64,000 nucleotides of DNA from Vibrio kanaloae. Its GTDB lineage: Bacteria > Pseudomonadota > Gammaproteobacteria > Enterobacterales > Vibrionaceae. The notes under the pieces are model-generated. The model saw only the letters and a list, made by a program, of their open reading frames with translations, was not told the origin of the DNA and did not search any database. The stretch is taken from NCBI RefSeq assembly GCF_024347535.1, contig NZ_AP025497.1:1240001-1304000 (forward strand). Direction: 5' to 3'. A program made the translations under genes and the position numbers. The stretch's first letter is position 1. Each line of letters begins with the position of its first letter. This document shows positions 1 to 64,000 of the stretch, in pieces.

Positions 1-720
1 GCGTCCACTTTCTCTTGTTATAGGTGCTACGCCAATGAGAGAAGAAGCTTGCTTGTTAGTAATAAAACCGAGTTCGGGTACATTGCTAATTAAGGAGGCG
101 GCTAGGACTTTTCCAACGCCTGGCATGCTTTGAAGAATGGTGCTCTTAGCTTGGTACTCAGGACTGCTCTCAATCAGTTTTGCTATCTTTGCCTCTACTT
201 TTTCAAGCTGATTTTTTAGAGCGGTCAGAATCGGGGTAATGGTCGATGAGATATTTTTAGGTAATATTTGTAGTCGGTTTCTTTCCATGGTTTGCATGGT
301 GAGTAGTTGGTTCCGCCTCGTGACTAAGTCACTCATAAGGCGTATGTTTTCACTTTTTAGCTTAGTCAGTTCGGGTTGAACTCTTTCGGCATAATGTGCG
401 ATGAGCGCGGCATCTAAGCGGTCATTCTTAGCACGTTGCCCAATAGCCTCAGCAAACCTTTTAATACGTAGTGGGTTGGCAACAACATAAGGTAATTTGG
501 CTTTGTCACATGCGAGTATGAACGGCATTTCTAATCGACCTGTAGCTTCAATTACGACGCGTTGAGGTTTGTGTTTCTTAATGGTTTTGATGGCATCGCT
601 GATGCCTTTATCGGTATTTGGTACGGTGAAATAAATGTCGAGTGGACGGATATAGATGTCTAATTGTGACTTACCAGTATCAACGCCAACATTAATGTTT
701 TGAAGTGTGTTTGTATTCAT
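1..720 (-). CDS. IS110-family transposase (DEDD type), truncated by window edge
   Basis: The 240 readable N-terminal residues form a DEDD transposase of the IS110 family, which moves its element using a bridge RNA. The RuvC-like acidic residues are visible: Asp14 in VGVDTG, Glu58 in VIEATG, and Asp100 and Asp103 in KNDRLDA. A coiled-coil stretch follows, then the start of the C-terminal domain (MPGVGKVLAASLISNVPELG, about residues 205-224) with its helix-hairpin-helix. The gene starts at the ATG whose complement is 718-720 and is open to base 1, so the C-terminus and the right end of the element lie outside the window. A folded non-coding region and an attC site lie directly upstream. A decayed relative lies at about 2095-2292. 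Family assignment is firm; whether the copy is intact cannot be judged here. Confidence 0.93.
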   Translation of the reverse strand, partial: MNTNTLQNINVGVDTGKSQLDIYIRPLDIYFTVPNTDKGISDAIKTIKKHKPQRVVIEATGRLEMPFILACDKAKLPYVVANPLRIKRFAEAIGQRAKNDRLDAALIAHYAERVQPELTKLKSENIRLMSDLVTRRNQLLTMQTMERNRLQILPKNISSTITPILTALKNQLEKVEAKIAKLIESSPEYQAKSTILQSMPGVGKVLAASLISNVPELGFITNKQASSLIGVAPITRESGR

Positions 721-905
721 AATAAGCTAACTCTTGCTTGCAAATGCGGGCTCGAGACCCAGAAGACTATTCGAGTGTGGTGCTTGGAGTTCTATCTGAC
801 GTTCGTACTTGTTATCGGTCTCTCAATAGAGGAGCCGTCGTTTAATCGAACTATCAGATAGAAGAACTTTAGTTGCAGCTAAAGTCTGGGTCTCACCTTA
901 CCCGA
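721..905 (-). ncRNA. candidate IS110 bridge RNA region
   Basis: This is the non-coding stretch just upstream of the IS110 transposase, where IS110-group elements encode their bridge RNA (established for IS621-type elements). It is unusually rich in nested complementary arms. GAGACCCAGA (754-763) pairs with TCTGGGTCTC (885-894). TTCTATCTGA (790-799) pairs with TCAGATAGAA (854-863). GTTCG (801-805) pairs with CGAAC (847-851). An inner hairpin has CTCT (820-823) opposite AGAG (828-831). ACTTTAG (866-872) pairs with CTAAAGT (879-885), which overlaps the outer stem by one base. The strand is inferred from the transposase; ends are approximate. Confidence 0.6.
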
Positions 906-922
906 TTGGAGTGCTTATTATC

Positions 923-1048
923 CATACAAAGCGTTTAAGACGGATTCCCAACGCTTGGCATTTTTGGTTTGCTTCAGCTTAAGTGTTTACGGCACAATAC
1001 TTTAAGTGTGGTGGTCTGCGTTGCTCACCACTTAACGCGGCGTTATAA
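923..1048 (+). repeat. attC site (Vibrio superintegron/VCR type)
   Basis: The sequence has the conserved attC pieces: CGGATTCCCAACGCTTGGC near the left (941-959) and CACCACTTAACGCGGCGTTAT at the right, with an imperfectly palindromic middle. The same left motif recurs at 1678-1694 in a second site. attC sites fold as single strands and are cut by the integron integrase to move cassettes. The left core box (ATACAAA) is not the usual TAACAAA, which fits insertion of the adjacent IS110 element at or near this box. Ends are approximate. Confidence 0.75.
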
Positions 1049-1143
1049 GCTCATCGTTAAAAAAAGAGATATGAGTCGAGCTTGAGTCTTTTTTATACAT
1101 TTTCTTTCTGAGACTATTTCATACTGTTCGAGCGGAGGGCAAT

Positions 1144-1569
1144 ATGAAAGAGCTAAGATTAACAAACGCTATGATCACGTTCATTTTGGGAATGATTATC
1201 GCGGGTTTAGTTTCAAAAGGGAGTTTTTTGGGGACGGCGTTCAAATATCCTTCAGATTTTATGTTTATAGTGTTTGGTGGCCTACTAGCATTCCTGATTT
1301 CTGGAGTTTCAATTAGGTACTTGCAGAAAGGTTATTGGAAAGAGTCAGCGTTAATGTATCCAATTTACTATTATGGTTCTTTTGGGCTTTTTGCAGATGG
1401 TCATTTAGCAGGTTGGACGCATAGTAGCAGTGTTGGGGAAAAACTAATGATGTCTCAAATATACATTTTGCTATCACTCGTTTCGGTATTTATTCCACTT
1501 ATTATCGCTGTAATCTCGGTTGCTCACATTGTTTTATTGAGATCAGAGGTGAAAAAAGTACGAACATAA
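1144..1569 (+). CDS. cassette-encoded small membrane protein, unknown function
   Basis: This 141-residue protein is not one I recognise. It has about four hydrophobic segments (about residues 8-26, 37-57, 70-84 and 105-132) with short polar loops and a basic C-terminus (RSEVKKVRT), so it should sit in the inner membrane. GGAGGG lies seven bases before the ATG and supports this start. It lies between two attC sites, the normal position of a superintegron cassette gene, so it is likely a mobile cassette cargo with its own short leader. No catalytic motif is visible. Confidence 0.7.
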   Translation: MKELRLTNAMITFILGMIIAGLVSKGSFLGTAFKYPSDFMFIVFGGLLAFLISGVSIRYLQKGYWKESALMYPIYYYGSFGLFADGHLAGWTHSSSVGEKLMMSQIYILLSLVSVFIPLIIAVISVAHIVLLRSEVKKVRT

Positions 1570-1649
1570 CAAGAGACAATGGCGTCAATAGCTAATTTTT
1601 GACGCTATCTTTATCCCACATTACACCGTCTCTTAGTATCGAATTTAAG

Positions 1650-1780
1650 ATAACAACCATCTTTCTCATTTTAGACTGATTCCCAACGCTTGGCTTTTTT
1701 GGTTTTAGTTCCGTGCTTACGGTGTACAAATTAAGTGAAGTGAAGTGAGAGTGTTGCTCGCACCTTTATGCGCATTATAA
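1650..1780 (+). repeat. attC site (second superintegron recombination site)
   Basis: The site begins with TAACAAC (1651), carries TGATTCCCAACGCTTGGC shared with the attC at 923-1048, a partly palindromic middle, and ends in GCATTATAA. It separates the membrane-protein cassette from the DUF3955 cassette. The overall length of about 130 bases matches VCR-type attC sites. Ends are approximate. Confidence 0.75.
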
Positions 1781-1866
1781 CTTGTCTGCCTTATTACACT
1801 TATAGGGGGGAACCATGTACCTTTAAAGAATGTCCAACATTTAGATGTTCAAATATTGAGGTTCCG

Positions 1867-2076
1867 ATGAATTTTCTCCGTAAGTATAAAATAAGCGTCC
1901 TTTTCTGTATCAGCGGTATTTTGTGTTTAATTGCTTATAACATCATCGGCTCATCCGTAGATGAAAATGGTTTTTTAGTTGAGCCATTTGGACTTATTCC
2001 TTTATTTTGGCTTTTTCAGCTACTGGCGTTGGTGGCTTTAGTTGTCACCTTCGTAAGACATAGAAAGGCGCAGTAA
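1867..2076 (+). CDS. DUF3955 family small membrane protein (cassette gene)
   Basis: The 69-residue product has two transmembrane helices (about residues 9-25 and 40-62) separated by the signature GSSVDENGFLVEPFGLIPLF, typical of DUF3955 proteins, which are common cassette cargo in Vibrio superintegrons. The function of the family is unknown. A longer reading frame opens at 1768, inside the attC site, but the ATG at 1867 has a GAGG ribosome-binding site eight bases upstream and gives the family's normal length. Its downstream side has been invaded by an IS110 relic rather than showing a complete attC. Confidence 0.72.
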   Translation: MNFLRKYKISVLFCISGILCLIAYNIIGSSVDENGFLVEPFGLIPLFWLFQLLALVALVVTFVRHRKAQ

Positions 2077-2094
2077 ATGGCTAATGAAGCTACA

Positions 2095-2292
2095 AGCACA
2101 CGAAGGTGCTTCGTTATAATAAGCTCTGGAACGTTACTGATGGACGGCGCTAATGCTATTTTTCCTATCCCAGGCATGATTTGTAGTATCTCATTTTTGG
2201 CTTGGTATTCAGGGTAGGTTTCGATGAGTCCTGATATCTTTTCTTCTCCATCGCTTGCATGGAAAGCAACTGGCTGAGTGTCGCTTTGCTAT
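2095..2292 (-). pseudogene. decayed IS110-family transposase fragment
   Basis: The reverse strand reads SQLLSMQAMEKKRYQ, then KISGLIETYPEYQAKNEILQ, then MPGIGKIALAPSISNVPEL. These match, in order, the transposase at 1-720 (NQLLTMQTMERNRLQ, KIAKLIESSPEYQAKSTILQ, MPGVGKVLAASLISNVPEL). The intervening part and both ends are missing, so only a middle fragment survives. It lies immediately left of the right half of an attC site, repeating the arrangement of the intact copy beside its own attC. Confidence 0.72.
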
Positions 2293-2304
2293 CATTTTGG
2301 CACG

Positions 2305-2340
2305 TATTTGCAGAGCACTTAACGCGGGGCGTTGATACAC
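2305..2340 (+). repeat. right half of an attC site
   Basis: GAGCACTTAACGCGGGGCGTTGAT resembles the right end of the attC at 923-1048 (CACCACTTAACGCGGCGTTAT). No left half is present; its place is taken by the IS110 fragment at 2095-2292. The site is therefore a truncated attC. Confidence 0.55.
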
Positions 2341-2358
2341 TAATAGGAGGCAGGTATA

Positions 2359-2792
2359 TGAACTACAAATTGATTATTGTGCTGGTGTGTGTGGTTCTAA
2401 TGTACAGTTGTAGTAGAAAGGAGCGCATCGAAAGTGGTTGTTTTCAACCGTTTTCAGTATTAGCGACTGAATACTTCGGTACCAATGAACCTCAGCGATG
2501 GGAAATAGTTGGACGTAACGCTGGTGATGAATTTTTGTTGAAGAATGGAATCCTAGGGTTTGTCGTTGAGCGAAATTTTGCTCAAAACATGATGCCACTC
2601 TCCGAAAAAGGCTTACTTAAATTTACAGGTCGTGTTTATAAGTTTTGGCCAAGCTGGGCCGAAAAATACCTTGGTGGCGGTAACAAAAACATCCAATTAG
2701 AAGTTCTTGTTAGTAATGGTAAGTACCTAGTTTTTGACGATAATCCGAGAAACAAGTTTGTTCCTTCAATAAAAAAGCGGTGTGACTTCTAA
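2359..2792 (+). CDS. putative cassette-encoded lipoprotein, unknown function
   Basis: The ATG at 2359 is preceded by a strong AGGAGG site (2346-2351), so it is preferred to an upstream start at 2259. The 144-residue product begins with a short hydrophobic signal (MNYKLIIVLVCVVLMYSC) whose Cys18 fits a lipobox, followed by a soluble domain rich in aromatic residues and ending in a basic KKRCDF tail. It is expected in the periplasm, anchored by lipid. It follows a half attC site and so is probably a superintegron cassette gene. I do not recognise the family. Confidence 0.6.
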
Positions 2793-3246
2793 TGCTAGGT
2801 GTATGACCAGTATTAGAGGTTCTATCTAGTCCTTTTAGTTTTAGCTTTTTGCTTCGTTCATATAGTCAACGTGAATCACCTTAACGTGGTGCCTTGATTT
2901 ATGTTGATAAGTGACACTTTATGGAGGTCATATAGATATCAAAGAATCGGATTGGAAAAAATATTTTATGAAATAAAGAATGTAGCCGTTCTTCTATTTT
3001 GTACTCATAGCTAGATGAAGTCATCAAAGCGATTATTGATGAATCATAACCAGTTGGAGGAAGGTTTGATTTGATGTGTCAGCACTCCTAAGGATCTCGA
3101 TCTCTAAGGAAAATTAAGCTTATCTTTGATGCATACTTTCTAAGTCGGGTAGTTAGGTTACTCCCTTCAGGGGCTGCAAAAAATGGACGGCAACCTGCCA
3201 CAGTAAATATCGGCACCGACTTCAATTTTCCAGGTTTTAGGTGCTA
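2793..3246. other. gene-free stretch with possible worn attC
   Basis: No convincing reading frame was found here. Around 2828-2902 a stretch containing TTTAGCTTTTTGCTTCG and CACCTTAACGTGGTGCCTTG is loosely similar to the ends of the attC sites further left and may be the worn attC of the lipoprotein cassette. The rest shows no recognisable signal. Confidence 0.3.
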
Positions 3247-3377
3247 GTCCACCCTTAATCCACCCAAGCAAGACTGGGATAAAGTGGGGAAGGGGAAAGT
3301 TGATTATTTTCAGTGTATTGCGCGAGATTTATGACGTCTTTGAGGGCTCAGAAACGGTGAAACCCCGATGTTGGTAG
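3247..3377 (+). repeat. left 131-bp direct repeat bounding the island
   Basis: This stretch recurs at 22928-23058 with the same length and about ten differences (around 92% identity). Both copies start GTCCACCCTTAATCCACCC and end AACCCCGATGTTGGTAG. The right copy runs on into the rplY terminator hairpin, while this copy stops in mid-hairpin at 3377. The longest identical run at the end is about 26 bases (AAACGGTG through GGTAG). The pair brackets two integrase genes and cargo and is read as duplicated attachment-site DNA. Confidence 0.72.
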
Positions 3378-3513
3378 TAATCTTAGCTGTATGATATTGA
3401 TTTATATGAATTTCATGTATTTAGAGCTGGTGGTTAAGCTCTAATTGGCCTAAAAAACGGTTAAAAAGGCCAATGAAATAGTCAAATAAAATCAATGGAT
3501 TAGCAACTTGGTA

Positions 3514-3531
3514 CTACTGTATTAGTCCACC
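3514..3531 (+). repeat. 18-bp motif repeated at the right island end (possible att or arm site)
   Basis: CTACTGTATTAGTCCACC here matches CTACTGTATAAGTCCACC at 22906-22923 with one difference. The right copy directly precedes the 131-bp repeat. This copy lies about 165 bases before the excisionase-like gene. It could be the true crossover core or an integrase arm-binding site; GTCCACC recurs several times at both ends. Between 3378 and 3513 an ATTGGCC/GGCCAAT inverted repeat (about 3443-3474) is the only other structure seen. Confidence 0.5.
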
Positions 3532-3696
3532 CTAAAGTGGGCTTGAAATCGATTCGTTGAATCGTTTTACGCTTCGGGAATCCTTTTCGTTAATTGCTGC
3601 GCAAATAGAATGTCACTGAAAAAATCGTGCATAGTTTTTCTACCAGTAGATGAAAAATCTTAATTTTCATGTAGTGAGAAAGGTAAGGAGAACTAC

Positions 3697-3906
3697 ATGG
3701 CGACGCGTAAAATCAGACCTAGACAATTTATTGATGAGTTTTACCCTGATTCAGGGATATGCAATACCACCATCATAAACTGGATTAAACATGGCAAGCT
3801 CGAGGGCACTAGAACGCCAACGGGCCGATATTTAGTCTGTGTTGACGACGAGATAGGGAACCCTGCAGACAGGGTGAGTGAACTTCTAAGATTCTTGGAG
3901 TCATAA
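3697..3906 (+). CDS. excisionase-like winged-helix DNA-binding protein
   Basis: The 69-residue protein has the layout of small recombination directionality factors. An N-terminal helix is followed by a helix-turn-helix and wing reading NTTIINWIKHGKLEGTRTP with the TGRYLV strand (about residues 23-47), typical of excisionase/MerR-like folds. It starts at an ATG with AAGGAG six bases upstream, and its stop codon directly precedes the integrase ATG, so the two are co-translated. It likely bends att DNA and steers the adjacent integrase toward excision. Function is inferred from fold and position. Confidence 0.75.
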   Translation: MATRKIRPRQFIDEFYPDSGICNTTIINWIKHGKLEGTRTPTGRYLVCVDDEIGNPADRVSELLRFLES

Positions 3907-5169
3907 ATGGTTGGTAGAGCTAGAAGCAAAGAAACGGCTCATTACCCTCCATTCTTGGTGAAAATGAGCCATAGGGGTCAATCTCGGTTTCGGTTTACGA
4001 CCGTAGATGGTGTGAAGAAGCTATTTCCTATCGGGACTGTAGAGCAAGAAGCGATACAAGCTGCGCATGTTTATAACTTGCAGTATCGTCCTGAGTTAGG
4101 AAGCGCGTTTTCCCTTTCTGAGATGACCCCATTTCGCAAAGCTGTCTCTAAAGGCCGTAAGGACAAATTCAATCGGCCTTTAAAAGAGTGGCTTCCATTA
4201 GTGTTGTCTCGTGTGAAGAAAGAAGAACGGCTTTCCAAAGACGTTTATCGAAATTTGGAAAGGGACTGTTACCGCCTTGATGAGTTCATGGGGCGGTTGC
4301 CAACCAAATCGATCAAGTTACAGCACATCAATGAGTTCCTTTCGAAATACTATTCAGAGTTAAGTAATCGTCAGCTCAACAATAAGATCAGTAACCTTAA
4401 AAAGGTATTTTCCTACCTTGCTGATGAGAGCGCTATTGAGAGTAATTTTGTACTCAATAAAAAACAGCGTCGATTGACCAGAGAAGATTACACAAAAGCC
4501 CGCCACGACCTAGATATCGAAAACTATCAAAAGATCTACGATGCAGCGCCACTGTTTCTGAAGGTAGCAATGAGCCTAACTCTTGAGACAACTCATGCTG
4601 TGAGAGAGATCTATAGGCTTCGTTATCGGATATACAAACCACGTGAAGGCGTGTGTGGGATTCTTTGGAACCCTGACAAAGAGGTGGAGTATGTGGATGG
4701 GCATGCTGTGTATGGAATGCTATATGTTCACCGAGAGAAGGTGAAAAAGTCCGATGCTTCCACTGTGGCCATTCCTGTCACTCAGACGATTAAAGACATT
4801 GTCGACCTTTCTAAAACATCGAGATTGATTTGTCCTTATATCGTTCATCGTAAACCCAAACAGCAGCAACGTGGCATTTCAAAAGAAACCGACCATCTTT
4901 ACCAAGTACATCACCACAATATAAGTAAAGAGTTCAGTAAGGTTCGAGACTCTTTAGGGCTTTATAGTCACCTAAAAAAATCGTTAAGGCCGACCTATCA
5001 TGAAATTCGAGGGCTGGCTGCTCGAATGATTGAACAGCAAGGGCAGAGTGCTACTGAGCGAATGGCGCATGCGAACGCTAAAACAACAAAAATCTATACA
5101 GGCACAAGTGACATTATTTGGCACCAAGTACCACCTGTTGAGGTTATGCCAAAAAGTGGCCAGAAGTGA
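3907..5169 (+). CDS. tyrosine recombinase/integrase of the island
   Basis: This 420-residue protein is a phage-type integrase. The catalytic set is visible: Arg233 (THAVREIYRLRY), a lysine in the beta-hairpin region around 278-281, His365-x-x-Arg368 (HEIRG), His388 (MAHAN) and the nucleophile Tyr397 (KIYTG), nine residues after His388. The N-terminal 90 residues look like an arm-binding domain, and residues about 90-190 the helical core-binding domain. The ATG follows the excisionase stop without a gap. It lies at the left end of the element bounded by direct repeats at 3247-3377 and 22928-23058 and is the likely driver of its integration. All catalytic residues are present, so it may be active. 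Confidence 0.92.
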   Translation: MVGRARSKETAHYPPFLVKMSHRGQSRFRFTTVDGVKKLFPIGTVEQEAIQAAHVYNLQYRPELGSAFSLSEMTPFRKAVSKGRKDKFNRPLKEWLPLVLSRVKKEERLSKDVYRNLERDCYRLDEFMGRLPTKSIKLQHINEFLSKYYSELSNRQLNNKISNLKKVFSYLADESAIESNFVLNKKQRRLTREDYTKARHDLDIENYQKIYDAAPLFLKVAMSLTLETTHAVREIYRLRYRIYKPREGVCGILWNPDKEVEYVDGHAVYGMLYVHREKVKKSDASTVAIPVTQTIKDIVDLSKTSRLICPYIVHRKPKQQQRGISKETDHLYQVHHHNISKEFSKVRDSLGLYSHLKKSLRPTYHEIRGLAARMIEQQGQSATERMAHANAKTTKIYTGTSDIIWHQVPPVEVMPKSGQK

Positions 5170-5198
5170 TTTTTGTCAGGTGTTTAGTTTTGGAAGAA

Positions 5199-5211
5199 TT
5201 CGGATTCCGAA
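5199..5211. repeat. short palindrome TTCGGATTCCGAA after the integrase
   Basis: TTCGGATTCCGAA is a collapsed form of the hairpin TTCGGATTCC...GGAATCCGAA found at 7801-7826 and 12619-12644. All three lie within 40 bases downstream of an integrase-type gene end. It may be a shared recombination or termination signal. Confidence 0.4.
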
Positions 5212-5426
5212 TTTGATAAAGGGTCGACTTCCTCTATTAACTTTAATTTGAATCTATGCACATTTTATTGACTAGAAAACGGTTGATGAATACAGTCAGA
5301 TATAGGTTGTGCGCGACCTATCAGCTCACGGATGAAGCGAAAGCAGCGCGAAGTGAATTATCACTTCATCGATTTTGTATCTTTATTACGGTTCGTGAGC
5401 CCGTAACTCTAATAGGATGCTTAATC

Positions 5427-6302
5427 ATGCTTAAATACCCATCAGTGAGCCAATCTGAGGCCCACGCAAAGTACATTTCAAGAGCTTTAAAGATCAAGCT
5501 CAGTTTTGCAAGAGAAGCTGTCGCATTTATGTATGGCTGTGACAATTTTAAAGAGTTATGCAGTATCTCTGATCTAGAGATACTCGACAGTAATAACAAA
5601 TACTCGGCAATTCCATACAAGCAGGACTTAGAAACATTGGAGTTCTTGTTGAAACCTCACTTACCTGCTATTCGTGCTCACTTGAACCCCGATATCCATT
5701 TGGATTGTTGCGTATTGGCGTTAGTAGTAAACAACAGACTAAATTGTATATCTCATGGTGCTGTGAACTATCTCCTTTCATTGGGGGAATCTTTTGATTG
5801 GAGCGATGCGAAATCTATAATCAATGAACTTGAATTTGTTGATGATACTGTATCGACAGTACTGGCAAGTCGAATTGCCATGAATAGAGTCAAAAATAAA
5901 GTAAACCCATGGATAGAGTTTTCATCGTTCGGTATCAGAGCATATGGTTACTATAACTTCTCCGGTAAAACCGTCTGTATTGAGATGCGTGAACTAGACA
6001 TTATGTTTAAGTATCCGAATGGATATAGAGATATTTCGAGCCGTAAATGGATGGGTGATTATGTCATTGGTTTTTTAGGAGTGCTTGCCAAGCAGTTTGA
6101 AACCTTAGGGTATACAGGCGAAATACAGCTTTCAAATGTTAACTTTCCAATAAACTTAGCAAATGAGATGAACACCCTAAGGGGTGAGGTGAGAAGTGCT
6201 GATCTAATACGTGGAGTAAAAGTTCCACTTGATGTTTTGCTAAATGAAAATGATCAACAAAACATCTGGTTAAGAAAAAACCTAGTGAATGAAATAGGGT
6301 AA
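5427..6302 (+). CDS. hypothetical island protein, unknown function
   Basis: I do not recognise this 291-residue protein. Its N-terminus (AHAKYISRALKIKL..FAREAVAFMYGCDNFKEL) has the pattern of short helical domains that open many plasmid and island proteins, in which an aliphatic-rich helix precedes a phrase like GxxNFKEL. The remainder is mixed alpha/beta with no catalytic motif I can name. The frame is open from 5256, but the ATG at 5427 begins the conserved-looking part and has an AGGA upstream, so it is preferred. A strong terminator follows at 6353-6384. It sits between the two integrase genes of the island. Confidence 0.6.
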   Translation: MLKYPSVSQSEAHAKYISRALKIKLSFAREAVAFMYGCDNFKELCSISDLEILDSNNKYSAIPYKQDLETLEFLLKPHLPAIRAHLNPDIHLDCCVLALVVNNRLNCISHGAVNYLLSLGESFDWSDAKSIINELEFVDDTVSTVLASRIAMNRVKNKVNPWIEFSSFGIRAYGYYNFSGKTVCIEMRELDIMFKYPNGYRDISSRKWMGDYVIGFLGVLAKQFETLGYTGEIQLSNVNFPINLANEMNTLRGEVRSADLIRGVKVPLDVLLNENDQQNIWLRKNLVNEIG

Positions 6303-6352
6303 TACCAGTCTCATAAAGCTTCGACGATATCAGTCGAAATAGCTTAAATGCA

Positions 6353-6384
6353 AAGGCCGAATATGAATATATTCGGCCTTTTTT
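6353..6384 (+). terminator. Rho-independent terminator
   Basis: AAGGCCGAAT (6353-6362) pairs with ATTCGGCCTT (6371-6380) and is followed by a T run. It lies 50 bases after the stop of the hypothetical gene ending at 6302. Confidence 0.8.
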
Positions 6385-6407
6385 ACGCCTAGTCAAAAGG
6401 GTATCTA

Positions 6408-6443
6408 GTCCTGTCACTCCAAAATTTTGGGGAGTGACAGGAC
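6408..6443. repeat. 36-bp near-perfect palindrome
   Basis: GTCCTGTCACTCC (6408-6420) is perfectly complementary to GGAGTGACAGGAC (6431-6443). The loop AAAATTTTGG with its flanks gives a nested CCAAAATTTTGG palindrome. There is no T run, so it is not an obvious terminator. It could be a protein-binding or recombination site. Confidence 0.6.
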
Positions 6444-6870
6444 GGGCAGCACTCACCAATAGGGGGCTACGAGCGAATTATCGGAATTGAAAAAGAATGA
6501 CGGCGAGAATCTATGGCGCTGAGAGCGCCTCCAAAGTTGCGAGTAGAATGGGTTGAGACAATAATGGAAGAGAACTAAAAAGCAGCCGTTGCTGCAAAGA
6601 CTACTAGACGAAGAAATCCTTTAATTACCAGCGCATTCTTATCTCAAACGCCCAACGGGCTTCTGGGAATTAGCAATTACACATGGCTTACAGTCATTCA
6701 ATTGTTCGGAATTTCTGAACCGCGCAGTAGTCTCGCTTCATTACCTATTGACTTGATTTAAGCAGTAGGCGTTCATTCGAAATGAACGGGAGCAATAACA
6801 CTAATCTGAAATCGCATTGATACCTACTACTGTACCCATGAAATAAGAACCTTGAAATGACTGAGATAAG
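6444..6870 (+). other. gene-free leader region before second integrase
   Basis: No protein-coding frame is convincing here. Small inverted repeats are present: CGCTGAGAGCG (about 6519-6529), GCCCAACGGGC (about 6651-6661), and GTTCATT/AATGAAC (6771-6787). The stretch ends at the terminator 6871-6897, so it could be a transcribed leader or small RNA, but no promoter was identified. Confidence 0.3.
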
Positions 6871-6897
6871 AGCCGCTAACGAAAGCGGCTTTTTTTT
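6871..6897 (+). terminator. Rho-independent terminator or attenuator before integrase 2
   Basis: AGCCGCT (6871-6877) pairs with AGCGGCT (6884-6890), followed by eight T residues. It lies 26 bases before the start codon of the second integrase rather than after a gene, so it ends a leader transcript or an unannotated small RNA. Confidence 0.7.
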
Positions 6898-6922
6898 AGA
6901 ATTAACATATTGAGGTAGCACT

Positions 6923-7785
6923 ATGGCAACGAACTTTTTTACCAAATTACCCGAGTTCTAAATCGTAACCCCGATGGCTCTAAAGCGACTCAAGCAGAGC
7001 GAAAGAAGATACTAAAGTTAGCTGACAAACAACTAAGAGAGCTCAACGTCAGAAAGCTTGAGCTAAGGAACTTGGGCCGCAAACATATCGAGAAGCTTGT
7101 AACTCATTGGCAAGCACAAGGTCTAGCAGCGGGCACGATCAAGACGCGTATGACTCACCTGCGTTGGCTCTCTGAAAAAATCGGGAAGCCAGGGCTAGTT
7201 CCTAAAAGCAACGCTTCCCTTGGTATTGAAAACCGCAAATATGTCACCAACCAGAATAAAGCCAGATTCTTAGTAAATTCAAAATTAGCAACACTCAATG
7301 ACAGGTATCTTGAGGCGAGTTTTCGTTTGCAAGCCGCGTTTGGTTTACGCCGAGAAGAGTGCATGAAAGTCCAGCTTCATTTAGCAGATAGAGGCGACCA
7401 TTTGCATCTAGTAAAAACCAAAGACGCAAGACCTAGAGATGTGCCTATTCGCACTTTGGAACAACGTCAGTTAATTGATGAGGTGAAAAAGTGGGTAGGG
7501 AATAACTCTTTAATTCCAGAAAATGCTAAGTACGTTTCTCAGATGAAAAGATACGAAAGAGCTTGTATCAAAATGGGCTTAGACAAAGCGCATGGGTTAC
7601 GGCATGCGTATGCGCACCAGCGATACTTTGAATTGACGGGTTTTAATGCTCCTGCTGCGGGAGGGCCGTCAACCAAGGCATTAACAATAGAGGACAAACA
7701 GCGCGACTTTGAGGCAAGAATGGTCATCACTGAGGAATTAGGGCATGGAAGGGAAGAGGTTACCGCCGTTTACCTAGGTCGCTAA
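6923..7785 (+). pseudogene. second tyrosine recombinase (Integrase_1-like), frameshifted near its start
   Basis: An ATG at 6923 with a GAGG site opens MATNFF, but the frame stops after twelve codons. The correct frame (ITRVLNRNPDGSKATQAERK) is restored by adding one T to the T run at 6935-6940, giving an intact protein of about 288 residues. An N-terminal SAM-like domain is followed by a catalytic domain with Arg in GLRREEC, LRHAYAHQR (HGLRHAY), and GHGREEVTAVYLGR ending in the Tyr nucleophile. It resembles the Phage_int_SAM/Integrase_1 type. A start at TTG 7072 would lose the N-terminal third. The hairpin at 7801-7826 follows, and a ghost of the 3' part lies at 12389-12603. The frameshift may be real decay or a homopolymer sequencing error. 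Confidence 0.75.
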
Positions 7786-7800
7786 AGCTTGAAAGTTAAG

Positions 7801-7826
7801 TTCGGATTCCTACTTCGGAATCCGAA
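7801..7826 (+). repeat. hairpin after integrase 2 (shared 10-bp stem)
   Basis: TTCGGATTCC (7801-7810) pairs perfectly with GGAATCCGAA (7817-7826) around a 6-base loop. The same arms and loop size occur at 12619-12644, also 15 bases after the end of an integrase reading frame. There is no T run, which favours a recombination or binding site over a terminator. Confidence 0.6.
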
Positions 7827-7934
7827 TAATCACAGGCATGGAAAGTTGCTTAGTTTATTGCCCAGTGTTGGTGCTGCAGAGCAGGGCTTATTCGCTCAAT
7901 TTCGGCTTCGCTTACAAACAATAGGACTGCAAAA

Positions 7935-10190
7935 TCAAAAAAATCGACTGTAGCGATGTGCTGGTAGTATTTTCCACTCCAATTGCGCTTGACGTTGAAA
8001 ATGTTTTGTTAACGCAGAGGCCTTTTTTTTGCTGACAATGAAACCTGCCTGTTCTAGGTTCGCTTGCGCTATTGTCATTGCTTTTTTTACATATTGTTCA
8101 ATGGTCATTAGACCGGTGAGTTCGCTTAACTGAGTTTGGGTGTCCTTGCTTGCCAATGCTTTCTGCATCGGGCCATAAGCCCCAGAAAGAGATTCTAGCT
8201 CAAATTGATATTTAGTCGGAAATACACAACTTCCCATCTTGAAGGGTTTCAGTTCCCTGATAGCGGCTGCGATATTGTACAAGTTTAACTCACCGTCAGA
8301 CTCATAATGCCCTCGTGGAGCTTTCTGTAACTGGACCCACATTTTTTTCGCATCCTCCTCCGCCAGGTTGAGACCCTGTGCTTGATAAAACGTTTTTAGC
8401 GGATTTAGTGAACTGCTCCAACAACCTATCTTGGGTACATATTTTAGGTGGCCAAAGTGTTTTTCTAAGATAGTGCGTCGGACAGTACCGTCACTCAAAT
8501 CGAGGTTATCCATGCGGCTTAAATGGGACTCGAATGAGAGGTTGGCCGATTGGCACACTTGCCCGGTACCTAAGTGCGTCATCATCACTATCGCGGATTC
8601 CCATTTCGGCAGAGTGATGGCAGCGAGTTCGCTACGCGACGGTAACAGACGTGAACCACTGTGATAAAACAACGTGTCTTTTAACCATCCGGTTAAACCC
8701 ACCAGGTCATAGTTACATGCAGTTTGGTAGGTCGGTTCATAGGCCAGTATTGAAGGTAACGTTGAACGATTAAAATAGAGATCTATTGCGTCTAAAATCT
8801 GTTGGTTGGCCGCGTCACGTCTAGTCCTAATAGTATTCTCTGCACCGATGATTAGGTGTGGGATATCACTGGCGCTCAGAGCCTGGTAGTACGCTTTAGA
8901 TCCGTCGATATACGTAGCTTCTTTGCGACGATTTGTTGCAATCCCTTTATCACCAAACATATGCTCGGTCTTGACCATCATCACTTCGACAATCATCCTT
9001 CCACCGAGCACAAAGTCGACTCGGCGGTTTAACGAGGGGACATAGCATTGCGACTCAACCGTCACAGGTACGCCATAATTTTTGAGTTTTTTTTCAACCG
9101 AGGTTGATTGCAATAATTGACCTATCAGTACCTCGCCTGCTGTACCATTTTTTGTTGCGTCAAGTCGAAGTGCGCCTTGATTGGCCTTGTGAGTAAAATT
9201 AAGCTTACCACGCGCAAATAAATGCGCTTGATATTCGGTGATATTCGCAAACCCGTGACTCTCGACTGCACGTTTTATGGTGGCGCTACAGTAATCCTTC
9301 GACAGTACATCAATGAGACTTAAGTTGACCATTTGGGTTCGATCCTTGCAAAGTTCGATAAAAAAAACCTCTAGCCGTTTCAGTCCATGTTTACCAGAAA
9401 ATGATAAACGTGCGTCAGATGACACCGGTAAGACTTCGCAGAGTTTTGTTTCATTACGAAAATACTCACGATAGTTCAGAGCAACTGTACTAATGAGTGG
9501 GTCATTGCATTCGACAATTTCTCGATGACTGGGAAAAGTAACAAATATGGTCATCATTCTCGCAGCGATGATCATTTGGGTTAAAAGCGGTTCATAGTTG
9601 ATGGTATTTTTTATGCTCCAAAGGGGCGGATTCTGTTTAATGGCCTGACCGAGTGCACGCAAATTATCGAGATCAAATTGTTGTTGATAATCAAAACCCT
9701 TGAGCACAATTTTATTTTCGGACAGCAGTTCACGCTGCAAAACGGCAATATGACCGTAATCGCCTTTTGTTGACTCAGGCCAAAATACTTGTTTCAGTCT
9801 CTCGGCTAAGGTTGACGCCTTGATTTCAATGATATAATGATCGAATTCAAGGACTTTTGAATCCTTGATCTGGCTTAATAAGGCTGAGTTGGAGAGTAAC
9901 GTCTGGTGCTTGGTGCATAGCTCTGCGTAAAACTCGCGTAACGCCTGTTTTGCATGCTTACTTTCCCAAACCCTCACATCTGTCGTTCGTTTTAAAACCC
10001 TTTTCAAACCATTGCGTATTGCTACGTCCTCCAAATTGAGCCCAGTTTTTAGCAGCGGACGAAGCGGTACCAGTTCAAGATTAGTTTTGATCGCTTTATT
10101 CAGCACACCGTGTGCCGGTATCCCCTGGAAGTGTGTATTGAGTAGCTTGCGCTGATTGGGAGTGAGTAGCATCGTTATATTTATGTCCAA
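7935..10190 (-). CDS. 751-residue protein with PD-(D/E)XK-like nuclease signature, unknown
   Basis: I cannot name this family. The middle of the protein has the ordered pattern of a PD-(D/E)XK nuclease: Glu353 in GTAGEVLIGQLL, Asp392 in NRRVDFVLGG, and Glu402 in IVEVMMVK, with Lys407 as a possible catalytic lysine in place of the usual ExK. The N-terminal 340 residues and C-terminal 300 residues are mostly helical and without named motifs; the C-terminus is basic (LPAHRYSRFF). It is one of three reverse-strand genes in a module flanked by duplicated integrase tails. The nuclease reading and a defence or mobility role are inference. Length and lack of stops argue for a real gene. Confidence 0.7.
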   Translation of the reverse strand: MDINITMLLTPNQRKLLNTHFQGIPAHGVLNKAIKTNLELVPLRPLLKTGLNLEDVAIRNGLKRVLKRTTDVRVWESKHAKQALREFYAELCTKHQTLLSNSALLSQIKDSKVLEFDHYIIEIKASTLAERLKQVFWPESTKGDYGHIAVLQRELLSENKIVLKGFDYQQQFDLDNLRALGQAIKQNPPLWSIKNTINYEPLLTQMIIAARMMTIFVTFPSHREIVECNDPLISTVALNYREYFRNETKLCEVLPVSSDARLSFSGKHGLKRLEVFFIELCKDRTQMVNLSLIDVLSKDYCSATIKRAVESHGFANITEYQAHLFARGKLNFTHKANQGALRLDATKNGTAGEVLIGQLLQSTSVEKKLKNYGVPVTVESQCYVPSLNRRVDFVLGGRMIVEVMMVKTEHMFGDKGIATNRRKEATYIDGSKAYYQALSASDIPHLIIGAENTIRTRRDAANQQILDAIDLYFNRSTLPSILAYEPTYQTACNYDLVGLTGWLKDTLFYHSGSRLLPSRSELAAITLPKWESAIVMMTHLGTGQVCQSANLSFESHLSRMDNLDLSDGTVRRTILEKHFGHLKYVPKIGCWSSSLNPLKTFYQAQGLNLAEEDAKKMWVQLQKAPRGHYESDGELNLYNIAAAIRELKPFKMGSCVFPTKYQFELESLSGAYGPMQKALASKDTQTQLSELTGLMTIEQYVKKAMTIAQANLEQAGFIVSKKKASALTKHFQRQAQLEWKILPAHRYSRFF

Positions 10191-10390
10191 AAGTATGCGT
10201 AATCGTAAGTTACAGTCACCTACAAAATGTTTAAGTGTAAGAGAAATTTAGTTAAATTCGGCTCATTAAAATGCTTGCCATATACCTGAAATAAACTTTG
10301 TGGCACTTTGAGCTGAAAAGTGCCACGGATAACAATTCAGATTGTTGCGATTATGTCGGCTTGGAGAAGTATGTTTATACTTTGTTACAC

Positions 10391-11203
10391 TCAAAATATG
10401 CGACTAAGTATGCTTGGAGAGTTCCGTGCGCTAATTTCATTTAAGAAGATAGACGTTACTTCATCGTGGAATCGATTATTTTCTTTAAATGCTGATTGTT
10501 CAGATTCCATTTTAACAACCTCGTATTCAATAACAGGTATTGCAATTGAATCTATTCTTTCCTTAAATAGCACCATCGCTTCATCTGTTGATAAGTCGAA
10601 TACAGTAAGCTCTCGCATCATTTGTACTAAAACGTTTGGGTCTATCTCTTTTATTTCTTGTGGAATCGCAGCCTTTCTAGCTTTATGTCCCTCATTAAGG
10701 ATCCTAAAGTGAGCTTCAGATAACTTTTTATATTCGCCGTAGGTCCCTGTAGCCAGAGCAAGTTCTTCATATTTTTGATAAACGTCAGCTCTGCACTTAG
10801 ATACCTTTTCACTCAGTTGTTTTAACTCTAATTTTACTGATGAATGAGCCTTCATTAGTGACATGGGATAAACTTGATATCTTGAACTGTTCGCTATTTC
10901 TAAATTGGTAAACATATGGCCCATTTCATCAAGAATAAGTTTGTAATTACCTGCTAATTCTCCATGTTTCAGAAACAATTGATTTTGTAAAGGCATACAG
11001 GTGGATGTGACATCGCGAAGTGGGCGATAATATTCTTTTACCAAACTTTTGTCAGTAGTTAAATCGCTCTTGTAAGCTTCGGTGATCCCCGCAAAAATCA
11101 ACGACCCCAAACACAAAAGCAATAGGTTTTGCAGAAACGTGTAATCTCGCTTCTTTGGAACAGAACTACTAGTTTCATTGTTACCATTGTTACTTGCTGA
11201 CAT
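10391..11203 (-). CDS. single-pass membrane protein with helical soluble domain, unknown
   Basis: The product is about 270 residues. A short polar N-terminus (MSASNNGNNETSS) leads into one transmembrane helix (about residues 24-43 of the form starting MSASNN), followed by a long soluble helical domain with coiled-coil character. The ATG at 11203 is chosen over one at 11215 because GAGGTG sits eight bases before it. No enzymatic motif is visible and I do not recognise the family. It lies between the 751-residue nuclease-like protein and the Mrr-type nuclease, all on the reverse strand, so it may be an anchoring or sensing subunit of that module; this is inferred from position only. Confidence 0.6.
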   Translation of the reverse strand: MSASNNGNNETSSSVPKKRDYTFLQNLLLLCLGSLIFAGITEAYKSDLTTDKSLVKEYYRPLRDVTSTCMPLQNQLFLKHGELAGNYKLILDEMGHMFTNLEIANSSRYQVYPMSLMKAHSSVKLELKQLSEKVSKCRADVYQKYEELALATGTYGEYKKLSEAHFRILNEGHKARKAAIPQEIKEIDPNVLVQMMRELTVFDLSTDEAMVLFKERIDSIAIPVIEYEVVKMESEQSAFKENNRFHDEVTSIFLNEISARNSPSILSRIF

Positions 11204-11409
11204 AACACACCTCATTTAACTGGATGCATTTACAGTATCAATAAGTGGGCTGTATGTAAATACAGTTGTTGTATGTGTTAGGGAATGGCATAAGTAGACA
11301 TGAATGAAGTACTGCGCTGTACTCACTCGTTCCCAAATGTTTTTGGGGAGCTTAAAGTGGTGTAAATGCTAGATTGTTGAATATAAGGTTATGATATAAT
11401 TGGATATTT

Positions 11410-12240
11410 TCATGAGGGGTAGTAGTCGCAAGTATAACGACACTTTGGATACGTAGAGCACCCATAGAAAGACATTCCAGTTTTAGCTCCCCGCTTAGCT
11501 ACACGTATTACAAGCTTAGATTGGCAACGAGGACAGATTCTGGGTTCACTGATGGATCTTGGCGCTGGGGGAGGCACCAACGGTTTGTTCTGAAAGCTGC
11601 GCCCGTCTTCAATCATATGAACTAGCTCACTGCCGTTGACCAACCATAGGCGTTTATCTAGGGAAAAGGCAACGGCCTCAGAAGTAAAGTCGCCCGACGT
11701 TACAATTATCATTTTACTGGCATTGTTTGCGATCATGACTCCGTACATTTCCCTTAGAACTTGCACTCCGACTTTGCGAGTTTTCCAATGCTTACATTGG
11801 ACAAGACTTAACTCATTATCCTTTGTGAGCCAAATATCAACACCGCCGTCAGGTTTTTGAGTGAAAGACTGTTTGACCGCATACCCTTGAGACTTAAAGT
11901 ATTCACCGATGTAACTTTCAAATTCTATCCAGTTTAGGTGATTTAGCGGTGAGGTATTTTTATGCACTCTAACCTGAGAGCTCGTCGTAAGAAAGCTTCT
12001 CTTCCTCTTGTATTGCTTGAAAAACGCTATCGGTGCGGGAAGTAAAAATAAAAACGTAAAGTATGGTGCCATCAAGGGTAAGTTTGGAGCTATAGCTTTA
12101 AAGAGAAAGTTGTCACTTTCAATGGCTAAGTTAGGCAATAGATATGAAAGTCCAAAATAAATACATGCTGATAGCAATACGCTTAGCCACCATGGAGCGT
12201 CCATTAAGTGCCATATAATCCCATCATTTTTTCTTGCCAT
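11410..12240 (-). CDS. membrane-anchored Mrr-type restriction endonuclease with topoisomerase-like zinc finger
   Basis: This 276-residue protein has three parts. Two N-terminal transmembrane helices lie at about residues 18-37 and 57-75. An Mrr-like PD-(D/E)XK domain (about 100-210) has Glu107, Asp135 in GGVDIWL, and the QxK pair Gln148/Lys150 in LVQCKHWK. The C-terminal zinc finger of the topoisomerase C4 type has CPRC (Cys236, Cys239) and CSTYPKC (Cys261, Cys267). Mrr-family nucleases cut foreign, often methylated, DNA; the membrane anchor suggests action near the envelope. All catalytic residues are present. It closes a reverse-strand module next to an integrase ghost. Confidence 0.85.
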   Translation of the reverse strand: MARKNDGIIWHLMDAPWWLSVLLSACIYFGLSYLLPNLAIESDNFLFKAIAPNLPLMAPYFTFLFLLPAPIAFFKQYKRKRSFLTTSSQVRVHKNTSPLNHLNWIEFESYIGEYFKSQGYAVKQSFTQKPDGGVDIWLTKDNELSLVQCKHWKTRKVGVQVLREMYGVMIANNASKMIIVTSGDFTSEAVAFSLDKRLWLVNGSELVHMIEDGRSFQNKPLVPPPAPRSISEPRICPRCQSKLVIRVAKRGAKTGMSFYGCSTYPKCRYTCDYYPS

Positions 12241-12388
12241 TTAAATTCACCCAGTAGCATATTGGTGCATTAAAGCACAAGTTATAAGTACTTGAAATAG
12301 TGAGGTTGTTGATATGTGTTGGGGTAATGATTTCAGTAATACTAAATATGCTTCTTAGATGAAAAAACACAAAAGAATTTTTATCTAA

Positions 12389-12603
12389 ATAGGCTTAGAT
12401 AAAGTGCATGGTTCATTGCATGCGCATGCGGCTCAGCGATACTTTGAATTGACGGATTTTAATGCTCCTGCTGCGGGACGGGGCCGTCAACCAAGGGACT
12501 AACCGGAATGGACAAACAGCACGACTTTGAAGCAAGAATGGTCATTACCGAAGAGTTAGGGTATGGAAGAGAAGAGGCTATCGCGGCTTACCTAGGCCGT
12601 TAA
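12389..12603 (+). pseudogene. ghost of the 3' end of integrase 2
   Basis: This stretch aligns with 7573-7785 (the last 70 codons of the second integrase), including CAGCGATACTTTGAATTGAC and the terminal CTAGG(T/C)CG(C/T)TAA. It carries a 2-base insertion and many substitutions, and stops in the inherited frame. It is followed by the same hairpin as the intact copy. No upstream part of the integrase is present. Confidence 0.8.
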
Positions 12604-12618
12604 AGCTTGTAAGTTAAG

Positions 12619-12644
12619 TTCGGATTCCTTATTCGGAATCCGAA
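12619..12644 (+). repeat. second copy of the integrase-tail hairpin
   Basis: TTCGGATTCC (12619-12628) and GGAATCCGAA (12635-12644) match the arms at 7801-7826 exactly, with a different 6-base loop. With 7801-7826 and the integrase tails it forms a direct repeat of about 255 bases bracketing the nuclease module. Confidence 0.6.
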
Positions 12645-12649
12645 TATTT

Positions 12650-13041
12650 GTAACTAGCCAGAGCATCAAGCTCAGCCTCGACATAGCGCTAATTGTTGTT
12701 GAGCGCCACCCATCAGGTGGTGACACTGTATCGCCACTTGATGGCTTGAAGGTGATTACGAAAGGCCTTCGACTGATGCTTTGCAATAGTCAGTTATTCG
12801 TGCCGATAGGAGTTAGCTTTTATCCGCCCTTGGACATATTTTGAACGTAAAGAAGTAGATATTGATCATCATCATAGCCCAGTTTTACTTGCTGAAATAC
12901 TGTCACGCGATTTTTAGTAATTTTTCCAAATTCTTAAAAAGAAGTTCTAAAACGTAGCTACCATAAATTACTTCTAGTATGGTCAATTCTGCGAAATGAT
13001 GGGATAGCGTCGAGTAAAAAAGTACATAATAAAAGGTAAGC
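12650..13041. other. gene-free stretch before the cold-shock-domain gene
   Basis: An imperfect hairpin (CCATCAGGTGG, about 12708-12718, against CCACTTGATGG, about 12732-12742) is present. An open stretch of some 55 codons (reading SQSIKLSLDIALIVVERHPS) has no start codon and could be a gene fragment. The last 40 bases before 13042 hold AAAGGTAAGC, the likely ribosome-binding site of the next gene. Confidence 0.3.
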
Positions 13042-15288
13042 ATGAGCGACACAAAAAATTACACCTTAGGTACCGTCGACTGGTTTGGTGGTAAAAATAA
13101 GAAAACAGGTCGTAATAACCACTTTGGCTTTATTACCACACATGACTATACAAGCGTATTTGTTCATAAAGATGAAGTAAACGGCGGCGTACTTGGAGAA
13201 GGCGAAGTCGTTGTATTTGAACTTAGTAAAGATGCCAAGAACAAACTCAGCGCAAAAAATGTCACCACGATGGTGACTAGCGAACAGCCCTCATCTGAAG
13301 AAATGGTTAATTTTCTTCTTTATGCCGCAGATTTAGATAAGGTTATTTCACGATGTTCTTATAAAAACTCAATCATCAAGATACTGCAAGGTGACTTTGG
13401 AAAAGATATTATTAAAAAGGTAAGACATCAAGTCAGATTAATTCCTATTTTATCTAGGATTTTGAAAGAATGTGACAATCACGTTGCTTTGTTTTCAATA
13501 CTTGTAGAAAAACTAAGTGCTGAAGACCTGTACAACTCTGCAATTAATCCCTCCACTATACCTAATAGTTACTTCTTTCATAACTATGAAAAACTATTTG
13601 AGTGGTGGTCATCTTTAAGTAATATAAACTTAAAGTTAGAAATTTTAACTAGTACTGTTGCTCATTTATCTCGATCAAATGACTTATATGAAAACTTCAT
13701 GGATTCTTTATCTAATAAAGAACAGTTAGACTTTATCAACATCGTAAAATCTGAGTTAGGTATTTTATCTTCTGTCGTAAAACTATTAGGTAAAAAATCA
13801 AAGGATAACCCTGTACTCAAATGTTATGTTTCGGGTCTCACGGTGGATATGATCATAAACTCTGAGTTGTCTGTACTTGATCTGCCAATCGAACTTGTTA
13901 ATAAAGCATTTATAAAAAAACTGAAAGTTATCGATCTTAATGAGTCTTACGATGAACTTTCAGTACAATTTTTAAAGTTACTGTCAAAGTGTCATTTAAT
14001 TGATTGCGCAATAGATAGCGTATCTGAAAAAACGAAAATAGCGTTAGTTCAATCTTTCTCAGAAGCGCTACCTTACGATGAAGAGTTTTTGCGTTCAGTA
14101 AATTATAGAATGAAAAGCGCTAACTTATTCAATATTTATAGCAAAGTGCGGAATCTCGCAGACTACCTTGAAAATGACATTTCAAGTAACCTACTACCAC
14201 CTACTTATATCAAAAATCAAATTCAAGAATTTCTTGGTTTTCTGGTAAATTCAAAGATTGGGACTAGTGGAAAAGTGAACGAGGCTATCGTTACTTTTAC
14301 TCTGACAAACCAGACGACTAGACTCGAAGGGATCAAATTACTTAAACAAGCGCATGTCACTCACTACTGTGACATTATTCAATGCTTAACTGAAAATGAT
14401 AAAGTAGTTTTAGAGTACTTAAAAGCTCAGGCAATTAAGCACTCTATCACAGCTGAGGAGATGCATCATTTGCTACCTATATTATCTTTAGAAGATAAGG
14501 AGTTTAAGAATGCTTTTTTCGAACAGCATCTAGATTCAATTTTAGTTTGGCTTGAATCATTAGATGATGATACTAGAAAATCATATTACCAAGAGAACCT
14601 GAGGTTTTTTGACACAAGTGCGTTACTTACTCTAGTGTTCAAGAACTTAATTGATATTGATTCTCTTAGCAATAGAATTGATGAGATAGATACTTTTGTA
14701 TTTGATGTGCTCTGTAAAAAAAATACAGATGTTCAGAATTATGTGCGAACTATTTATAAGCAGTGTTTCAATAATTTTTTAGATTTCACGAAAAATAGTA
14801 TTATTAATCCTCTATATAATGCTAATCAATTATTAGTGAAAAAGCATAACATCAGAATTAAGGCATATAACAAAGACATGTCATTTGTAGAAGATGTAGA
14901 AAATGATAAAGACATTGCTACAGATCCTGAGTGCTGGATGTTATCAAAGTTGTTGCCTCTTATTAATTATGAAAATAGTGTTGAAACAATTTCATCTGTC
15001 ATATTACATGAAATATGGAGTGCTATTTTAAATAATAAATTAGATATTGATCATCCATCGATATTTAAACTGTTTCCACAGTGCAATACCCTTAAGAACG
15101 AATACCCACATATTAACTTGTCATGTGAAGCTTTTGTGTGGAAAAAAGAAAAAATTTCTAAATATAGCAGACCGGAAAATGTCTACTTGTGTCGTGCTCG
15201 TCGCTGTAATGACCCTCGAGTAGAACCCGTATTAAGCAAAACTTTGAACAATATTCGATATTCGATTGGCTCTGCCACTATGGTTTAA
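13042..15288 (+). CDS. large protein with N-terminal cold-shock domain (frameshifted before its C-terminus)
   Basis: The first 72 residues form an OB-fold cold-shock domain (TLGTVDWFGGKNKKTGRNNHFGFI, then SVFVHKDEV), which binds single-stranded nucleic acid. Residues about 80-700 are a long, mostly helical region with no motif I can name. The last dozen residues of this frame are out of register. Adding one A to the run in AGCAAAACTTTG (near 15238) gives a continuous protein of about 911 residues ending in a Cys-rich domain (15776). Codon use is strongly AT-rich compared with the core genes. It converges on the helicase operon across a shared terminator. The full-length role is unknown; nucleic-acid sensing is inferred from the domain. 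Confidence 0.72.
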   Translation: MSDTKNYTLGTVDWFGGKNKKTGRNNHFGFITTHDYTSVFVHKDEVNGGVLGEGEVVVFELSKDAKNKLSAKNVTTMVTSEQPSSEEMVNFLLYAADLDKVISRCSYKNSIIKILQGDFGKDIIKKVRHQVRLIPILSRILKECDNHVALFSILVEKLSAEDLYNSAINPSTIPNSYFFHNYEKLFEWWSSLSNINLKLEILTSTVAHLSRSNDLYENFMDSLSNKEQLDFINIVKSELGILSSVVKLLGKKSKDNPVLKCYVSGLTVDMIINSELSVLDLPIELVNKAFIKKLKVIDLNESYDELSVQFLKLLSKCHLIDCAIDSVSEKTKIALVQSFSEALPYDEEFLRSVNYRMKSANLFNIYSKVRNLADYLENDISSNLLPPTYIKNQIQEFLGFLVNSKIGTSGKVNEAIVTFTLTNQTTRLEGIKLLKQAHVTHYCDIIQCLTENDKVVLEYLKAQAIKHSITAEEMHHLLPILSLEDKEFKNAFFEQHLDSILVWLESLDDDTRKSYYQENLRFFDTSALLTLVFKNLIDIDSLSNRIDEIDTFVFDVLCKKNTDVQNYVRTIYKQCFNNFLDFTKNSIINPLYNANQLLVKKHNIRIKAYNKDMSFVEDVENDKDIATDPECWMLSKLLPLINYENSVETISSVILHEIWSAILNNKLDIDHPSIFKLFPQCNTLKNEYPHINLSCEAFVWKKEKISKYSRPENVYLCRARRCNDPRVEPVLSKTLNNIRYSIGSATMV

Positions 15289-15776
15289 ACTACGCAACAT
15301 TTAATGAGCCATCAAAACGAGATTTTGCTATTAAGCTTGCTGGATACTTGAATCGAATAAGAGAGCTTCACTCGCGTTTGCATTGCCGTACCTGTGATAA
15401 GTTGATGGTGCCAAACATGAAGTACGCGCGTGTTGAGGTGGTCAAACACGATCCATCCACAGGTCAGAAGATAAAAGTGCCAGTAAGTGCTGCATATAGA
15501 TTAACAGTCTTTAAGTGCAACTGTGAAGATTGCCAAGAATACAATATTGATTATTACATCAACCATTGTATTGGTTTTAAATGTTATGAAATTATCGACA
15601 GCAGAGATCTCACTGAGCGGTGCACTGAAGGGAGATATATTTGTCCAAACCCAGAGTGCAGAAGTTGTTGTTCAACTCACGCTGAGAAGAAAGTTGAAGT
15701 TCAGCAACATAATTTCGGGGAAAAGCACGCTTACCTTTATAGAAGTTCTCCTAGTTTTAAGAAATTTATTGATTAA
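15289..15776 (+). pseudogene. C-terminal Cys-rich (zinc-ribbon-like) part of the cold-shock-domain protein
   Basis: This frame continues the upstream protein after a one-base slip: FEQYSIFDWLCHYGLNYATF spans the junction, then NRIRELHSRLHC. It is rich in paired cysteines: HCRTCDKLMVP, CNCEDC, HCIGFKC and CPNPECRSCC, likely two or more zinc ribbons. There is no ribosome-binding site of its own, which supports reading it as the broken-off C-terminus of the gene starting at 13042. The break is either a real mutation or a sequencing slip in an A run; no canonical slippery heptamer is present in frame. Confidence 0.65.
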
Positions 15777-15930
15777 TTATGGTGTGAACGTTCTAGTAGA
15801 AGGTGACCATGTCGTTTTCGTTGAGTGGTCAGATAAGCGCTATAATCTTATCGAAAATAACGACCACGAAAATTGGTTATGGGCTGAAGATTTTGGGCAA
15901 CTAATTAAAAAACTAGAAGATTCACAATAG
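15769..15930 (+). CDS. possible small protein overlapping the end of the Cys-rich frame
   Basis: A frame from TTG 15769 (or GTG 15784) gives up to 53 residues, NVLVEGDHVVFVEWSDKRYN and on to LIKKLEDSQ, with a protein-like composition and an acidic C-terminus. The same frame opens as far back as 15523, but that part only shadows the Cys-rich frame. It may be a separate small gene or the true C-terminus of the upstream protein after another frameshift. No strong ribosome-binding site was found. Confidence 0.35.
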   Translation: MINYGVNVLVEGDHVVFVEWSDKRYNLIENNDHENWLWAEDFGQLIKKLEDSQ

Positions 15931-15987
15931 AAGTAGATGGTCAATTGCTTATTTATATTATAGTTACTCTTGGTTAAATGTAGAAAG

Positions 15988-16020
15988 TTAAAGGTCTCAA
16001 TGTGTAAAAGAGACCTTTAA
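15988..16020. terminator. bidirectional terminator between converging genes
   Basis: TTAAAGGTCTC (15988-15998) and GAGACCTTTAA (16010-16020) form a perfect 11-bp stem with a 11-base loop. It lies between the converging cold-shock-domain gene and the reverse-strand helicase operon and can serve both. Confidence 0.7.
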
Positions 16021-16032
16021 TATCCCACTAAA

Positions 16033-17583
16033 TTATGGCTTGCTTCGAAGTGAAAGTATTGCTCTTGCTGCGTTGCTATTTAAAACCTTTTGCTCGCGGC
16101 GGATCGCTTGCTCAATCTCACAGCCGCTTTTTTTATCGAGTTTAATCAATAAACTATCAGGTAAAAAAGTGGCAAGAGTATCGTATTTGCCATCACTCCA
16201 ATTTACAGAAGCTGTAGCACCATTAATTCTTTTAGCTAATAAGAATTCAAGTAATTGCAAGCGCTCTGGATCTGTCGTAACGTAGCCTATAGGTAGAGTT
16301 AAAGCGCTATCCATATGTGGTTGTCCATGATATTGAACTACCCCTATAACTCCTGGGATTAATAACAGCTCTAATCTATCAAATTGTGCTTCTGAAGATA
16401 AACTGACACCGTTAGCAAATCGCCCAAGATGTTGCTTGCGCTTTAGGCGACTCTCGCCGTTATTTTTACTCGAATGTAAAAGCGTTACGCGACCTCCTTG
16501 AGTCTCGCAATTGTTATCTAAGATATCGCCTATATCTCTATTGAAGCGAGCTAGCAGACTACTATTCGCCCCCCAAAGTGGAACATCACTGCTGTACCAA
16601 ATGGCTTTGGGTGGAATCGAACTATCTTGCATACGCAAAGCGTCTTTTAACTCGTTAATGAAACGTTTAGCGTTGTCTGGCAGATATACAGCTCCCAATA
16701 TGCCAAATGTTTGGTTACAACCGTACCCAGTATTCCGCTTCTCTCTGGCTTCTAGCCAGCCCGAGTAATCAAACTGATACCCGTTTGAGAATTTTTCCAA
16801 TACGGGGTCATGAACTAAATGGCAGTAATCTGTGCAATTTAAGCCTGATTCATCAAGTAGCTGCTCGCCTAGAAAATCTGCGATGTGAGCTTCCAAGTCA
16901 TTTGCTAACGGTATTCGATTGTTGCCAATACGCTCGTAGGAACGCGTAAACTTTTGAGGGGTGCTGTTATGGACAGCGTTATAGCTAACTTCAACATCTA
17001 CAGGAATTTGTACCATTTCATTCGAGCTACACCCCATAACTTTGTAAAGTTGAGTCCTTTGACGCTCATAATCATTATTTCGGCTTAGCATTAAATGATG
17101 TCGGAATTGGGTACTAAATGCTTCGGTTATTGACGAGATATCAGCGTCTAACTTATCCCGAGGTAGTAATTCAGGCAAGCCTGATGTCAGCCTGCGATGT
17201 TGCTGTGGTTTACAAACTGATAGGGTCAGTAAATCAAAAGCAACATCTTCTGTTTGCTCTTGATATTTGACAAGGCTTGGTTTGCCTTCATTAGTTGCTG
17301 CATGTTTTCTTAAAAATGAGCTTGCCTCAACATGACCTTCTGGATTGACGTTAATTAGGCGGTTGGCAAGTAAACTATCTAGTAGAACTTCTCGCTCTCT
17401 GTCGTTAAGACCAAAATAGCTTTGTAGCTCACTCGGGTAAAGTTGGTCAAAAATAAGCAACAGGCGACAAGCGAATTGTTCTATGCCAGGCATTAATTTT
17501 TCTTTTGTCCAAGCGCAGTTTATTTTGTAACTGCGAGCTGGTATTAATAAAGTGATCACATTACCTAGACGTGGCTCTGACAT
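16033..17583 (-). CDS. 516-residue partner protein of the NERD-kinase-helicase, unknown family
   Basis: The start ATG overlaps the stop of the helicase gene by one base (TAATG), so the two proteins are made together, helicase first. Residues about 45-100 look like a winged helix (YPSELQSYFGLNDREREVLL, then ANRLINVNPEGHV). The rest is alpha/beta; a C-terminal part (about 340-460) alternates strands such as LELLLIPGVIGVVQYH and SALTLPIGYVTT. A PLD-type HxK(x)4D motif was sought and not found: HSSKNNGES is only superficially similar. It probably forms a complex with, or regulates, the large helicase. I do not recognise the family; a defence role is inferred from the partner and the island setting. 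Confidence 0.72.
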   Translation of the reverse strand: MSEPRLGNVITLLIPARSYKINCAWTKEKLMPGIEQFACRLLLIFDQLYPSELQSYFGLNDREREVLLDSLLANRLINVNPEGHVEASSFLRKHAATNEGKPSLVKYQEQTEDVAFDLLTLSVCKPQQHRRLTSGLPELLPRDKLDADISSITEAFSTQFRHHLMLSRNNDYERQRTQLYKVMGCSSNEMVQIPVDVEVSYNAVHNSTPQKFTRSYERIGNNRIPLANDLEAHIADFLGEQLLDESGLNCTDYCHLVHDPVLEKFSNGYQFDYSGWLEAREKRNTGYGCNQTFGILGAVYLPDNAKRFINELKDALRMQDSSIPPKAIWYSSDVPLWGANSSLLARFNRDIGDILDNNCETQGGRVTLLHSSKNNGESRLKRKQHLGRFANGVSLSSEAQFDRLELLLIPGVIGVVQYHGQPHMDSALTLPIGYVTTDPERLQLLEFLLAKRINGATASVNWSDGKYDTLATFLPDSLLIKLDKKSGCEIEQAIRREQKVLNSNAARAILSLRSKP

Positions 17584-20500
17584 TATTCATTTTCTCCTAA
17601 TAAGCTATGGCCGCAAAGTACTTGATAATTTGGATTAGCTGCGGAAACCTGATTACTAATGAATTCATGTACCGTCCCTAGTGCTGAATCATTATTATCC
17701 TTTGACCACATTCTTCCTGCCCCTAATACAAGCAGACGTTCTTGTGAGCGTGATATCGCGACATTGATACGTGGAGCGTCCCTCAAAAAGCCTTGTAACT
17801 TTTCTGTGTTGTCACGAACTAGGCTTAGAATGATGATTTTATTTTCTTGCCCTTGATACGAGTCAACGGTATTAATCTTGATTAAGTTACGTATTCTACC
17901 TGCCCACTCTGCACGGCTAATTGCGTTTTCAATTTCCTCTTTTTGCTGCCTATACATAGTAATAATACCTATTGGATAAGGCTGTTCTGCTGTGATGGTG
18001 TTTTCTAATTGATCTATCGTGTCATCGTCCGCTAAGGTCTGTAATGCTTCTAGTAAAATTTGAATCTCTCGGGGGTTATAATAGCGTCCATTTCCTTTTT
18101 GTTTTTCACCACCATTTGCACATGAGCTTGAACTGTCAATCCAAGTCACTGATTTATTCCAAGGGCTAGGTAGTTTCTGATACCATTCAGGAGAGGCTCC
18201 GCGACCTGTATGCAACTTACCCATATCTTTAGCGTAAAAACATTCCGAAACGAGGTCACCAATAGGTTCTACCATTCTATATTGAGTGTCTAGAGCAACT
18301 CCATTTGTCGCTTTGAAAGCTTTTTCAAAATCAGATTCATAAAAAATGCCTCGACCAAGCTCTAGTTTCTTGGCTGCTAGTTTGAGGTGCTGTTGTTGGT
18401 AGAATGGTGGTAGTTGTTTATGGTCGCCAACAAGCAGTACTCTTTTACCTGACTGTAATGCAACCATCAATTCTGCAGCTTGTGCTCTACCAGCTTCATC
18501 GACAATAACCCAGTCAAAGCTAGACTCAGTTAGCTCTAAGCGACGACGACCAACACCTACTAAGGTTCCACATACTAACTGTTTACTTTTGAACATGAAT
18601 CGATCAAAACCAGCCTCTCCTCCCTGAAGTACATCCATCCACTCTTGGCTCATTTCTAGTAATTGTAAAAAGCGGCTAAGGTTCTCAGGGTTGTTGTAGC
18701 AACGTTGGGCCGATATGATTTCAGCCAACTGTGAAAGTAGCGTTTCGTCATAAGTTAGAGGTTCCGAAAACTCACTTTCGAACATAGAATAAACCACTGC
18801 CTGAATTCGTTGTTCTATGTGCTCAAGTTGCTTTAGTTCTTTTGAAACGGCTTCTTGATAGATAGGGCCATTACTTTTATTTTTTTCTAACTTCAAAACT
18901 TCACGTCGGCATTGAGCAAGTGATACAAGTAGTGGGTTTAGGGTCCTATGTAATTGGCATAGCTGTTCAACTAAAGAAGGTGCCATGCCCAGCCGCTTAC
19001 CGAGAGTACTGACTCGTAAGTCATATTCTCTATGAAATTTATGTTGTATCTGACGTTGGAGAGCTTTGGTTTCAACGCACAGCATACCCTCGTCGATCAT
19101 TTGTTCGTGACCAATCCGAACTGTGTCCAAAGCCATGCCTTGTTGATGGCATAGTTCTCTGGCTTTTATTGCTACGTTATCAACGGCCGTATGTGACTGA
19201 CCCACTAGAAGTATGTTATTTACTCCACAATGTTTGTATAGGTAGTGGATAAACTTTGAAACGAAAGTTGTTTTACCCGTACCAGGGGGACCTTGTAAAA
19301 CGCCAACAGGCCCTTGAGATACTAGTTGTTGGAATGCCGCTAATTGCTGATCATTAAACTCTTGACCTGGTTGATCGTATCGTTTCCGCAAAGCTTCGAC
19401 ACTTGGTAATGGTTCCATTGTTTGCATTTGTACTTTTTCGTGATAGTCAAAATACTGCGCAAGTTGTGGAATTTCAGCTTTATGATCAATTACTCGTTGT
19501 AGTGCTTTTAAACGTAGCTCTCGTGAAGACTTGTCTCGAATTGACTCTAATTGTAGCTGACTACCATCTTGGATTCGCTTACGAGCGGAATCGAAATCGA
19601 AACGTATGGCTAAAAGGTTTTGAGTCGTTTCAGTAAGACGGAGTTCTCCTAATTGAATCGAATCATTTTTTTCTTTGAGGTAAACGAGAATTTTATCATC
19701 GACTTCAAAATTGAGGTCTGAGCCAGATTCAGTAGTGTATGGGTATAGTAAACAACCACTAGTCGACTCCTTAAATTCCGCAGAGTCAATAGTCACTTGT
19801 TCACGTAATTCCCCTTCGGTATCAGCAAGTGCTTGCCATAGTTCAACTGGTTGCGAATCACTTACATCAAAGTCATGCTCTTCCATTTCTTGATTTGGAT
19901 TTGCTCTTTCGATAATAGCGTCGATTACAGGCTCAAGGGACATTAGTAGTTCTATGAAATCATTGCGTTCAGTAAGTACCCCTTGTTGAATTGATAATTG
20001 TGATTCAATCTTAGTTTGAGAGTGTTTCCCCGCCTTTATCGTTTCTTCAATCGATAGACCTGTGTTGTAGTTTATTCTTGATATACAGCGATCCTCAGGG
20101 TTAAGGTCTACTAATAACTGCTCACCAAGGCCTGTAATAAAACAACGTAATTCATTAGGAAAGCGGGGGTTATTAGACCAACTGCAATTGAAGTGATATC
20201 CACCATCATTTGGTTCTAGTAATTTTAAGTCGGCCGGCCATGCTTCTCCGCGCCAGCGTATTGAAATGGAATCCTCTAAATTTATTTGAGGCTTAGAGTT
20301 GATTTCAGTTTCGGGTTGGTCGGGAGCTGTCAGGGATTGTAGTAAAGGATCTAACGCAATTGGAATCCCATCAGGTGACTGACTTGCTCGGCTAATTTCT
20401 TCTGCGACAGCAAGAGGCATGTTTTCATGGAAAAGCTCCTCTACTATTTTATAAATTGCAAAGCAATCTCGCCCAAAAGCATCTGTAGCATCTGGGTTCG

Positions 20501-22544
20501 TGGGTTGATAGCACTTGTTCGAAGTCAATTCATCACTATATTCTAGTAATCCAGTTAGTGTTAAAGCTAACTGTTCGTCGTCTTGAACTAGTAGTTTATT
20601 TGGGCATAAGTCTCCATGTGGTAGCTGCTTTTCATGGAACCGGAGTACCGTATGTATTAATGTCTCCGCAATGCTCAGTCTCTGTGCGTGATTCAACTCA
20701 TGTGAGGATATGTACTCCGACCAGAGCTGACCTTCAATATGTTCACTTACTAAATAGAGCCCACCTTGCCCTAATAAACCACAGGCATGGACCGAGGGGG
20801 TCGGTAGGTTTAGTTGTTCAAGCTTATCAATACGTTGTTTAAATGCGTGAATTCTACGATTAACTCCAGGCTGTTGAGTGTTGAGTGTTACTCCGTCCCA
20901 TAGTTTCACCTGCAATAACTGCTCATTTTGATTGGAGAGGTAGTCGATATACCCAGTTTTAGCTATCGCAGCAAGAGCTGGATAAACGCTGGCTGCGAAC
21001 TCAGGTAATGGCTGAAATTCCATCACAACACCCACACTGTTCATATCACTTCGGAAAAAATCGCTATTTTCTATTTCTTGGTGGATCTGGTTTGCTTCAT
21101 CATGTCCTTGGATTTGTTCCTGTGTTGCTGAATTGAACTCATTTAACATGATATCCGCACGAGGGAATCGTTTGCTTGGCTCTAGGTTTAAAGCCTGCTC
21201 AAACCAAGGTGTGAGAGCCCCTCCAAATAGATCTTCTTGCGGTATTCGCCACTCTGGTACTTGATTTTCTACTAATAGTGATTCTCCTGAAAAACAAATA
21301 CGATAGGCTATAACAGCTAACATAAAGACGTCTTGGCGGTATGGTTCGGCTGCCTCTTCAAAAGCATCTTCAGGGATAAGATAAGGTGCACTTTGTAGCG
21401 TTGTACGCAGTTCTTCTAAGTTATCTCGTCCATCGATAGATGCGGAGCCAAATCCTGTGACAACAATGCTTTTCTGATCTTCGGCATACCAAAGATTATG
21501 AGGGTCGATGTCGCGGTGGCCTACACCTAAGCTGTGTAATTCAGAGAATGGTGCTAACAGGGCTCGTACACGGTCGATTCGTTCAGGTTTACTCCACTCT
21601 TTAGCTTCGCTGTCTAGAACTTCATCTAACCTTTTAAAGCTTCTACGCAATTCGTAAAGCTCACGAGCATCGTCGGTTACGTTCTCTTCTGAAATCTCGC
21701 TAACAGAACGAAGCATATAATCTTGCATAGTAGCACTGCCATTACGCACTTGACGTCCTACTCGAGTTTCACGTAAGGCTATTTCTGCCCATATTGATTG
21801 TTCAGCGTATGCAACACCTAATGCATCGAAATCCCATGTGCGAAGTAAGCCTCTATGGAGAGCATTGTCTTTATGGCCAGCTCGGAACTCACTGTATATA
21901 TTGCGGGGGTGACTGAAAAATGGTTTCTCGTTAGCGATATAGTCGTTTTCTTTTAATGGTAAAGGTTTAACTTTGGGGCCATCAAAGAAAGCCTGAATAA
22001 TTGGTAATACTTGAGGGGAGTTGGGGCGTTTATGTTCACCCTCAAAGAGATGTGCGAAGTTAGTGGCTTGAACTAAATTATCGTAATGCTTAGGTTTTCC
22101 AATAGTTAAAAATTCATCACGAGTATGTACAAAGCGACGTTCACTTGTAGGTAGGTTTTCTGGGCCTGCATTACCGCAAAGTACCACATGAGCTTCGACA
22201 TGTAGGAAGTAGCCAAGTTTTCGAGAAAGCTCTTCTTGTAAAAGGTTTTTCAATCTTAACGCATGCTCGCGCTTAATTTGATAAGGGCTCTTACCTCGAG
22301 GCTTCCCATTTTGGAACCATTTTCCTCCTTCGTAAGTAATGGTGCCATTCCACTCTTTTAATTCAACTAATAATAGCCGGTCTGCTGTGATAATAAGTGC
22401 GTCAATTTCCATTGAACCTTGACTATCCGTAACCACTAAACCGGCATATCCAAACCAACTGTCAGGAAGCTGTTGAACCATCATATCAATGGTTTTAGTC
22501 TCGCTGCGGTGCAGGCCAGCACCACCAACAATCTGATATTTCAC
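17583..22544 (-). CDS. NERD nuclease / tandem kinase-like / SF1 (Upf1-like) helicase fusion
   Basis: The frame opens with GTG at 22577, but the GTG at 22544 has AAGGAG five bases upstream and is preferred (1653 residues; numbering below uses it). An N-terminal NERD domain has Asp48, Glu61 and Lys63 (EIDALII, LLVELKEW), a nuclease signature. Kinase-like domain 1 has His343-Arg-Asp345 and Asn350 (HRDIDPHN), but the DFG Asp is Gly364 (VTGFG). Kinase-like domain 2 has HGDLCPNK (643-650) with Lys in place of Asn, and LTGLL in place of DFG. Both may be pseudokinases. The C-terminal SF1B helicase has Walker A GPPGTGKT (1085-1092), DEAG (1349-1352), GDHKQLPP (1373-1380), QYRM (1421-1424), QGQE (1564-1567) and Arg1599 (VAISR). 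The N-terminal NERD-kinase order recalls PglW of BREX, but no other BREX gene is present. It is likely a DNA- or RNA-processing defence effector. Confidence 0.85.
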   Translation of the reverse strand: MKYQIVGGAGLHRSETKTIDMMVQQLPDSWFGYAGLVVTDSQGSMEIDALIITADRLLLVELKEWNGTITYEGGKWFQNGKPRGKSPYQIKREHALRLKNLLQEELSRKLGYFLHVEAHVVLCGNAGPENLPTSERRFVHTRDEFLTIGKPKHYDNLVQATNFAHLFEGEHKRPNSPQVLPIIQAFFDGPKVKPLPLKENDYIANEKPFFSHPRNIYSEFRAGHKDNALHRGLLRTWDFDALGVAYAEQSIWAEIALRETRVGRQVRNGSATMQDYMLRSVSEISEENVTDDARELYELRRSFKRLDEVLDSEAKEWSKPERIDRVRALLAPFSELHSLGVGHRDIDPHNLWYAEDQKSIVVTGFGSASIDGRDNLEELRTTLQSAPYLIPEDAFEEAAEPYRQDVFMLAVIAYRICFSGESLLVENQVPEWRIPQEDLFGGALTPWFEQALNLEPSKRFPRADIMLNEFNSATQEQIQGHDEANQIHQEIENSDFFRSDMNSVGVVMEFQPLPEFAASVYPALAAIAKTGYIDYLSNQNEQLLQVKLWDGVTLNTQQPGVNRRIHAFKQRIDKLEQLNLPTPSVHACGLLGQGGLYLVSEHIEGQLWSEYISSHELNHAQRLSIAETLIHTVLRFHEKQLPHGDLCPNKLLVQDDEQLALTLTGLLEYSDELTSNKCYQPTNPDATDAFGRDCFAIYKIVEELFHENMPLAVAEEISRASQSPDGIPIALDPLLQSLTAPDQPETEINSKPQINLEDSISIRWRGEAWPADLKLLEPNDGGYHFNCSWSNNPRFPNELRCFITGLGEQLLVDLNPEDRCISRINYNTGLSIEETIKAGKHSQTKIESQLSIQQGVLTERNDFIELLMSLEPVIDAIIERANPNQEMEEHDFDVSDSQPVELWQALADTEGELREQVTIDSAEFKESTSGCLLYPYTTESGSDLNFEVDDKILVYLKEKNDSIQLGELRLTETTQNLLAIRFDFDSARKRIQDGSQLQLESIRDKSSRELRLKALQRVIDHKAEIPQLAQYFDYHEKVQMQTMEPLPSVEALRKRYDQPGQEFNDQQLAAFQQLVSQGPVGVLQGPPGTGKTTFVSKFIHYLYKHCGVNNILLVGQSHTAVDNVAIKARELCHQQGMALDTVRIGHEQMIDEGMLCVETKALQRQIQHKFHREYDLRVSTLGKRLGMAPSLVEQLCQLHRTLNPLLVSLAQCRREVLKLEKNKSNGPIYQEAVSKELKQLEHIEQRIQAVVYSMFESEFSEPLTYDETLLSQLAEIISAQRCYNNPENLSRFLQLLEMSQEWMDVLQGGEAGFDRFMFKSKQLVCGTLVGVGRRRLELTESSFDWVIVDEAGRAQAAELMVALQSGKRVLLVGDHKQLPPFYQQQHLKLAAKKLELGRGIFYESDFEKAFKATNGVALDTQYRMVEPIGDLVSECFYAKDMGKLHTGRGASPEWYQKLPSPWNKSVTWIDSSSSCANGGEKQKGNGRYYNPREIQILLEALQTLADDDTIDQLENTITAEQPYPIGIITMYRQQKEEIENAISRAEWAGRIRNLIKINTVDSYQGQENKIIILSLVRDNTEKLQGFLRDAPRINVAISRSQERLLVLGAGRMWSKDNNDSALGTVHEFISNQVSAANPNYQVLCGHSLLGENE

Positions 22545-22927
22545 TCGTACTCCTTGAACCTCTACCGAGGTTTGCACCTAGCTATTAATGATATTTTCTT
22601 TCATATTCAGTTAGATAGGTTGCGGCGTCAAGTATAACTTTGATTAATGAATAAGGTTGTGTTTTGGAACCAGAATCTTAGTTATTAATGGTAATTAAGC
22701 GTTAATTTAAATGGTTCCCTGTTCGGTTTGTGAGTTGGTTTTGTGGTTGTTATGTTAATTGTCAATTCAGTTTCTGAAAGGGCCTTTAAGGTGTGTACTG
22801 TGTCTAGAGTTAGCGCTAAATGTCGCTGATCTTGTATCGCTGAGGGGCTGATTGTTGCGGGCATTGAATTAGATTAAAAGGTGTCCTATTATTTTTTTAG
22901 AAAAACTACTGTATAAGTCCACCTTTC
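22545..22927. other. promoter region of the helicase operon and right inner end of the island
   Basis: No gene is seen here. The part next to 22545 should hold the promoter of the reverse-strand helicase operon, although no clear -35/-10 pair is assigned. The right end carries the 18-bp motif CTACTGTATAAGTCCACC (22906-22923) that matches 3514-3531 near the left end of the island. Confidence 0.4.
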
Positions 22928-23058
22928 GTCCACCCTTAATCCACCCAAACAAGGTTGGAATAAAGTGGGGAAGGGGAAAGTCGATTGTTTTCAGTGTGTT
23001 GCGCGAGATTTACGACGTTTTTGAGGGCTCAAAAACGGTGAAACCCCGATGTTGGTAG
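22928..23058 (+). repeat. right 131-bp direct repeat bounding the island
   Basis: This is the partner of 3247-3377 (about ten differences in 131 bases). It contains GTCCACCC-type repeats, AAGTGGGGAAGGGGAAAG and TTGCGCGAGATTTA, and ends inside the rplY terminator hairpin. Together the two copies define an integrated element of about 19.7 kb. Confidence 0.72.
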
Positions 23059-23070
23059 CATCGGGGTTTC
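23040..23070 (-). terminator. rplY terminator hairpin, overlapping the island end
   Basis: GAAACCCCGAT and ATCGGGGTTTC pair around GTTGGTAGC. It lies about 90 bases beyond the rplY stop. The loop is where the 131-bp repeat ends, so integration appears to have occurred in this terminator and rebuilt it. Confidence 0.65.
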
Positions 23071-23158
23071 GAATTTCTAGATTTTTCGATTGGTAAGATC
23101 GATTATCTTTTCTATGCAGAAGGCTTGGATTTATCCAATCTTATTCCTTGGTAGGGAA

Positions 23159-23437
23159 TTAGATACGGATGAAGTCCATGTGCTCAACTTTAGGCTTGAA
23201 CGCGTGACGTTGAACGTCTTGCGGTTTAACCTTAACTTCTGCGCCGTCAATCACTAGAGTGATTGTTTCGTAGAATTCAGGCTTATCCATTTGGTTGATC
23301 ACGTCAGCGTGAACAAGTTCGATAGCTACAGCTGCTGCTTCGCCACCGTAGATTACAGCTGGGAATTTACCAGCGTGACGTAGGCGGCGGCTCGCACCTT
23401 TACCTAGTTCAGTACGTACTACTGCTTCAAATTTCAT
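23159..23437 (-). CDS. rplY: 50S ribosomal protein L25
   Basis: The 92-residue protein is the short, single-domain form of L25 found in gamma-proteobacteria. It binds 5S rRNA in the large ribosomal subunit. It begins [20 protein letters not shown], continues with KFPAVIYGG and ends with [11 protein letters not shown], all typical of L25. The start is the ATG at 23437 with GAGAG upstream. It is the first core gene beside the mobile island, and its terminator appears to be the island's insertion point. The order rplY-radD-rsuA-bcr, interrupted here by a two-component operon, recalls the E. coli yejH region. Confidence 0.97.
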
Positions 23438-23762
23438 AGTTTTACTCTCAAATTAGTAAAAATTAACTTCACACCTCAATGCGACCTTGAGTATGTGGCA
23501 ATGCTTAAGCATAAACGAGATCATGCTTAAGCGAGCGCGGATACTAACATCACATAATTAATTGAGCAAGTAAGATCCTTTTTGATTGTTAATTTAGAGG
23601 GCTAAAAAATTTGTTTGTCGATAAAGTGTTCGTTTATGTCGATGATGTTTGGTCTGTCTTTCAAATGTCGGGCTATTTGGAAAATAGAATTCACCCTCTT
23701 TGGTTAAAGGTAGAATTAGACAGTAATAGTTACCAACTTACTCAATAACCGGTATCGAGGTT
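23438..23762. other. intergenic region upstream of rplY
   Basis: This 325-base gap must hold the rplY promoter and leader. Two copies of ATGCTTAAGC occur about 30 bases apart around 23500-23535. No reading frame, RNA gene or clear terminator for the kinase gene ending at 23763 was identified. Confidence 0.35.
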
Positions 23763-25112
23763 CTAACGAGTCTGAGAAACCTTTAGGATTAGAGAGGCTC
23801 TTAAGCCACCCATAGAGCTTTTACGGAGTGTTAAACTGCCTCGATAACTGTGAGCCATCTCATTCACAATATTAAGCCCAAGTCCTGTTCCTGGTGTAGT
23901 TTCGTCAAGACGAACACCTCGCTTCGTTACCTGTTCGAGTTTTTCTTCAGGGATACCTTGTCCGTCATCCTCTACAATTAATTCAACATTGCCGCCAGTA
24001 AGTTCCTTGGCGTGCACTCGAATAATACTACGTGCCCATTTATAGCTGTTCTCGAGCAGGTTTCCGAGCATCTCATCGAGGTCGGTTTTTTCAACTGCGA
24101 CATCAAGTTCTAAACCCAGTTCGTTGACCATGGTTACGTCATTGTCGGCATAGACTTTGTCAAACGCCATCGCAATTGCCTCGACACGTTCACAAGGCGA
24201 CGACTTAACGGAAAGGATGTTCATTGCGCCTGCCATACGTGCACGGCCAAGGTGATAATCTATTTGGCTTTGAATTTGATGGATAGGTTCCTGTAAGAGT
24301 TTCTTTTCATCATCGGGAAGCCTTTCTATTTCATTTTTGAGAACTGATAGTGGTGTTTTTAAGGCGTGAGAAAGGTTGCCTGCGTGGTTACGAGCTCGCT
24401 CTAACAATTCTTGATAATGGAAGAGTAAGGCATTGAGATCGGACACTAATGGTGACACTTCTTTTGGGTAATTATCGCTTAAACCTTGTTGTTCACCCTT
24501 TCTTAGTAATGCTAACTCTCGTTGCATCTTATTCAGAGGAAGTAGAGACCAACTGACTTGAATACCAATCAACAATAAAACACCAACGAATAATAGAATT
24601 AATATCAGCCACACTTGCCCTGTGAGCTGATTGAGTGTCGATTCTAATGAATTGTCATTCATGCCTATAGTTATAGTGACGGGGTCACTTAGCTCGGGAA
24701 GGTAGATATCTTGCTCAATATAGATCAGCTTCTCCTCTTTAGGCCCTTTGACTGACGTATTTATCGGTGACCGTTTTATAGTGAGGTCTTTGTCCCATAG
24801 CGAGCGAGAACGAATGATTTGATCTTGAGTTGATGCGCGCCAATAGATGCCGCTGTAAGGTTGGTTTAATCTGGGGTCTGAAAGGCGCTCAGCCATTATC
24901 AGTGCTCCATGATTATTGGTTTCGATATTGGCTGTTAGCTCATCCATGGTTAAGCCAAGCTGTTGTTTCATGTCATCGACGAGGTAGTCGTTAACCAGCT
25001 TTGGTATACCGATACCTGCTGCTAATATCATGGCACCAAGCCAAAAAGCCGCGGCAAGGAGCAAGCGGCTTTTTAGGCTGGTATTTTTAAGTGTGTTTCT
25101 TTTTAAATTCAT
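23763..25112 (-). CDS. sensor histidine kinase (PhoQ-like)
   Basis: This 449-residue inner-membrane sensor has a transmembrane helix at about 17-35, a periplasmic domain to about 165, a second helix at about 166-187, and a cytoplasmic kinase core. The H box reads NLSHALKTPLSVL, the N box GNLLENSYKWA, the G1 box DDGQGIPEE and the G2 box GTGLGLNIV, so all catalytic parts are present. It lies 71 bases after the response regulator on the same strand and is its likely partner. The set PepSY protein, regulator, kinase, rplY matches a conserved Vibrio arrangement. The stimulus is not evident from sequence; a PhoQ-like cation or peptide response is only a possibility. Confidence 0.9.
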   Translation of the reverse strand: MNLKRNTLKNTSLKSRLLLAAAFWLGAMILAAGIGIPKLVNDYLVDDMKQQLGLTMDELTANIETNNHGALIMAERLSDPRLNQPYSGIYWRASTQDQIIRSRSLWDKDLTIKRSPINTSVKGPKEEKLIYIEQDIYLPELSDPVTITIGMNDNSLESTLNQLTGQVWLILILLFVGVLLLIGIQVSWSLLPLNKMQRELALLRKGEQQGLSDNYPKEVSPLVSDLNALLFHYQELLERARNHAGNLSHALKTPLSVLKNEIERLPDDEKKLLQEPIHQIQSQIDYHLGRARMAGAMNILSVKSSPCERVEAIAMAFDKVYADNDVTMVNELGLELDVAVEKTDLDEMLGNLLENSYKWARSIIRVHAKELTGGNVELIVEDDGQGIPEEKLEQVTKRGVRLDETTPGTGLGLNIVNEMAHSYRGSLTLRKSSMGGLRASLILKVSQTR

Positions 25113-25183
25113 TTATTACCAGCCAGTTTCTATTCGTCATAAGTACAATGATCTGAATAGGCTGTCCACTTATATTGAGAGTG

Positions 25184-25843
25184 TTACTCGGCATTTAATT
25201 GGTAACCAAGCCCACGAACCGTTTTGATGATCTTCGGCGCGATTTTTTTACGAATACGACCAATAAATACTTCGACAGTGTTGGAGTCACGGTCGAAGTC
25301 TTGTTTGTAAATATGTTCAATGAGCTCAGTACGAGATATGACTTTGTTCTGATTATGCATAAAGTAAGCAACAACTTTATATTCTAATGCTGTCAGGCTT
25401 ACAGCTTGCCCTTGCCACAGCACTTTAGAGCTGCGAGTGTCTAAGCTTAAGTCACCAATCTGAAGGATAGGCGATGCACTACCAGATGCACGACGTAGTT
25501 GAGTTCGAATCCGAGCGATTAGCTCAACCATTTCGAAAGGCTTAGTGATGTAATCGTCGGCCCCTGCGTTTAATCCTTCTACACGCTGAGTTAGGGTGTC
25601 ACGAGCGCTCAAGATAATAACTGGTGTATTGATGTTTTCATCTCGAATGCCTTTTAATATTGTTAGCCCATCAAGCTTTGGTAAACCTAAATCAAGAACG
25701 ATCGCGTCCCATGCTTCTGATGTTGCTCGGTAAAGTGCATCGATACCATCTCGAGAAAGTTCTGGAACCCAGTCGGCTTCTTCGAGTGTTTCAATAATCT
25801 GTTGTCCCAAACGCGGCTCGTCTTCAACGACTAAAATTTTCAT
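25184..25843 (-). CDS. OmpR/PhoP-family response regulator
   Basis: The 219-residue protein has an N-terminal receiver (acidic pair in VVEDEP, phosphoacceptor Asp51 in IVLDLGLP, conserved Lys in ITKPFE) and a C-terminal winged-helix DNA-binding domain (about 125-219, with LTALEYKVVAYF and VEVFIGRIRKKI through KTVRGLGYQL). It would be phosphorylated by the kinase encoded just downstream and bind promoters as a dimer. The PepSY-protein gene lies 67 bases upstream on the same strand, so the three genes probably form one operon. It resembles PhoP, but no specific name can be given from sequence alone. Confidence 0.92.
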   Translation of the reverse strand: MKILVVEDEPRLGQQIIETLEEADWVPELSRDGIDALYRATSEAWDAIVLDLGLPKLDGLTILKGIRDENINTPVIILSARDTLTQRVEGLNAGADDYITKPFEMVELIARIRTQLRRASGSASPILQIGDLSLDTRSSKVLWQGQAVSLTALEYKVVAYFMHNQNKVISRTELIEHIYKQDFDRDSNTVEVFIGRIRKKIAPKIIKTVRGLGYQLNAE

Positions 25844-25910
25844 GACTGGTTCTTCTTCTTATTTTTAGGCTAAATCTTGCTGATATCGCTGGTTAACTTT
25901 TCAGCGCTTA

Positions 25911-26312
25911 CTAGTGATGGTCGTTTTTGATAGCTTCTTTAAAGTTGCGACCTTTTATCATCAGCATCTCTAATGTTTCAGCATTGTATTCAACTTTGAT
26001 AATGTTGTTTTGAAAATTGATTTTCAGCTCATAGACCCAGACGTCATCGTCTTCTTCTAGCTCTACTTTTATAATTCTGCCGTGCAGATCATTTTCGACC
26101 GCTGCGTACATTTCTGAGAAAGGACGAATATAGCCTGCTCGTACAGCGTCATAGACTTCATCTTGATCTTCTTCAAATTCGATACGGGTTCCTGCTTTAT
26201 GGACATCTTGTACAAGGTCATGGCCGTTATGAGCTGAATCAGCCCATACGCCAACAGAAACCAGTAAGCCTAAGCTTAAAGAAAACAAAGAAATCATAGT
26301 TTTATTAAACAT
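25911..26312 (-). CDS. periplasmic PepSY-domain protein
   Basis: The 133-residue product has a clear signal peptide (MFNKTMISLFSLSLGLLVSV, cut after VWA) and one PepSY-type domain: an alpha helix (EVYDAVRAGYIRPFSEMYAAV) followed by strands ending VEYNAETLEMLMIKG. It is strongly acidic in places (EFEEDQDE, ELEEDDD), which may bind cations. It leads the operon with a response regulator and histidine kinase. PepSY proteins in such operons often modulate the sensor or are its output, which is a reasonable but unproven role here. Confidence 0.85.
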   Translation of the reverse strand: MFNKTMISLFSLSLGLLVSVGVWADSAHNGHDLVQDVHKAGTRIEFEEDQDEVYDAVRAGYIRPFSEMYAAVENDLHGRIIKVELEEDDDVWVYELKINFQNNIIKVEYNAETLEMLMIKGRNFKEAIKNDHH

Positions 26313-26416
26313 AGCGAATCCTTGGGAAGGTTGATAGCCTGCAGTATAAAAAAGTTATTCTGAATAGAAAATGAACCAGATTCATTCTGAGATTTAGGTT
26401 CTTGGAAAGTGATACG

Positions 26417-28159
26417 CTAGCGATGTTGGAGTTCGTCTTCGAATATCTTGTCCCTCATTTTCCAAAAGCGCCCAACTTTGCGTGCAATCACGAATTGAGG
26501 AGGGCGGAATCTATGTTGGTGAGCGACCACTTTTGTAGGTGAGGACTCTTCAAATGGCCTGTGTCTGTCGGCAAGGTGGGGGCGAACAAACTGATCCTTA
26601 AAATTTTGCTTTTGCTTCTTGGTGGTTAATGACCAAAATTCATGTACTTGTGCCTGGTTTTCGCCGCGGTAGGTGACTTTAAGTTGTGATTTGCCTTTGT
26701 CGTCTTTAAGCACGTTGAGATCCATTTCCAGACACTCAAACACCAAGGCATCTTTTAGGTTGAGTGCTTCTTTAAGCTTTTTGTCTGGGTCAACCAGAGT
26801 TGCATCGCACTCATGACAAATTCGCGCGGCAATGTCGTTGTCCGCACCACACTCACCACAATATTTCGCTCGGAAGCGATAGTTACAGTGTTCGCGTTCG
26901 CCCGTGTCTTCATCGGTAAAGTAGCCTTGGCATTTACGACCAAAATGTTCGAGTAACAAGCCATTACTGTCTAGTTTGCCCCAGAAATTGTTGTTGAAGC
27001 CACAAGCAGGGCAGGGAATAGTAATGATCTCACTGTCTGAATCGGGTTTAGGATCGCCGACTTCTGGTTGGTAAAGGTCATAGCTGTTGCCCGCGTAATC
27101 GAGCACCAAACACTCTTTCTTGCCTGGAGATAAACGTAAGCCACGGCCTACGATTTGTTGGTATAAGCTGATGGACTCTGTGGGGCGCAATATGGCTATT
27201 AAATCGACATGCGGTGCATCAAAACCTGTTGTCAAAACTGACACGTTGACCAAGAATTTGATTCTACGTTCTTTGAAGTCATTGATGATTTGGTCGCGTT
27301 CTAACGTAGGTGTGTCACCAATGACAAGCGATGCTTCACCTTCTGGCAATAAGCCGAGGATCTCTTGCGCGTGTCGAACGGTCGCAGCGAATACCATGAT
27401 GCCTAGTTTGTCTTGGGCTAGGTGAATGATTTGGTCGACAATCTGCGGGGTCGCTCGTTTCGATTGCTCGATCACCATGTCGAGTTCTGCTTCTTTGTAG
27501 CGACCAGTGCTCGCGGGCTTTAATTGCGAGAAGTCGTAACTCAATACTGGCGCATCTATCATGCGGGCAGGGGTTAAGAAGCCTTCATCAAGTAGGTAAC
27601 GAATGGGCAGCTCAAAGATACAGTCTCGAAAGAAACGTGGCTCGTCTGAACGCACTTGACCGCGGGTGTGATATTGATAAATCCATCCCATACCAAGACG
27701 ATAAGGGGTCGCTGTTAATCCAAGCACCTTAATTCCCGAATTATTTTCACGTAAGTGAGTGATTACTTTCTGGTAGCTACTATTCTTTTCGTCAGGCACA
27801 CGGTGGCATTCATCGATAACTAAAAGTGAAAATTGATTGGAGAATGAATCGAGATTGCGAACCACGGATTGAACCGACGCGAATACCACTTGTTGGTCGG
27901 TCTCTTTGCGGCCTAAACCCGCAGAAAAAATTGAGCCTTTTAACCCATAACCTTCATATTTTTCATGATTTTGCTCTACCAGCTCTTTAACGTGAGCCAG
28001 CACCAGAACGCGGCCCTTCGCAAGCCTTGCTAATTCAGCAATTACAAGGCTTTTGCCTGCCCCGGTTGGCAGTACCAAAACCGCTGGAGTTTGGTGTTTT
28101 CTGAAGTAATGAATCACTGATTTTACGGAGTCAGCTTGGTACGGGCGGAGTGTATACAT
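26417..28159 (-). CDS. radD: RadD (YejH) DEAD/DEAH-box DNA repair helicase
   Basis: The product is a close relative of E. coli RadD, an SF2 protein that acts with RecA and SSB in repair of double-strand breaks. Helicase motifs are clear: LPTGAGKS (motif I), DECHR (DECH box), GLTATPYRLG (motif III), and QQIVGRGLR (motif VI). A C-terminal zinc-binding region has CPACGF, CGECG and CHEC. The frame opens at 28204, but the ATG at 28159 begins MYTLRPYQADSV, aligning with the RadD N-terminus, and gives 580 residues. It is divergent from rsuA, as in E. coli. Confidence 0.95.
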   Translation of the reverse strand: MYTLRPYQADSVKSVIHYFRKHQTPAVLVLPTGAGKSLVIAELARLAKGRVLVLAHVKELVEQNHEKYEGYGLKGSIFSAGLGRKETDQQVVFASVQSVVRNLDSFSNQFSLLVIDECHRVPDEKNSSYQKVITHLRENNSGIKVLGLTATPYRLGMGWIYQYHTRGQVRSDEPRFFRDCIFELPIRYLLDEGFLTPARMIDAPVLSYDFSQLKPASTGRYKEAELDMVIEQSKRATPQIVDQIIHLAQDKLGIMVFAATVRHAQEILGLLPEGEASLVIGDTPTLERDQIINDFKERRIKFLVNVSVLTTGFDAPHVDLIAILRPTESISLYQQIVGRGLRLSPGKKECLVLDYAGNSYDLYQPEVGDPKPDSDSEIITIPCPACGFNNNFWGKLDSNGLLLEHFGRKCQGYFTDEDTGEREHCNYRFRAKYCGECGADNDIAARICHECDATLVDPDKKLKEALNLKDALVFECLEMDLNVLKDDKGKSQLKVTYRGENQAQVHEFWSLTTKKQKQNFKDQFVRPHLADRHRPFEESSPTKVVAHQHRFRPPQFVIARKVGRFWKMRDKIFEDELQHR

Positions 28160-28256
28160 ATAGCATCTTGTAAAATGAAAAACAAATAGTGTGAAATAGC
28201 TCAACTAATTGAGCAAAGGTGACTATAATACCTGACTTAGATTAGTTGAGGTATTC

Positions 28257-28952
28257 ATGCGTTTAGATAAATTTCTGTGCGATGCATTAGGCGTCACGCG
28301 AAGAGAAGCAACACACTTATTAAAATCAAAAGCAGTGACAGTTAATGATGTCATTCAAAAAAGCGGCTCACTTAAGGTAACTGAAGAGTGCGTGGTAGAA
28401 TGGCAAGGGAATGAACTGCATGTTCACGGTCCACGTTATATCATGCTGTATAAGCCAGAAGGCTTTGTCTGTTCGCATGAAGATGGCGCAAATCGTATTG
28501 CGTTTGAATTGCTTGATGAAATCAAAATGGACAAGCTGCACTTTGCAGGTCGTCTCGATGTTGATACCACTGGTCTTGTATTGATTACTGACGATGGTAA
28601 GTGGTCTCACCGCATCACGTCGCCAAAGCACAAGTGCGAAAAAACATACCGTGTGTGGTTGGTTGATCCTGTTGAAGCTGACTACGTTGAGAAGTTCAAA
28701 GAAGGTATTCAGCTTAAGAGTGAAGATAGCCTAACACTTCCTGCACATCTTGATGTTCGTGCAGAGCGTGAAGTGCTTTTAACGATTCACGAAGGCAAAT
28801 ACCACCAAGTAAAACGTATGTTTGCTGCACTTGGTAACAAGGTAGAAGCACTACACCGTGAGCGTATTGGCGAAATTGAGATGGACGAATCTTTAGAATT
28901 AGGTGAATACCGTTACCTAACGCAAGAAGAAGTCGACTCTATCTGGAAGTAG
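28257..28952 (+). CDS. rsuA: 16S rRNA pseudouridine(516) synthase
   Basis: RsuA isomerises U516 of 16S rRNA to pseudouridine. The 231-residue protein starts with an S4 RNA-binding domain (MRLDKFLCDALGVTRREATH, about 1-55). The catalytic domain follows with the active-site motif GRLDVDTTGLVL (the Asp after RL) and KYHQVKRMFAALGN near the C-terminus. It is divergent from radD with a 97-base shared promoter region and is followed by a Bcr-type transporter, the same neighbours as in E. coli. Confidence 0.95.
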   Translation: MRLDKFLCDALGVTRREATHLLKSKAVTVNDVIQKSGSLKVTEECVVEWQGNELHVHGPRYIMLYKPEGFVCSHEDGANRIAFELLDEIKMDKLHFAGRLDVDTTGLVLITDDGKWSHRITSPKHKCEKTYRVWLVDPVEADYVEKFKEGIQLKSEDSLTLPAHLDVRAEREVLLTIHEGKYHQVKRMFAALGNKVEALHRERIGEIEMDESLELGEYRYLTQEEVDSIWK

Positions 28953-29122
28953 TCTTTTCTGTCGTAAGATGTAGCCGACTAAGGATAGCGTCGGCTGATG
29001 ATGTTGACTGGCACTAGGACAGTTTCAGCCATTATTCCTATTTGTATATTGTTATGTCCATATTCGTGTATTGTTGTGCGAATATTCCTGCTCACATAAA
29101 CCTCGTACTTAGTCGGAGAGTT

Positions 29123-30340
29123 ATGCAAACGTCTACCCAACAGACCCCAAATTCACAACCACAAACTCCTCAGTTAGGTTGGATGCTATTTTTGGTTCTG
29201 GGTGCGATTGGTGCACTGACACCACTCGCCATCGATATGTACCTGCCCGCAATGCCAACGATCGCCAAAGATCTCGGCGTAACAGCGGGTGAAGTACAAA
29301 TCACACTCACAGCGTACACCGCAGGTTTTGCGTTAGGTCAGTTGTTACATGGTCCATTAGCCGACAGTTATGGTCGAAAGCCAGTTCTACTGATTGGTGT
29401 TTTCTTCTTTGCGATTGCGTCTGTTGTGAGTGCCACTACTCATGGTATTGAAGCGTTAACGTTAGTTCGTACTGCTCAAGGTTTTGCAGGGGCGGCGGCG
29501 GCGGTTATTATCCAAGCCGTTGTGCGTGATATGTTTGACCGTGAAGATTTCGCAAGAACGATGTCGTTCGTTACCTTGGTGATGACGGTTGCGCCACTTA
29601 TCGCACCTATGATTGGTGGTTACTTGGCATTGTGGTTCGGCTGGCGTTCAATCTTTTGGGTCTTGGCTATTTTTGCGGTGATTGTGATTCTCGCGGTAAT
29701 AATCAAAATCCCTGAGACACTGTCTGTTGAAAATCGCCAGCCACTGCGCTTTAAAACGACGATCCGCAATTACGCTCGTTTATGTAAAAACCCGACCGCT
29801 ATGGGCCTGATTTTCTCGGGTGCGTTCTCGTTCTCTGGGATGTTTGCATTCTTAACCGCGGGTTCTTTTGTCTACATTGATATTTATGGCGTACGCCCTG
29901 ACCTGTTCGGTTATCTGTTTGGCCTGAACATTGTTGCGATGATTCTAATGACGACAATCAATGGTCGAATCGTTAAAAAGGTCGGTTCTCATACCATGCT
30001 AAGAACAGCGTTGGTCATTCAATTACTGGCTGGCGTGGGTTTACTGGCCGGTTGGGCATTGGATCTCGGGCTTTGGGGTATTGTGCCGTTTGTGATGCTG
30101 TTTATCGGTACTATTTCTACAATTGGCAGTAACTCCATGGGTCTATTGCTAAGTGGTTATCCAAACATGGCAGGCACGGCTTCATCGCTTGCGGGAACAT
30201 TAAGATTTGGTACTGGCTCTGTCGTTGGAGCGATCGTTGCGATGCTACCAAGTGACAGTGCTGGGTCTATGGCTATGGTAATGGCTGCGTGTGCAGTAAT
30301 GTCAGCATTACTATATTGGACATTAGGAAAGAAGGCATAA
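29123..30340 (+). CDS. bcr: Bcr/CflA family multidrug MFS transporter
   Basis: This major facilitator protein of 12 transmembrane segments belongs to the Bcr/CflA drug:proton antiporters that export bicyclomycin, sulfonamides and chloramphenicol-like compounds. Signature parts are TPLAIDMYLPAMPTIAKDLG in helix 1, GQLLHGPLADSYGRKPVLL (motif A) and RTAQGFAGAAAAVIIQAVVRD. The frame opens at 29042, but the ATG at 29123 has CGGAGAG directly upstream and begins before the first helix (405 residues). Its stop overlaps the next gene's start by one base. Gene order next to rsuA matches E. coli bcr. Confidence 0.93.
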   Translation: MQTSTQQTPNSQPQTPQLGWMLFLVLGAIGALTPLAIDMYLPAMPTIAKDLGVTAGEVQITLTAYTAGFALGQLLHGPLADSYGRKPVLLIGVFFFAIASVVSATTHGIEALTLVRTAQGFAGAAAAVIIQAVVRDMFDREDFARTMSFVTLVMTVAPLIAPMIGGYLALWFGWRSIFWVLAIFAVIVILAVIIKIPETLSVENRQPLRFKTTIRNYARLCKNPTAMGLIFSGAFSFSGMFAFLTAGSFVYIDIYGVRPDLFGYLFGLNIVAMILMTTINGRIVKKVGSHTMLRTALVIQLLAGVGLLAGWALDLGLWGIVPFVMLFIGTISTIGSNSMGLLLSGYPNMAGTASSLAGTLRFGTGSVVGAIVAMLPSDSAGSMAMVMAACAVMSALLYWTLGKKA

Positions 30341-30999
30341 TGTCAAAATACTATATTGAAATTCAGAAGTTAGTGAATGATGCGCTAGGTGAGTTATACG
30401 CTCTGCATAAGTCAGGTAAAGCGATTGACGCACCTATTGCAAACAACCTTTACCTTGTTCGTTGGGTAACCAAAGCGATTAAGGCTCAATCTTACGATCG
30501 CGTGATTGTGCCGGACTTAGTTCGCTGGCAAAAGCAGGGGCGCTCAAAGGGTAACAACTCTGATTTAACCTTTACCTTCAAACGTATCTCTGCTTTCTAC
30601 GGTCAGTTTTTCCCTGAAGGCGAGGAGCCGAAAGCGCTAAAAGACTGCGATGTTGAAGCGTTTATGGACAAGATGTACGAGATGGGTTGGAGCGTATCAA
30701 GCGAAGACGAGCTAACCACTGGTGGAAAAATCCAATTCTTTACCGATGGTGAGCACTCATTTGCCTTGTGTGGCAAACAGTGTGACGACTCTTTCGACGG
30801 CGAGTTGATGGTTAAGCCAATGAACTGGTTTGTTCGCGGAAACCACGCTGAGTTTATTCAAGCGGCGATGGAAGCGGGTTTTATGCTTCACAAAGTGACG
30901 GACTACAAGTCTGCGGTGAAGTACCACGGTGAATATATCGTTTATCCTGCAAACCAAGGCAATCAATTGGCTGAGATTCCAATTAGCTTTATTGGCTAG
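30340..30999 (+). CDS. DUF2913 family protein
   Basis: The 219-residue soluble protein starts MSKYYIEIQKLVNDALGELY and has the stretch NNLYLVRWVTKAIKAQSYD followed by DLVRWQKQGRSKGNNS, which fits the DUF2913 family of unknown function found mainly in Vibrio and relatives. The start codon overlaps the stop of the transporter gene (TAATG), so translation is coupled. No signal peptide, membrane helix or catalytic motif is visible. A terminator follows at 31018-31046. Confidence 0.8.
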   Translation: MSKYYIEIQKLVNDALGELYALHKSGKAIDAPIANNLYLVRWVTKAIKAQSYDRVIVPDLVRWQKQGRSKGNNSDLTFTFKRISAFYGQFFPEGEEPKALKDCDVEAFMDKMYEMGWSVSSEDELTTGGKIQFFTDGEHSFALCGKQCDDSFDGELMVKPMNWFVRGNHAEFIQAAMEAGFMLHKVTDYKSAVKYHGEYIVYPANQGNQLAEIPISFIG

Positions 31000-31017
31000 T
31001 AGCGGATTCGGGATACG

Positions 31018-31046
31018 AAGAGCGGAATTATCCGCTCTTTTTTTTG
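31018..31046 (+). terminator. Rho-independent terminator of the bcr-DUF2913 operon
   Basis: GAGCGGA (31020-31026) pairs with TCCGCTC (31031-31037), followed by a run of eight or more T residues. Confidence 0.85.
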
Positions 31047-31085
31047 CCTCTCATAGCGCGTGTCGCAAATTTGCTGTTTAGTCTT

Positions 31086-31159
31086 TTCGCATCCCGTCCC
31101 CCGAATCTCGCACCTGCTTTTAATCTCTTCGCATCCCGTCATCCGAATCTCGCATCTGC
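31086..31159. repeat. two tandem copies of a 32-bp dispersed repeat
   Basis: TTCGCATCCCGTC followed by CCGAATCTCGCA(C/T)CTGC occurs at 31086-31117 and 31128-31159, 42 bases apart. A related stretch with GCGAGATGCGAAGGGATT lies at 50325-50362, and GATTCGGGATACGAAGAG at 31005-31022 also resembles it. The second copy reaches into the C-terminal codons of the SDR gene. Confidence 0.6.
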
Positions 31160-32580
31160 TCTTGTGCCTGCTTCTCAATCGCCTTCACCATGCCTTTAAA
31201 AATAAACAGGTGAGCTGGCATCATCGCAAACCAATACAGTAATCCTAGAAAGCCCTTTGGATGCCACCAAGCCGAGATGTTCAGCTCGCGAGAATCACCG
31301 TGGTCAGAAACGGTAATCTCGAGTCGCCCTAAACCTGGGCCCTTCATTCCGAAAAGCAGAGATAAGAACTGATTCTCTTCGCAACGGATCACTTTCCACG
31401 AATCGATTTTGTCACCCACTTTTAAGTTTGGGCCTTCAGGCATTTGTCGAACGGGTATACCGCCACCGAACAGAACATCTAACCATTCGCGTGTGCGCCA
31501 TAGAGCATTAGCAAAGAAGTAACCCTGCTTAGGGCTGCCTATTTGCTGTGCGACATACCATAGTGATTCTAATGATGCAGTTGAATTGATACTTGCACCG
31601 GTTTTCTTGGGGTAGTAGCCATACCCAGCTTGCCATCGTTTGAACGCGGTTTTATCGAAGCCCCAGACATTACTTTTAACGAAATTTCCTTCAGCGTGAA
31701 TGGCTTGTTCAACCATGCTTTCGAAGGAGATAAGTTTCTGAGGGTACATTTCTCTTATGGTCGTCGAACTAGCAATAAAGTCATGCTTTAAACCTGCAAG
31801 AAGTGCTCTGCCTATATTTGAAGGGACAGAAGTTACCACGCCTAACCAATAGGAGGCGATTTTAGGTGTTAGCAGGGATGTAGCCCAAAGCCTCAGTGGT
31901 CGATCGGCCGTTTTGGCAATATGTGCAAACTGGTTGCGGTAAGAGACAATGTCTGGACCGCCCACCTCAAAGATTTGATTATCACTTGGTGTGTATTGTG
32001 CGAGTTTGAGTAGGTAATGATTAAGGTTCTTTAAGGCGATAGGGTTGGCTTTCGAGTCGACCCATTTTGGCGCAATCATGATTGGTAGGTTGTAAACGAA
32101 GTCTCGCATGATCTCGAATGCCGCAGAGCCTGGGCCTATGATGACGCCTGCTTGAAGCTCGGTAATCGGAACTGGCCCTTTACGAAGCAACTCACCGGTT
32201 TTCTTTCTCGCTTGAAGGTGTTCTGAATCACCGGTTTGAGGCTGAAGAGAGCTGAGATAGATAACGTGTTGATTCTTCGGCCCAAGCGCTGCAATAAAGT
32301 TACGCGCCAAGCTGAGTTCGTAATCAATGAAGTCGTGGCCTTCCGCCATCCCGTGGACAAGGAAGAAGATAAGGTCAAAGTCGGGAACCAAAGCTTGTGT
32401 TGCCGTTTGGTCTGCCAGATCGAGATATTTGAGTGACAAATTCTCATGAGGCTCAGTTCGCGCTTTTAAGTAGTCGATATGTCTTGCTGCTGCAGTGACT
32501 TGGTAGCCTTGTTCAAGCAGGAGAGGGAGGAGTTGTGAACCAACATATCCAGAAGCGCCTAAAACCAGTACTTTCTTCAT
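31120..32580 (-). CDS. NAD(P)-binding SDR-like protein with DUF2867 domain
   Basis: This 486-residue protein begins with a Rossmann fold of the atypical short-chain dehydrogenase type (VLVLGASGYVGSQLLP; then DFDLIFFLVHGM and HVIYLSSLQPQTG), like E. coli YbjT. The C-terminal 150 residues are a DUF2867/SRPBCC-like domain ending in hydrophobic segments (GLLYWFAMMPAHLFIF) that may touch the membrane. The substrate is unknown. The last 14 codons (QEQMRDSDDGMRRD) are contributed by a dispersed repeat, so the original C-terminus may have been different. The start at 32580 has GGAG upstream. Confidence 0.87.
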   Translation of the reverse strand: MKKVLVLGASGYVGSQLLPLLLEQGYQVTAAARHIDYLKARTEPHENLSLKYLDLADQTATQALVPDFDLIFFLVHGMAEGHDFIDYELSLARNFIAALGPKNQHVIYLSSLQPQTGDSEHLQARKKTGELLRKGPVPITELQAGVIIGPGSAAFEIMRDFVYNLPIMIAPKWVDSKANPIALKNLNHYLLKLAQYTPSDNQIFEVGGPDIVSYRNQFAHIAKTADRPLRLWATSLLTPKIASYWLGVVTSVPSNIGRALLAGLKHDFIASSTTIREMYPQKLISFESMVEQAIHAEGNFVKSNVWGFDKTAFKRWQAGYGYYPKKTGASINSTASLESLWYVAQQIGSPKQGYFFANALWRTREWLDVLFGGGIPVRQMPEGPNLKVGDKIDSWKVIRCEENQFLSLLFGMKGPGLGRLEITVSDHGDSRELNISAWWHPKGFLGLLYWFAMMPAHLFIFKGMVKAIEKQAQEQMRDSDDGMRRD

Positions 32581-32676
32581 TGTTACTCCATTTATCTCTG
32601 TGGTTAAAAACCGAACATTGATATAATAGCGCGATATTTATCTTTATTCATCAATACGTTCCGTTTAGGTATCTCT

Positions 32677-34050
32677 ATGTTGCTCTCTTCCATTCTTCAT
32701 CACACTCGCGGTGATTTTGTTCGTAGGCTTATTGCGATTGCTTTGCCTATCACTTTGCAGAGCATTATGTTTTCAAGCCGAGGGTTAGTGGATGTGTTGA
32801 TGTTGGGTCAGCTTGGAGAAGCAGACATTGCCGCAGTCGGTGTCGCAAGCCGTGCTATGTTCGTGACCACCATTATGTTGGTGGGTGTGACCACGGGTGG
32901 CGCATTGTTGACAGCACAATATTGGGGAGCGGGCGACAAACAAGGTGTGAGAGAAAGCACAGCACTAACGTGGTTGGTCTCGACGTTGTTTGCGTTACTG
33001 ACTATTGTTTTCTTTGTCTCTTTCCCTGCGCAAATCATGGGCGTGACCACAGACTCTCAAGAAGTCATTAATTTGGGTATGGAATACATCGTTATCACCT
33101 CATTTAGCATGTTGGCGGTATCGTGTGTTAGCAGCATGGCTGTTGGCTTGAGAGCGATGCATAAGCCGGGGCTCAGTACTTTCTTTAGTGGTATTGGTAT
33201 CCTTTCTAATGTGTTCTTAAACTGGGTGCTGATCTTCGGTAATTTGGGCTTTCCTGCTCTTGGAATTAAAGGCGCTGCGATTGCGACGGTAATGAGTGGG
33301 GCTATTGAGGTGGCGACCTTGTTTGGTTACCTTTATTTATCTAAGCATTTATTAGCCTTTAAATTCTGCGATATAAAAGCGGCAGCGACTGTTGAGAAAG
33401 TGGTTCGTTTCTTGAAATTATCGTTACCGACGACGTTTAATTTCTTAGCTTGGGCTGGTGGTCTTTTTGTTTATCACGCAATCATGGGACAATCGGGCGT
33501 TCAAGGCTTGGCTGCACTGTCAGTCATGACGCCGGTTGAGTCTATCTCATTGAGCCTATTGATTGGCATGTCGAATGCGGCTGCGGTTTTGGTCGGCAAT
33601 CAACTTGGTGCTAAGCACAATGAAGCGGTTTACTATCAAGCTTTGGGCTTAACGATTTTGTGTTTCTTGACCAGTATTGCTGTTGCGATTTTTCTCTACT
33701 TTATGCAAACACCAATACTGAATTCGTTTAGCGCTTTGACTGAGGAAACCAGAGCTCTTTCGGAAAAATTTATTCTGATTCTAAGCGTAGGGATTGTGCT
33801 TCGCTCAATTCCGATGACGGTCATTGTAGGGGTACTGAGAGCTGGAGGGGATGTTAAGTTTTGTCTCTATCAAGACTTGATTGCTCAGTGGGTTATCGGT
33901 ATTCCATTGGCAGCGATCGCTGCAATTTATCTGAAGTTCACGCCTGAGTGGGTGTATTTGCTGTTCTTAACTGAAGAGGTGATTAAATGGGGCGGTTCGC
34001 TCTATCGGATAAAAACAAGGAAATGGATTAAAAATTTAATAGAAAATTGA
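32677..34050 (+). CDS. MATE family efflux transporter
   Basis: The 457-residue protein has about twelve transmembrane helices and the duplicated MatE layout. The N-terminal half has IALPITLQSIMFSSRGLVDV and GEADIAAVGVASR; the second half has FNFLAWAGGLFVYHAIMGQS and VLVGNQLGAKHNEAV. MATE proteins export cationic drugs and metabolites using sodium or proton gradients. It is divergent from the SDR gene, with 96 bases between them. The specific substrate cannot be read from sequence. Confidence 0.92.
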   Translation: MLLSSILHHTRGDFVRRLIAIALPITLQSIMFSSRGLVDVLMLGQLGEADIAAVGVASRAMFVTTIMLVGVTTGGALLTAQYWGAGDKQGVRESTALTWLVSTLFALLTIVFFVSFPAQIMGVTTDSQEVINLGMEYIVITSFSMLAVSCVSSMAVGLRAMHKPGLSTFFSGIGILSNVFLNWVLIFGNLGFPALGIKGAAIATVMSGAIEVATLFGYLYLSKHLLAFKFCDIKAAATVEKVVRFLKLSLPTTFNFLAWAGGLFVYHAIMGQSGVQGLAALSVMTPVESISLSLLIGMSNAAAVLVGNQLGAKHNEAVYYQALGLTILCFLTSIAVAIFLYFMQTPILNSFSALTEETRALSEKFILILSVGIVLRSIPMTVIVGVLRAGGDVKFCLYQDLIAQWVIGIPLAAIAAIYLKFTPEWVYLLFLTEEVIKWGGSLYRIKTRKWIKNLIEN

Positions 34051-34172
34051 AGTAGAGCGCATCTATCACATCACTTTATTATTGGCGTGTGATCTATCTT
34101 TCAAAATACTTCCTCCTAACAGGGAATTAGTGTAGATTCTTCTTCCAAATTCTAACTAATGTGAGCGGTTTA

Positions 34173-34844
34173 ATGTTAAAGCTGTCAGACCTATGTAAAG
34201 GCTATGTCGATGGGGGGGAGTTTCACCCTGTTTTGCAAGGTGCAGAGTTAACGTTAAACCAAGGTGATCAGCTAGCTTTAATGGGAGAAAGCGGTTCTGG
34301 TAAAAGTACTTTACTGAATCTTATTGCGGGTTTAGACCTTGCCGATTCTGGTGAAATCGCTTTCCCTAACTTCAATATGCATGATTCGACTGAGCGCAAT
34401 CGTACTGCATATCGCAGAAATAATATCGGTCACATCTTTCAGCAATTTAATTTACTTCCAACGCTTAACATAGCCGATAACATCCGCTTTTGCCGACAAC
34501 TAAAGGGCTTACCTGAAGATAAAGGTTTGTGGCGACAAATCCTATCCGCTCTCGATTTAATGCCTTTACTTGGACGTTACCCAGAAGAGGCGTCTGGTGG
34601 TCAACAACAGCGTGCAGCGATTGCACGAGCTTTGTATATGGAACCAAAGATTCTATTGGCTGATGAGCCAACGGGTAGTTTGGATGAGCGCAATGCAGAA
34701 GCGGTAATGCGTTTACTGACTTCGTTGACTCGTCAATTAGAATGTACACTGTTGCTTGTCACTCACAGTGAAAAAGTGGCGCTACACATGGATGGTCGAA
34801 TCCGTCTGCAAGGAGGGCAATTACATGTTATGGCCCGTAGTTAA
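34173..34844 (+). CDS. ABC transporter ATP-binding protein (LolD/AttE-like)
   Basis: The 223-residue ATPase carries Walker A GESGSGKST, the Q-loop region GHIFQQFNLLP, the signature ASGGQQQRAAIARAL and Walker B ILLADEPTGSLDE. It belongs to the LolD/MacB group that powers FtsX-type permeases. The frame opens at GTG 34161, but ATG 34173 gives the usual N-terminus (MLKLSDLCKGYVDG). It overlaps the permease gene by 20 bases, and a lipocalin-like protein gene follows; this ATPase-permease-lipocalin order matches AttEFGH-type loci. The likely role is extraction or export of a lipid-like substrate at the inner membrane. Confidence 0.92.
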   Translation: MLKLSDLCKGYVDGGEFHPVLQGAELTLNQGDQLALMGESGSGKSTLLNLIAGLDLADSGEIAFPNFNMHDSTERNRTAYRRNNIGHIFQQFNLLPTLNIADNIRFCRQLKGLPEDKGLWRQILSALDLMPLLGRYPEEASGGQQQRAAIARALYMEPKILLADEPTGSLDERNAEAVMRLLTSLTRQLECTLLLVTHSEKVALHMDGRIRLQGGQLHVMARS

Positions 34845-37278
34845 AGCGCTACTTGGTCACTATCGACGTTACCCTCTTCAGATTCTCTTGGTATGGCTTG
34901 GTTTAACCCTTGGCGTCTCACTACTGGTTGGTGTTACAGCCATCAACCAACATGCCAAACAAAGCTATACACATGGCGAACGACTGTTTTCAAATCCTCT
35001 TCCTTACCGTATTCGACCAAAACACAACGCCAATAAAATTCCACAAGGTTTTTATATTCAGCTTCGCCGTGATGGATTTCAGCAGTGCTCTCCTTTTGAC
35101 TATCATCGTATCACCGATGAAAACGGGGCAAACTTTATGCTGACTGGTTTAGACCCTGTGTCTATGCTCCAACTTCAGCCTGGTACTGCCTTAAAAGACC
35201 TCACGACTTTAAACTTAATGAAGCCACCATACCCAATTCTTGTTAGCCATGATCTTGCTGAGTATATGGAGTGGATAAATGGGGACTATATCCACCTTAT
35301 AGATGGCTCTGAGTTAGGGCCAATCGTCGTTGACCAAAATAACCAGATCAACGGCACTCGTCTCATTGCGGATATTTCTTTGCTTAGAATGCTCAAACGC
35401 AGTTCAGGGCTTTCGGTGATTGCGTGCTCAGACATGCCAACGGAGAAGTTTGAACGACTCAAAAATATATTACCGAATGGATTAACTATTTCTCGTAGTT
35501 CGAAGGCGGAACTTGAGTCTCTGACCAGTGCTTTTCACATGAACCTGACCGCGATGGGTATGCTGTCTTTTGTGGTAGGTTTATTTATCTTCTACCAAGC
35601 GATGTCGCTCTCTTTTATTCAGCGTCAACCGTTAGTCGGTATTCTAAGACAAACCGGTGTTTCAGGGTGGCAGTTAACAAAAGCACTTTGTTTAGAGTTG
35701 TTGCTTTTGGTTCTACTGAGCTGGATATGCGGCAATATATTTGGCGTAATGCTAGCTAACCAACTGTTGCCCGCTGTTTCTTCAAGTTTGGGCGACCTTT
35801 ATGATGCTAATGTTGGTTTAACGTTAAGCTGGAGTTGGCGTTGGAGTGGCTATAGCTTATTAATGGCATTGCTTGGTGCATTTTTAGCTTGCGCTTGGCC
35901 GTTGGTTCGTTTGCTTAAGTCTCAACCTATTCGTTTGACCTCGCGGCTTTCATTGATGCGTTTTGCTGGTACTGAGTTTACTTGGCAGGCTTTGATTGGC
36001 TGTGGTTTCTGTGTCGCAGCTGTTGCTGTATATCAAGCTCCCCAGACCCAAGAATCCGGCTTTGCTATTATCGCTCTGATGCTGGTTAGTGTCGCTCTGT
36101 TTACACCTTTCTTGATGTGGAAGCTATTCAATGGTCTCTCTTATTCTTTACGTTGGGTTCGTGCTCGTTGGTTCTTCGCTGACGCTGCCTCAAGCATGAG
36201 CTATCGTGGTGTTGCGACCATGGCTTTTATGTTGGCATTAACGGCAAATATTGGTGTTGAGACCATGGTTGGTAGCTTTAGGGATACCACTGACAAATGG
36301 TTAACACAGCGTTTGGCGGCGGACTTATATATCTACCCAACCAACAATGCTGCTGCTCGTATGAGTAGTTGGTTGTCAGAACAACCTGAAGTAGACTCTG
36401 TGTGGTGGCGTTGGGAGAAAGATCTCGCTTCACCTGTCGGTAGTATTCAAATGGTGAGTACAGGTTCCTCTGAGGGGGAACTGGAAGCTCTGACGATTAA
36501 GTTAGGTATTCCAAATTATTGGTATCATTTACACCACTCTAGAGGCGTGTTGATCAGCGAGTCGATGTCTTTAAAGTTGGGTATTCGTCCTGGGGACTAC
36601 ATTGACCTTTATGACAGCCTAGGTTCCGGTTGGCAGGTTGTTGGTGTGTATTACGATTATGGCAATCCTTACCATCAGGTGATGATGTCACATCGAAACT
36701 GGTTGTATGGATTTGCAGGCAGAGGCAATGTAGGGCTTGGCGTTATATTAGAAGATGATGTGAACTCTGTAGGGTTACGTAGCCGGCTAGAGAGTATATT
36801 TCGATTAGGATCTGAACGTATTTTCGACAATAACAATATCCACAGCCAAGCCATGCGTGTGTTTGATAGAACGTTCGCGATTGCCGACACATTAGGTAAC
36901 ATCACTTTAGTTATTGCGGTTTTCGGGATTTTCTTTGCTACTGTCGCAGGGGAGGTGTCGCGTCAAAGACACATTTCTTTACAACGGTGTTTAGGTGTAT
37001 CTGCAAAAGAACTGATTTTAACTGGTAGCTTACAGTTGTTTGTATTTGGACTCATTTCCTCTTTGATAGCCGTTCCGCTTGGTTTGGCTTTAGCGAGTTT
37101 GATTGTTGATATTGTTATTAAGCAATCTTTTGGTTGGTCACTCGAGTTGCAAGTGATTCCATGGGATTATTTGGTGACATTTGCGTGGGCAATGGCTGCA
37201 TTAATGCTTGCTGGAGCTTTACCTGTTATGAGAATGATTCGGAACACGCCGATGAAATCACTTAGGGATGCGCTTTAA
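34825..37278 (+). CDS. FtsX-family ABC transporter permease (AttF/G-like fusion)
   Basis: This 817-residue membrane protein has two FtsX/MacB-type permease units, each with a large periplasmic domain: an initial helix (about residues 15-35), helices at about 240-380, another block at about 395-490, and a C-terminal set of three at about 690-810. GGAGGG seven bases before ATG 34825 fixes the start inside the ATPase gene. It pairs with the upstream ATPase and resembles LolCE-like and AttFG-like exporters fused into one chain. The substrate is unknown; the following lipocalin-like gene suggests a lipid or hydrophobic compound. Confidence 0.88.
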   Translation: MLWPVVKALLGHYRRYPLQILLVWLGLTLGVSLLVGVTAINQHAKQSYTHGERLFSNPLPYRIRPKHNANKIPQGFYIQLRRDGFQQCSPFDYHRITDENGANFMLTGLDPVSMLQLQPGTALKDLTTLNLMKPPYPILVSHDLAEYMEWINGDYIHLIDGSELGPIVVDQNNQINGTRLIADISLLRMLKRSSGLSVIACSDMPTEKFERLKNILPNGLTISRSSKAELESLTSAFHMNLTAMGMLSFVVGLFIFYQAMSLSFIQRQPLVGILRQTGVSGWQLTKALCLELLLLVLLSWICGNIFGVMLANQLLPAVSSSLGDLYDANVGLTLSWSWRWSGYSLLMALLGAFLACAWPLVRLLKSQPIRLTSRLSLMRFAGTEFTWQALIGCGFCVAAVAVYQAPQTQESGFAIIALMLVSVALFTPFLMWKLFNGLSYSLRWVRARWFFADAASSMSYRGVATMAFMLALTANIGVETMVGSFRDTTDKWLTQRLAADLYIYPTNNAAARMSSWLSEQPEVDSVWWRWEKDLASPVGSIQMVSTGSSEGELEALTIKLGIPNYWYHLHHSRGVLISESMSLKLGIRPGDYIDLYDSLGSGWQVVGVYYDYGNPYHQVMMSHRNWLYGFAGRGNVGLGVILEDDVNSVGLRSRLESIFRLGSERIFDNNNIHSQAMRVFDRTFAIADTLGNITLVIAVFGIFFATVAGEVSRQRHISLQRCLGVSAKELILTGSLQLFVFGLISSLIAVPLGLALASLIVDIVIKQSFGWSLELQVIPWDYLVTFAWAMAALMLAGALPVMRMIRNTPMKSLRDAL

Positions 37279-37279
37279 T

Positions 37280-38416
37280 ATGTCTCAACGGAATCGTACT
37301 ACTAAACTAAGACACCGAGTTGTCTCTTCTCTTTTATTAGTCAGTTTTTTTGGTGCTCTTATCGGTATTTGGGCCTATTATTCATATTTCGCTGATGCTG
37401 GTGAAAAGGGAGTCAATGAAGTCAATTCGGTGCTGGTCAGTGAGCATTTCAATGTATTTGAACCAGTGCTGCCAGATAGAGACGTTTCTTTACCGCGAGA
37501 TTTCTCATTTCATCCAGACTTCCAACACGAATGGTGGCACTACTTTGCGTCGTTAATAGGGGAAGATGGTAAAAAATACTCGGTTCAATGGAGTTTCTTT
37601 CGTATCGCAACAGATGAGCGCGAGGCTTCGGGATGGCAAAGTCCACAGATCTATATTTCAAATGTAGTGATCTCTTCTGAATCTAAAGTCTGGAAGGAGC
37701 AGCGTTTGGCGCGTGGTGGTATTGGTCAAGCTGGAATGACCAATCGCCCGTTTAGAATTTGGATTGATAACTGGAACTGGCGTTCGCTGGGGAACACACC
37801 ATTTCCTAGTCGTCTTCAAGTCAAAACGGATACATTTAGTCTTGAATTGGATACCGTGGCAAAAGGGCCATATGTGTTCAATGATGAGCATGGGTATCAG
37901 AAAAAACACGACTTACTGCCTGTCGCGTCATACAACTTCAGTGCGCCCTTTTTATCATTGAATGGTGTGTTGAACCTAGATGGTATTACCAAGGAAGTTA
38001 AAGGTACTGCATGGGTACATAAAGAGTGGGGTAGTGGCTTGCTGGGCGTCGGGCAACAAGGCTGGGACTGGTTTGTTTTCAACCTCGATGATGGTACAGC
38101 TCTGAGTATTAGCCGCTATCGCCATAACCAACAGTTACCTTATGTGTTTGGAACATTAGCCACTCGTTCAGGCAAAGTCTACCAATTAACGGATTCTGAT
38201 ATTTCTATTAAGCCTTTGCAGAACACGACGTTATTGAATGGCAGAAGAATGCCATTACAGTGGATAATCAACGTGCCACAGTACGATATCAACCTTACGA
38301 CACGTATCCAACGCAGAGATATGTGGTTGCCTTTTGTTATACCTTATTGGGAAGGACCAATTATGGCGAGTGGCAGCCATGAAGCGAAAGGCTTTATGCA
38401 ATTAACCGGTTACTAG
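37280..38416 (+). CDS. AttH/CrtC-like lipocalin domain protein
   Basis: The product has one N-terminal membrane anchor (about residues 13-32) and a large periplasmic domain of the AttH/hydroxyneurosporene-synthase fold. Family motifs include PRDFSFHPDFQHEWWHYFASL near the N-terminus and VKGTAWVHKEWGSGLLG in the centre, with QGWDWFVFNLDDGTALSI following. The ATG at 37280 follows directly after the permease stop (37278); an alternative ATG at 37268 would overlap it. In AttEFGH-type loci this protein is thought to bind the transported lipid-like molecule. Carotenoid hydratase activity is not implied here. A terminator follows. Confidence 0.87.
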   Translation: MSQRNRTTKLRHRVVSSLLLVSFFGALIGIWAYYSYFADAGEKGVNEVNSVLVSEHFNVFEPVLPDRDVSLPRDFSFHPDFQHEWWHYFASLIGEDGKKYSVQWSFFRIATDEREASGWQSPQIYISNVVISSESKVWKEQRLARGGIGQAGMTNRPFRIWIDNWNWRSLGNTPFPSRLQVKTDTFSLELDTVAKGPYVFNDEHGYQKKHDLLPVASYNFSAPFLSLNGVLNLDGITKEVKGTAWVHKEWGSGLLGVGQQGWDWFVFNLDDGTALSISRYRHNQQLPYVFGTLATRSGKVYQLTDSDISIKPLQNTTLLNGRRMPLQWIINVPQYDINLTTRIQRRDMWLPFVIPYWEGPIMASGSHEAKGFMQLTGY

Positions 38417-38426
38417 AAAAACACCT

Positions 38427-38453
38427 AAGGCTATCATTTGATAGCCTTTTTTT
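38427..38453 (+). terminator. Rho-independent terminator of the ABC-lipocalin operon
   Basis: AAGGCTATCA pairs with TGATAGCCTT around a two-base loop, followed by T residues, 10 bases after the lipocalin gene. Confidence 0.85.
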
Positions 38454-38692
38454 ATGTGAATCATTTCCGTCCGGATTAAAAAAATTGTGAATACAGCTTC
38501 GTTTATCTCATCTATACTTATTTAATGGAGCATATTAACATTATGGAATTTACGACGTATTGTTTAGTATTTGTAGGAAAAACCGAAGCTAAACATCCGA
38601 AGAAGTGATTATCTATCGTTAAAGCTTGGATATAAACTCATAGCTATTCTTTGTTATTCGTTTATTTAAATAATAAATATAAGGGCGAAATC
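38454..38692. other. nhaA upstream region with a 27-codon frame
   Basis: The region contains the nhaA promoter area. A short frame at 38525-38608 would encode a 27-residue peptide starting MEHINIMEF and ending KHPKK; it has no clear ribosome-binding site. It could be a leader peptide or chance. Confidence 0.25.
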
Positions 38693-39844
38693 ATGACCGA
38701 CGTCATTCGTGACTTCTTTAAAATGGAATCTGCTGGCGGCATCATACTAGTCATCGCTGCGGCGATCGCAATGTTTGTAGCAAATTCACCACTGAACGAA
38801 ATGTACCAAGGTGTACTTCACAGTTACGTTCTTGGTATGTCTATGTCTCACTGGATTAACGATGGCTTAATGGCCGTGTTCTTTCTTCTCATCGGTTTGG
38901 AAGTAAAGCGCGAACTTTTAGAAGGCGCATTAAAGTCTAAAGAAACAGCAATCTTCCCAGCTATCGCAGCCGTGGGCGGTATGCTAGCTCCTGCACTTAT
39001 CTACGTGTTATTCAATTCTGGTAACCCAGAAGCCTTACAAGGTTGGGCTATCCCTGCAGCAACTGATATCGCATTCGCATTGGGTATAATGGCTCTACTA
39101 GGCAACCGTGTGCCAGTAAGTTTGAAGGTATTCTTACTTGCGTTGGCAATTATTGATGACCTTGGTGTTGTTGTCATTATTGCACTGTTTTATTCAAGCG
39201 ACCTATCCACACTTGCATTAACTATTGGCTTTATTGCGACTGGCGTGCTGTTCATGTTAAACAACAAACATGTAACTAAGCTGAGTGTGTACCTAATTGT
39301 TGGGGCAATTCTTTGGTTCGCAGTACTGAAGTCTGGGGTTCACGCAACATTGGCAGGTGTAGTTATTGGTTTTGCTATCCCGCTGAAAGGTAACAAAGGG
39401 GAGCATTCTCCGCTGAAACATTTAGAGCATGCATTGCACCCATATGTAGCTTTTGCGATCTTGCCAATTTTTGCATTTGCAAATGCAGGTATTTCTTTGG
39501 AAGGCATCTCAATCTCAAGCTTAACAAGTATGTTGCCTTTAGGCATCGCTATGGGTTTATTGATTGGTAAGCCTCTTGGCATCTTTGCATTTAGCTGGGG
39601 TGCGGTGAAACTTGGTATCGCTAAGCTTCCTGAAGGTGTGAACTTTATGAACATATTCGCAGTATCTGTGTTGTGCGGTATTGGTTTTACAATGTCAATC
39701 TTTATCTCTTCACTGGCGTTTGGCCCCACGAACGCGGAGTTTGATACGTTTGCTCGACTCGGTATCCTGATGGGGTCAACGACAGCTGCGATTTTGGGTT
39801 ATATCTTACTGCGTCTGTCTCTACCGAAAACAAACCAACAGTAA
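38693..39844 (+). CDS. nhaA: Na+/H+ antiporter NhaA
   Basis: NhaA expels Na+ or Li+ in exchange for two protons and controls pH and sodium balance, which matters for a marine cell. The 383-residue product has 12 transmembrane helices and family motifs: [21 protein letters not shown] in helix 2, and the ion-binding Asp pair in [16 protein letters not shown] (helix 5; the DD equivalent to Asp163-164 of E. coli). [15 protein letters not shown] lies in helix 4. The frame opens at 38651, but the ATG at 38693 has AAGGGCG upstream and matches the family N-terminus ([19 protein letters not shown]). Confidence 0.96.
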
Positions 39845-39921
39845 GTGGGAATTTAATCGGTTCACCAAGTAACCAGAACTGAGTCACATGGGTATTACAA
39901 TGATTCATGTGACAACAAATA

Positions 39922-39957
39922 AAAAAGCCGTGGAGGGTAACCCTATCACGGCTTTTT
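39922..39957. terminator. bidirectional terminator after nhaA
   Basis: AAAAAGCCGTG (39922-39932) pairs with CACGGCTTTTT (39947-39957). The A and T runs on both sides let it work for nhaA and for the converging OmpA-lipoprotein operon. Confidence 0.8.
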
Positions 39958-40071
39958 ATCTTATTCTCTAGCAATTATTTTTCTAGCAACTAGTTGTGTC
40001 AGGCATTTTCTTGCTTCGTGCTGTTGCTTCTAAAGCAAAATCCATAAACCTTTAGAGACTAGAGTGTTACG

Positions 40072-40683
40072 CTACTTTTCAAGCGTGGTAAATATTGTCC
40101 ACTCCTCGACGATTTGTTCACTTAGCCCTACTACCGTCGCCGTTACTTTTCGATTTAGTGCGTGAGACTTAGGGTCATCGCCATCTTTTTCTAAACGCTC
40201 TTCACCGTAGCCTATAACTCTCACTCGACTCGGGTCGACGCCATTTGATAACAATTCATCTTCAACTTGGTGAGCGCGTTTTTTCGATAACTCTAAGTTG
40301 TATTCACTAGCTCCCACCTTGCTTGCGTAACCTTGAATCTCAATAGACGCGCTTTGATAGGTTTCTAAGAACTCAGCCATGGTCGTGATTTGATCAGAGA
40401 AGATCGGGTTAACTTCAAACGAATCATTGGCAAACAGAATTCTCAACTGTCTGACGTCTTGCGAACGAACTGTCTCTCCGCAACCTTCATTGTCAACGAG
40501 TGACGTTTCAGGTGTACCGGGGCAAGTGTCTCGAGCATTAACCACGCCATCGTTATCATCGTCTTGCAGGTCGGAAATCTGTTCTGCTTCCGGCGTTTCG
40601 ATGTAGGTCTCTTCATTTTGGTTAGAACATGCACATAACGTTATCGTTAAAGCAGAAAGTAATAAGTAAGGTGTCTTCATCAT
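40072..40683 (-). CDS. OmpA-family outer-membrane lipoprotein
   Basis: The product is a lipoprotein (signal MMKTPYLLLSALTITLCACS, lipid on the Cys of LCAC). A thrombospondin-type-3-like calcium stretch (DDDNDGVVNARDTCPGTP) follows, then a C-terminal OmpA peptidoglycan-binding domain (IEIQGYASKVGASEYNLELS, RVRVIGYGEE, HALNRKVTATV). The start ATG overlaps the TolC-like gene's stop (TAATG), giving 203 residues with coupled translation. OmpA-type proteins next to a TolC-like protein and a large type I secreted adhesin are common in LapA-like systems, where they probably stabilise the export channel at the cell wall. Confidence 0.88.
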   Translation of the reverse strand: MMKTPYLLLSALTITLCACSNQNEETYIETPEAEQISDLQDDDNDGVVNARDTCPGTPETSLVDNEGCGETVRSQDVRQLRILFANDSFEVNPIFSDQITTMAEFLETYQSASIEIQGYASKVGASEYNLELSKKRAHQVEDELLSNGVDPSRVRVIGYGEERLEKDGDDPKSHALNRKVTATVVGLSEQIVEEWTIFTTLEK

Positions 40684-41990
40684 TAATACTCCACGGCCGT
40701 TGTCCACTCGTCTGGTATATCGACCAGTAGAGCGTTCAATAGAGAACCGGTAGCGTTCATTACACGATATTTAGCGTACTGTTCAGAGTAATGGGCATCC
40801 AAGTAATCTTTACGGGCTTCAAATAATTCATTCTCAGTGTTGAGCAAGTCAAGCAGAGTACGTTTACCTATTCGGTACTGTTTTTCATAAGCGATAACGG
40901 TTTCCGAAGCTGAATCTACGTGATCAGATAAGAAGTTCTTTTGTTGTAACGTAAGATCCAAAGCACTCCAAGATAGGCGAAGGCCCTCCTCTACTTGGCG
41001 GTAAGCACGATCTCTCAGATCTTTGGCTTTATTCAGTTGGTAAGCTGCCGATTCAGAGTTCGCACTGTCAGTACCTCCGTTATATAGGTTATATCGCATT
41101 CTTAACATTGCCAGAGTTTCTTGGCTCGAACCTTCATCCCCTCCAGCGTCATCACGCCATGATTGAGAAGCTTCAATAGAGAAAGTTGGGTAATTTACTC
41201 CCTTCGACTGCTTGTATTGGAAATATGCTGAATCAACATCTGCAGAAGCGACTTTGATGACTGGATGCTTATCCAAAGCATCAACAATGGCGTCTGTTAG
41301 TGACAAAGGAATCATAGAGATATCAGCTCTCGGGTAAACTAAGCCTAGCGGTTCTTGACCCACAATTCGTCTAAATTGGGTATGGGTATCAATCAAATTA
41401 TTTTGCGCGGCCAATAAATTACCGTGAGCTTTTGCGATCCTAGCTTCTACTTGGGAAACGTCTGCCGTTGAGCCTATACCAGAATTAGCTCGTTTTTTGA
41501 TGTCTTTATAGATTTTTTTGTGTATCGCAAGGTTACTTTCCGATAGGGCTAATACCTCCGTAGCTTTTACTGCATCTAGATAGATTTGGGTAACCTCAAG
41601 TGCTTTGTCTTCGGCGTCCGCGAGCAATTGCAAGCGAACCGATTCGGCTTCAGCGGCGGTGCGGTCAATGTCGTATAGAGTCGCGGAACCATCCCATAAT
41701 AATTGAGTTAGGGATATCGTCGCTTCCTTTCTGGTTAGATCCGTATCAGGTCCGTTATTTGGTGCTGGGTTTATACCTTCGTAACCGATACCTGCATCTA
41801 GGTCGATACTAGGCTTATAAGCGCCACCAGAGGCGTCATTTTGTTTTTTTACGCTCACATACTCATTGAATATACTTTTTATCTCTGGATTCGTTGCCAA
41901 GGTGATCGCAACAGATTGTTCTAGAGTTTGAGCTGCAAGCGGTGTTGCAGTAATTAAGCAACACATGATGGATAGTTTAAACAATTTCAA
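40683..41990 (-). CDS. TolC-family outer-membrane channel for type I secretion
   Basis: The frame opens at 42026, but the strongest start is a TTG at 41990 with AAGGAG seven bases upstream; it gives a proper signal peptide (KLFKLSIMCCLITATPLAAQ). The mature protein is a typical outer-membrane efflux protein with two repeats of long helices and strand pairs, e.g. EATISLTQLLWDGSATLYDID and RMRYNLYNGGTDSANSESAA, and the Gly of RIGKRTLLDLLNTENELFEA. It resembles the TapC/LapE-type channels (TIGR01844). It is divergent from the VCBS adhesin gene and is likely its export channel; the ABC and HlyD partners are not in this window. Confidence 0.9.
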   Translation of the reverse strand: MKLFKLSIMCCLITATPLAAQTLEQSVAITLATNPEIKSIFNEYVSVKKQNDASGGAYKPSIDLDAGIGYEGINPAPNNGPDTDLTRKEATISLTQLLWDGSATLYDIDRTAAEAESVRLQLLADAEDKALEVTQIYLDAVKATEVLALSESNLAIHKKIYKDIKKRANSGIGSTADVSQVEARIAKAHGNLLAAQNNLIDTHTQFRRIVGQEPLGLVYPRADISMIPLSLTDAIVDALDKHPVIKVASADVDSAYFQYKQSKGVNYPTFSIEASQSWRDDAGGDEGSSQETLAMLRMRYNLYNGGTDSANSESAAYQLNKAKDLRDRAYRQVEEGLRLSWSALDLTLQQKNFLSDHVDSASETVIAYEKQYRIGKRTLLDLLNTENELFEARKDYLDAHYSEQYAKYRVMNATGSLLNALLVDIPDEWTTAVEY

Positions 41991-42298
41991 AGTAGCTCTC
42001 CTTCTACTTTTATATGTTTTGACCATTCTCTCAGCAGTATTTTCTGCTTCATTGAGAGACAGACTGTATAAACGAAGCTTAGGACATATGTCAAAAAATG
42101 CGAAGTTTGTTTGTTTTTTTTCATTGGTAAGTCGCTATTGCTATTGACTAATTTTAAAACCGCTATAACAACACTCATTTAGTGAGTTGATTATCAATAA
42201 TGTCGGTACTAAATTTATTGTATGCGACAGCCATAATGCAGAACTGTGAGTAAGTCGGCGTTGAGGGTGTTCTGGGTAGAGGAAGTGGGAACTTAGAT

Positions 42299-45200
42299 AT
42301 GGGAAATATCAACCTAAATATACTAGGTCTTGCTAGCGGGAGTGTAGTGCTCGACGCTCAAGGCCAAGTTAGACGTTTGTCTCCGGGCGAACAACCAGCC
42401 GCTAGCGACGTAATTATCAGTTTTGATACTAGTGAAGAGAGTGTACCAAGTGTTTCTGCACGTTTTGTAGATAACCAGGGCCAACAAAATGTGCTAGATA
42501 CTGATGACGCGATCGCTCAAGTACAACGTGCTATCGAAGAAGGGTTTGATCCAACTGAATTAGGAGAAGAATTTGATACTGGAGCCGGTGAGCAAGGTTC
42601 GAGTTTAACCAACAGCGGAAGAATAGAACGAACTGGTGCAGAGACTCTCGCTCAAACTAACTTTGAAACGGAAGGTTTTGAGTCGCAAGGGTTATCAGAG
42701 ACCCAAAGTATTGCGTTGTTTGACATTATTGCGTTGGTGCTTGTCTCTGGAGAAACTAATGTATTTGAATTTGAGCTAGATGAACCAATTGAAACTGGGG
42801 GAGTTCTGACTACCGACCAACCAGATGTTGTTTTTCTGGCCAAAGAAGAAGAAGGGGAAAATGGACTAGGTTTATTTGTTATAAACGAAGATGGCACTTG
42901 GACCTTTGTTGCCAATAGCCCATTCAACGAACTCTCTGAAGGTGAGGAAATTCAAGATACCATTACTGTTCAAACCTCCGATGGGGGAGAACAAGTGATT
43001 AACGTAACTATTATTGGTACAGATGACCTTGCTGTTGCTACTAATGGCTCGGGAAGCGTAACAGAAGATGTTAACGTTGATGAACTGACAAATCAGCTCG
43101 AGACATCGGGTCAAATCACAATATCTGATGTCGATAATGAAACTCCGACCTTCTTGCTTGATGGCGATTTTGAACCTGAGGGGTCGACGAATCAATCACC
43201 GTTGGGAGCGTTGACTATTTCTCCGGATGGAGAATGGACTTATGTCGTCAACAATGATGCTGTGCAGTACCTGGATGACGATGAGTTCGTTACCGAGGTT
43301 TACACTGTTACTGCGATTGACGGTACAACAAGCGAAGTCACGATTACCATCAATGGTGCGGATGATCCGTCGGAAATCACCGTTGGTGAAGGCGATTCGG
43401 ATATGGGAGAAGTAACAGAGGATGTAGATGTTGATCTAGAAAGCAATAACTTGATGACCTCTGGGACACTTACCATTACAGATGTTGATGCCAATGATGT
43501 CGCGGCTTTTGAGCCCAACGGAACGTTTAATCCGGAAAGTTCGACCAATGAGACCGCGTTGGGTATGTTGACCATAACCGATGATGGAGCATGGACTTAC
43601 GTCGTGGACAACGATGATGTGCAATACCTTGACGACGATGAGTTCGTTACCGAGGTTTACACTGTTACTGCAATTGACGGTACAACAAGCGAAGTCACGA
43701 TTACCATCAATGGTGCGGATGATCCATCTGAAATTACCGTTGGTGAAGGTGACTCTGATACTGGAGAAGTGACCGAAGACTTGAATGTCGACTTAGAGAC
43801 AAACGAACTCATGACGTCGGGTACTCTCACGATTTCCGATGTTGATACTAATGATATGCCGGCCTTTAAGCCTAATGGTGTGTTTACACCGGTGGGTTCT
43901 ACCAATGCATTAGCACTGGGTATGTTAACTATCACACCTGAGGGGGCGTGGAGTTACGTGGTTGATAATGATGCCGTTCAATACCTAGGTGACGACGATA
44001 CAGTTATTGAGAATTATGTGGTCACCGCAATTGATGGTGTTGAACATGTTATCGAAATAACGATCAATGGTGTTAACGATGCTCCTGAAGCAACGAGCTT
44101 TGTGGTGGTCAATGATGACGACGCCGTTATTCCTATTCTGTTCGACTCTGAAGATGGTGGCATGCCAGATTACATCTCAGACATAGAAGATGATTACAAT
44201 GAGATCCCTTTAAATGTTCGTATTAATACTCTACCAACCAGTGGCACGCTTCTTTATACGGATGAAAATGGAGTCACGAGAGAGATAGTGCAGTCTGATG
44301 TGGATAACGGCGTGCTGTTTGTTCCAAATAATATTAGTTTTGTCGCTGGGGCTGGAGAGTTGTTTGAAATGGGCTTCAGTGGCGATCCTGAGGACATGCC
44401 TGACCTTGTCGATGGCTTCCATAATTGGGGAGTGGCGGTATCTCCAACAGAAAGACTGATCACCTTAGCCAACGGCAATACCATTACATTAACTATCGAA
44501 GATAATAATGACAAGCCACTTAAGCAGTATCAAGGTGAGCAGCCTCATGTTGGTTATGGGATTGGTGATACTGATGGTAGAGGTATGAACATGCAGGAGA
44601 CCTTGATCATCGACTTTACCAACAACCCGCTTGATGTCGTTCACTTTGGATTAGATGGTATGGGAGGAGAGTTTAATACCAACAGCAGCGTACATATTGA
44701 AGTTATTTACACGTTTGCTGACGGGACAACGGCTAGCGAGCAATATCAAAAAGACGAAGGCGATACAGGAAACCAGCAGATTCTTTACGAGTTCAGCTAC
44801 TCGTCACCAAGTAATCCTATTGTGGGTATGGAGCTTTCATCTTCGGGTGGTAACTGGGAGCTGCGTTATGTTCAAGGTAACGAGACTGTAACCGATGACC
44901 CTCAGTTTGACTATGTCGCTGTAGATTCAAGTGGCGCTGAAAGCACGGTCGAAACGGTGACCGTTGATACTGAAGAACCACAACTATATAACGTGATTAG
45001 TGCTGCGAGTAACGAACCGCTGTTTGCTGTTGCTGGCAATGATTTATTGATTGGTGATAGTGAGGACAACATCTTTACTTGGTTAGACTCTGCGATCGAT
45101 AACGGTATCGACATCATTAAAGGCTTTGATCTTTATACTAGTGGCGTAGGTGATTTAATTGACCTGAATGATCTCATTGAAGATCCACAAGATGAAACTC

Positions 45201-45394
45201 AAATGGCTGAGTTACTTAGTATGATTGAGGTGACGGTTGATGGTGAAGATATTGCTCTGTCTATTCCAATTAATGGTGGGGGTGATGCTCAAACCATAAT
45301 CATAGAAGGAATTACAACGGACATGGGGGCTTCAGTTGACCTTGGTAATGATCTCGCGATATTGGGAGAACTTATCAAAAACGATGCAGCTTAA
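42299..45394 (+). CDS. VCBS-repeat type I secreted adhesin
   Basis: This 1031-residue, highly acidic protein has no signal peptide. An N-terminal segment (MGNINLNILGLASGSVVLDA, then GQVRRLSPGEQPA) resembles the retention modules of LapA-like adhesins. Three VCBS repeats begin at about residues 247, 370 and 489 (SVTEDVNVD, EVTEDVDVD, EVTEDLNVD), with NGADDPSEITV at repeat ends. A C-terminal type I secretion signal follows, including GNDLLIGDSEDNIFTWLD and GIDIIKGFDLYTSGVGDLID. It is compact for its class, where several thousand residues are common. The divergent TolC-like and OmpA-like genes supply its export. Likely role: surface attachment or biofilm formation. Confidence 0.88.
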   Translation: MGNINLNILGLASGSVVLDAQGQVRRLSPGEQPAASDVIISFDTSEESVPSVSARFVDNQGQQNVLDTDDAIAQVQRAIEEGFDPTELGEEFDTGAGEQGSSLTNSGRIERTGAETLAQTNFETEGFESQGLSETQSIALFDIIALVLVSGETNVFEFELDEPIETGGVLTTDQPDVVFLAKEEEGENGLGLFVINEDGTWTFVANSPFNELSEGEEIQDTITVQTSDGGEQVINVTIIGTDDLAVATNGSGSVTEDVNVDELTNQLETSGQITISDVDNETPTFLLDGDFEPEGSTNQSPLGALTISPDGEWTYVVNNDAVQYLDDDEFVTEVYTVTAIDGTTSEVTITINGADDPSEITVGEGDSDMGEVTEDVDVDLESNNLMTSGTLTITDVDANDVAAFEPNGTFNPESSTNETALGMLTITDDGAWTYVVDNDDVQYLDDDEFVTEVYTVTAIDGTTSEVTITINGADDPSEITVGEGDSDTGEVTEDLNVDLETNELMTSGTLTISDVDTNDMPAFKPNGVFTPVGSTNALALGMLTITPEGAWSYVVDNDAVQYLGDDDTVIENYVVTAIDGVEHVIEITINGVNDAPEATSFVVVNDDDAVIPILFDSEDGGMPDYISDIEDDYNEIPLNVRINTLPTSGTLLYTDENGVTREIVQSDVDNGVLFVPNNISFVAGAGELFEMGFSGDPEDMPDLVDGFHNWGVAVSPTERLITLANGNTITLTIEDNNDKPLKQYQGEQPHVGYGIGDTDGRGMNMQETLIIDFTNNPLDVVHFGLDGMGGEFNTNSSVHIEVIYTFADGTTASEQYQKDEGDTGNQQILYEFSYSSPSNPIVGMELSSSGGNWELRYVQGNETVTDDPQFDYVAVDSSGAESTVETVTVDTEEPQLYNVISAASNEPLFAVAGNDLLIGDSEDNIFTWLDSAIDNGIDIIKGFDLYTSGVGDLIDLNDLIEDPQDETQMAELLSMIEVTVDGEDIALSIPINGGGDAQTIIIEGITTDMGASVDLGNDLAILGELIKNDAA
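43269..43752 (+). repeat. near-identical 357-bp-period DNA repeat inside the adhesin gene
   Basis: About 125 bases beginning near 43269 (containing GATGAGTTCGTTACCGAGG) recur 357 bases later, near 43626, with only a handful of changes. The period is exactly 119 codons, the VCBS repeat length, so copy number can change in frame by recombination. Confidence 0.75.
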
Positions 45395-45455
45395 GTAACC
45401 GTTAATTTAAATAACAATCAGTTAAGTCAATATCGCAACAACGTTAAGTAAGAGA

Positions 45456-45487
45456 AGAAAGCCTTCAATTTGGAGGCTTTCTTTTTC
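45456..45487 (+). terminator. Rho-independent terminator of the adhesin gene
   Basis: GAAAGCCT (45457-45464) pairs with AGGCTTTC (45474-45481), followed by TTTTT. Confidence 0.8.
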
Positions 45488-45517
45488 ATCGAGCCATAAT
45501 CTTTTGTGCTAAAAATC

Positions 45518-45652
45518 AAAAAAAAGCCCAAACCAACGTGGTTTGGGCGGATACAAGTCTAGGAGTTAATAAGGAAAATGCAGTAATTAAGAAAGCAGTG
45601 AGAAGCACAAGTTTGACGGCCTGTTAAACTTCTAAATACTCTGTTTTCTACC
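45518..45652 (-). ncRNA. vrrA: VrrA-like sigma-E-dependent small RNA
   Basis: A reverse-strand transcript of about 135 bases is bounded by a sigma-E-like promoter and a strong terminator. The terminator stem is GCCCAAACCA/TGGTTTGGGC (45526-45548), with a run of eight T residues on the transcribed strand. The position, just upstream of the TetR-fadE-fabV genes, is where V. cholerae encodes VrrA (about 140 nt), which represses outer-membrane protein mRNAs such as ompA. The internal stretch TTATTAACTCC could pair with Shine-Dalgarno sequences like GGAGTTAA. Identity is inferred from position, size, promoter and terminator; ends are approximate. Confidence 0.72.
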
Positions 45653-45656
45653 TAAT

Positions 45657-45685
45657 TTATGACCTTCCATTTCCATTTCAGTTCC
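45657..45685 (-). promoter_or_regulatory. sigma-E-type promoter of the VrrA-like RNA
   Basis: On the reverse strand GGAACT (complement of 45680-45685) is followed after 17 bases by TCATAA (complement of 45657-45662). This matches the sigma-E consensus GGAACTT-N15-19-TCAAA in layout, and places the transcription start near 45650. Confidence 0.6.
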
Positions 45686-45825
45686 AAGAAAATTCATTAT
45701 TTTTTCTTTTTTTGTAAACACACATCGATTCAAGCGGTTAGTGCTGAGTTTTATTAACTGGTACGACCAATTTGTGAAAATGTGATGTTGCTTGCTTGTT
45801 AAATAAATGTACTAGGCGTATATTT

Positions 45826-45839
45826 CAAACAGTTGTTTA
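45826..45839. promoter_or_regulatory. PsrA-type operator upstream of the TetR gene
   Basis: CAAACAGTTGTTTA contains AAAC-AGTT-GTTT, which fits the PsrA box (AAAC-N4-GTTT flanked by G/C). It lies 15 bases before the start codon of the PsrA-like regulator, so it likely mediates autorepression. Confidence 0.55.
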
Positions 45840-45854
45840 ATACGAGTGATTGAA

Positions 45855-46484
45855 ATGGCACCAAGAAGTACAACCAAAGACAAAATCTTAGATGTAGCTG
45901 AAGGCTTATTTGCTGAGCACGGTTTCAATGACACCTCTTTACGCACTATTACAGGTAAAGCCAATGTCAATTTAGCTTCGGTCAATTACCACTTTGGCGA
46001 TAAGAAAACTCTGGTTCGTGCAGTTCTCAATCGTTATTTAGAGGCATTTATGCCAGCATTGCAAGACGCTTTGGTGAACTTAAACTTGGACGAAACGTAT
46101 TCTATGAATGATGTGTTTGAGTCTTTAAGGCAACCACTAAGAGCCCTTAATGATGTTAGGCCTAATGGCACAAGTCGATTTATGTTACTTATCGGCAGAG
46201 GCTATACGGATGTGCAAGGGCACTTGCGTTGGTTCATTACAACTCGTTATAGCGAAGTACTTTCTTTATTTACGACGTCAGTAATGAAGGCGAATCCGAA
46301 CCTCACTCAAGAACAGCTATTTTGGCGATTACACTTCACTTTAGGGGCTTGTGTATTCACCATGGCATCAAGTCAGGCTCTGGTAGAAATTGCAGAAAAT
46401 GACTACGACAGAAAGATAGATGCTAAGGCAGTGGTCGATATTCTTATTCCATATTTAGCCGCTGGCATGTCAGCAGAAGAATAA
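45855..46484 (+). CDS. psrA: TetR-family regulator, PsrA-like
   Basis: The 209-residue repressor has an N-terminal TetR helix-turn-helix (TKDKILDVAEGLFAEHGFND, then TGKANVNLASVNYHFGDKK). Its C-terminal ligand domain resembles Pseudomonas PsrA (LFWRLHFTLGACVFTMASSQ against the PsrA LFWRVHFMLGAAAFSM). PsrA senses long-chain fatty acids and controls beta-oxidation genes. The start at ATG 45855 is preferred to GTG 45846. A PsrA-type box lies in front, and fadE follows 55 bases after the stop, supporting a role in fatty-acid control. The name is given by similarity and context. Confidence 0.82.
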   Translation: MAPRSTTKDKILDVAEGLFAEHGFNDTSLRTITGKANVNLASVNYHFGDKKTLVRAVLNRYLEAFMPALQDALVNLNLDETYSMNDVFESLRQPLRALNDVRPNGTSRFMLLIGRGYTDVQGHLRWFITTRYSEVLSLFTTSVMKANPNLTQEQLFWRLHFTLGACVFTMASSQALVEIAENDYDRKIDAKAVVDILIPYLAAGMSAEE

Positions 46485-46539
46485 AACAATAAAAAGCGAA
46501 ATATTCACAACCAATATAGTGAACAAAAGGATCTGAACT

Positions 46540-48822
46540 ATGAGCTCTCTAAGACAAAAATGGGTAAGTGACCCAGCTTTTAAACTCTTTAAAAAAGTAC
46601 TACCACCACTATCTAACACCGAAAAAGAAGCGATGGAAGCGGGTAGCGTGTGGTGGGACGGAGAGCTGTTTTCTGGTAAACCAGATTTCACTAAGCTGCA
46701 CCAATACCCAAAACCTCAGCTGACAGCAGAAGAGCAATCGTTCATGGATAATGAGCTTGAAACCTTGCTCGCTATGCTTGATGACCACCAAATTGTAAAA
46801 GAAGATCGAGACCTTCCTGAAGAGGTGTGGAACTTCTTACGTAAAGAGCGTTTCTTTTCTCTTATTATTGCGAAAGAGTATGGCGGTCGTGAATTTTCAG
46901 CACACGCCAACTCTACTATAGTAACTAAGATTGCGACGCGTAGTATCAGCACTGCGGTTTCGGTAATGGTTCCAAACTCTCTTGGTCCTGGTGAGCTGCT
47001 GTCTCACTACGGTACTCAAGATCAAAAAGACTACTGGCTGCCTCGTCTTGCTGACGGAACAGATATCCCATGTTTCGCATTAACCGGCCCTGAAGCAGGT
47101 TCTGATGCGGGCGGTATCCCTGATGTCGGTACTGTGTGTATGGGAATGCACGAAGGTAAAGAGACACTAGGTATTAAGCTTAACTGGAACAAACGCTACA
47201 TTACGTTAGCACCAGTAGCGACTGTACTTGGGCTGGCTTTTAAACTGCACGATCCTGAGAAACTACTTGGCGACAAAGAAGACATCGGCATCACTTGTGC
47301 GCTAATCCCGGCAGACCACGAAGGTGTTGTGATTGGTGAACGTCATGACCCACTTGGTCTTGCATTTATGAATGGTCCAACACGCGGTCACGATGTGTTT
47401 ATCCCAATGGAGTGGCTAATCGGTGGCGCAGATTATGCAGGTAAAGGCTGGCGTATGCTGGTGGAATGTCTGTCTGCCGGTCGTGGTATCTCGTTACCGG
47501 CACTTGGCACGGCGATGGGCCATCTAACGGCGAAAACGACTGGTGCGTACGCTTATGTTCGTAAGCAGTTCGGTATGTCGATTGGTAAATTTGAAGGTGT
47601 TGCTGAGAGCTTAGGCCGTATTGGTGGCTTAACGTATCTACTAGAAGCGACTCGTACACTGACAACTACTTCACTTGATATGAAAGAAAAGCCGGGTATC
47701 GTAACGGCTATCGCAAAATATCACATGACAGAGATGGCACGTACTATTCTGAATGATTCAATGGACATTCACTCAGGTCGTGCCATTCAAGATGGCCCAA
47801 TGAACTACTTGGCAGCACCTTACTTAGGTATTCCTGTTGCTATCACAGTAGAAGGTGCGAACATCCTAACTCGTAACCTGATGATCTTTGGTCAAGGTGC
47901 GACACGCTGTCACCCATACGTATTGAGCGAAATGGAAGCAGCAGCGAACCCTGATGAGAAGCAAGGTGCGAAGGATTTCGATAAATTGTTGTTCAAGCAT
48001 ATCTCACACGCGACTAAGAACACGTTCGGTGCATTTGGGGCTGCATTAACGGGCTCTAAGTTCATTAAAGCGAACATGAGTGGCCCAACGAAACCTTACT
48101 ACCAAGATTTGACTCGTTTGAGCCGTGCGCTTGCAGTCAGTGCGGATTTCGCAATGCTGACGCTAGGTGGCGAACTGAAACGTAAAGAGCTTATCTCTGC
48201 ACGTTTGGGTGATGGTCTCAGTTACCTATACATGGCGTCTGCTGCGCTTAAGAAGTATGAAGACGAAGGTCGTCAACAAGCTGACCTAGACTACGTACAT
48301 TACGCGGTTCAACACTGTTTCCACAACGCGGCTAAATCGCTACAAGAAGCGTACAGAAACTTCCCGAACAAGATGGTGGGTAAAGTACTTAAAGGTCTAG
48401 TTTTCCCTGTAGGTAACCACTTCGAGAAACCGAGTGATAACCTAACAGTTCAACTAGCAGAGAGCTTGATGACTCCAGGTGCACACCGTGAACGTCTGAC
48501 TCACCTTTGTTACATTGGCAAAGAGGAAGATGATAGTGTTGGCCTTATGGAGAATGCTTTCAATGCGATGTACAGCATCAAGCCTCTGGAGCGTAAGATC
48601 TTCAAAGCAGTGAAAGAGGGCAAAGTAGCTCGTAAAGGCTTGCTTGCGGATAAACTGGCTCAAGCACTTGCTGCTGATGTTCTGACACAAGAAGAAGTCG
48701 ACCAAATTGTTGCTGCTGATAAACTACGCTATACAGCGATTCAAGTTGACCACTTCAGTCATGACTTTAGTGAAACTTTGACGCGAAAAGAGTTAAAACC
48801 TAAGCTAAATAGCGTTGCTTAG
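46540..48822 (+). CDS. fadE: acyl-CoA dehydrogenase FadE
   Basis: FadE carries out the first step of beta-oxidation, using FAD to oxidise acyl-CoA to trans-2-enoyl-CoA. The 760-residue protein has the long FadE layout: an acyl-CoA dehydrogenase core (about 80-450) with FALTGPEAGSDAGGIPDVGT and WRMLVECLSAGRGISLPALG, followed by a DUF1974-type C-terminal domain (about 470-750). The ATG at 46540 has AAGGATC upstream. It sits behind a PsrA-like regulator and before fabV, the same order as around V. cholerae VC1738-VC1741. A terminator follows. Confidence 0.95.
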   Translation: MSSLRQKWVSDPAFKLFKKVLPPLSNTEKEAMEAGSVWWDGELFSGKPDFTKLHQYPKPQLTAEEQSFMDNELETLLAMLDDHQIVKEDRDLPEEVWNFLRKERFFSLIIAKEYGGREFSAHANSTIVTKIATRSISTAVSVMVPNSLGPGELLSHYGTQDQKDYWLPRLADGTDIPCFALTGPEAGSDAGGIPDVGTVCMGMHEGKETLGIKLNWNKRYITLAPVATVLGLAFKLHDPEKLLGDKEDIGITCALIPADHEGVVIGERHDPLGLAFMNGPTRGHDVFIPMEWLIGGADYAGKGWRMLVECLSAGRGISLPALGTAMGHLTAKTTGAYAYVRKQFGMSIGKFEGVAESLGRIGGLTYLLEATRTLTTTSLDMKEKPGIVTAIAKYHMTEMARTILNDSMDIHSGRAIQDGPMNYLAAPYLGIPVAITVEGANILTRNLMIFGQGATRCHPYVLSEMEAAANPDEKQGAKDFDKLLFKHISHATKNTFGAFGAALTGSKFIKANMSGPTKPYYQDLTRLSRALAVSADFAMLTLGGELKRKELISARLGDGLSYLYMASAALKKYEDEGRQQADLDYVHYAVQHCFHNAAKSLQEAYRNFPNKMVGKVLKGLVFPVGNHFEKPSDNLTVQLAESLMTPGAHRERLTHLCYIGKEEDDSVGLMENAFNAMYSIKPLERKIFKAVKEGKVARKGLLADKLAQALAADVLTQEEVDQIVAADKLRYTAIQVDHFSHDFSETLTRKELKPKLNSVA

Positions 48823-48835
48823 ATAAAGAAATGAT

Positions 48836-48864
48836 AAAAGGCACCTAATAAGGTGCCTTTTTTG
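48836..48864 (+). terminator. Rho-independent terminator of fadE
   Basis: AAAAGGCACCT and AGGTGCCTTTT pair around AATA, followed by more T residues. Confidence 0.9.
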
Positions 48865-49031
48865 TTTTTGTCGTAGAAATTGCAATAGACGCGTTAACAA
48901 GTGGTGACTTAGTCAGCAAATATGAGCTGAGTGATCCAACCACTTGCATTTTCACCACATTTTTACAGAAATTAGATGCCATTTGCGCACGAAACTCTTA
49001 TCCTTAACCTGATTTTTTAAGGAAGTTGAAT

Positions 49032-50234
49032 ATGATCATCAAACCTCGAATTCGCGGATTCATCTGTACTACAACACATCCAGTCGGTTGTGAAGCTAAT
49101 GTAAAAGAACAAATAGCTTACACAAAAGCTCAAGGCCCAATCGCAAACGCACCTAAACGTGTACTAGTTGTTGGTTCTTCAAGTGGCTACGGCTTGTCTT
49201 CACGTATTGCGGCTGCATTTGGTGGCGGCGCTTCAACTATCGGTGTTTTCTTCGAGAAAGCCGGTACTGAGAAAAAACCTGGCACAGCTGGTTTTTATAA
49301 CTCGGCAGCGTTCGACAAGCTAGCTAAAGAAGAAGGTCTGTATTCAAAAAGCCTAAACGGTGATGCTTTCTCTAACGAAGCAAAACAGAAAACAATTGAC
49401 TTGATCAAAGAAGATCTAGGTCAGATCGATATGGTTGTGTACTCACTGGCGTCTCCAGTGCGTAAAATGCCAGAGACTGGCGAAGTCATTCGTTCAGCTC
49501 TTAAGCCTATCGGCGAAACGTACACATCTACAGCGGTAGATACAAACAAAGATGCGATCATCGAAGCAAGCGTGGAGCCTGCAACTGAAGAAGAGATCAA
49601 AGACACTGTTACTGTAATGGGCGGTGAAGATTGGGAACTTTGGATCAATGCACTTTCTGAAGCGGGTGTTCTAGCTGACGGTTGTAAGACGGTTGCTTAC
49701 AGCTACATCGGTACTGAACTAACGTGGCCAATCTACTGGGATGGCGCACTAGGTAAAGCTAAGATGGATCTAGATCGTGCAGCATCAGCGCTTAACGAGA
49801 AACTAGGCCAAACTGGCGGCACTGCAAACGTTGCTGTTCTTAAGTCTGTTGTGACTCAAGCAAGCTCTGCCATTCCTGTTATGCCTCTTTACATCGCTAT
49901 GGTGTTCAAGAAGATGCGTGAAGAAGGTATTCACGAAGGTTGTATGGAACAGATCTTCCGTATGTTCAGCCAGCGTCTATACAAAGAAGACGGCAGCGCG
50001 CCAGAAGTGGATGAAGTGAACCGTCTACGTCTAGATGACCTAGAACTTCGTGACGACATTCAAGAGCATTGTCGTAACCTATGGCCTCAAATCACAACTG
50101 AAAACCTAAAAGAGTTGACTGACTACGTAGAGTACAAAGAAGAGTTCTTGAAGCTATTTGGTTTCGGTGTTGAAGGTGTTGATTACGAAGCTGATGTCAA
50201 CCCAGCGGTTGAATTTGATGTAGCTGACATCTAA
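49032..50234 (+). CDS. fabV: trans-2-enoyl-ACP reductase FabV
   Basis: FabV reduces enoyl-ACP with NADH in the last step of fatty-acid elongation and is naturally insensitive to triclosan. The 400-residue product starts [20 protein letters not shown] like V. cholerae FabV. It has the NADH-binding [20 protein letters not shown] and the active-site Tyr-x8-Lys in [12 protein letters not shown]. The ATG at 49032 is used because AAGGAAG lies upstream and it matches the known N-terminus; a TTG at 49026 is also in frame. The juxtaposition of fatty-acid breakdown (fadE) and synthesis (fabV) is conserved in Vibrio. Confidence 0.97.
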
Positions 50235-50257
50235 TTCCAACAATCGATTCAAATGAA

Positions 50258-50286
50258 ATAGGCGCTCACTGAGCGCCTATTTTTTT
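50258..50286 (+). terminator. Rho-independent terminator of fabV
   Basis: ATAGGCGCTC and GAGCGCCTAT pair around ACT, followed by T residues. Confidence 0.9.
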
Positions 50287-50324
50287 GTCTGTTGTTTGAG
50301 TAAAGAGGTAAAGATCAGATAGGG

Positions 50325-50362
50325 AATTCGAGTTGCGAGATGCGAAGGGATTTAAGAGCAAG
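50325..50362. repeat. divergent copy of the dispersed repeat seen at 31086-31159
   Basis: AATTCGAGTTGCGAGATGCG followed by AAGGGATTTAAGAGC resembles the reverse complement of the tandem repeat units beside the SDR gene (GATGCGAGATTCGG, GGGATGCGAAGAGATT). It lies between the fabV terminator and the converging transporter gene. Confidence 0.4.
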
Positions 50363-50454
50363 TGAAAGAGAAGAAGTAATAAAAAATGCACTAACCCAAA
50401 GTGGACTAGTGCATTCGAAATATCTAAGCTTGACTGCCTTTAAAGTCTCAAACG

Positions 50455-52137
50455 CTAGCTAATAATGATGATAAAAGTACCTGCTAGGGTCATCAAAATA
50501 TTCGCTATCGCGTAAGTCCCTGCGTAACCTAGTGCTGGGATGGTTGAGCGAGCGTGGCCATTGACTATGTCCATTGCCGGGGCGCAGGTTCGTGCGCCAA
50601 TGATGGCTCCAAACAGCAGAGCACGGTTCATTTTCAAGACGTAAGCGCCAACTAAGTAAGCGAAGAAAACTGGCAGTACACTTACTATGAGAGCGATACC
50701 GATCACCTGGGGACCTACTTGAGTTATGTGCTCAAACATCTTTCCACCAGCACTTAAGCCAATACCAACCATAAAGAACATCAAGCCAAGATCTTTGACC
50801 ATGTTTAACGCCCCTTGAGGAACGTAGCCAAAGGTAGGGTGGTTAGCTCTTAAAAACCCAAGCATGATACCTGATAGAAGAAGGCCTACAGCATTACCTA
50901 ACCCAAATGAAACCTGACCAAATGTCATTGTGATCAAGCCGAATAAAATACCCAGAATGAAGAAGCTACAGAAAGCCATCAAGTCTGCCATTTGACTATG
51001 GATTGAGATGAAGCCTATTTGCTCCGCTAAGCCATGGACTCGACTTTTCTCACCACTGACTTGTAATACATCACCCTTAGAAAGCACAATGTTTAAGTCC
51101 ATTGGCATCTCAATCTGAGCTCTCACTACTCGGTTTAAGAAACAGCCATACTCAGACAAATTCAGGTCCGACAGTCGTTTACCCGCGATACTGTCACTCT
51201 TAACGACGATCTCTTCTTCTACGATACGAAGATCAAGAAGGTTACGGTCGAAAACTTCTTTACCGTTACGAAAACTCGGGTCAAGACGCGCGTGGCTGTC
51301 TGGGAAACCAACCAAAGCAATTTCATCACCTTCTTGCAGAATGGCATCACCATCAGGGTGGGCAAGAATACCATTACGGCGAATACGCTCGATGTAACAG
51401 CCAGTTTGACGATAGATACCCAGCTCACGCAGGTTCTTACCGCCTGTCCACGAAACAAGTTCTGGTCCCACACGGTAAGCACGAATAATTGGAAGATAAA
51501 CCTTACGTTGCCCTGAAGAACCCAGGCCACGCTCTTGAGCTATTTGCTCTGCTGAATCGTGCAGGTTTACTTTCTGAAGCTTTGGAATTAAACGGGCGAA
51601 CATAATCATACTGATCAAGCCAACCAAGTAAGCCATTGCGTAACCAACAGAAAGGTTTTCAATGATCAGGCCTAAATCCATGTTCCTTGGTATTTCTGCA
51701 AGCCCAGAATTCAGAGCGTCTTGAGCTCCTACTAAGATTGGTGTTGCAGTCAAGGCTCCCGCCATCATACCTGCAGATAAACCAAACCCGAGACCAAGGT
51801 AGTGGCTGCTGAAATAGGTTAAGGCGATCGCGGTAGAAAGCACCACAAGACTTAGAATGAGATAATGTTTACCGTCTCTGAAGAATATACCGAAGAAGTT
51901 TGGTCCTGCTTCAATACCGACACAATAGATAAAGAGCATAAAACCTATGGTGAGAGCGTCTGCGTTAAAGGAAAAACCAAGGTGCCCCATGATCAGGGAA
52001 GTTATAAGTACACCTATAGAGTTGCCAAGTTGGAGGCTACCAAACCGAATTTTGCCAATGGCAAGGCCAATCGACAAAACAACAAAGATGAGAAGGATAG
52101 GGTTTTGTTCTAGCAAAAAAACAACGTCGATATTCAC
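50455..52137 (-). CDS. ybjL: YbjL-like transporter of the aspartate:alanine antiporter family
   Basis: The 560-residue membrane protein is closely similar to E. coli YbjL along its length. N-terminal helices include [20 protein letters not shown] and [20 protein letters not shown]. Two cytoplasmic RCK_C (TrkA_C) domains follow in the centre (e.g. [20 protein letters not shown]). A second membrane half includes [20 protein letters not shown]. Family members exchange aspartate for alanine (AspT), but the substrate of YbjL is not established. grxA follows upstream on the same strand, the same neighbours as in E. coli. Confidence 0.93.
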
Positions 52138-52267
52138 AGTGGTCGCTCAATAATTGGCGTGGAACACAGGGGTAAGTTACAGAGGTGAATTGTATCTAAA
52201 TATAAATAAATTATAAGCGGTATTTTGCCTTTTTACTTTAAATTTACTTCTACTTAGCTTGGGTCAG

Positions 52268-52300
52268 AAATAAAACAGCCCGCAAACAATAGCGGGCTGT
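52268..52300 (-). terminator. Rho-independent terminator of grxA
   Basis: ACAGCCCGC (52275-52283) pairs with GCGGGCTGT (52292-52300); on the reverse strand a TTTTATTT run follows. Confidence 0.8.
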
Positions 52301-52338
52301 GAAATATGCTAGAAAACTAGTTATAACTAAACAGAATC

Positions 52339-52602
52339 TTAATCGAAAAGACCTAGGTTTTCTTTTGCGTATGCTTCAAATTCTGTGCAACCGCCAATGT
52401 GGTCTTGATCGATGAAGATTTGTGGCACAGTGTCTACTGGCTTACCTACTGTTTTTTCTAGGTCTGCTTTGCTTATGCCTTCAGCATGAATATCAACATA
52501 ACGATAGTTGAAGTCATCACGCTTAGCTTTAAGAGTTTCAGCATGCTCTTTTGCGCGAACACAAAATGGGCAAGCAGGGCGACCAAAAATAACTACAAAC
52601 AT
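52339..52602 (-). CDS. grxA: glutaredoxin 1
   Basis: GrxA is a small cytoplasmic thiol-disulfide enzyme that uses glutathione to reduce ribonucleotide reductase and other proteins. The 87-residue protein starts MFVVIFGRPACPFCVRAKEH with the CPFC active site. It has TVPQIFIDQDHIGG, including the cis-proline TVP motif and the glutathione-binding GG. Length and sequence match E. coli Grx1. It is a single gene with a terminator at 52268-52300, next to ybjL as in E. coli. Confidence 0.96.
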   Translation of the reverse strand: MFVVIFGRPACPFCVRAKEHAETLKAKRDDFNYRYVDIHAEGISKADLEKTVGKPVDTVPQIFIDQDHIGGCTEFEAYAKENLGLFD

Positions 52603-52799
52603 TTCATTTCTCCTAAATACGGGATGAGGCTCGTTAACCTAAAATACGTCAACTATTCTTAAATGAATATGACTCAAAATTCTTGAATCCAACTATGCCT
52701 TAATGCATTAGGGAAATAAAGGTGGAATTGCCTCTTAATACAATAGGTTTTACCTATCAGAGCAAATAATGTTCATAAAAAAGATTGTAGTTGTTTTCT
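52603..52799. other. grxA upstream region
   Basis: This is the promoter region of grxA on the reverse strand; no specific operator was recognised. It continues into the gene fragment at 52800. Confidence 0.3.
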
Positions 52800-52916
52800 A
52801 TGAATGATACTCCATCATCAAAGGTTATTTTTGGAGATGGATCTGCATTGTCTCTGTTTAATCAATATGGCTGCAAAGTGCTATTGGTTACTGGTTTTAC
52901 ATTAGAGCGCTTGTGA
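52800..52916 (+). pseudogene. possible remnant of an iron-containing alcohol dehydrogenase
   Basis: A 38-codon frame reads SSKVIFGDGSALSLFNQYG then CKVLLVTG. This fits the start of Fe-dependent alcohol dehydrogenases (VIFGxGAL...GxKxLLVT), but stops before the rest of the enzyme. It is most simply the leftover N-terminus of a deleted gene, though a short chance frame is possible. Confidence 0.4.
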
Positions 52917-52990
52917 CTGTGAAGGGTTACAGTTCGGCTACCTAATTATATAAAGTTTATCAATGTCGTATAAGCGCTATTAAAACCAAT

Positions 52991-53017
52991 AAAAACGGAG
53001 CACTAGGCTCCGCTTTT
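52991..53017. terminator. terminator of hexR (bidirectional form)
   Basis: CGGAGC (52996-53001) pairs with GCTCCG (53007-53012). A run of A residues precedes and T residues follow, so it can end transcripts from both sides; hexR ends 36 bases away. Confidence 0.75.
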
Positions 53018-53052
53018 TAGTTCTACTTGTGTTCAGTTCTTGTCTTAGCAGT

Positions 53053-53907
53053 TTAGAACTGAGAGTACTTCTCGTAACGTGAATCACGCAGTGACTCTTT
53101 AACGCGTTTTAGGTTCTCTCTGAAACCAGAGCCACGACGAAGCGTAAAGCCTGTCGCCAACACATCAATAACCGTCATTTGGACAACGCGGCTTGCCATT
53201 GGCATATAAACGTCAGTGTCTTCTGGAACATCCAGACAAATAGAAAGCGAGCTTGCTTTGTCTAAAGGAGAATCTTTTGCTGTGATAGCAATAACGGTTG
53301 CACCGTTTTCACGAGCTAGGTTCGCGATCTCAACTTGGCTCTTTGTACGGCCAGTGTGAGAGATAAGTACGATGACATCGTTGTCACTGCAGTTAATGCA
53401 GCTCATTCGTTGCATCACGATGTCTTCGAAACACGTAATAGGGATATTAAAACGAATAAACTTATTTTGAGCATCTTTAGCGACGGCAGAAGATGCACCC
53501 AGTCCGAAGAACGAAATGCGTTTTGCTTGAGTCAACAAGTCAACTGCGCGGTTGACTTGCATCGCATCTAAACTGTTTTTAGCTACGTCCAGACAGGCCA
53601 TCGTCGATTCGAAAATCTTATGGGTATAAGCATCTGGGCCATCATCTTCCTCAACATTGCGGTTCACGTAAGGTGTACCGTTCGCCAAGCTTTGAGCCAG
53701 ATGAAGTTTGAAGTCAGGGAAACCCTTTGTGTCTAAACGACGACAGAAACGGTTAACTGTAGGCTCACTCACGTCAGCCATTTTAGCTAAGGTAGCAATG
53801 CTAGAATGAATTGCAGTTTGAGGGGAAGCCATGATTACTTCGGCTACTTTACGCTCAGACTTGCTGAAATTTTCCAGGTTTTTTTGTATTTTTTCTAATG
53901 TATTCAT
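53053..53907 (-). CDS. hexR: HexR, RpiR-family regulator of central carbon metabolism
   Basis: HexR controls glycolytic, Entner-Doudoroff and gluconeogenic genes and responds to 2-keto-3-deoxy-6-phosphogluconate. The 284-residue protein has an N-terminal RpiR helix-turn-helix (SIATLAKMADVSEPTVNRFC) and a SIS sugar-phosphate domain (RISFFGLGASSAVAKDAQNK, VIVLISHTGRTKSQVEIANL). The frame opens at GTG 53916, but the ATG at 53907 gives the usual N-terminus (MNTLEKIQKNLENFSKSERK). It is followed by a terminator and is probably a single gene. Confidence 0.93.
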   Translation of the reverse strand: MNTLEKIQKNLENFSKSERKVAEVIMASPQTAIHSSIATLAKMADVSEPTVNRFCRRLDTKGFPDFKLHLAQSLANGTPYVNRNVEEDDGPDAYTHKIFESTMACLDVAKNSLDAMQVNRAVDLLTQAKRISFFGLGASSAVAKDAQNKFIRFNIPITCFEDIVMQRMSCINCSDNDVIVLISHTGRTKSQVEIANLARENGATVIAITAKDSPLDKASSLSICLDVPEDTDVYMPMASRVVQMTVIDVLATGFTLRRGSGFRENLKRVKESLRDSRYEKYSQF

Positions 53908-54266
53908 AGTGTTCACAAGGGTATAGAGAACAACTTGCTAGTTAATATCTTTTACCAGGGGGTATGGCTGAAACAAATATCCGTAATGACAAAACCAGAC
54001 TTATATTCGGTATTGTAAATACTGCTGCATCAAATAGATATCAAGCTAACTAGCACCGTAGAGTCAGTATAAACCCAACATACTATTTACTAATACAAAA
54101 ACACGGCACGAATGCTTAAGAATATGACAAACCTCAACAAAATTTTAGAAAACTACAGAATTGGAAGAGAGTTTGAGCAAAAAGAATGCAATTTAAGTAT
54201 GAACTGACAGCTTAGTTACATCAAAAAGAAAGAAATTTTCAATTTGATGCAACTAAAATTGAATGA
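53908..54266. other. gap between panP and hexR
   Basis: This 359-base gap lies downstream of panP and upstream of hexR, both on the reverse strand, and so should hold the hexR promoter. The only frame is a 31-codon one at 54112-54207 (+) without supporting signals. No clear operator or panP terminator was found. Confidence 0.3.
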
Positions 54267-55910
54267 CTATGCACTTATTTGCATGGTGAGTTTAGTGATT
54301 TTGCCCATTAAGTTAGGCGCTAGTTTAGAGATTTCACGCTGTTCTTCAAGCACTGAAGAAAGAATCTCCTTGCCCGTTAATGGGTTCGCTAACACTACGC
54401 GAAAAACGATGATCGGTTGATGTGCCCAAACTTCAGGGTTTAAGCGAGTTCGAGATACAAAAGATTTGCCTGTTTCACGTTGCTTCTTTTGAATAAACTT
54501 GGTGAGTTCATTAAGCAACTCATTCAATGCTACGCGTTGTTCTGGTTCCGCTTTAAGCAGTGCAGCTTTTACTGATTCAGGTATGTAGCGATAAGTTAGT
54601 AGGCAAAGCTCTGGTTCTGATACCAACTCGAAATCGCTTTGTTCTTTAATCAGGTCGGCGAAGTAGCGTGCTTTGTTGATGCTTTGATCGATAAGTAGCT
54701 CATAACCAGGTCGACTAATAATGTGCATCGAAGCATACACTAGCATCGCCATACCGGATCGAGAGCCTTCTAGAGTATGGCTACCTAGGTCTTTAGAGCC
54801 CTTACGCAGGATATATTGAGCGTGGTGTTCAATCGCCGTCATCGCATCTGGCTTCTTAAACAAAACCATGCCAGCACCCATAGGTATATAAAGCTGTTTA
54901 TGCGCATCAATCGTAACTGAATCTGCCAGTTCAATACCATCAAGCAGATGACGATGGTTGTTAGACATCAGAGTTGCACCGCCCCAAGCCGCATCAACGT
55001 GGAAATGACAATCGGATTCGGCACACACCTTTGCAATGTTCCTTAACGGGTCGATATTACCGGTTTCGGTTGTTCCTGCCACACCAATGACCGCAAAAGG
55101 TTTGATCTTGTTCTGCTTGAGCTGCTCGATCTTCAATCTCAGGTCATCAGTGCAAATACGGTTGTCGTTATCCGTTTTAACCGATACCAAACCTTCTTGG
55201 CCAATACCAAGCACATCTGCAGCTTTTTTCAGAGAGTAGTGACCACGTTCAGAGACTAAGATGGCAAGGCCTTCGTAGTCGTAGTGCTTCATGGCTTTAA
55301 ACAAGCCCTCTTTTTCCACACCTTTGAACGAACCTTGCGCTTTTAGTGCGTTGTTACGTGCAACCCAAAGCGCAGTAATGTTCGCGATGGTACCACCAGA
55401 GCAAAACGCACCTAAAGAGTGGTTTGCGCTGTGCATCCAACGAGAATAAAACTGGTCATTATCTTGATAGATCAAGCGATGTAGCATGCCCAGAACTTGA
55501 CGCTCTAGGGGAGTGAAAGCTTTGGAGGTCTCTATTTTTACTAGGTTTTGATTTAGCGCAATCATGATTTTAGAAAGCGGCATCAGGAAGTACGGCAACG
55601 CAGACGTCATATGGCCAATAAAACTTGGCGACGACGTATGGACCGAATGAGACACGAGAGAATCTAGGAGATGCTCAGTATGTTCTGAAACAAACTCAGG
55701 TTGCTCTGGGATATGAGCATTTGAAAAATCTTTCTCAATTTCACGTAGCGGCTTTTCTTCAGCCACAATATGTTCACGTAAGAACTGATTCAGGTTTCGT
55801 GAAAGTTTGTCTTCAATTTGAGTGAGTGTTGAATCTGGGCCTTCCGGTACCGTGAAGATACGTAGAAGACTGTCGAAGCTAACATCTGCTGTTTTTTGTT
55901 CCGTAACCAT
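54267..55910 (-). CDS. panP: pyridoxal-dependent aspartate 1-decarboxylase PanP
   Basis: PanP makes beta-alanine from aspartate for pantothenate and CoA synthesis in bacteria lacking PanD. The 547-residue length equals the family's usual length. The group II decarboxylase fold is seen in SFIGHMTSALPYFLMPLSKI near the N-terminus, CHFHVDAAWGGATL with the cofactor-binding Asp, and the PLP lysine in ADSVTIDAHKQLYIPMGAGM. The start at 55910 (MVTEQKTADVSFDSL) fits the family. It stands alone between hexR and a periplasmic protein gene. Confidence 0.93.
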   Translation of the reverse strand: MVTEQKTADVSFDSLLRIFTVPEGPDSTLTQIEDKLSRNLNQFLREHIVAEEKPLREIEKDFSNAHIPEQPEFVSEHTEHLLDSLVSHSVHTSSPSFIGHMTSALPYFLMPLSKIMIALNQNLVKIETSKAFTPLERQVLGMLHRLIYQDNDQFYSRWMHSANHSLGAFCSGGTIANITALWVARNNALKAQGSFKGVEKEGLFKAMKHYDYEGLAILVSERGHYSLKKAADVLGIGQEGLVSVKTDNDNRICTDDLRLKIEQLKQNKIKPFAVIGVAGTTETGNIDPLRNIAKVCAESDCHFHVDAAWGGATLMSNNHRHLLDGIELADSVTIDAHKQLYIPMGAGMVLFKKPDAMTAIEHHAQYILRKGSKDLGSHTLEGSRSGMAMLVYASMHIISRPGYELLIDQSINKARYFADLIKEQSDFELVSEPELCLLTYRYIPESVKAALLKAEPEQRVALNELLNELTKFIQKKQRETGKSFVSRTRLNPEVWAHQPIIVFRVVLANPLTGKEILSSVLEEQREISKLAPNLMGKITKLTMQISA

Positions 55911-56028
55911 AGCAAGCGAGTTATTTTTCTAATATTGACGCGAGCGGAATAATCTAAACGAAAACGGGAACAATGTCCCGTCTTAATTATGAAATCCAAC
56001 TTCTCATAAGACCCTATTAGGTGAGGGG

Positions 56029-56556
56029 CTACTTACACTTAATTGCTTCCAGCTTAGCAATCGACTGGTTGTAACGTTGAAGCGCTGTGTCGATTTGCTT
56101 AGGGTGGCTAAGCAGTTCTGCAAATGCTGAGCGTAACTCGTAGTTTTGAGCGTGAGGCGTTGATTGGCGGTCGTCGAACGTCGTTTTCGCAATTTGGCCA
56201 AGCTCATCATCACGTTTTGAGAGCGTCTTTATGTCATGCTGTTCGAGTTGCAACCAACCTTCAACAGGCTGTGCGGTTGCTACTTTGCTTGAATCATTCA
56301 CTAGATAATAATTTACCGCAGCACGGCTAAGCTCAAAGTGGTGCTTACGACCTTCTAGGAACCACTCACTTACTTCTGTTAGCTCTGGGTATTGCTCAGA
56401 AGTTAATGCAGCAAGATCAGCATACCAACCTAAAGAAGCATCGATGTACGCATCATATTTTTTTGCTTGGCACTGATTTGTCTCAGACATTGAATCTGCT
56501 GCAAAAGAGAAAGTAGAAGTTGTAGCTAGCAGTAATGCGACGCAAAGGCGTTTCAT
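56029..56556 (-). CDS. periplasmic hypothetical protein
   Basis: The 175-residue product has a clear signal peptide (MKRLCVALLLATTSTFSFAA, cut after AFA or SFA-A) and a mature helical domain with few cysteines (Cys in NQCQAKKY and the last IKCK, possibly a disulfide). I do not recognise the family. The ATG has AAGGAACC upstream. It lies between lysO and panP on the same strand with separate-looking spacing. No function is proposed. Confidence 0.72.
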   Translation of the reverse strand: MKRLCVALLLATTSTFSFAADSMSETNQCQAKKYDAYIDASLGWYADLAALTSEQYPELTEVSEWFLEGRKHHFELSRAAVNYYLVNDSSKVATAQPVEGWLQLEQHDIKTLSKRDDELGQIAKTTFDDRQSTPHAQNYELRSAFAELLSHPKQIDTALQRYNQSIAKLEAIKCK

Positions 56557-56730
56557 AGTGGTTCCTTTTGTGAGTTTATTCTTTTTATAACTTTGTCGTT
56601 ACAGAGTACCGTGAACGTTATTTGTTGAGCAATGACACTTAGTGCCTTTTTATTTCGGTAACTGTATTGGTGTCTTGGGCATTGGTATTCGAGACGCATT
56701 CTAATCTAAAACAAACGCTATTCCTGCGAT

Positions 56731-57636
56731 CTAGTTAGCAAGAGATACAAAGAACAACATCAAAACAGGGACAAGTAAGCTTAATATAAAGCCACTGACA
56801 ATCGCGATAGGAACGCATCGAACGCCACCTGTTGTTTGAATCACAGGTAAGGTGAAGTCCATTGCTGTTGCACCCGCATAGCCAATAGAGGTACATGGGT
56901 AGCTGCGAATCAATACTGGAATCAACACTAACGCGACCAACTCTCTTAATAGCTCTAGCATGAATGACGCACCGCCATAGACAGGGCCAAACGCGTCACC
57001 CATTAAGATACCGGCCAGAGAGTACCAACCAAAGCCAGAAGACATCGCTAAAGCTTTGAACAGTGGAATATCCAATAGGTAAGCCGCGATAACACCGCCT
57101 AACATTGAGGTAATGATGATTGTAACAGCGATGACCATACCGTGTTTATTGAGTAAGATCTGTCGAAGTGTGAGTCCACTATTGCGCAGCTGAATGCCAA
57201 TAAAAAACAGCAGCACAAATAAAATCCATTCACTTGCTGTATCTACCCAGTCAAGGCCGATAGGCAGTACTAAACCTGTAATAAGACCTGAGCCCACTAC
57301 CAAGATCAGCTTAGCCGACTCCATCGCCATAGAAGAGAGGGGGAGCTTCTTTTTACTGCTGTCCGTTTTGAGTGGCAGTAGCTTATCAATCGCGGGAAGC
57401 GCCATTAGGTTACAAACGCTTAAGCAGACAAAGAAAGTGACAGTATAAAGAAGAATTGTTTGCAAGTTACTGCCTAGGTTATCTAACGCAGCTAAGCTTA
57501 AGCCCATCAGGGCTAAAATCACGTAGATCAAACGCGATGTTGAGCGGTTAATAAATTCTAACGTTTGAGCGTTTGAAATAGAAAACAGATACCCCACGAC
57601 GAGTGGCGCAAATATAAAGATCATCCCTGTAAACAT
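56731..57636 (-). CDS. lysO: LysO-family lysine exporter
   Basis: LysO (formerly YbjE, DUF340) exports L-lysine and protects against toxic lysine analogues. The 301-residue protein has about eight transmembrane helices. Family motifs include FVLLFFIGIQLRNSGLTLRQ, SSGFGWYSLAGILMGDAFGP and GATAMDFTLPVIQTTGGVRC with charged residues in membrane segments. It is preceded by an HDOD gene on the same strand at 57691, 54 bases away, but a functional link is not obvious. Confidence 0.9.
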   Translation of the reverse strand: MFTGMIFIFAPLVVGYLFSISNAQTLEFINRSTSRLIYVILALMGLSLAALDNLGSNLQTILLYTVTFFVCLSVCNLMALPAIDKLLPLKTDSSKKKLPLSSMAMESAKLILVVGSGLITGLVLPIGLDWVDTASEWILFVLLFFIGIQLRNSGLTLRQILLNKHGMVIAVTIIITSMLGGVIAAYLLDIPLFKALAMSSGFGWYSLAGILMGDAFGPVYGGASFMLELLRELVALVLIPVLIRSYPCTSIGYAGATAMDFTLPVIQTTGGVRCVPIAIVSGFILSLLVPVLMLFFVSLAN

Positions 57637-57690
57637 GCTTTCCCCATTGCATTTACTTCATCGTGCACTTATTTAGCAATTACTAGTGAC

Positions 57691-58626
57691 CTAGAAGCCG
57701 CTAGTGTTGATAACGCCGTTTAGCTTTGCATTAAAATCATGTTTACTCAAGTTGCTTAACTGATAAAGCACTTCTGCACCCGTCACGTTCAGCTCAACCT
57801 CGTGATCGTCGATATTCTCATCCTTATTTCTGAACATCAGCAAGTGGCTTGCGATTCGTGCTATATCTAAGTAAGAGACTTCACGTGCTTCTTGTTGATT
57901 GATTGTATTACTGCACACATCGATGAAATCACTGTCAAAACCCCAACGATTAAGTACCAGTTTACTGGTTGCAGAGCATTGGCCTTGGAAGATCTGTAGG
58001 GCAATGTCATGGTCTAGGTAGTTGCCGTTTTCGAGATAGAGGTGGTATTCATTAACCAAGCAGAACAAGCCGATGTCGGCCAGTAACCCAACAAGCAATG
58101 ATTTCTCGTGCTCAAGGTAGCGATATTCAACAGGCGAAAGCGCTTTGAATCCGTTAGTCACTAGTACCATAGTGGCGCCTAGCTCTTTGGATACAGAAGC
58201 ACTCTGAACCAACAACTGATTACACTCTTTACTTAGATCCACGGAATGCTTGAGTTGTTCAATAGCTTGTGCAGTAACGATGTCTCGTACTCTTAATATG
58301 CCAAGACGTGATACCGCCGTCATGATATCGACGCAAGTAATGTTGCGTCGGTTAAAGACGACTGAGTTAGCGACACGAATCACGATAGCAGTGAGGCCTG
58401 GGTCTTCAAGTAAGCACTCGGCAACTTCGCTAATCCCCGTTGATTCAAGGGTACACAGCTTTTGAATCTTCAGTACAACGTTAGGGATAGGAGGAAGTGT
58501 TATTTTTCCCGCTGAGATAGAATGTCCAACAAGTTGAGCAAACTCTGATTCCAGACCCTTTAAGAGAAGAGCCTTATTTTGTGGTAGCCAGAAAAACGAT
58601 AAATGATTCATATAAGAAGTAACCAT
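57691..58626 (-). CDS. HDOD domain protein
   Basis: The 311-residue protein has a central HDOD domain (about 40-240), a catalytically inactive relative of HD phosphohydrolases used in bacterial signalling. Typical parts are LPPIPNVVLKIQKLCTLEST, LTAIVIRVANSVVFNRRNIT, and MTAVSRLGILRVRDIVTAQA. No diguanylate cyclase or receiver domain is attached. The start is ATG 58626 or 58611; neither has a strong ribosome-binding site. Partner proteins are not evident; it is upstream of lysO on the same strand. Confidence 0.88.
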   Translation of the reverse strand: MVTSYMNHLSFFWLPQNKALLLKGLESEFAQLVGHSISAGKITLPPIPNVVLKIQKLCTLESTGISEVAECLLEDPGLTAIVIRVANSVVFNRRNITCVDIMTAVSRLGILRVRDIVTAQAIEQLKHSVDLSKECNQLLVQSASVSKELGATMVLVTNGFKALSPVEYRYLEHEKSLLVGLLADIGLFCLVNEYHLYLENGNYLDHDIALQIFQGQCSATSKLVLNRWGFDSDFIDVCSNTINQQEAREVSYLDIARIASHLLMFRNKDENIDDHEVELNVTGAEVLYQLSNLSKHDFNAKLNGVINTSGF

Positions 58627-58924
58627 ATGTATGTCATACCATTTTACAAGCCGCGATGCTGCGAGGCAATACTGATTGGATCATATAAACTCCAGAAACT
58701 TGAACCGATGTATCACCGAACGTCAAGATTCAAGCTTAGCTCGATAGTTTATTGTGATGTCAATCATGATTAAAGCGAATGCATATTGGATTGATGTGAA
58801 CTAGGTCCAGACTTATTTTTCTTTTCAAAGTATCATTTATTTAAAGGTGGAAAACGCAACTATAATATTCACCTAACTATAATAGATAGATTTAAAAATT
58901 TCGCATAAAAAGCTGCTTGTCTGG
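58627..58924. other. divergent promoter region between the HDOD gene and tfoX
   Basis: No gene is seen. The stretch is AT-rich near 58840-58910 and should contain the tfoX promoter and much of its leader. The c-di-GMP riboswitch core found upstream of tfoY in V. cholerae is absent. Confidence 0.35.
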
Positions 58925-58960
58925 TGATCAACCTAATCGGGGTAATTTGATTAAGGATCA
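58925..58960 (+). promoter_or_regulatory. tfoX leader hairpin masking the ribosome-binding site
   Basis: TGAT (58925-58928) and CCTAATC (58932-58938) pair with GATTAAGG (58949-58956) and ATCA (58957-58960), with a one-base bulge. The AAGG ribosome-binding site lies in the right arm, seven to ten bases before the ATG. In V. cholerae, the chitin-induced small RNA TfoR relieves such inhibition of tfoX; a similar switch is inferred here. Confidence 0.6.
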
Positions 58961-58966
58961 ACGGAA

Positions 58967-59548
58967 ATGACAGAGACAGCATTTATTAACTACGTGAATC
59001 AATTTGGCAAACATCAAAAACGTTCTATGTTTGGAGGTCTTGGCCTTTTTCAAAACGACGCTATGTTCGCTTTATTGACAGGAGGTTGTTTATTCATTAG
59101 AGGTGGTAATTCATTAGATAAAAAACTGACGGACCTTGATTGTGAAAAATATCGCCATGTTAAAAAGCAGACAATAGCAACGGTAAATTATTACGATATT
59201 ACTGACCTGTTTACATGTGAACATCCTGAATTGGATAGCATTATTCGTACTTCAATCGATAATTCAATACAGCAACGTAGTTTCAAAAAATCTTCAGCGA
59301 GCCGCAGGTTAAGAGATCTGCCCAACATGCAACTTACACTAGAACGTATGGTGAAAAAGGCTGGTGTGGATGATGTTTCAATGTTTATGCAGTTGGGTGC
59401 GCCTGAAGTGTTTAATAAGGTTCGCAAAGCGTACGGAAATGATGTTGACTTAAAACTACTTTGGAAATTTGCAGGTGCAATTGATGGTATCCATTGGAAG
59501 CTGTTGCAAGAGCCACGCAAGCAGCAATTATTAAAGAGCTGCCATTAA
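58967..59548 (+). CDS. tfoX: TfoX, regulator of natural competence
   Basis: TfoX (Sxy family) switches on DNA-uptake and type VI secretion genes together with CRP in chitin-grown vibrios. The 193-residue protein has the TfoX N-terminal domain (KRSMFGGLGLFQNDAMFALL) and C-terminal domain (RRLRDLPNMQLTLERMVKKA, LLWKFAGAIDGIHWKLL). The paralogue TfoY is an alternative. However, the lack of the tfoY c-di-GMP riboswitch, the RBS-masking leader hairpin, and neighbouring response-regulator genes as around V. cholerae VC1153 favour TfoX. Confidence 0.87.
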   Translation: MTETAFINYVNQFGKHQKRSMFGGLGLFQNDAMFALLTGGCLFIRGGNSLDKKLTDLDCEKYRHVKKQTIATVNYYDITDLFTCEHPELDSIIRTSIDNSIQQRSFKKSSASRRLRDLPNMQLTLERMVKKAGVDDVSMFMQLGAPEVFNKVRKAYGNDVDLKLLWKFAGAIDGIHWKLLQEPRKQQLLKSCH

Positions 59549-59590
59549 AGAAACCCTCCTTATATGCTTAAGATTACTGTAAATAAATAA

Positions 59591-59617
59591 AAACCGAGGA
59601 ATGTCCTCGGTTTTTTG
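59591..59617. terminator. terminator between tfoX and the outer-membrane protein gene
   Basis: AAACCGAGGA and TCCTCGGTTT pair around ATG, with A and T runs on the two sides, serving the converging genes. Confidence 0.85.
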
Positions 59618-59678
59618 TTTCTGGCTTAACCTTCCTAATAAGAAAAGTAAGTGCTCATTGGAGCTGGCTCGTTGAGTT

Positions 59679-60221
59679 TTAGAACTTGAAACGAGTAGTG
59701 AACATTACCTGATCACCGTAGAAGTCGTTGATACGCGCTTCAGCACCGATAGAGAATAGTTCAGTAGAGTGGAAACGTGCGTAAACAGAACCTGTCCAAT
59801 CATCGTTGTCATCGATAGAAACGTAACCACCTTTACCACCAACCTCTAGTTGTGGACCAAGCCATTGACGAACACCAACGTTGATCTCCATACCGATATC
59901 AGTAGAGCTTGAATTTTCAGGCTGAACGATGCGCGCTAGCATTTCACCTGTTAGATCAGCCCAGTTGTTGATTGGTGCGTGGAAACCAAGACCTACAGCT
60001 GAGTCGTAATCGCCTTCAAATTCTGAATCGATACGCGCCACAGCGTGAGCATTCGGATGGATTGACTTACTGAACGCACCACCAAATGTAACTGGGCTAG
60101 CACCGATACGTGCTTCGAAGTAATCGTAGCTGAAGTTGCTCATTACTTGTGGTTGTTCATCGACAGCTAGCGCTTGACTAGAAGCCAATAGCATAGCGGT
60201 AGTAAGTAGTATTTTGCGCAT
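59679..60221 (-). CDS. outer-membrane beta-barrel protein
   Basis: The 180-residue product has a signal peptide (MRKILLTTAMLLASSQALAV, cut after ALA) and alternating amphipathic strands suggestive of an eight-stranded barrel, ending in the outer-membrane sorting signal MFTTRFKF with a terminal Phe. Strand-like parts include NFSYDYFEARIGASP and DIGMEINVGVRQWLGPQLEV. It is probably a small porin-like or structural outer-membrane protein; I do not recognise a named family. It converges on tfoX. Confidence 0.8.
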   Translation of the reverse strand: MRKILLTTAMLLASSQALAVDEQPQVMSNFSYDYFEARIGASPVTFGGAFSKSIHPNAHAVARIDSEFEGDYDSAVGLGFHAPINNWADLTGEMLARIVQPENSSSTDIGMEINVGVRQWLGPQLEVGGKGGYVSIDDNDDWTGSVYARFHSTELFSIGAEARINDFYGDQVMFTTRFKF

Positions 60222-60450
60222 AACGATCGTAAACCTTTATTAGTGTTAATTCCTTTGGTTTGAGAAAAATCAGGCAAACCATAAACATCAAGATAGTTTA
60301 ATCTAACTCACGGAAAAGTAATCCATAAAAATGCCAATCATTTGTTATTCGAATAAAAAACAATCACTTTTAGTGATACTCTGCTACTGAGATCTCATAT
60401 TTATGGCGTTATTCTCTTTAATTTGAAAGCTAACCATCAAATTCTAAATG

Positions 60451-60948
60451 CTATTCACCAAAACTTGTGCGTTTATCCGACATTGAGGTGAGTATACGTT
60501 CTGTATCTAAGATGGAAGTCCAGTTTAACAGTTGTTCGTCGTTTTTGATTACAAAATCGGTAAGTTGTTGAGTAATGGTGCCTCTGAGTTGATCACCTTG
60601 CCAAGGTTTAGAGATATAGAAATCAAGTGCCGCATTATTGATAGCCGTTACCGTATCTTCAAGGCCTGCTTGCCCTGTGAGCAAAAGCTTTCGTGTAGCC
60701 TTAGTTGAATCTTGGTGGTTGAGTTCTATGAGAAAGTCGATTCCGGTTTTTTCTGGCATGATGTGGTCACACAAGATTAAGGCGAGTTTAATGCCGTCTT
60801 GAGCCATTTCTTCAATCACTTGCTTGGCTTCATCTACCGATTCAGCACCTTCAACGATAAAGTTATCTTCAAACATAGCCAGATCTTGAAGGACACTATT
60901 GAGAACTTCTGGTTCATCATCGACACATAAAATTAGGTACTTATTCAT
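60451..60948 (-). CDS. single-domain response regulator
   Basis: The 165-residue protein is a receiver domain (about 1-125) with a short tail and no output domain. The acidic pair is in LCVDDEPEV, the phosphoacceptor Asp is in ALILCDHIMPEK, and the conserved Lys is in FYISKPWQ, the last typical of receivers in hybrid relays. Its start overlaps the kinase gene's end by eight bases, so it is the kinase's direct partner. It may act by protein contact. Confidence 0.88.
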   Translation of the reverse strand: MNKYLILCVDDEPEVLNSVLQDLAMFEDNFIVEGAESVDEAKQVIEEMAQDGIKLALILCDHIMPEKTGIDFLIELNHQDSTKATRKLLLTGQAGLEDTVTAINNAALDFYISKPWQGDQLRGTITQQLTDFVIKNDEQLLNWTSILDTERILTSMSDKRTSFGE

Positions 60949-62884
60949 GAGGTGCTCCTTTTTGTTTGAACGGAAGCCACACTTGCATGGTGGTATGGCT
61001 TCCTACCTCAGACTCCACCAACATAAATCCTTGATGAGCCGAAACGATTTGTTGTGAAATGGACAACCCAATCCCTAAACCAAAGTTACCTTCTTTTTTG
61101 GTGGTGAAGTTTGGGGTAAAAATAGTATTGATGTCTTCTTTGGCAATACCGTGCCCAGTATCCGATATTCTAACCACTAAAAAGCTATCATCGCCTTTTT
61201 CCTGTCGAGAAGTGGTAATGGTAATTTTACCAGTGCCAGAAAGGGCATCGAGCGCGTTGGAGATTAGGTTAGTCCACACTTGTTGCAGCGCAAGCGATTG
61301 GCATAACAAAGGTGGTAAGTCTGTATCGTAGTGCTTTTCTAGTTTGTGATGCTTGAGTCGGTTTTCAAAAATCACTAACGTATCTTCAAGCCCTTCATGG
61401 ATATCCGCGTAGTGATGAATCTCATTATCTTCGCGGGCATAACTTTTTAAGCTTTTCACCATATCGGCAATACGTTTACTACACACTTGGATGGAGCGAA
61501 TAGAATTCCCAACATAGTGGTAATGCTCTAAGTCATTAAGTAGTTCTTTACCTGCAATAGGGGCTTCTTTCAGAGTGTCTAAAAACGTCAAATCTTGACT
61601 TAGGTTGAGCCTCACGGCTTTTTTGGCTAAAGCACGATCATTGATAGTCGATGTAAGGTGTTTTACAAGCAGTCTTTCTTGCGCCGTAGATAGTGGCTTC
61701 GCTAGCTTTGAATACGTTAATACATCAGTACCTCTATTTGACTCTGGAAGTAATGAATTTTCGAGTATATGGTCGAGATGCTCCGACAGAGTTTCAATAC
61801 TTCGCAAGATCGCTGCAATCGGGTTATTCAGCTCATGAGCAACACCTGCGACAAGTTGCCCCAGCATCGCCATCTTCTCTTTTTCAATCAATTGCTGGTG
61901 GGCTGATTCCAGTGACTCCAACGTTTGCTGTAGCTTGATCTTATTAGTGATGCTTCGTTGTAAGCGTCGATTGAAGTGACGCAACAGCAGATTGGTAAAT
62001 AACGGCAGTAGGGTATTATTTGAGTGCATAACCTGAGCAAAGCTATCTTTATCAAGCTTAATCACTCGTGTTTGGGTTAGGGTTATCGCTGTAGAGAACG
62101 AAGGTTCACCAGTCACAAAAGACATACCACCGACAATATTGCCTTTGGAGTGTCGTACTACTTCTCGTTGTTGTCCTAACTCATCCTTTTTGTAGAGCGC
62201 TGCTTGACCTTCAATGATCAACCATAAAAAGCAATTGTCTTCACCTTCTACAGTAAGTAAATGTTCCGGCGAGTACTCCCTAATAGCTTTGGTTTTATCC
62301 TCGATAGAGAATATATCTTGCAAGGCACTGACGACACGCTCTGCTAAAGCATTATCTGAAAGCTGATGATAATCGTGGATAAATCCGGATTGGAACGAAT
62401 GAATTTTTTGTTCGATGTGAGCTCTCAATAGACGCTGTTGGTCTAACGTGTCGCTGTAGAATAGGAGGTTTTCGGAGTCGTATTGGATTACAAAAGAAGT
62501 CAGTTCTTTTTGTGCTGACTTGAATAGAACTTGATCTTGAACTGGTTTGGTCAGGCAGTGATTGAGCCGACCTTCATTCACCGCGGTCAGAATTGATTGA
62601 ATCTCTGACGAAGCACTGATTAATATTGTTCTTGCGATACTACTGTGAGGCAGTTGCTCAATTTCAATAAGAAATTGTACGCCATTAAAATGAGAGTGAT
62701 GATGAGTAATAACTAGGGCAACTGTCTGGTGATTGTCACCGATATCTTGTAATGCATGATACGCATCTTCTATGTTCTCGGCAGTATAAATGTCGAATAC
62801 CGAAGACAGTGGAGCTAACTCCGAATGTATTCTTTCAATGCTAACTGGATTATTGTCCAAACAAATAACAGCGTATTGATTCAC
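60941..62884 (-). CDS. hybrid sensor kinase: degenerate receiver, cyclic-nucleotide-binding domain, histidine kinase
   Basis: This 647-residue cytoplasmic kinase has an N-terminal receiver-like domain (about 1-125) in which the usual phospho-Asp region reads VALVITHHHSHFNG, with His in place of Asp. A cyclic-nucleotide-binding-like domain follows (about 185-300; ERVVSALQDIFSIEDKTKAI, VRHSKGNIVGGMSFVTGEPS). The kinase core has MLGQLVAGVAHELNNPIAAI (H box), VWTNLISNALDALSG (N box), DTGHGIAKED and FGLGIGLSISQQ. It is co-transcribed with the overlapping single-domain regulator. No membrane segment is present, so it senses an internal signal. Confidence 0.88.
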   Translation of the reverse strand: MNQYAVICLDNNPVSIERIHSELAPLSSVFDIYTAENIEDAYHALQDIGDNHQTVALVITHHHSHFNGVQFLIEIEQLPHSSIARTILISASSEIQSILTAVNEGRLNHCLTKPVQDQVLFKSAQKELTSFVIQYDSENLLFYSDTLDQQRLLRAHIEQKIHSFQSGFIHDYHQLSDNALAERVVSALQDIFSIEDKTKAIREYSPEHLLTVEGEDNCFLWLIIEGQAALYKKDELGQQREVVRHSKGNIVGGMSFVTGEPSFSTAITLTQTRVIKLDKDSFAQVMHSNNTLLPLFTNLLLRHFNRRLQRSITNKIKLQQTLESLESAHQQLIEKEKMAMLGQLVAGVAHELNNPIAAILRSIETLSEHLDHILENSLLPESNRGTDVLTYSKLAKPLSTAQERLLVKHLTSTINDRALAKKAVRLNLSQDLTFLDTLKEAPIAGKELLNDLEHYHYVGNSIRSIQVCSKRIADMVKSLKSYAREDNEIHHYADIHEGLEDTLVIFENRLKHHKLEKHYDTDLPPLLCQSLALQQVWTNLISNALDALSGTGKITITTSRQEKGDDSFLVVRISDTGHGIAKEDINTIFTPNFTTKKEGNFGLGIGLSISQQIVSAHQGFMLVESEVGSHTTMQVWLPFKQKGAPHE

Positions 62885-63067
62885 AGCTCAACCTTTGTAG
62901 TAGTGATGCTTTTAGCTTAACAAGAACTATTGAATAAGGATGAGAGCTAGACGTTAATTTGTTGAGTGGGTTGAGGTATCTAGCAATAGACTGATTTAAC
63001 TCAATGTTCCTTGTTGGCTACTGATGGGGTAGACTGAAAAAAAACAGACTAGCGTAGAAGAGAACTC

Positions 63068-64000
63068 ATGAAACAGTTAAGAAAAATTGGTGCAATTGGC
63101 GGAGCAATCTCATTGGCACTTTGTTGGCCGCTGGCGGTTGGGCAAATTGGGCAGAATGCTATTACTGATGGTGTCGCAAAACTTAACAATTCAAGTATTC
63201 TGGCTGAAATAGTCGAATATGATAGGGGATACTTGTCTTCTAATGTTAAGACTCGTCTAACAGTGACCGATGATAACCTGAAGCAGCAACTAGCGCTTGA
63301 TGGGCTGCCGAGTGAGTTCGTGGTCAACAGTTCGGTCAGCCACGGTTTAGTGAGTCTGAATGCGTTGTCGACGCTTGAGAACTTAGAAACTTTGCCTCTA
63401 ACTCTGACGACTAGCACTGAGCTCAACGGTAATACAGATTTTAATTTTGAATTGGACCAGTTCAACCACCAAGGTTCTGGTGAAAATGGTACGTCTGTAT
63501 CCATCACTAAGTCTACGTTATCTGGCCATGCTACCGTGTTAGGTCAGGTTGATTACACGCTTTCTGTTCCTTCTGTACAAATTGATTTTGAAACAGGTGA
63601 AGAAGCGACACTATCAAATCTCAAGGGCACAGGCTCTGGCCAACAAGCGCAAGGCTACTGGCTGGGTTCACAGAGCTTTACTGTAGATCGATTTTTGGTT
63701 TCAGATTCAACCATGCAACCGTTCATGACCATAGAAAACTCACAGTACGACTTTGAATCTCATTTAGATGAAGAGACTAAGCGACTGCGCAGTAACTTGA
63801 AGTTGGGTGTCGAAAATCTTGAGACCAATGATGGGCAAGTCAATAACTTAAACGTCGATTTTGAAATGTCGAAACTGGATAGTCAGTCGTTTGAGAAAAT
63901 TTTTGAGATCTACCAATCGAGTCCTGTTTTGACTCAAGAAGACGTTTCGAAGATCATTCCATTTATCGATATATTGTTTGCTAAAGGTTTCGACCTCTCA
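63068..64000 (+). CDS. DUF945 (YdgA-like) protein, truncated by window edge
   Basis: The first 311 residues are seen. An N-terminal signal or anchor (MKQLRKIGAIGGAISLALCW) leads into a periplasmic domain of the YdgA/DUF945 type: VEYDRGYLSSNVKTRLTV near the N-terminus, followed by repeated beta-strand segments (e.g. FNFELDQFNHQGSGENG, DYTLSVPSVQIDF). The function of the family is unknown; E. coli YdgA is an inner-membrane/periplasmic protein of about 500 residues. The ATG at 63068 has AGAGAAC upstream. The gene is divergent from the hybrid-kinase operon and runs off the right edge. Confidence 0.87.
   Translation, partial: MKQLRKIGAIGGAISLALCWPLAVGQIGQNAITDGVAKLNNSSILAEIVEYDRGYLSSNVKTRLTVTDDNLKQQLALDGLPSEFVVNSSVSHGLVSLNALSTLENLETLPLTLTTSTELNGNTDFNFELDQFNHQGSGENGTSVSITKSTLSGHATVLGQVDYTLSVPSVQIDFETGEEATLSNLKGTGSGQQAQGYWLGSQSFTVDRFLVSDSTMQPFMTIENSQYDFESHLDEETKRLRSNLKLGVENLETNDGQVNNLNVDFEMSKLDSQSFEKIFEIYQSSPVLTQEDVSKIIPFIDILFAKGFDLS

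Follow-up and report, generated by a model that had tools for sequence, protein, structure and literature searches.

A two-gene operon at one end of a mobile island in Vibrio kanaloae raises the question of whether it represents a defence system that has so far gone undescribed, or a known system that had not been recognized. The operon lies in a 64,000-nucleotide stretch of contig NZ_AP025497.1 (the window), where the list of open reading frames gives two minus-strand frames, at 17583-22577 (1664 codons) and at 16033-17583 (516 codons). The first-pass annotation had read them as a 1653-residue chain joining a NERD nuclease domain, two kinase-like domains and a Upf1-type helicase, coupled through a TAATG junction to a 516-residue partner, and this architecture was confirmed (Table 1). 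The GTG at 22544 is the likelier start of mkoA, because it is preceded by AAGGAG and falls in an alignment column that holds Met in 90% or more of 40 sequences; this start would give the 1653 residues.

Table 1. Features of the operon and of the island that carries it (positions in the window)
Feature	Position	Strand	Length	Basis and remarks
Left direct repeat	3247..3377	.	131 nt	Repeat search and alignment with the empty site
Tyrosine-recombinase-like integrase	3907..5169	+		Pfam Phage_int_SAM_1 E 3.3e-4 and Phage_integrase E 0.0046, neither reaching the Pfam cut-off
Mrr-type restriction endonuclease	11410..12240	-		Pfam Mrr_cat E 1.1e-28; island neighbour, outside the Mokosh system
mkoB	16033..17583	-	516 aa	PADLOC MkoB PDLC03923
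MkoB PLD-like domain	16189..16731	-		About residues 285-465, borders estimated from the secondary structure of the model
MkoB winged-helix domain	17281..17499	-		Fold
TAATG junction	17581..17585	-		mkoA stop 17583-17585, mkoB start 17581-17583, one shared base
mkoA	17583..22544	-	1653 aa	PADLOC MkoA PDLC03921; probable GTG start at 22544, frame open to 22577
SF1 Upf1-like helicase core	17718..19358	-		Pfam AAA_11 E 1.9e-46, AAA_12 E 1.9e-43; Walker A Lys1091, DEAG
Kinase-like domain 2	20325..21047	-		About residues 500-740, borders estimated; Pfam Kdo E 4.9e-6
Kinase-like domain 1	21108..21959	-		About residues 196-479; has HRD but no DFG Asp; Arg235 probably at the beta-3 Lys position
NERD nuclease-like domain	22179..22508	-		Pfam PF08378 E 2.2e-15; Asp48, Glu61, Lys63
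Right direct repeat	22928..23058	.		Overlap with the rplY terminator hairpin (23040-23070)
rplY (ribosomal protein L25)	23159..23437	-		Pfam Ribosomal_L25p E 2.4e-22; core gene by insertion site

Identity of the operon

The locus is almost certainly a copy of Mokosh type I, a named anti-phage system composed of MkoA and MkoB. The longer protein matches the PADLOC MkoA model PDLC03921 over profile positions 6-1594 of 1607 (E 0, 1322.5 bits), and the shorter one matches the MkoB model PDLC03923 over 11-443 of 454 (E 1.2e-66). The table of a review lists NERD as a domain entry of Mokosh type I and a PLD-like entry for types I and II (PMC10952713), and a second source places the helicase and a PLD nuclease of type I on separate genes and mentions a kinase domain (PMC11672841). 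The window shares with this system the two genes, their order and the NERD, kinase-like and Upf1-type helicase parts, the helicase being, by PADLOC, Pfam and fold, an SF1 enzyme of COG1112 with a Ser/Thr-kinase-like part; the PLD-like character of the second protein is seen in its fold only, with moderate confidence. The view that no described system has this exact pair thus fails, since PADLOC names both proteins nearly end to end and the review table already lists their NERD and PLD-like domains; a match to a named system is the outcome that the first-pass annotation had itself set down as refuting it. In one E. coli record the RefSeq labels of the two genes are 'AAA domain-containing protein' and 'hypothetical protein'. 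The match to the Mokosh models supports, as a prediction, the earlier suggestion that the operon acts in phage defence. The window copy belongs to a clade that, judged by its 224 bits against PDLC03923 compared with 345-416 bits in the other subfamily, is a divergent member of the MkoB family.

Several related systems were compared with the locus. Mokosh type II (MkoC) has helicase and PLD-like parts as well, but it is a single chain (PMC11672841), whereas the window has two frames, and MkoA matches MkoC weakly, with its best stretch in the helicase (E 5.7e-35); type II was rejected. NERD followed by a kinase-like domain is also the order in PglW of BREX and MAD6 of MADS, which allows the locus to be read as a stripped BREX/Pgl-like system in which this part of MkoA acts like PglW. 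Residues 23-427 do match PglW (E 1.5e-25). The NCBIfam PglW model, however, reaches 88.6 bits against a cut-off of 990, over residues 25-431 only, while the MkoA model is matched almost end to end, and a PADLOC scan of all 13 island frames of at least 100 aa found no methylase, PglZ, BrxC-type or MADS partner. This reading is therefore extremely improbable, and the first-pass judgement that the locus is not BREX despite its PglW-like order was upheld. MADS was likewise rejected, with 140.5 bits against a cut-off of 460 for the MAD6 equivalog and no MADS partner among the island frames. Hachiman and other nuclease-helicase defence pairs resemble Mokosh in having a nuclease module that works with a helicase, but they are built from other domains than MkoA and MkoB. 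MkoA itself is placed among the defence SF1/SF2 helicases in a published analysis (PMC12278908).

Domains of MkoA and MkoB

The Pfam matches of MkoA run from NERD through a protein-kinase domain and a further kinase-like domain to the AAA_11/AAA_12 helicase. Conservation was tallied over 104 rows, comprising the window protein and 103 of the 120 listed homologues (at least 1500 aa) out of 978 found; one of them, P0062, is 99% identical and probably the window protein itself. Adding four more distant MkoA proteins (from L045 and L048-L050) gave 108 rows. The NERD residues Asp48, Glu61 and Lys63 are kept in all 103 ungapped rows, and the Walker A Lys and the DE pair of the helicase, whose best solved relatives by sequence are Upf1/NAM7, are invariant in 104 of 104. 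With both sets of motifs undamaged, the nuclease of the system is more likely to be NERD.

The two kinase-like domains differ in what they have kept. Kinase 1 retains the HRD Asp in 104/104 rows, and its DFG position is Ser in 84 and Thr in 20, never Asp. Its putative beta-3 Lys position is Arg and its alpha-C Glu is kept in all 108 rows, with both positions assigned from the strands and helices of the structure model. (VIA-align rows for MkoA residues 1-779 are filled by kinase 1 and cover that domain, not NERD or kinase 2.) Kinase 2 looks catalytic in most of the family: the beta-3 Lys is present in 101 of 104 rows, the HGD Asp in 102 and the loop Asn in 87, and each of two candidate DFG positions is Asp in 84, with some Asp in the stretch in 85. 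In the window protein, HGD is kept, the loop Asn is replaced by Lys650, and the DFG region (Gly665, Glu668) has no Asp anywhere in residues 662-670. The first-pass annotation had noted both the lack of the DFG Asp in the two domains and the lack of the catalytic-loop Asn in the second, and both observations were borne out.

The window shares the loss in kinase 2 with 18 relatives, giving 19 of 108 rows in which the loop position is Lys in 16, Met in 1 and Asn in 2. The four more distant proteins lack the Asp of kinase 1 and keep one in kinase 2. In a quick tree built from the helicase columns only, a single branch (SH-aLRT 100) separates the 19 rows from all the others, so that one loss of the kinase 2 Asp in the window clade would explain the pattern; the program gave long-branch warnings for other parts of this tree. 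Shewanella, Pantoea, Vibrio and E. coli are among the named members of this clade. Lack of the DFG Asp does not always abolish nucleotide binding or phosphate transfer in kinases, although such exceptions are rare. The proposal that the kinase-like domains serve sensing rather than catalysis is plausible for the window clade; for most family members it is doubtful where kinase 2 is concerned, because 85 of 104 rows keep an Asp in the DFG stretch. What sets the window clade apart from Mokosh type I at large is thus its second kinase, in which the catalytic Asp is missing as well and so, in most rows, is the Asn.

MkoB has no Pfam family at E<=0.1, and no solved relative was found by profile (best E 0.28). 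Foldseek matched its structure model to F13, NucT, phospholipase D and TrmBL2, with E 3.5e-4 to 8.8e-4 for F13 and NucT and TM-scores by target of 0.26-0.49. With moderate confidence, the model indicates a winged helix, which also fills the VIA-align rows for MkoB, and a PLD-like domain whose site is degenerate (His419-x-Gln421...Ser426...Gly433-Tyr434-x-Thr436); the register of this site rests on motif spacing and on the low-TM-score fold match. PLD was absent from the Pfam matches of 36 MkoB members at E<=1, and no alignment resulted when the MkoB profile was compared with a single MkoC PLD sequence.

The canonical HxK(x)4D site was sought in 63 MkoB rows, namely the window, 61 homologues and L008, whose motif is interrupted by 3 inserted residues. 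The Lys position is Gln in 57, Arg in 2, Tyr in 2, Asn in 1 and His in 1, and the Asp position is Ser in 62 and Thr in 1. The altered motif is itself conserved: His, Gly, Thr and Tyr/Phe at their positions in all 63 and Ser in 62, with 57 of 63 rows fitting H-x-Q-x4-[ST]-x6-G-[YF]-x-T without gaps. Four further proteins read by eye (L002-L005) also lack the Lys and Asp at this site; in L003 and L004 an HGK lies close to the C-terminus but not at the PLD-like site, and P0047 has an HSK upstream of that site. The degenerate site is established for the PDLC03923 type only. The second PADLOC MkoB family, PDLC03922, is rare (2/369 genomes at 1e-20); of its two matches, L052 lacks an HKD, and the HKD of L053, which matches in part, is intact.

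These data bear on the idea that Mokosh type I acts through MkoB, as a PLD-like nuclease with an unusual H-x-Q site, and that MkoA is a sensor helicase. One review names the MkoB-type protein a PLD nuclease, in competition with NERD as the effector (PMC11672841), PLD-type nucleases are among the Foldseek matches, the near-invariance of the altered motif is as expected of an active site, and the HKD of L053 shows the canonical residues in a partial match to the other profile. The Lys and Asp of HxKxxxxD are, however, missing in 63/63 rows and in L002-L005, whereas the type II MkoC of L055 has an intact HKD (HSKIITID...GSFN), and the NERD residues of MkoA are invariant. (Another MkoC match, L054, covers profile positions 5-964 of 1136 only and has no HKD.) We consider this reading unlikely, and NERD remains the preferred cutter. 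Searches of the open-access literature found no report of the altered PLD site or of the loss of the kinase 2 Asp; such word searches can miss details of this kind, as a search for Mokosh and NERD found nothing, yet the table in PMC10952713 lists NERD.

Distribution and genomic setting

If MkoA and MkoB form one system, they should occur together. MkoA lies directly upstream of MkoB on the same strand in 23/23 MkoB loci of named genomes found in a scan with the MkoB alignment, and at one of them (L021) it is readable only with frameshifts. Among 197 family genomes, full-length MkoB occurs in 9 copies in 8 genomes and MkoA in 9 copies in the same 8, at a spacing of 21-104 nt between model matches. 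Six more of the 14 family genomes matched by MkoB have weak partial matches only, and the second match in G177 is also partial; these were excluded from the pairing count, and their frames of 161-164 aa resemble short winged-helix regulators. The two genes were thus paired in every copy checked and are not the seldom-associated genes that would have spoken against a system. At one locus, L051 (G030), mkoA carries a single internal TAG stop.

Of 5426 complete E. coli genomes, 69 gave a hit to a 3868-base query made up of mkoB and the 3' portion of mkoA, and in 68 the hit spanned at least 80% of that query. Relatives of MkoB were also found in 37 plasmid records, 29 of them from Pseudomonas, and in one phage record; a single scan of viral_contigs with the window MkoB as query found no relative. 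In the phage record and in one plasmid record MkoB adjoins an MkoA-sized gene, with several integrases close by. The layouts of these two records, a Pseudomonas phage (L069, BK061480.1) and a Pseudomonas megaplasmid (L070, NZ_KY883660.1), are alike: an integrase, one or two small frames, the MkoA-sized gene, MkoB, one frame and three integrases.

The surroundings of the clade loci were scanned with PADLOC at 1e-15, using 55 of 122 listed neighbour frames from seven loci. Together they matched 92 families, many overlapping, of which 25 are listed. Taken singly, four of ten chosen frames matched defence families, comprising Old/AriA-like and Septu PtuA (L018), Shango SngA (L041) and a reverse transcriptase (L044), and the other six matched nothing at this threshold. 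These raw counts from seven loci fit a defence-island setting. One genome (G085:C2) carries a pair of Mokosh type I operons, each from a separate subfamily, about 12 kb apart (L040 and L041), and beyond the second lie a Shango SngA gene and a BrxC/D-family ATPase, perhaps SngB.

The mobile-island location proposed at first pass was borne out. The region is bracketed by direct repeats of 131 nt that are 92% identical, and in G025, the closest relative in a genus sample of 61 genomes, the flank is 96% identical, both mko genes are absent and the two flanks meet at the unoccupied site. From the repeats, the empty site and the overlap of the right repeat with the rplY terminator, the island extends from about 3378 to 23058 (19.7 kb); its left end carries integrase-like genes, and mkoAB closes it on the right, next to the terminator. 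In G177 a 97.4% identical mkoAB lies at another place, and on its other side is an Mrr gene 76% identical to that of the window.

Other features of the region were noted. Direct repeats of about 305 nt (7522-7828 and 12338-12646, 83-86% identical), which overlap the 3' end of an integrase frame (7072-7785), enclose a nested 4.8-kb cargo of three minus-strand frames, one of them Mrr. A 751-aa frame (7935-10190, minus strand) matched nothing in Pfam at E<=0.1, nor in PADLOC and NCBIfam at E<=0.01. A 748-aa protein (13042-15288, plus strand) has a cold-shock domain at its N-terminus (Pfam CSD E 1.2e-8) and an otherwise unfamiliar body, and lies where the GC content of the window is lowest (0.33). 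Many similar repeats of about 200-260 nt, common to G025 and resembling an integron cassette array, occur upstream of the window (G000:C1, about 1231200-1234350) and in L063/L064. Rfam gave no family above threshold in window positions 1-40000.

The loss of catalytic residues from two kinase sites and one PLD site, and the broken relatives at L021 and in G030, could be taken to mean that the locus is degenerate and non-functional. The window copy, however, has frames free of internal stops and frameshifts, its losses are common to a clade spanning several genera, its helicase and NERD motifs are invariant, and a nearly identical copy exists elsewhere in G177. We regard degeneration as very improbable.

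A model for the window clade

Mokosh is said to degrade viral transcripts, in passages that give the statement and no experiment (PMC11291487). For the locus as a whole, we favour, with less assurance than attaches to its identification as Mokosh type I alone, a reading in which the system on the rplY-terminator island uses NERD as cutter, the helicase as motor, MkoB as loader and the tandem kinases as signal relays; on balance this reading is probable. The winged helix and PLD-like domain of MkoB would bind either nucleic acid of the phage or a processing intermediate and assist in loading MkoA, whose Upf1-type helicase would translocate on the bound nucleic acid, and the NERD domain would be the cutting effector. 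Kinase 1 would act as a pseudokinase scaffold across the whole family. Kinase 2, catalytic-looking in most relatives, would have lost this capacity with its Asp in the window clade, and the tandem kinases there probably relay conformational or nucleotide-binding signals with no transfer of phosphate, because the second has also lost the catalytic Asp. A stricter form of the model, which we put forward tentatively as somewhat short of an even chance, holds that the clade variant has neither phosphate transfer nor a canonical PLD site, so that the pseudokinases would be allosteric sensors, MkoB a loader and NERD the sole nuclease.

Naming the system Mokosh type I removes a false claim of novelty. 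What the locus offers is a natural experiment within the family: in the window clade the catalytic residues of kinase 2 appear to have been lost once, and NERD and the helicase are intact. The contrast between this clade and its relatives makes it testable whether Mokosh defence needs kinase activity, and which of the two, NERD or the PLD-like protein, does the cutting.
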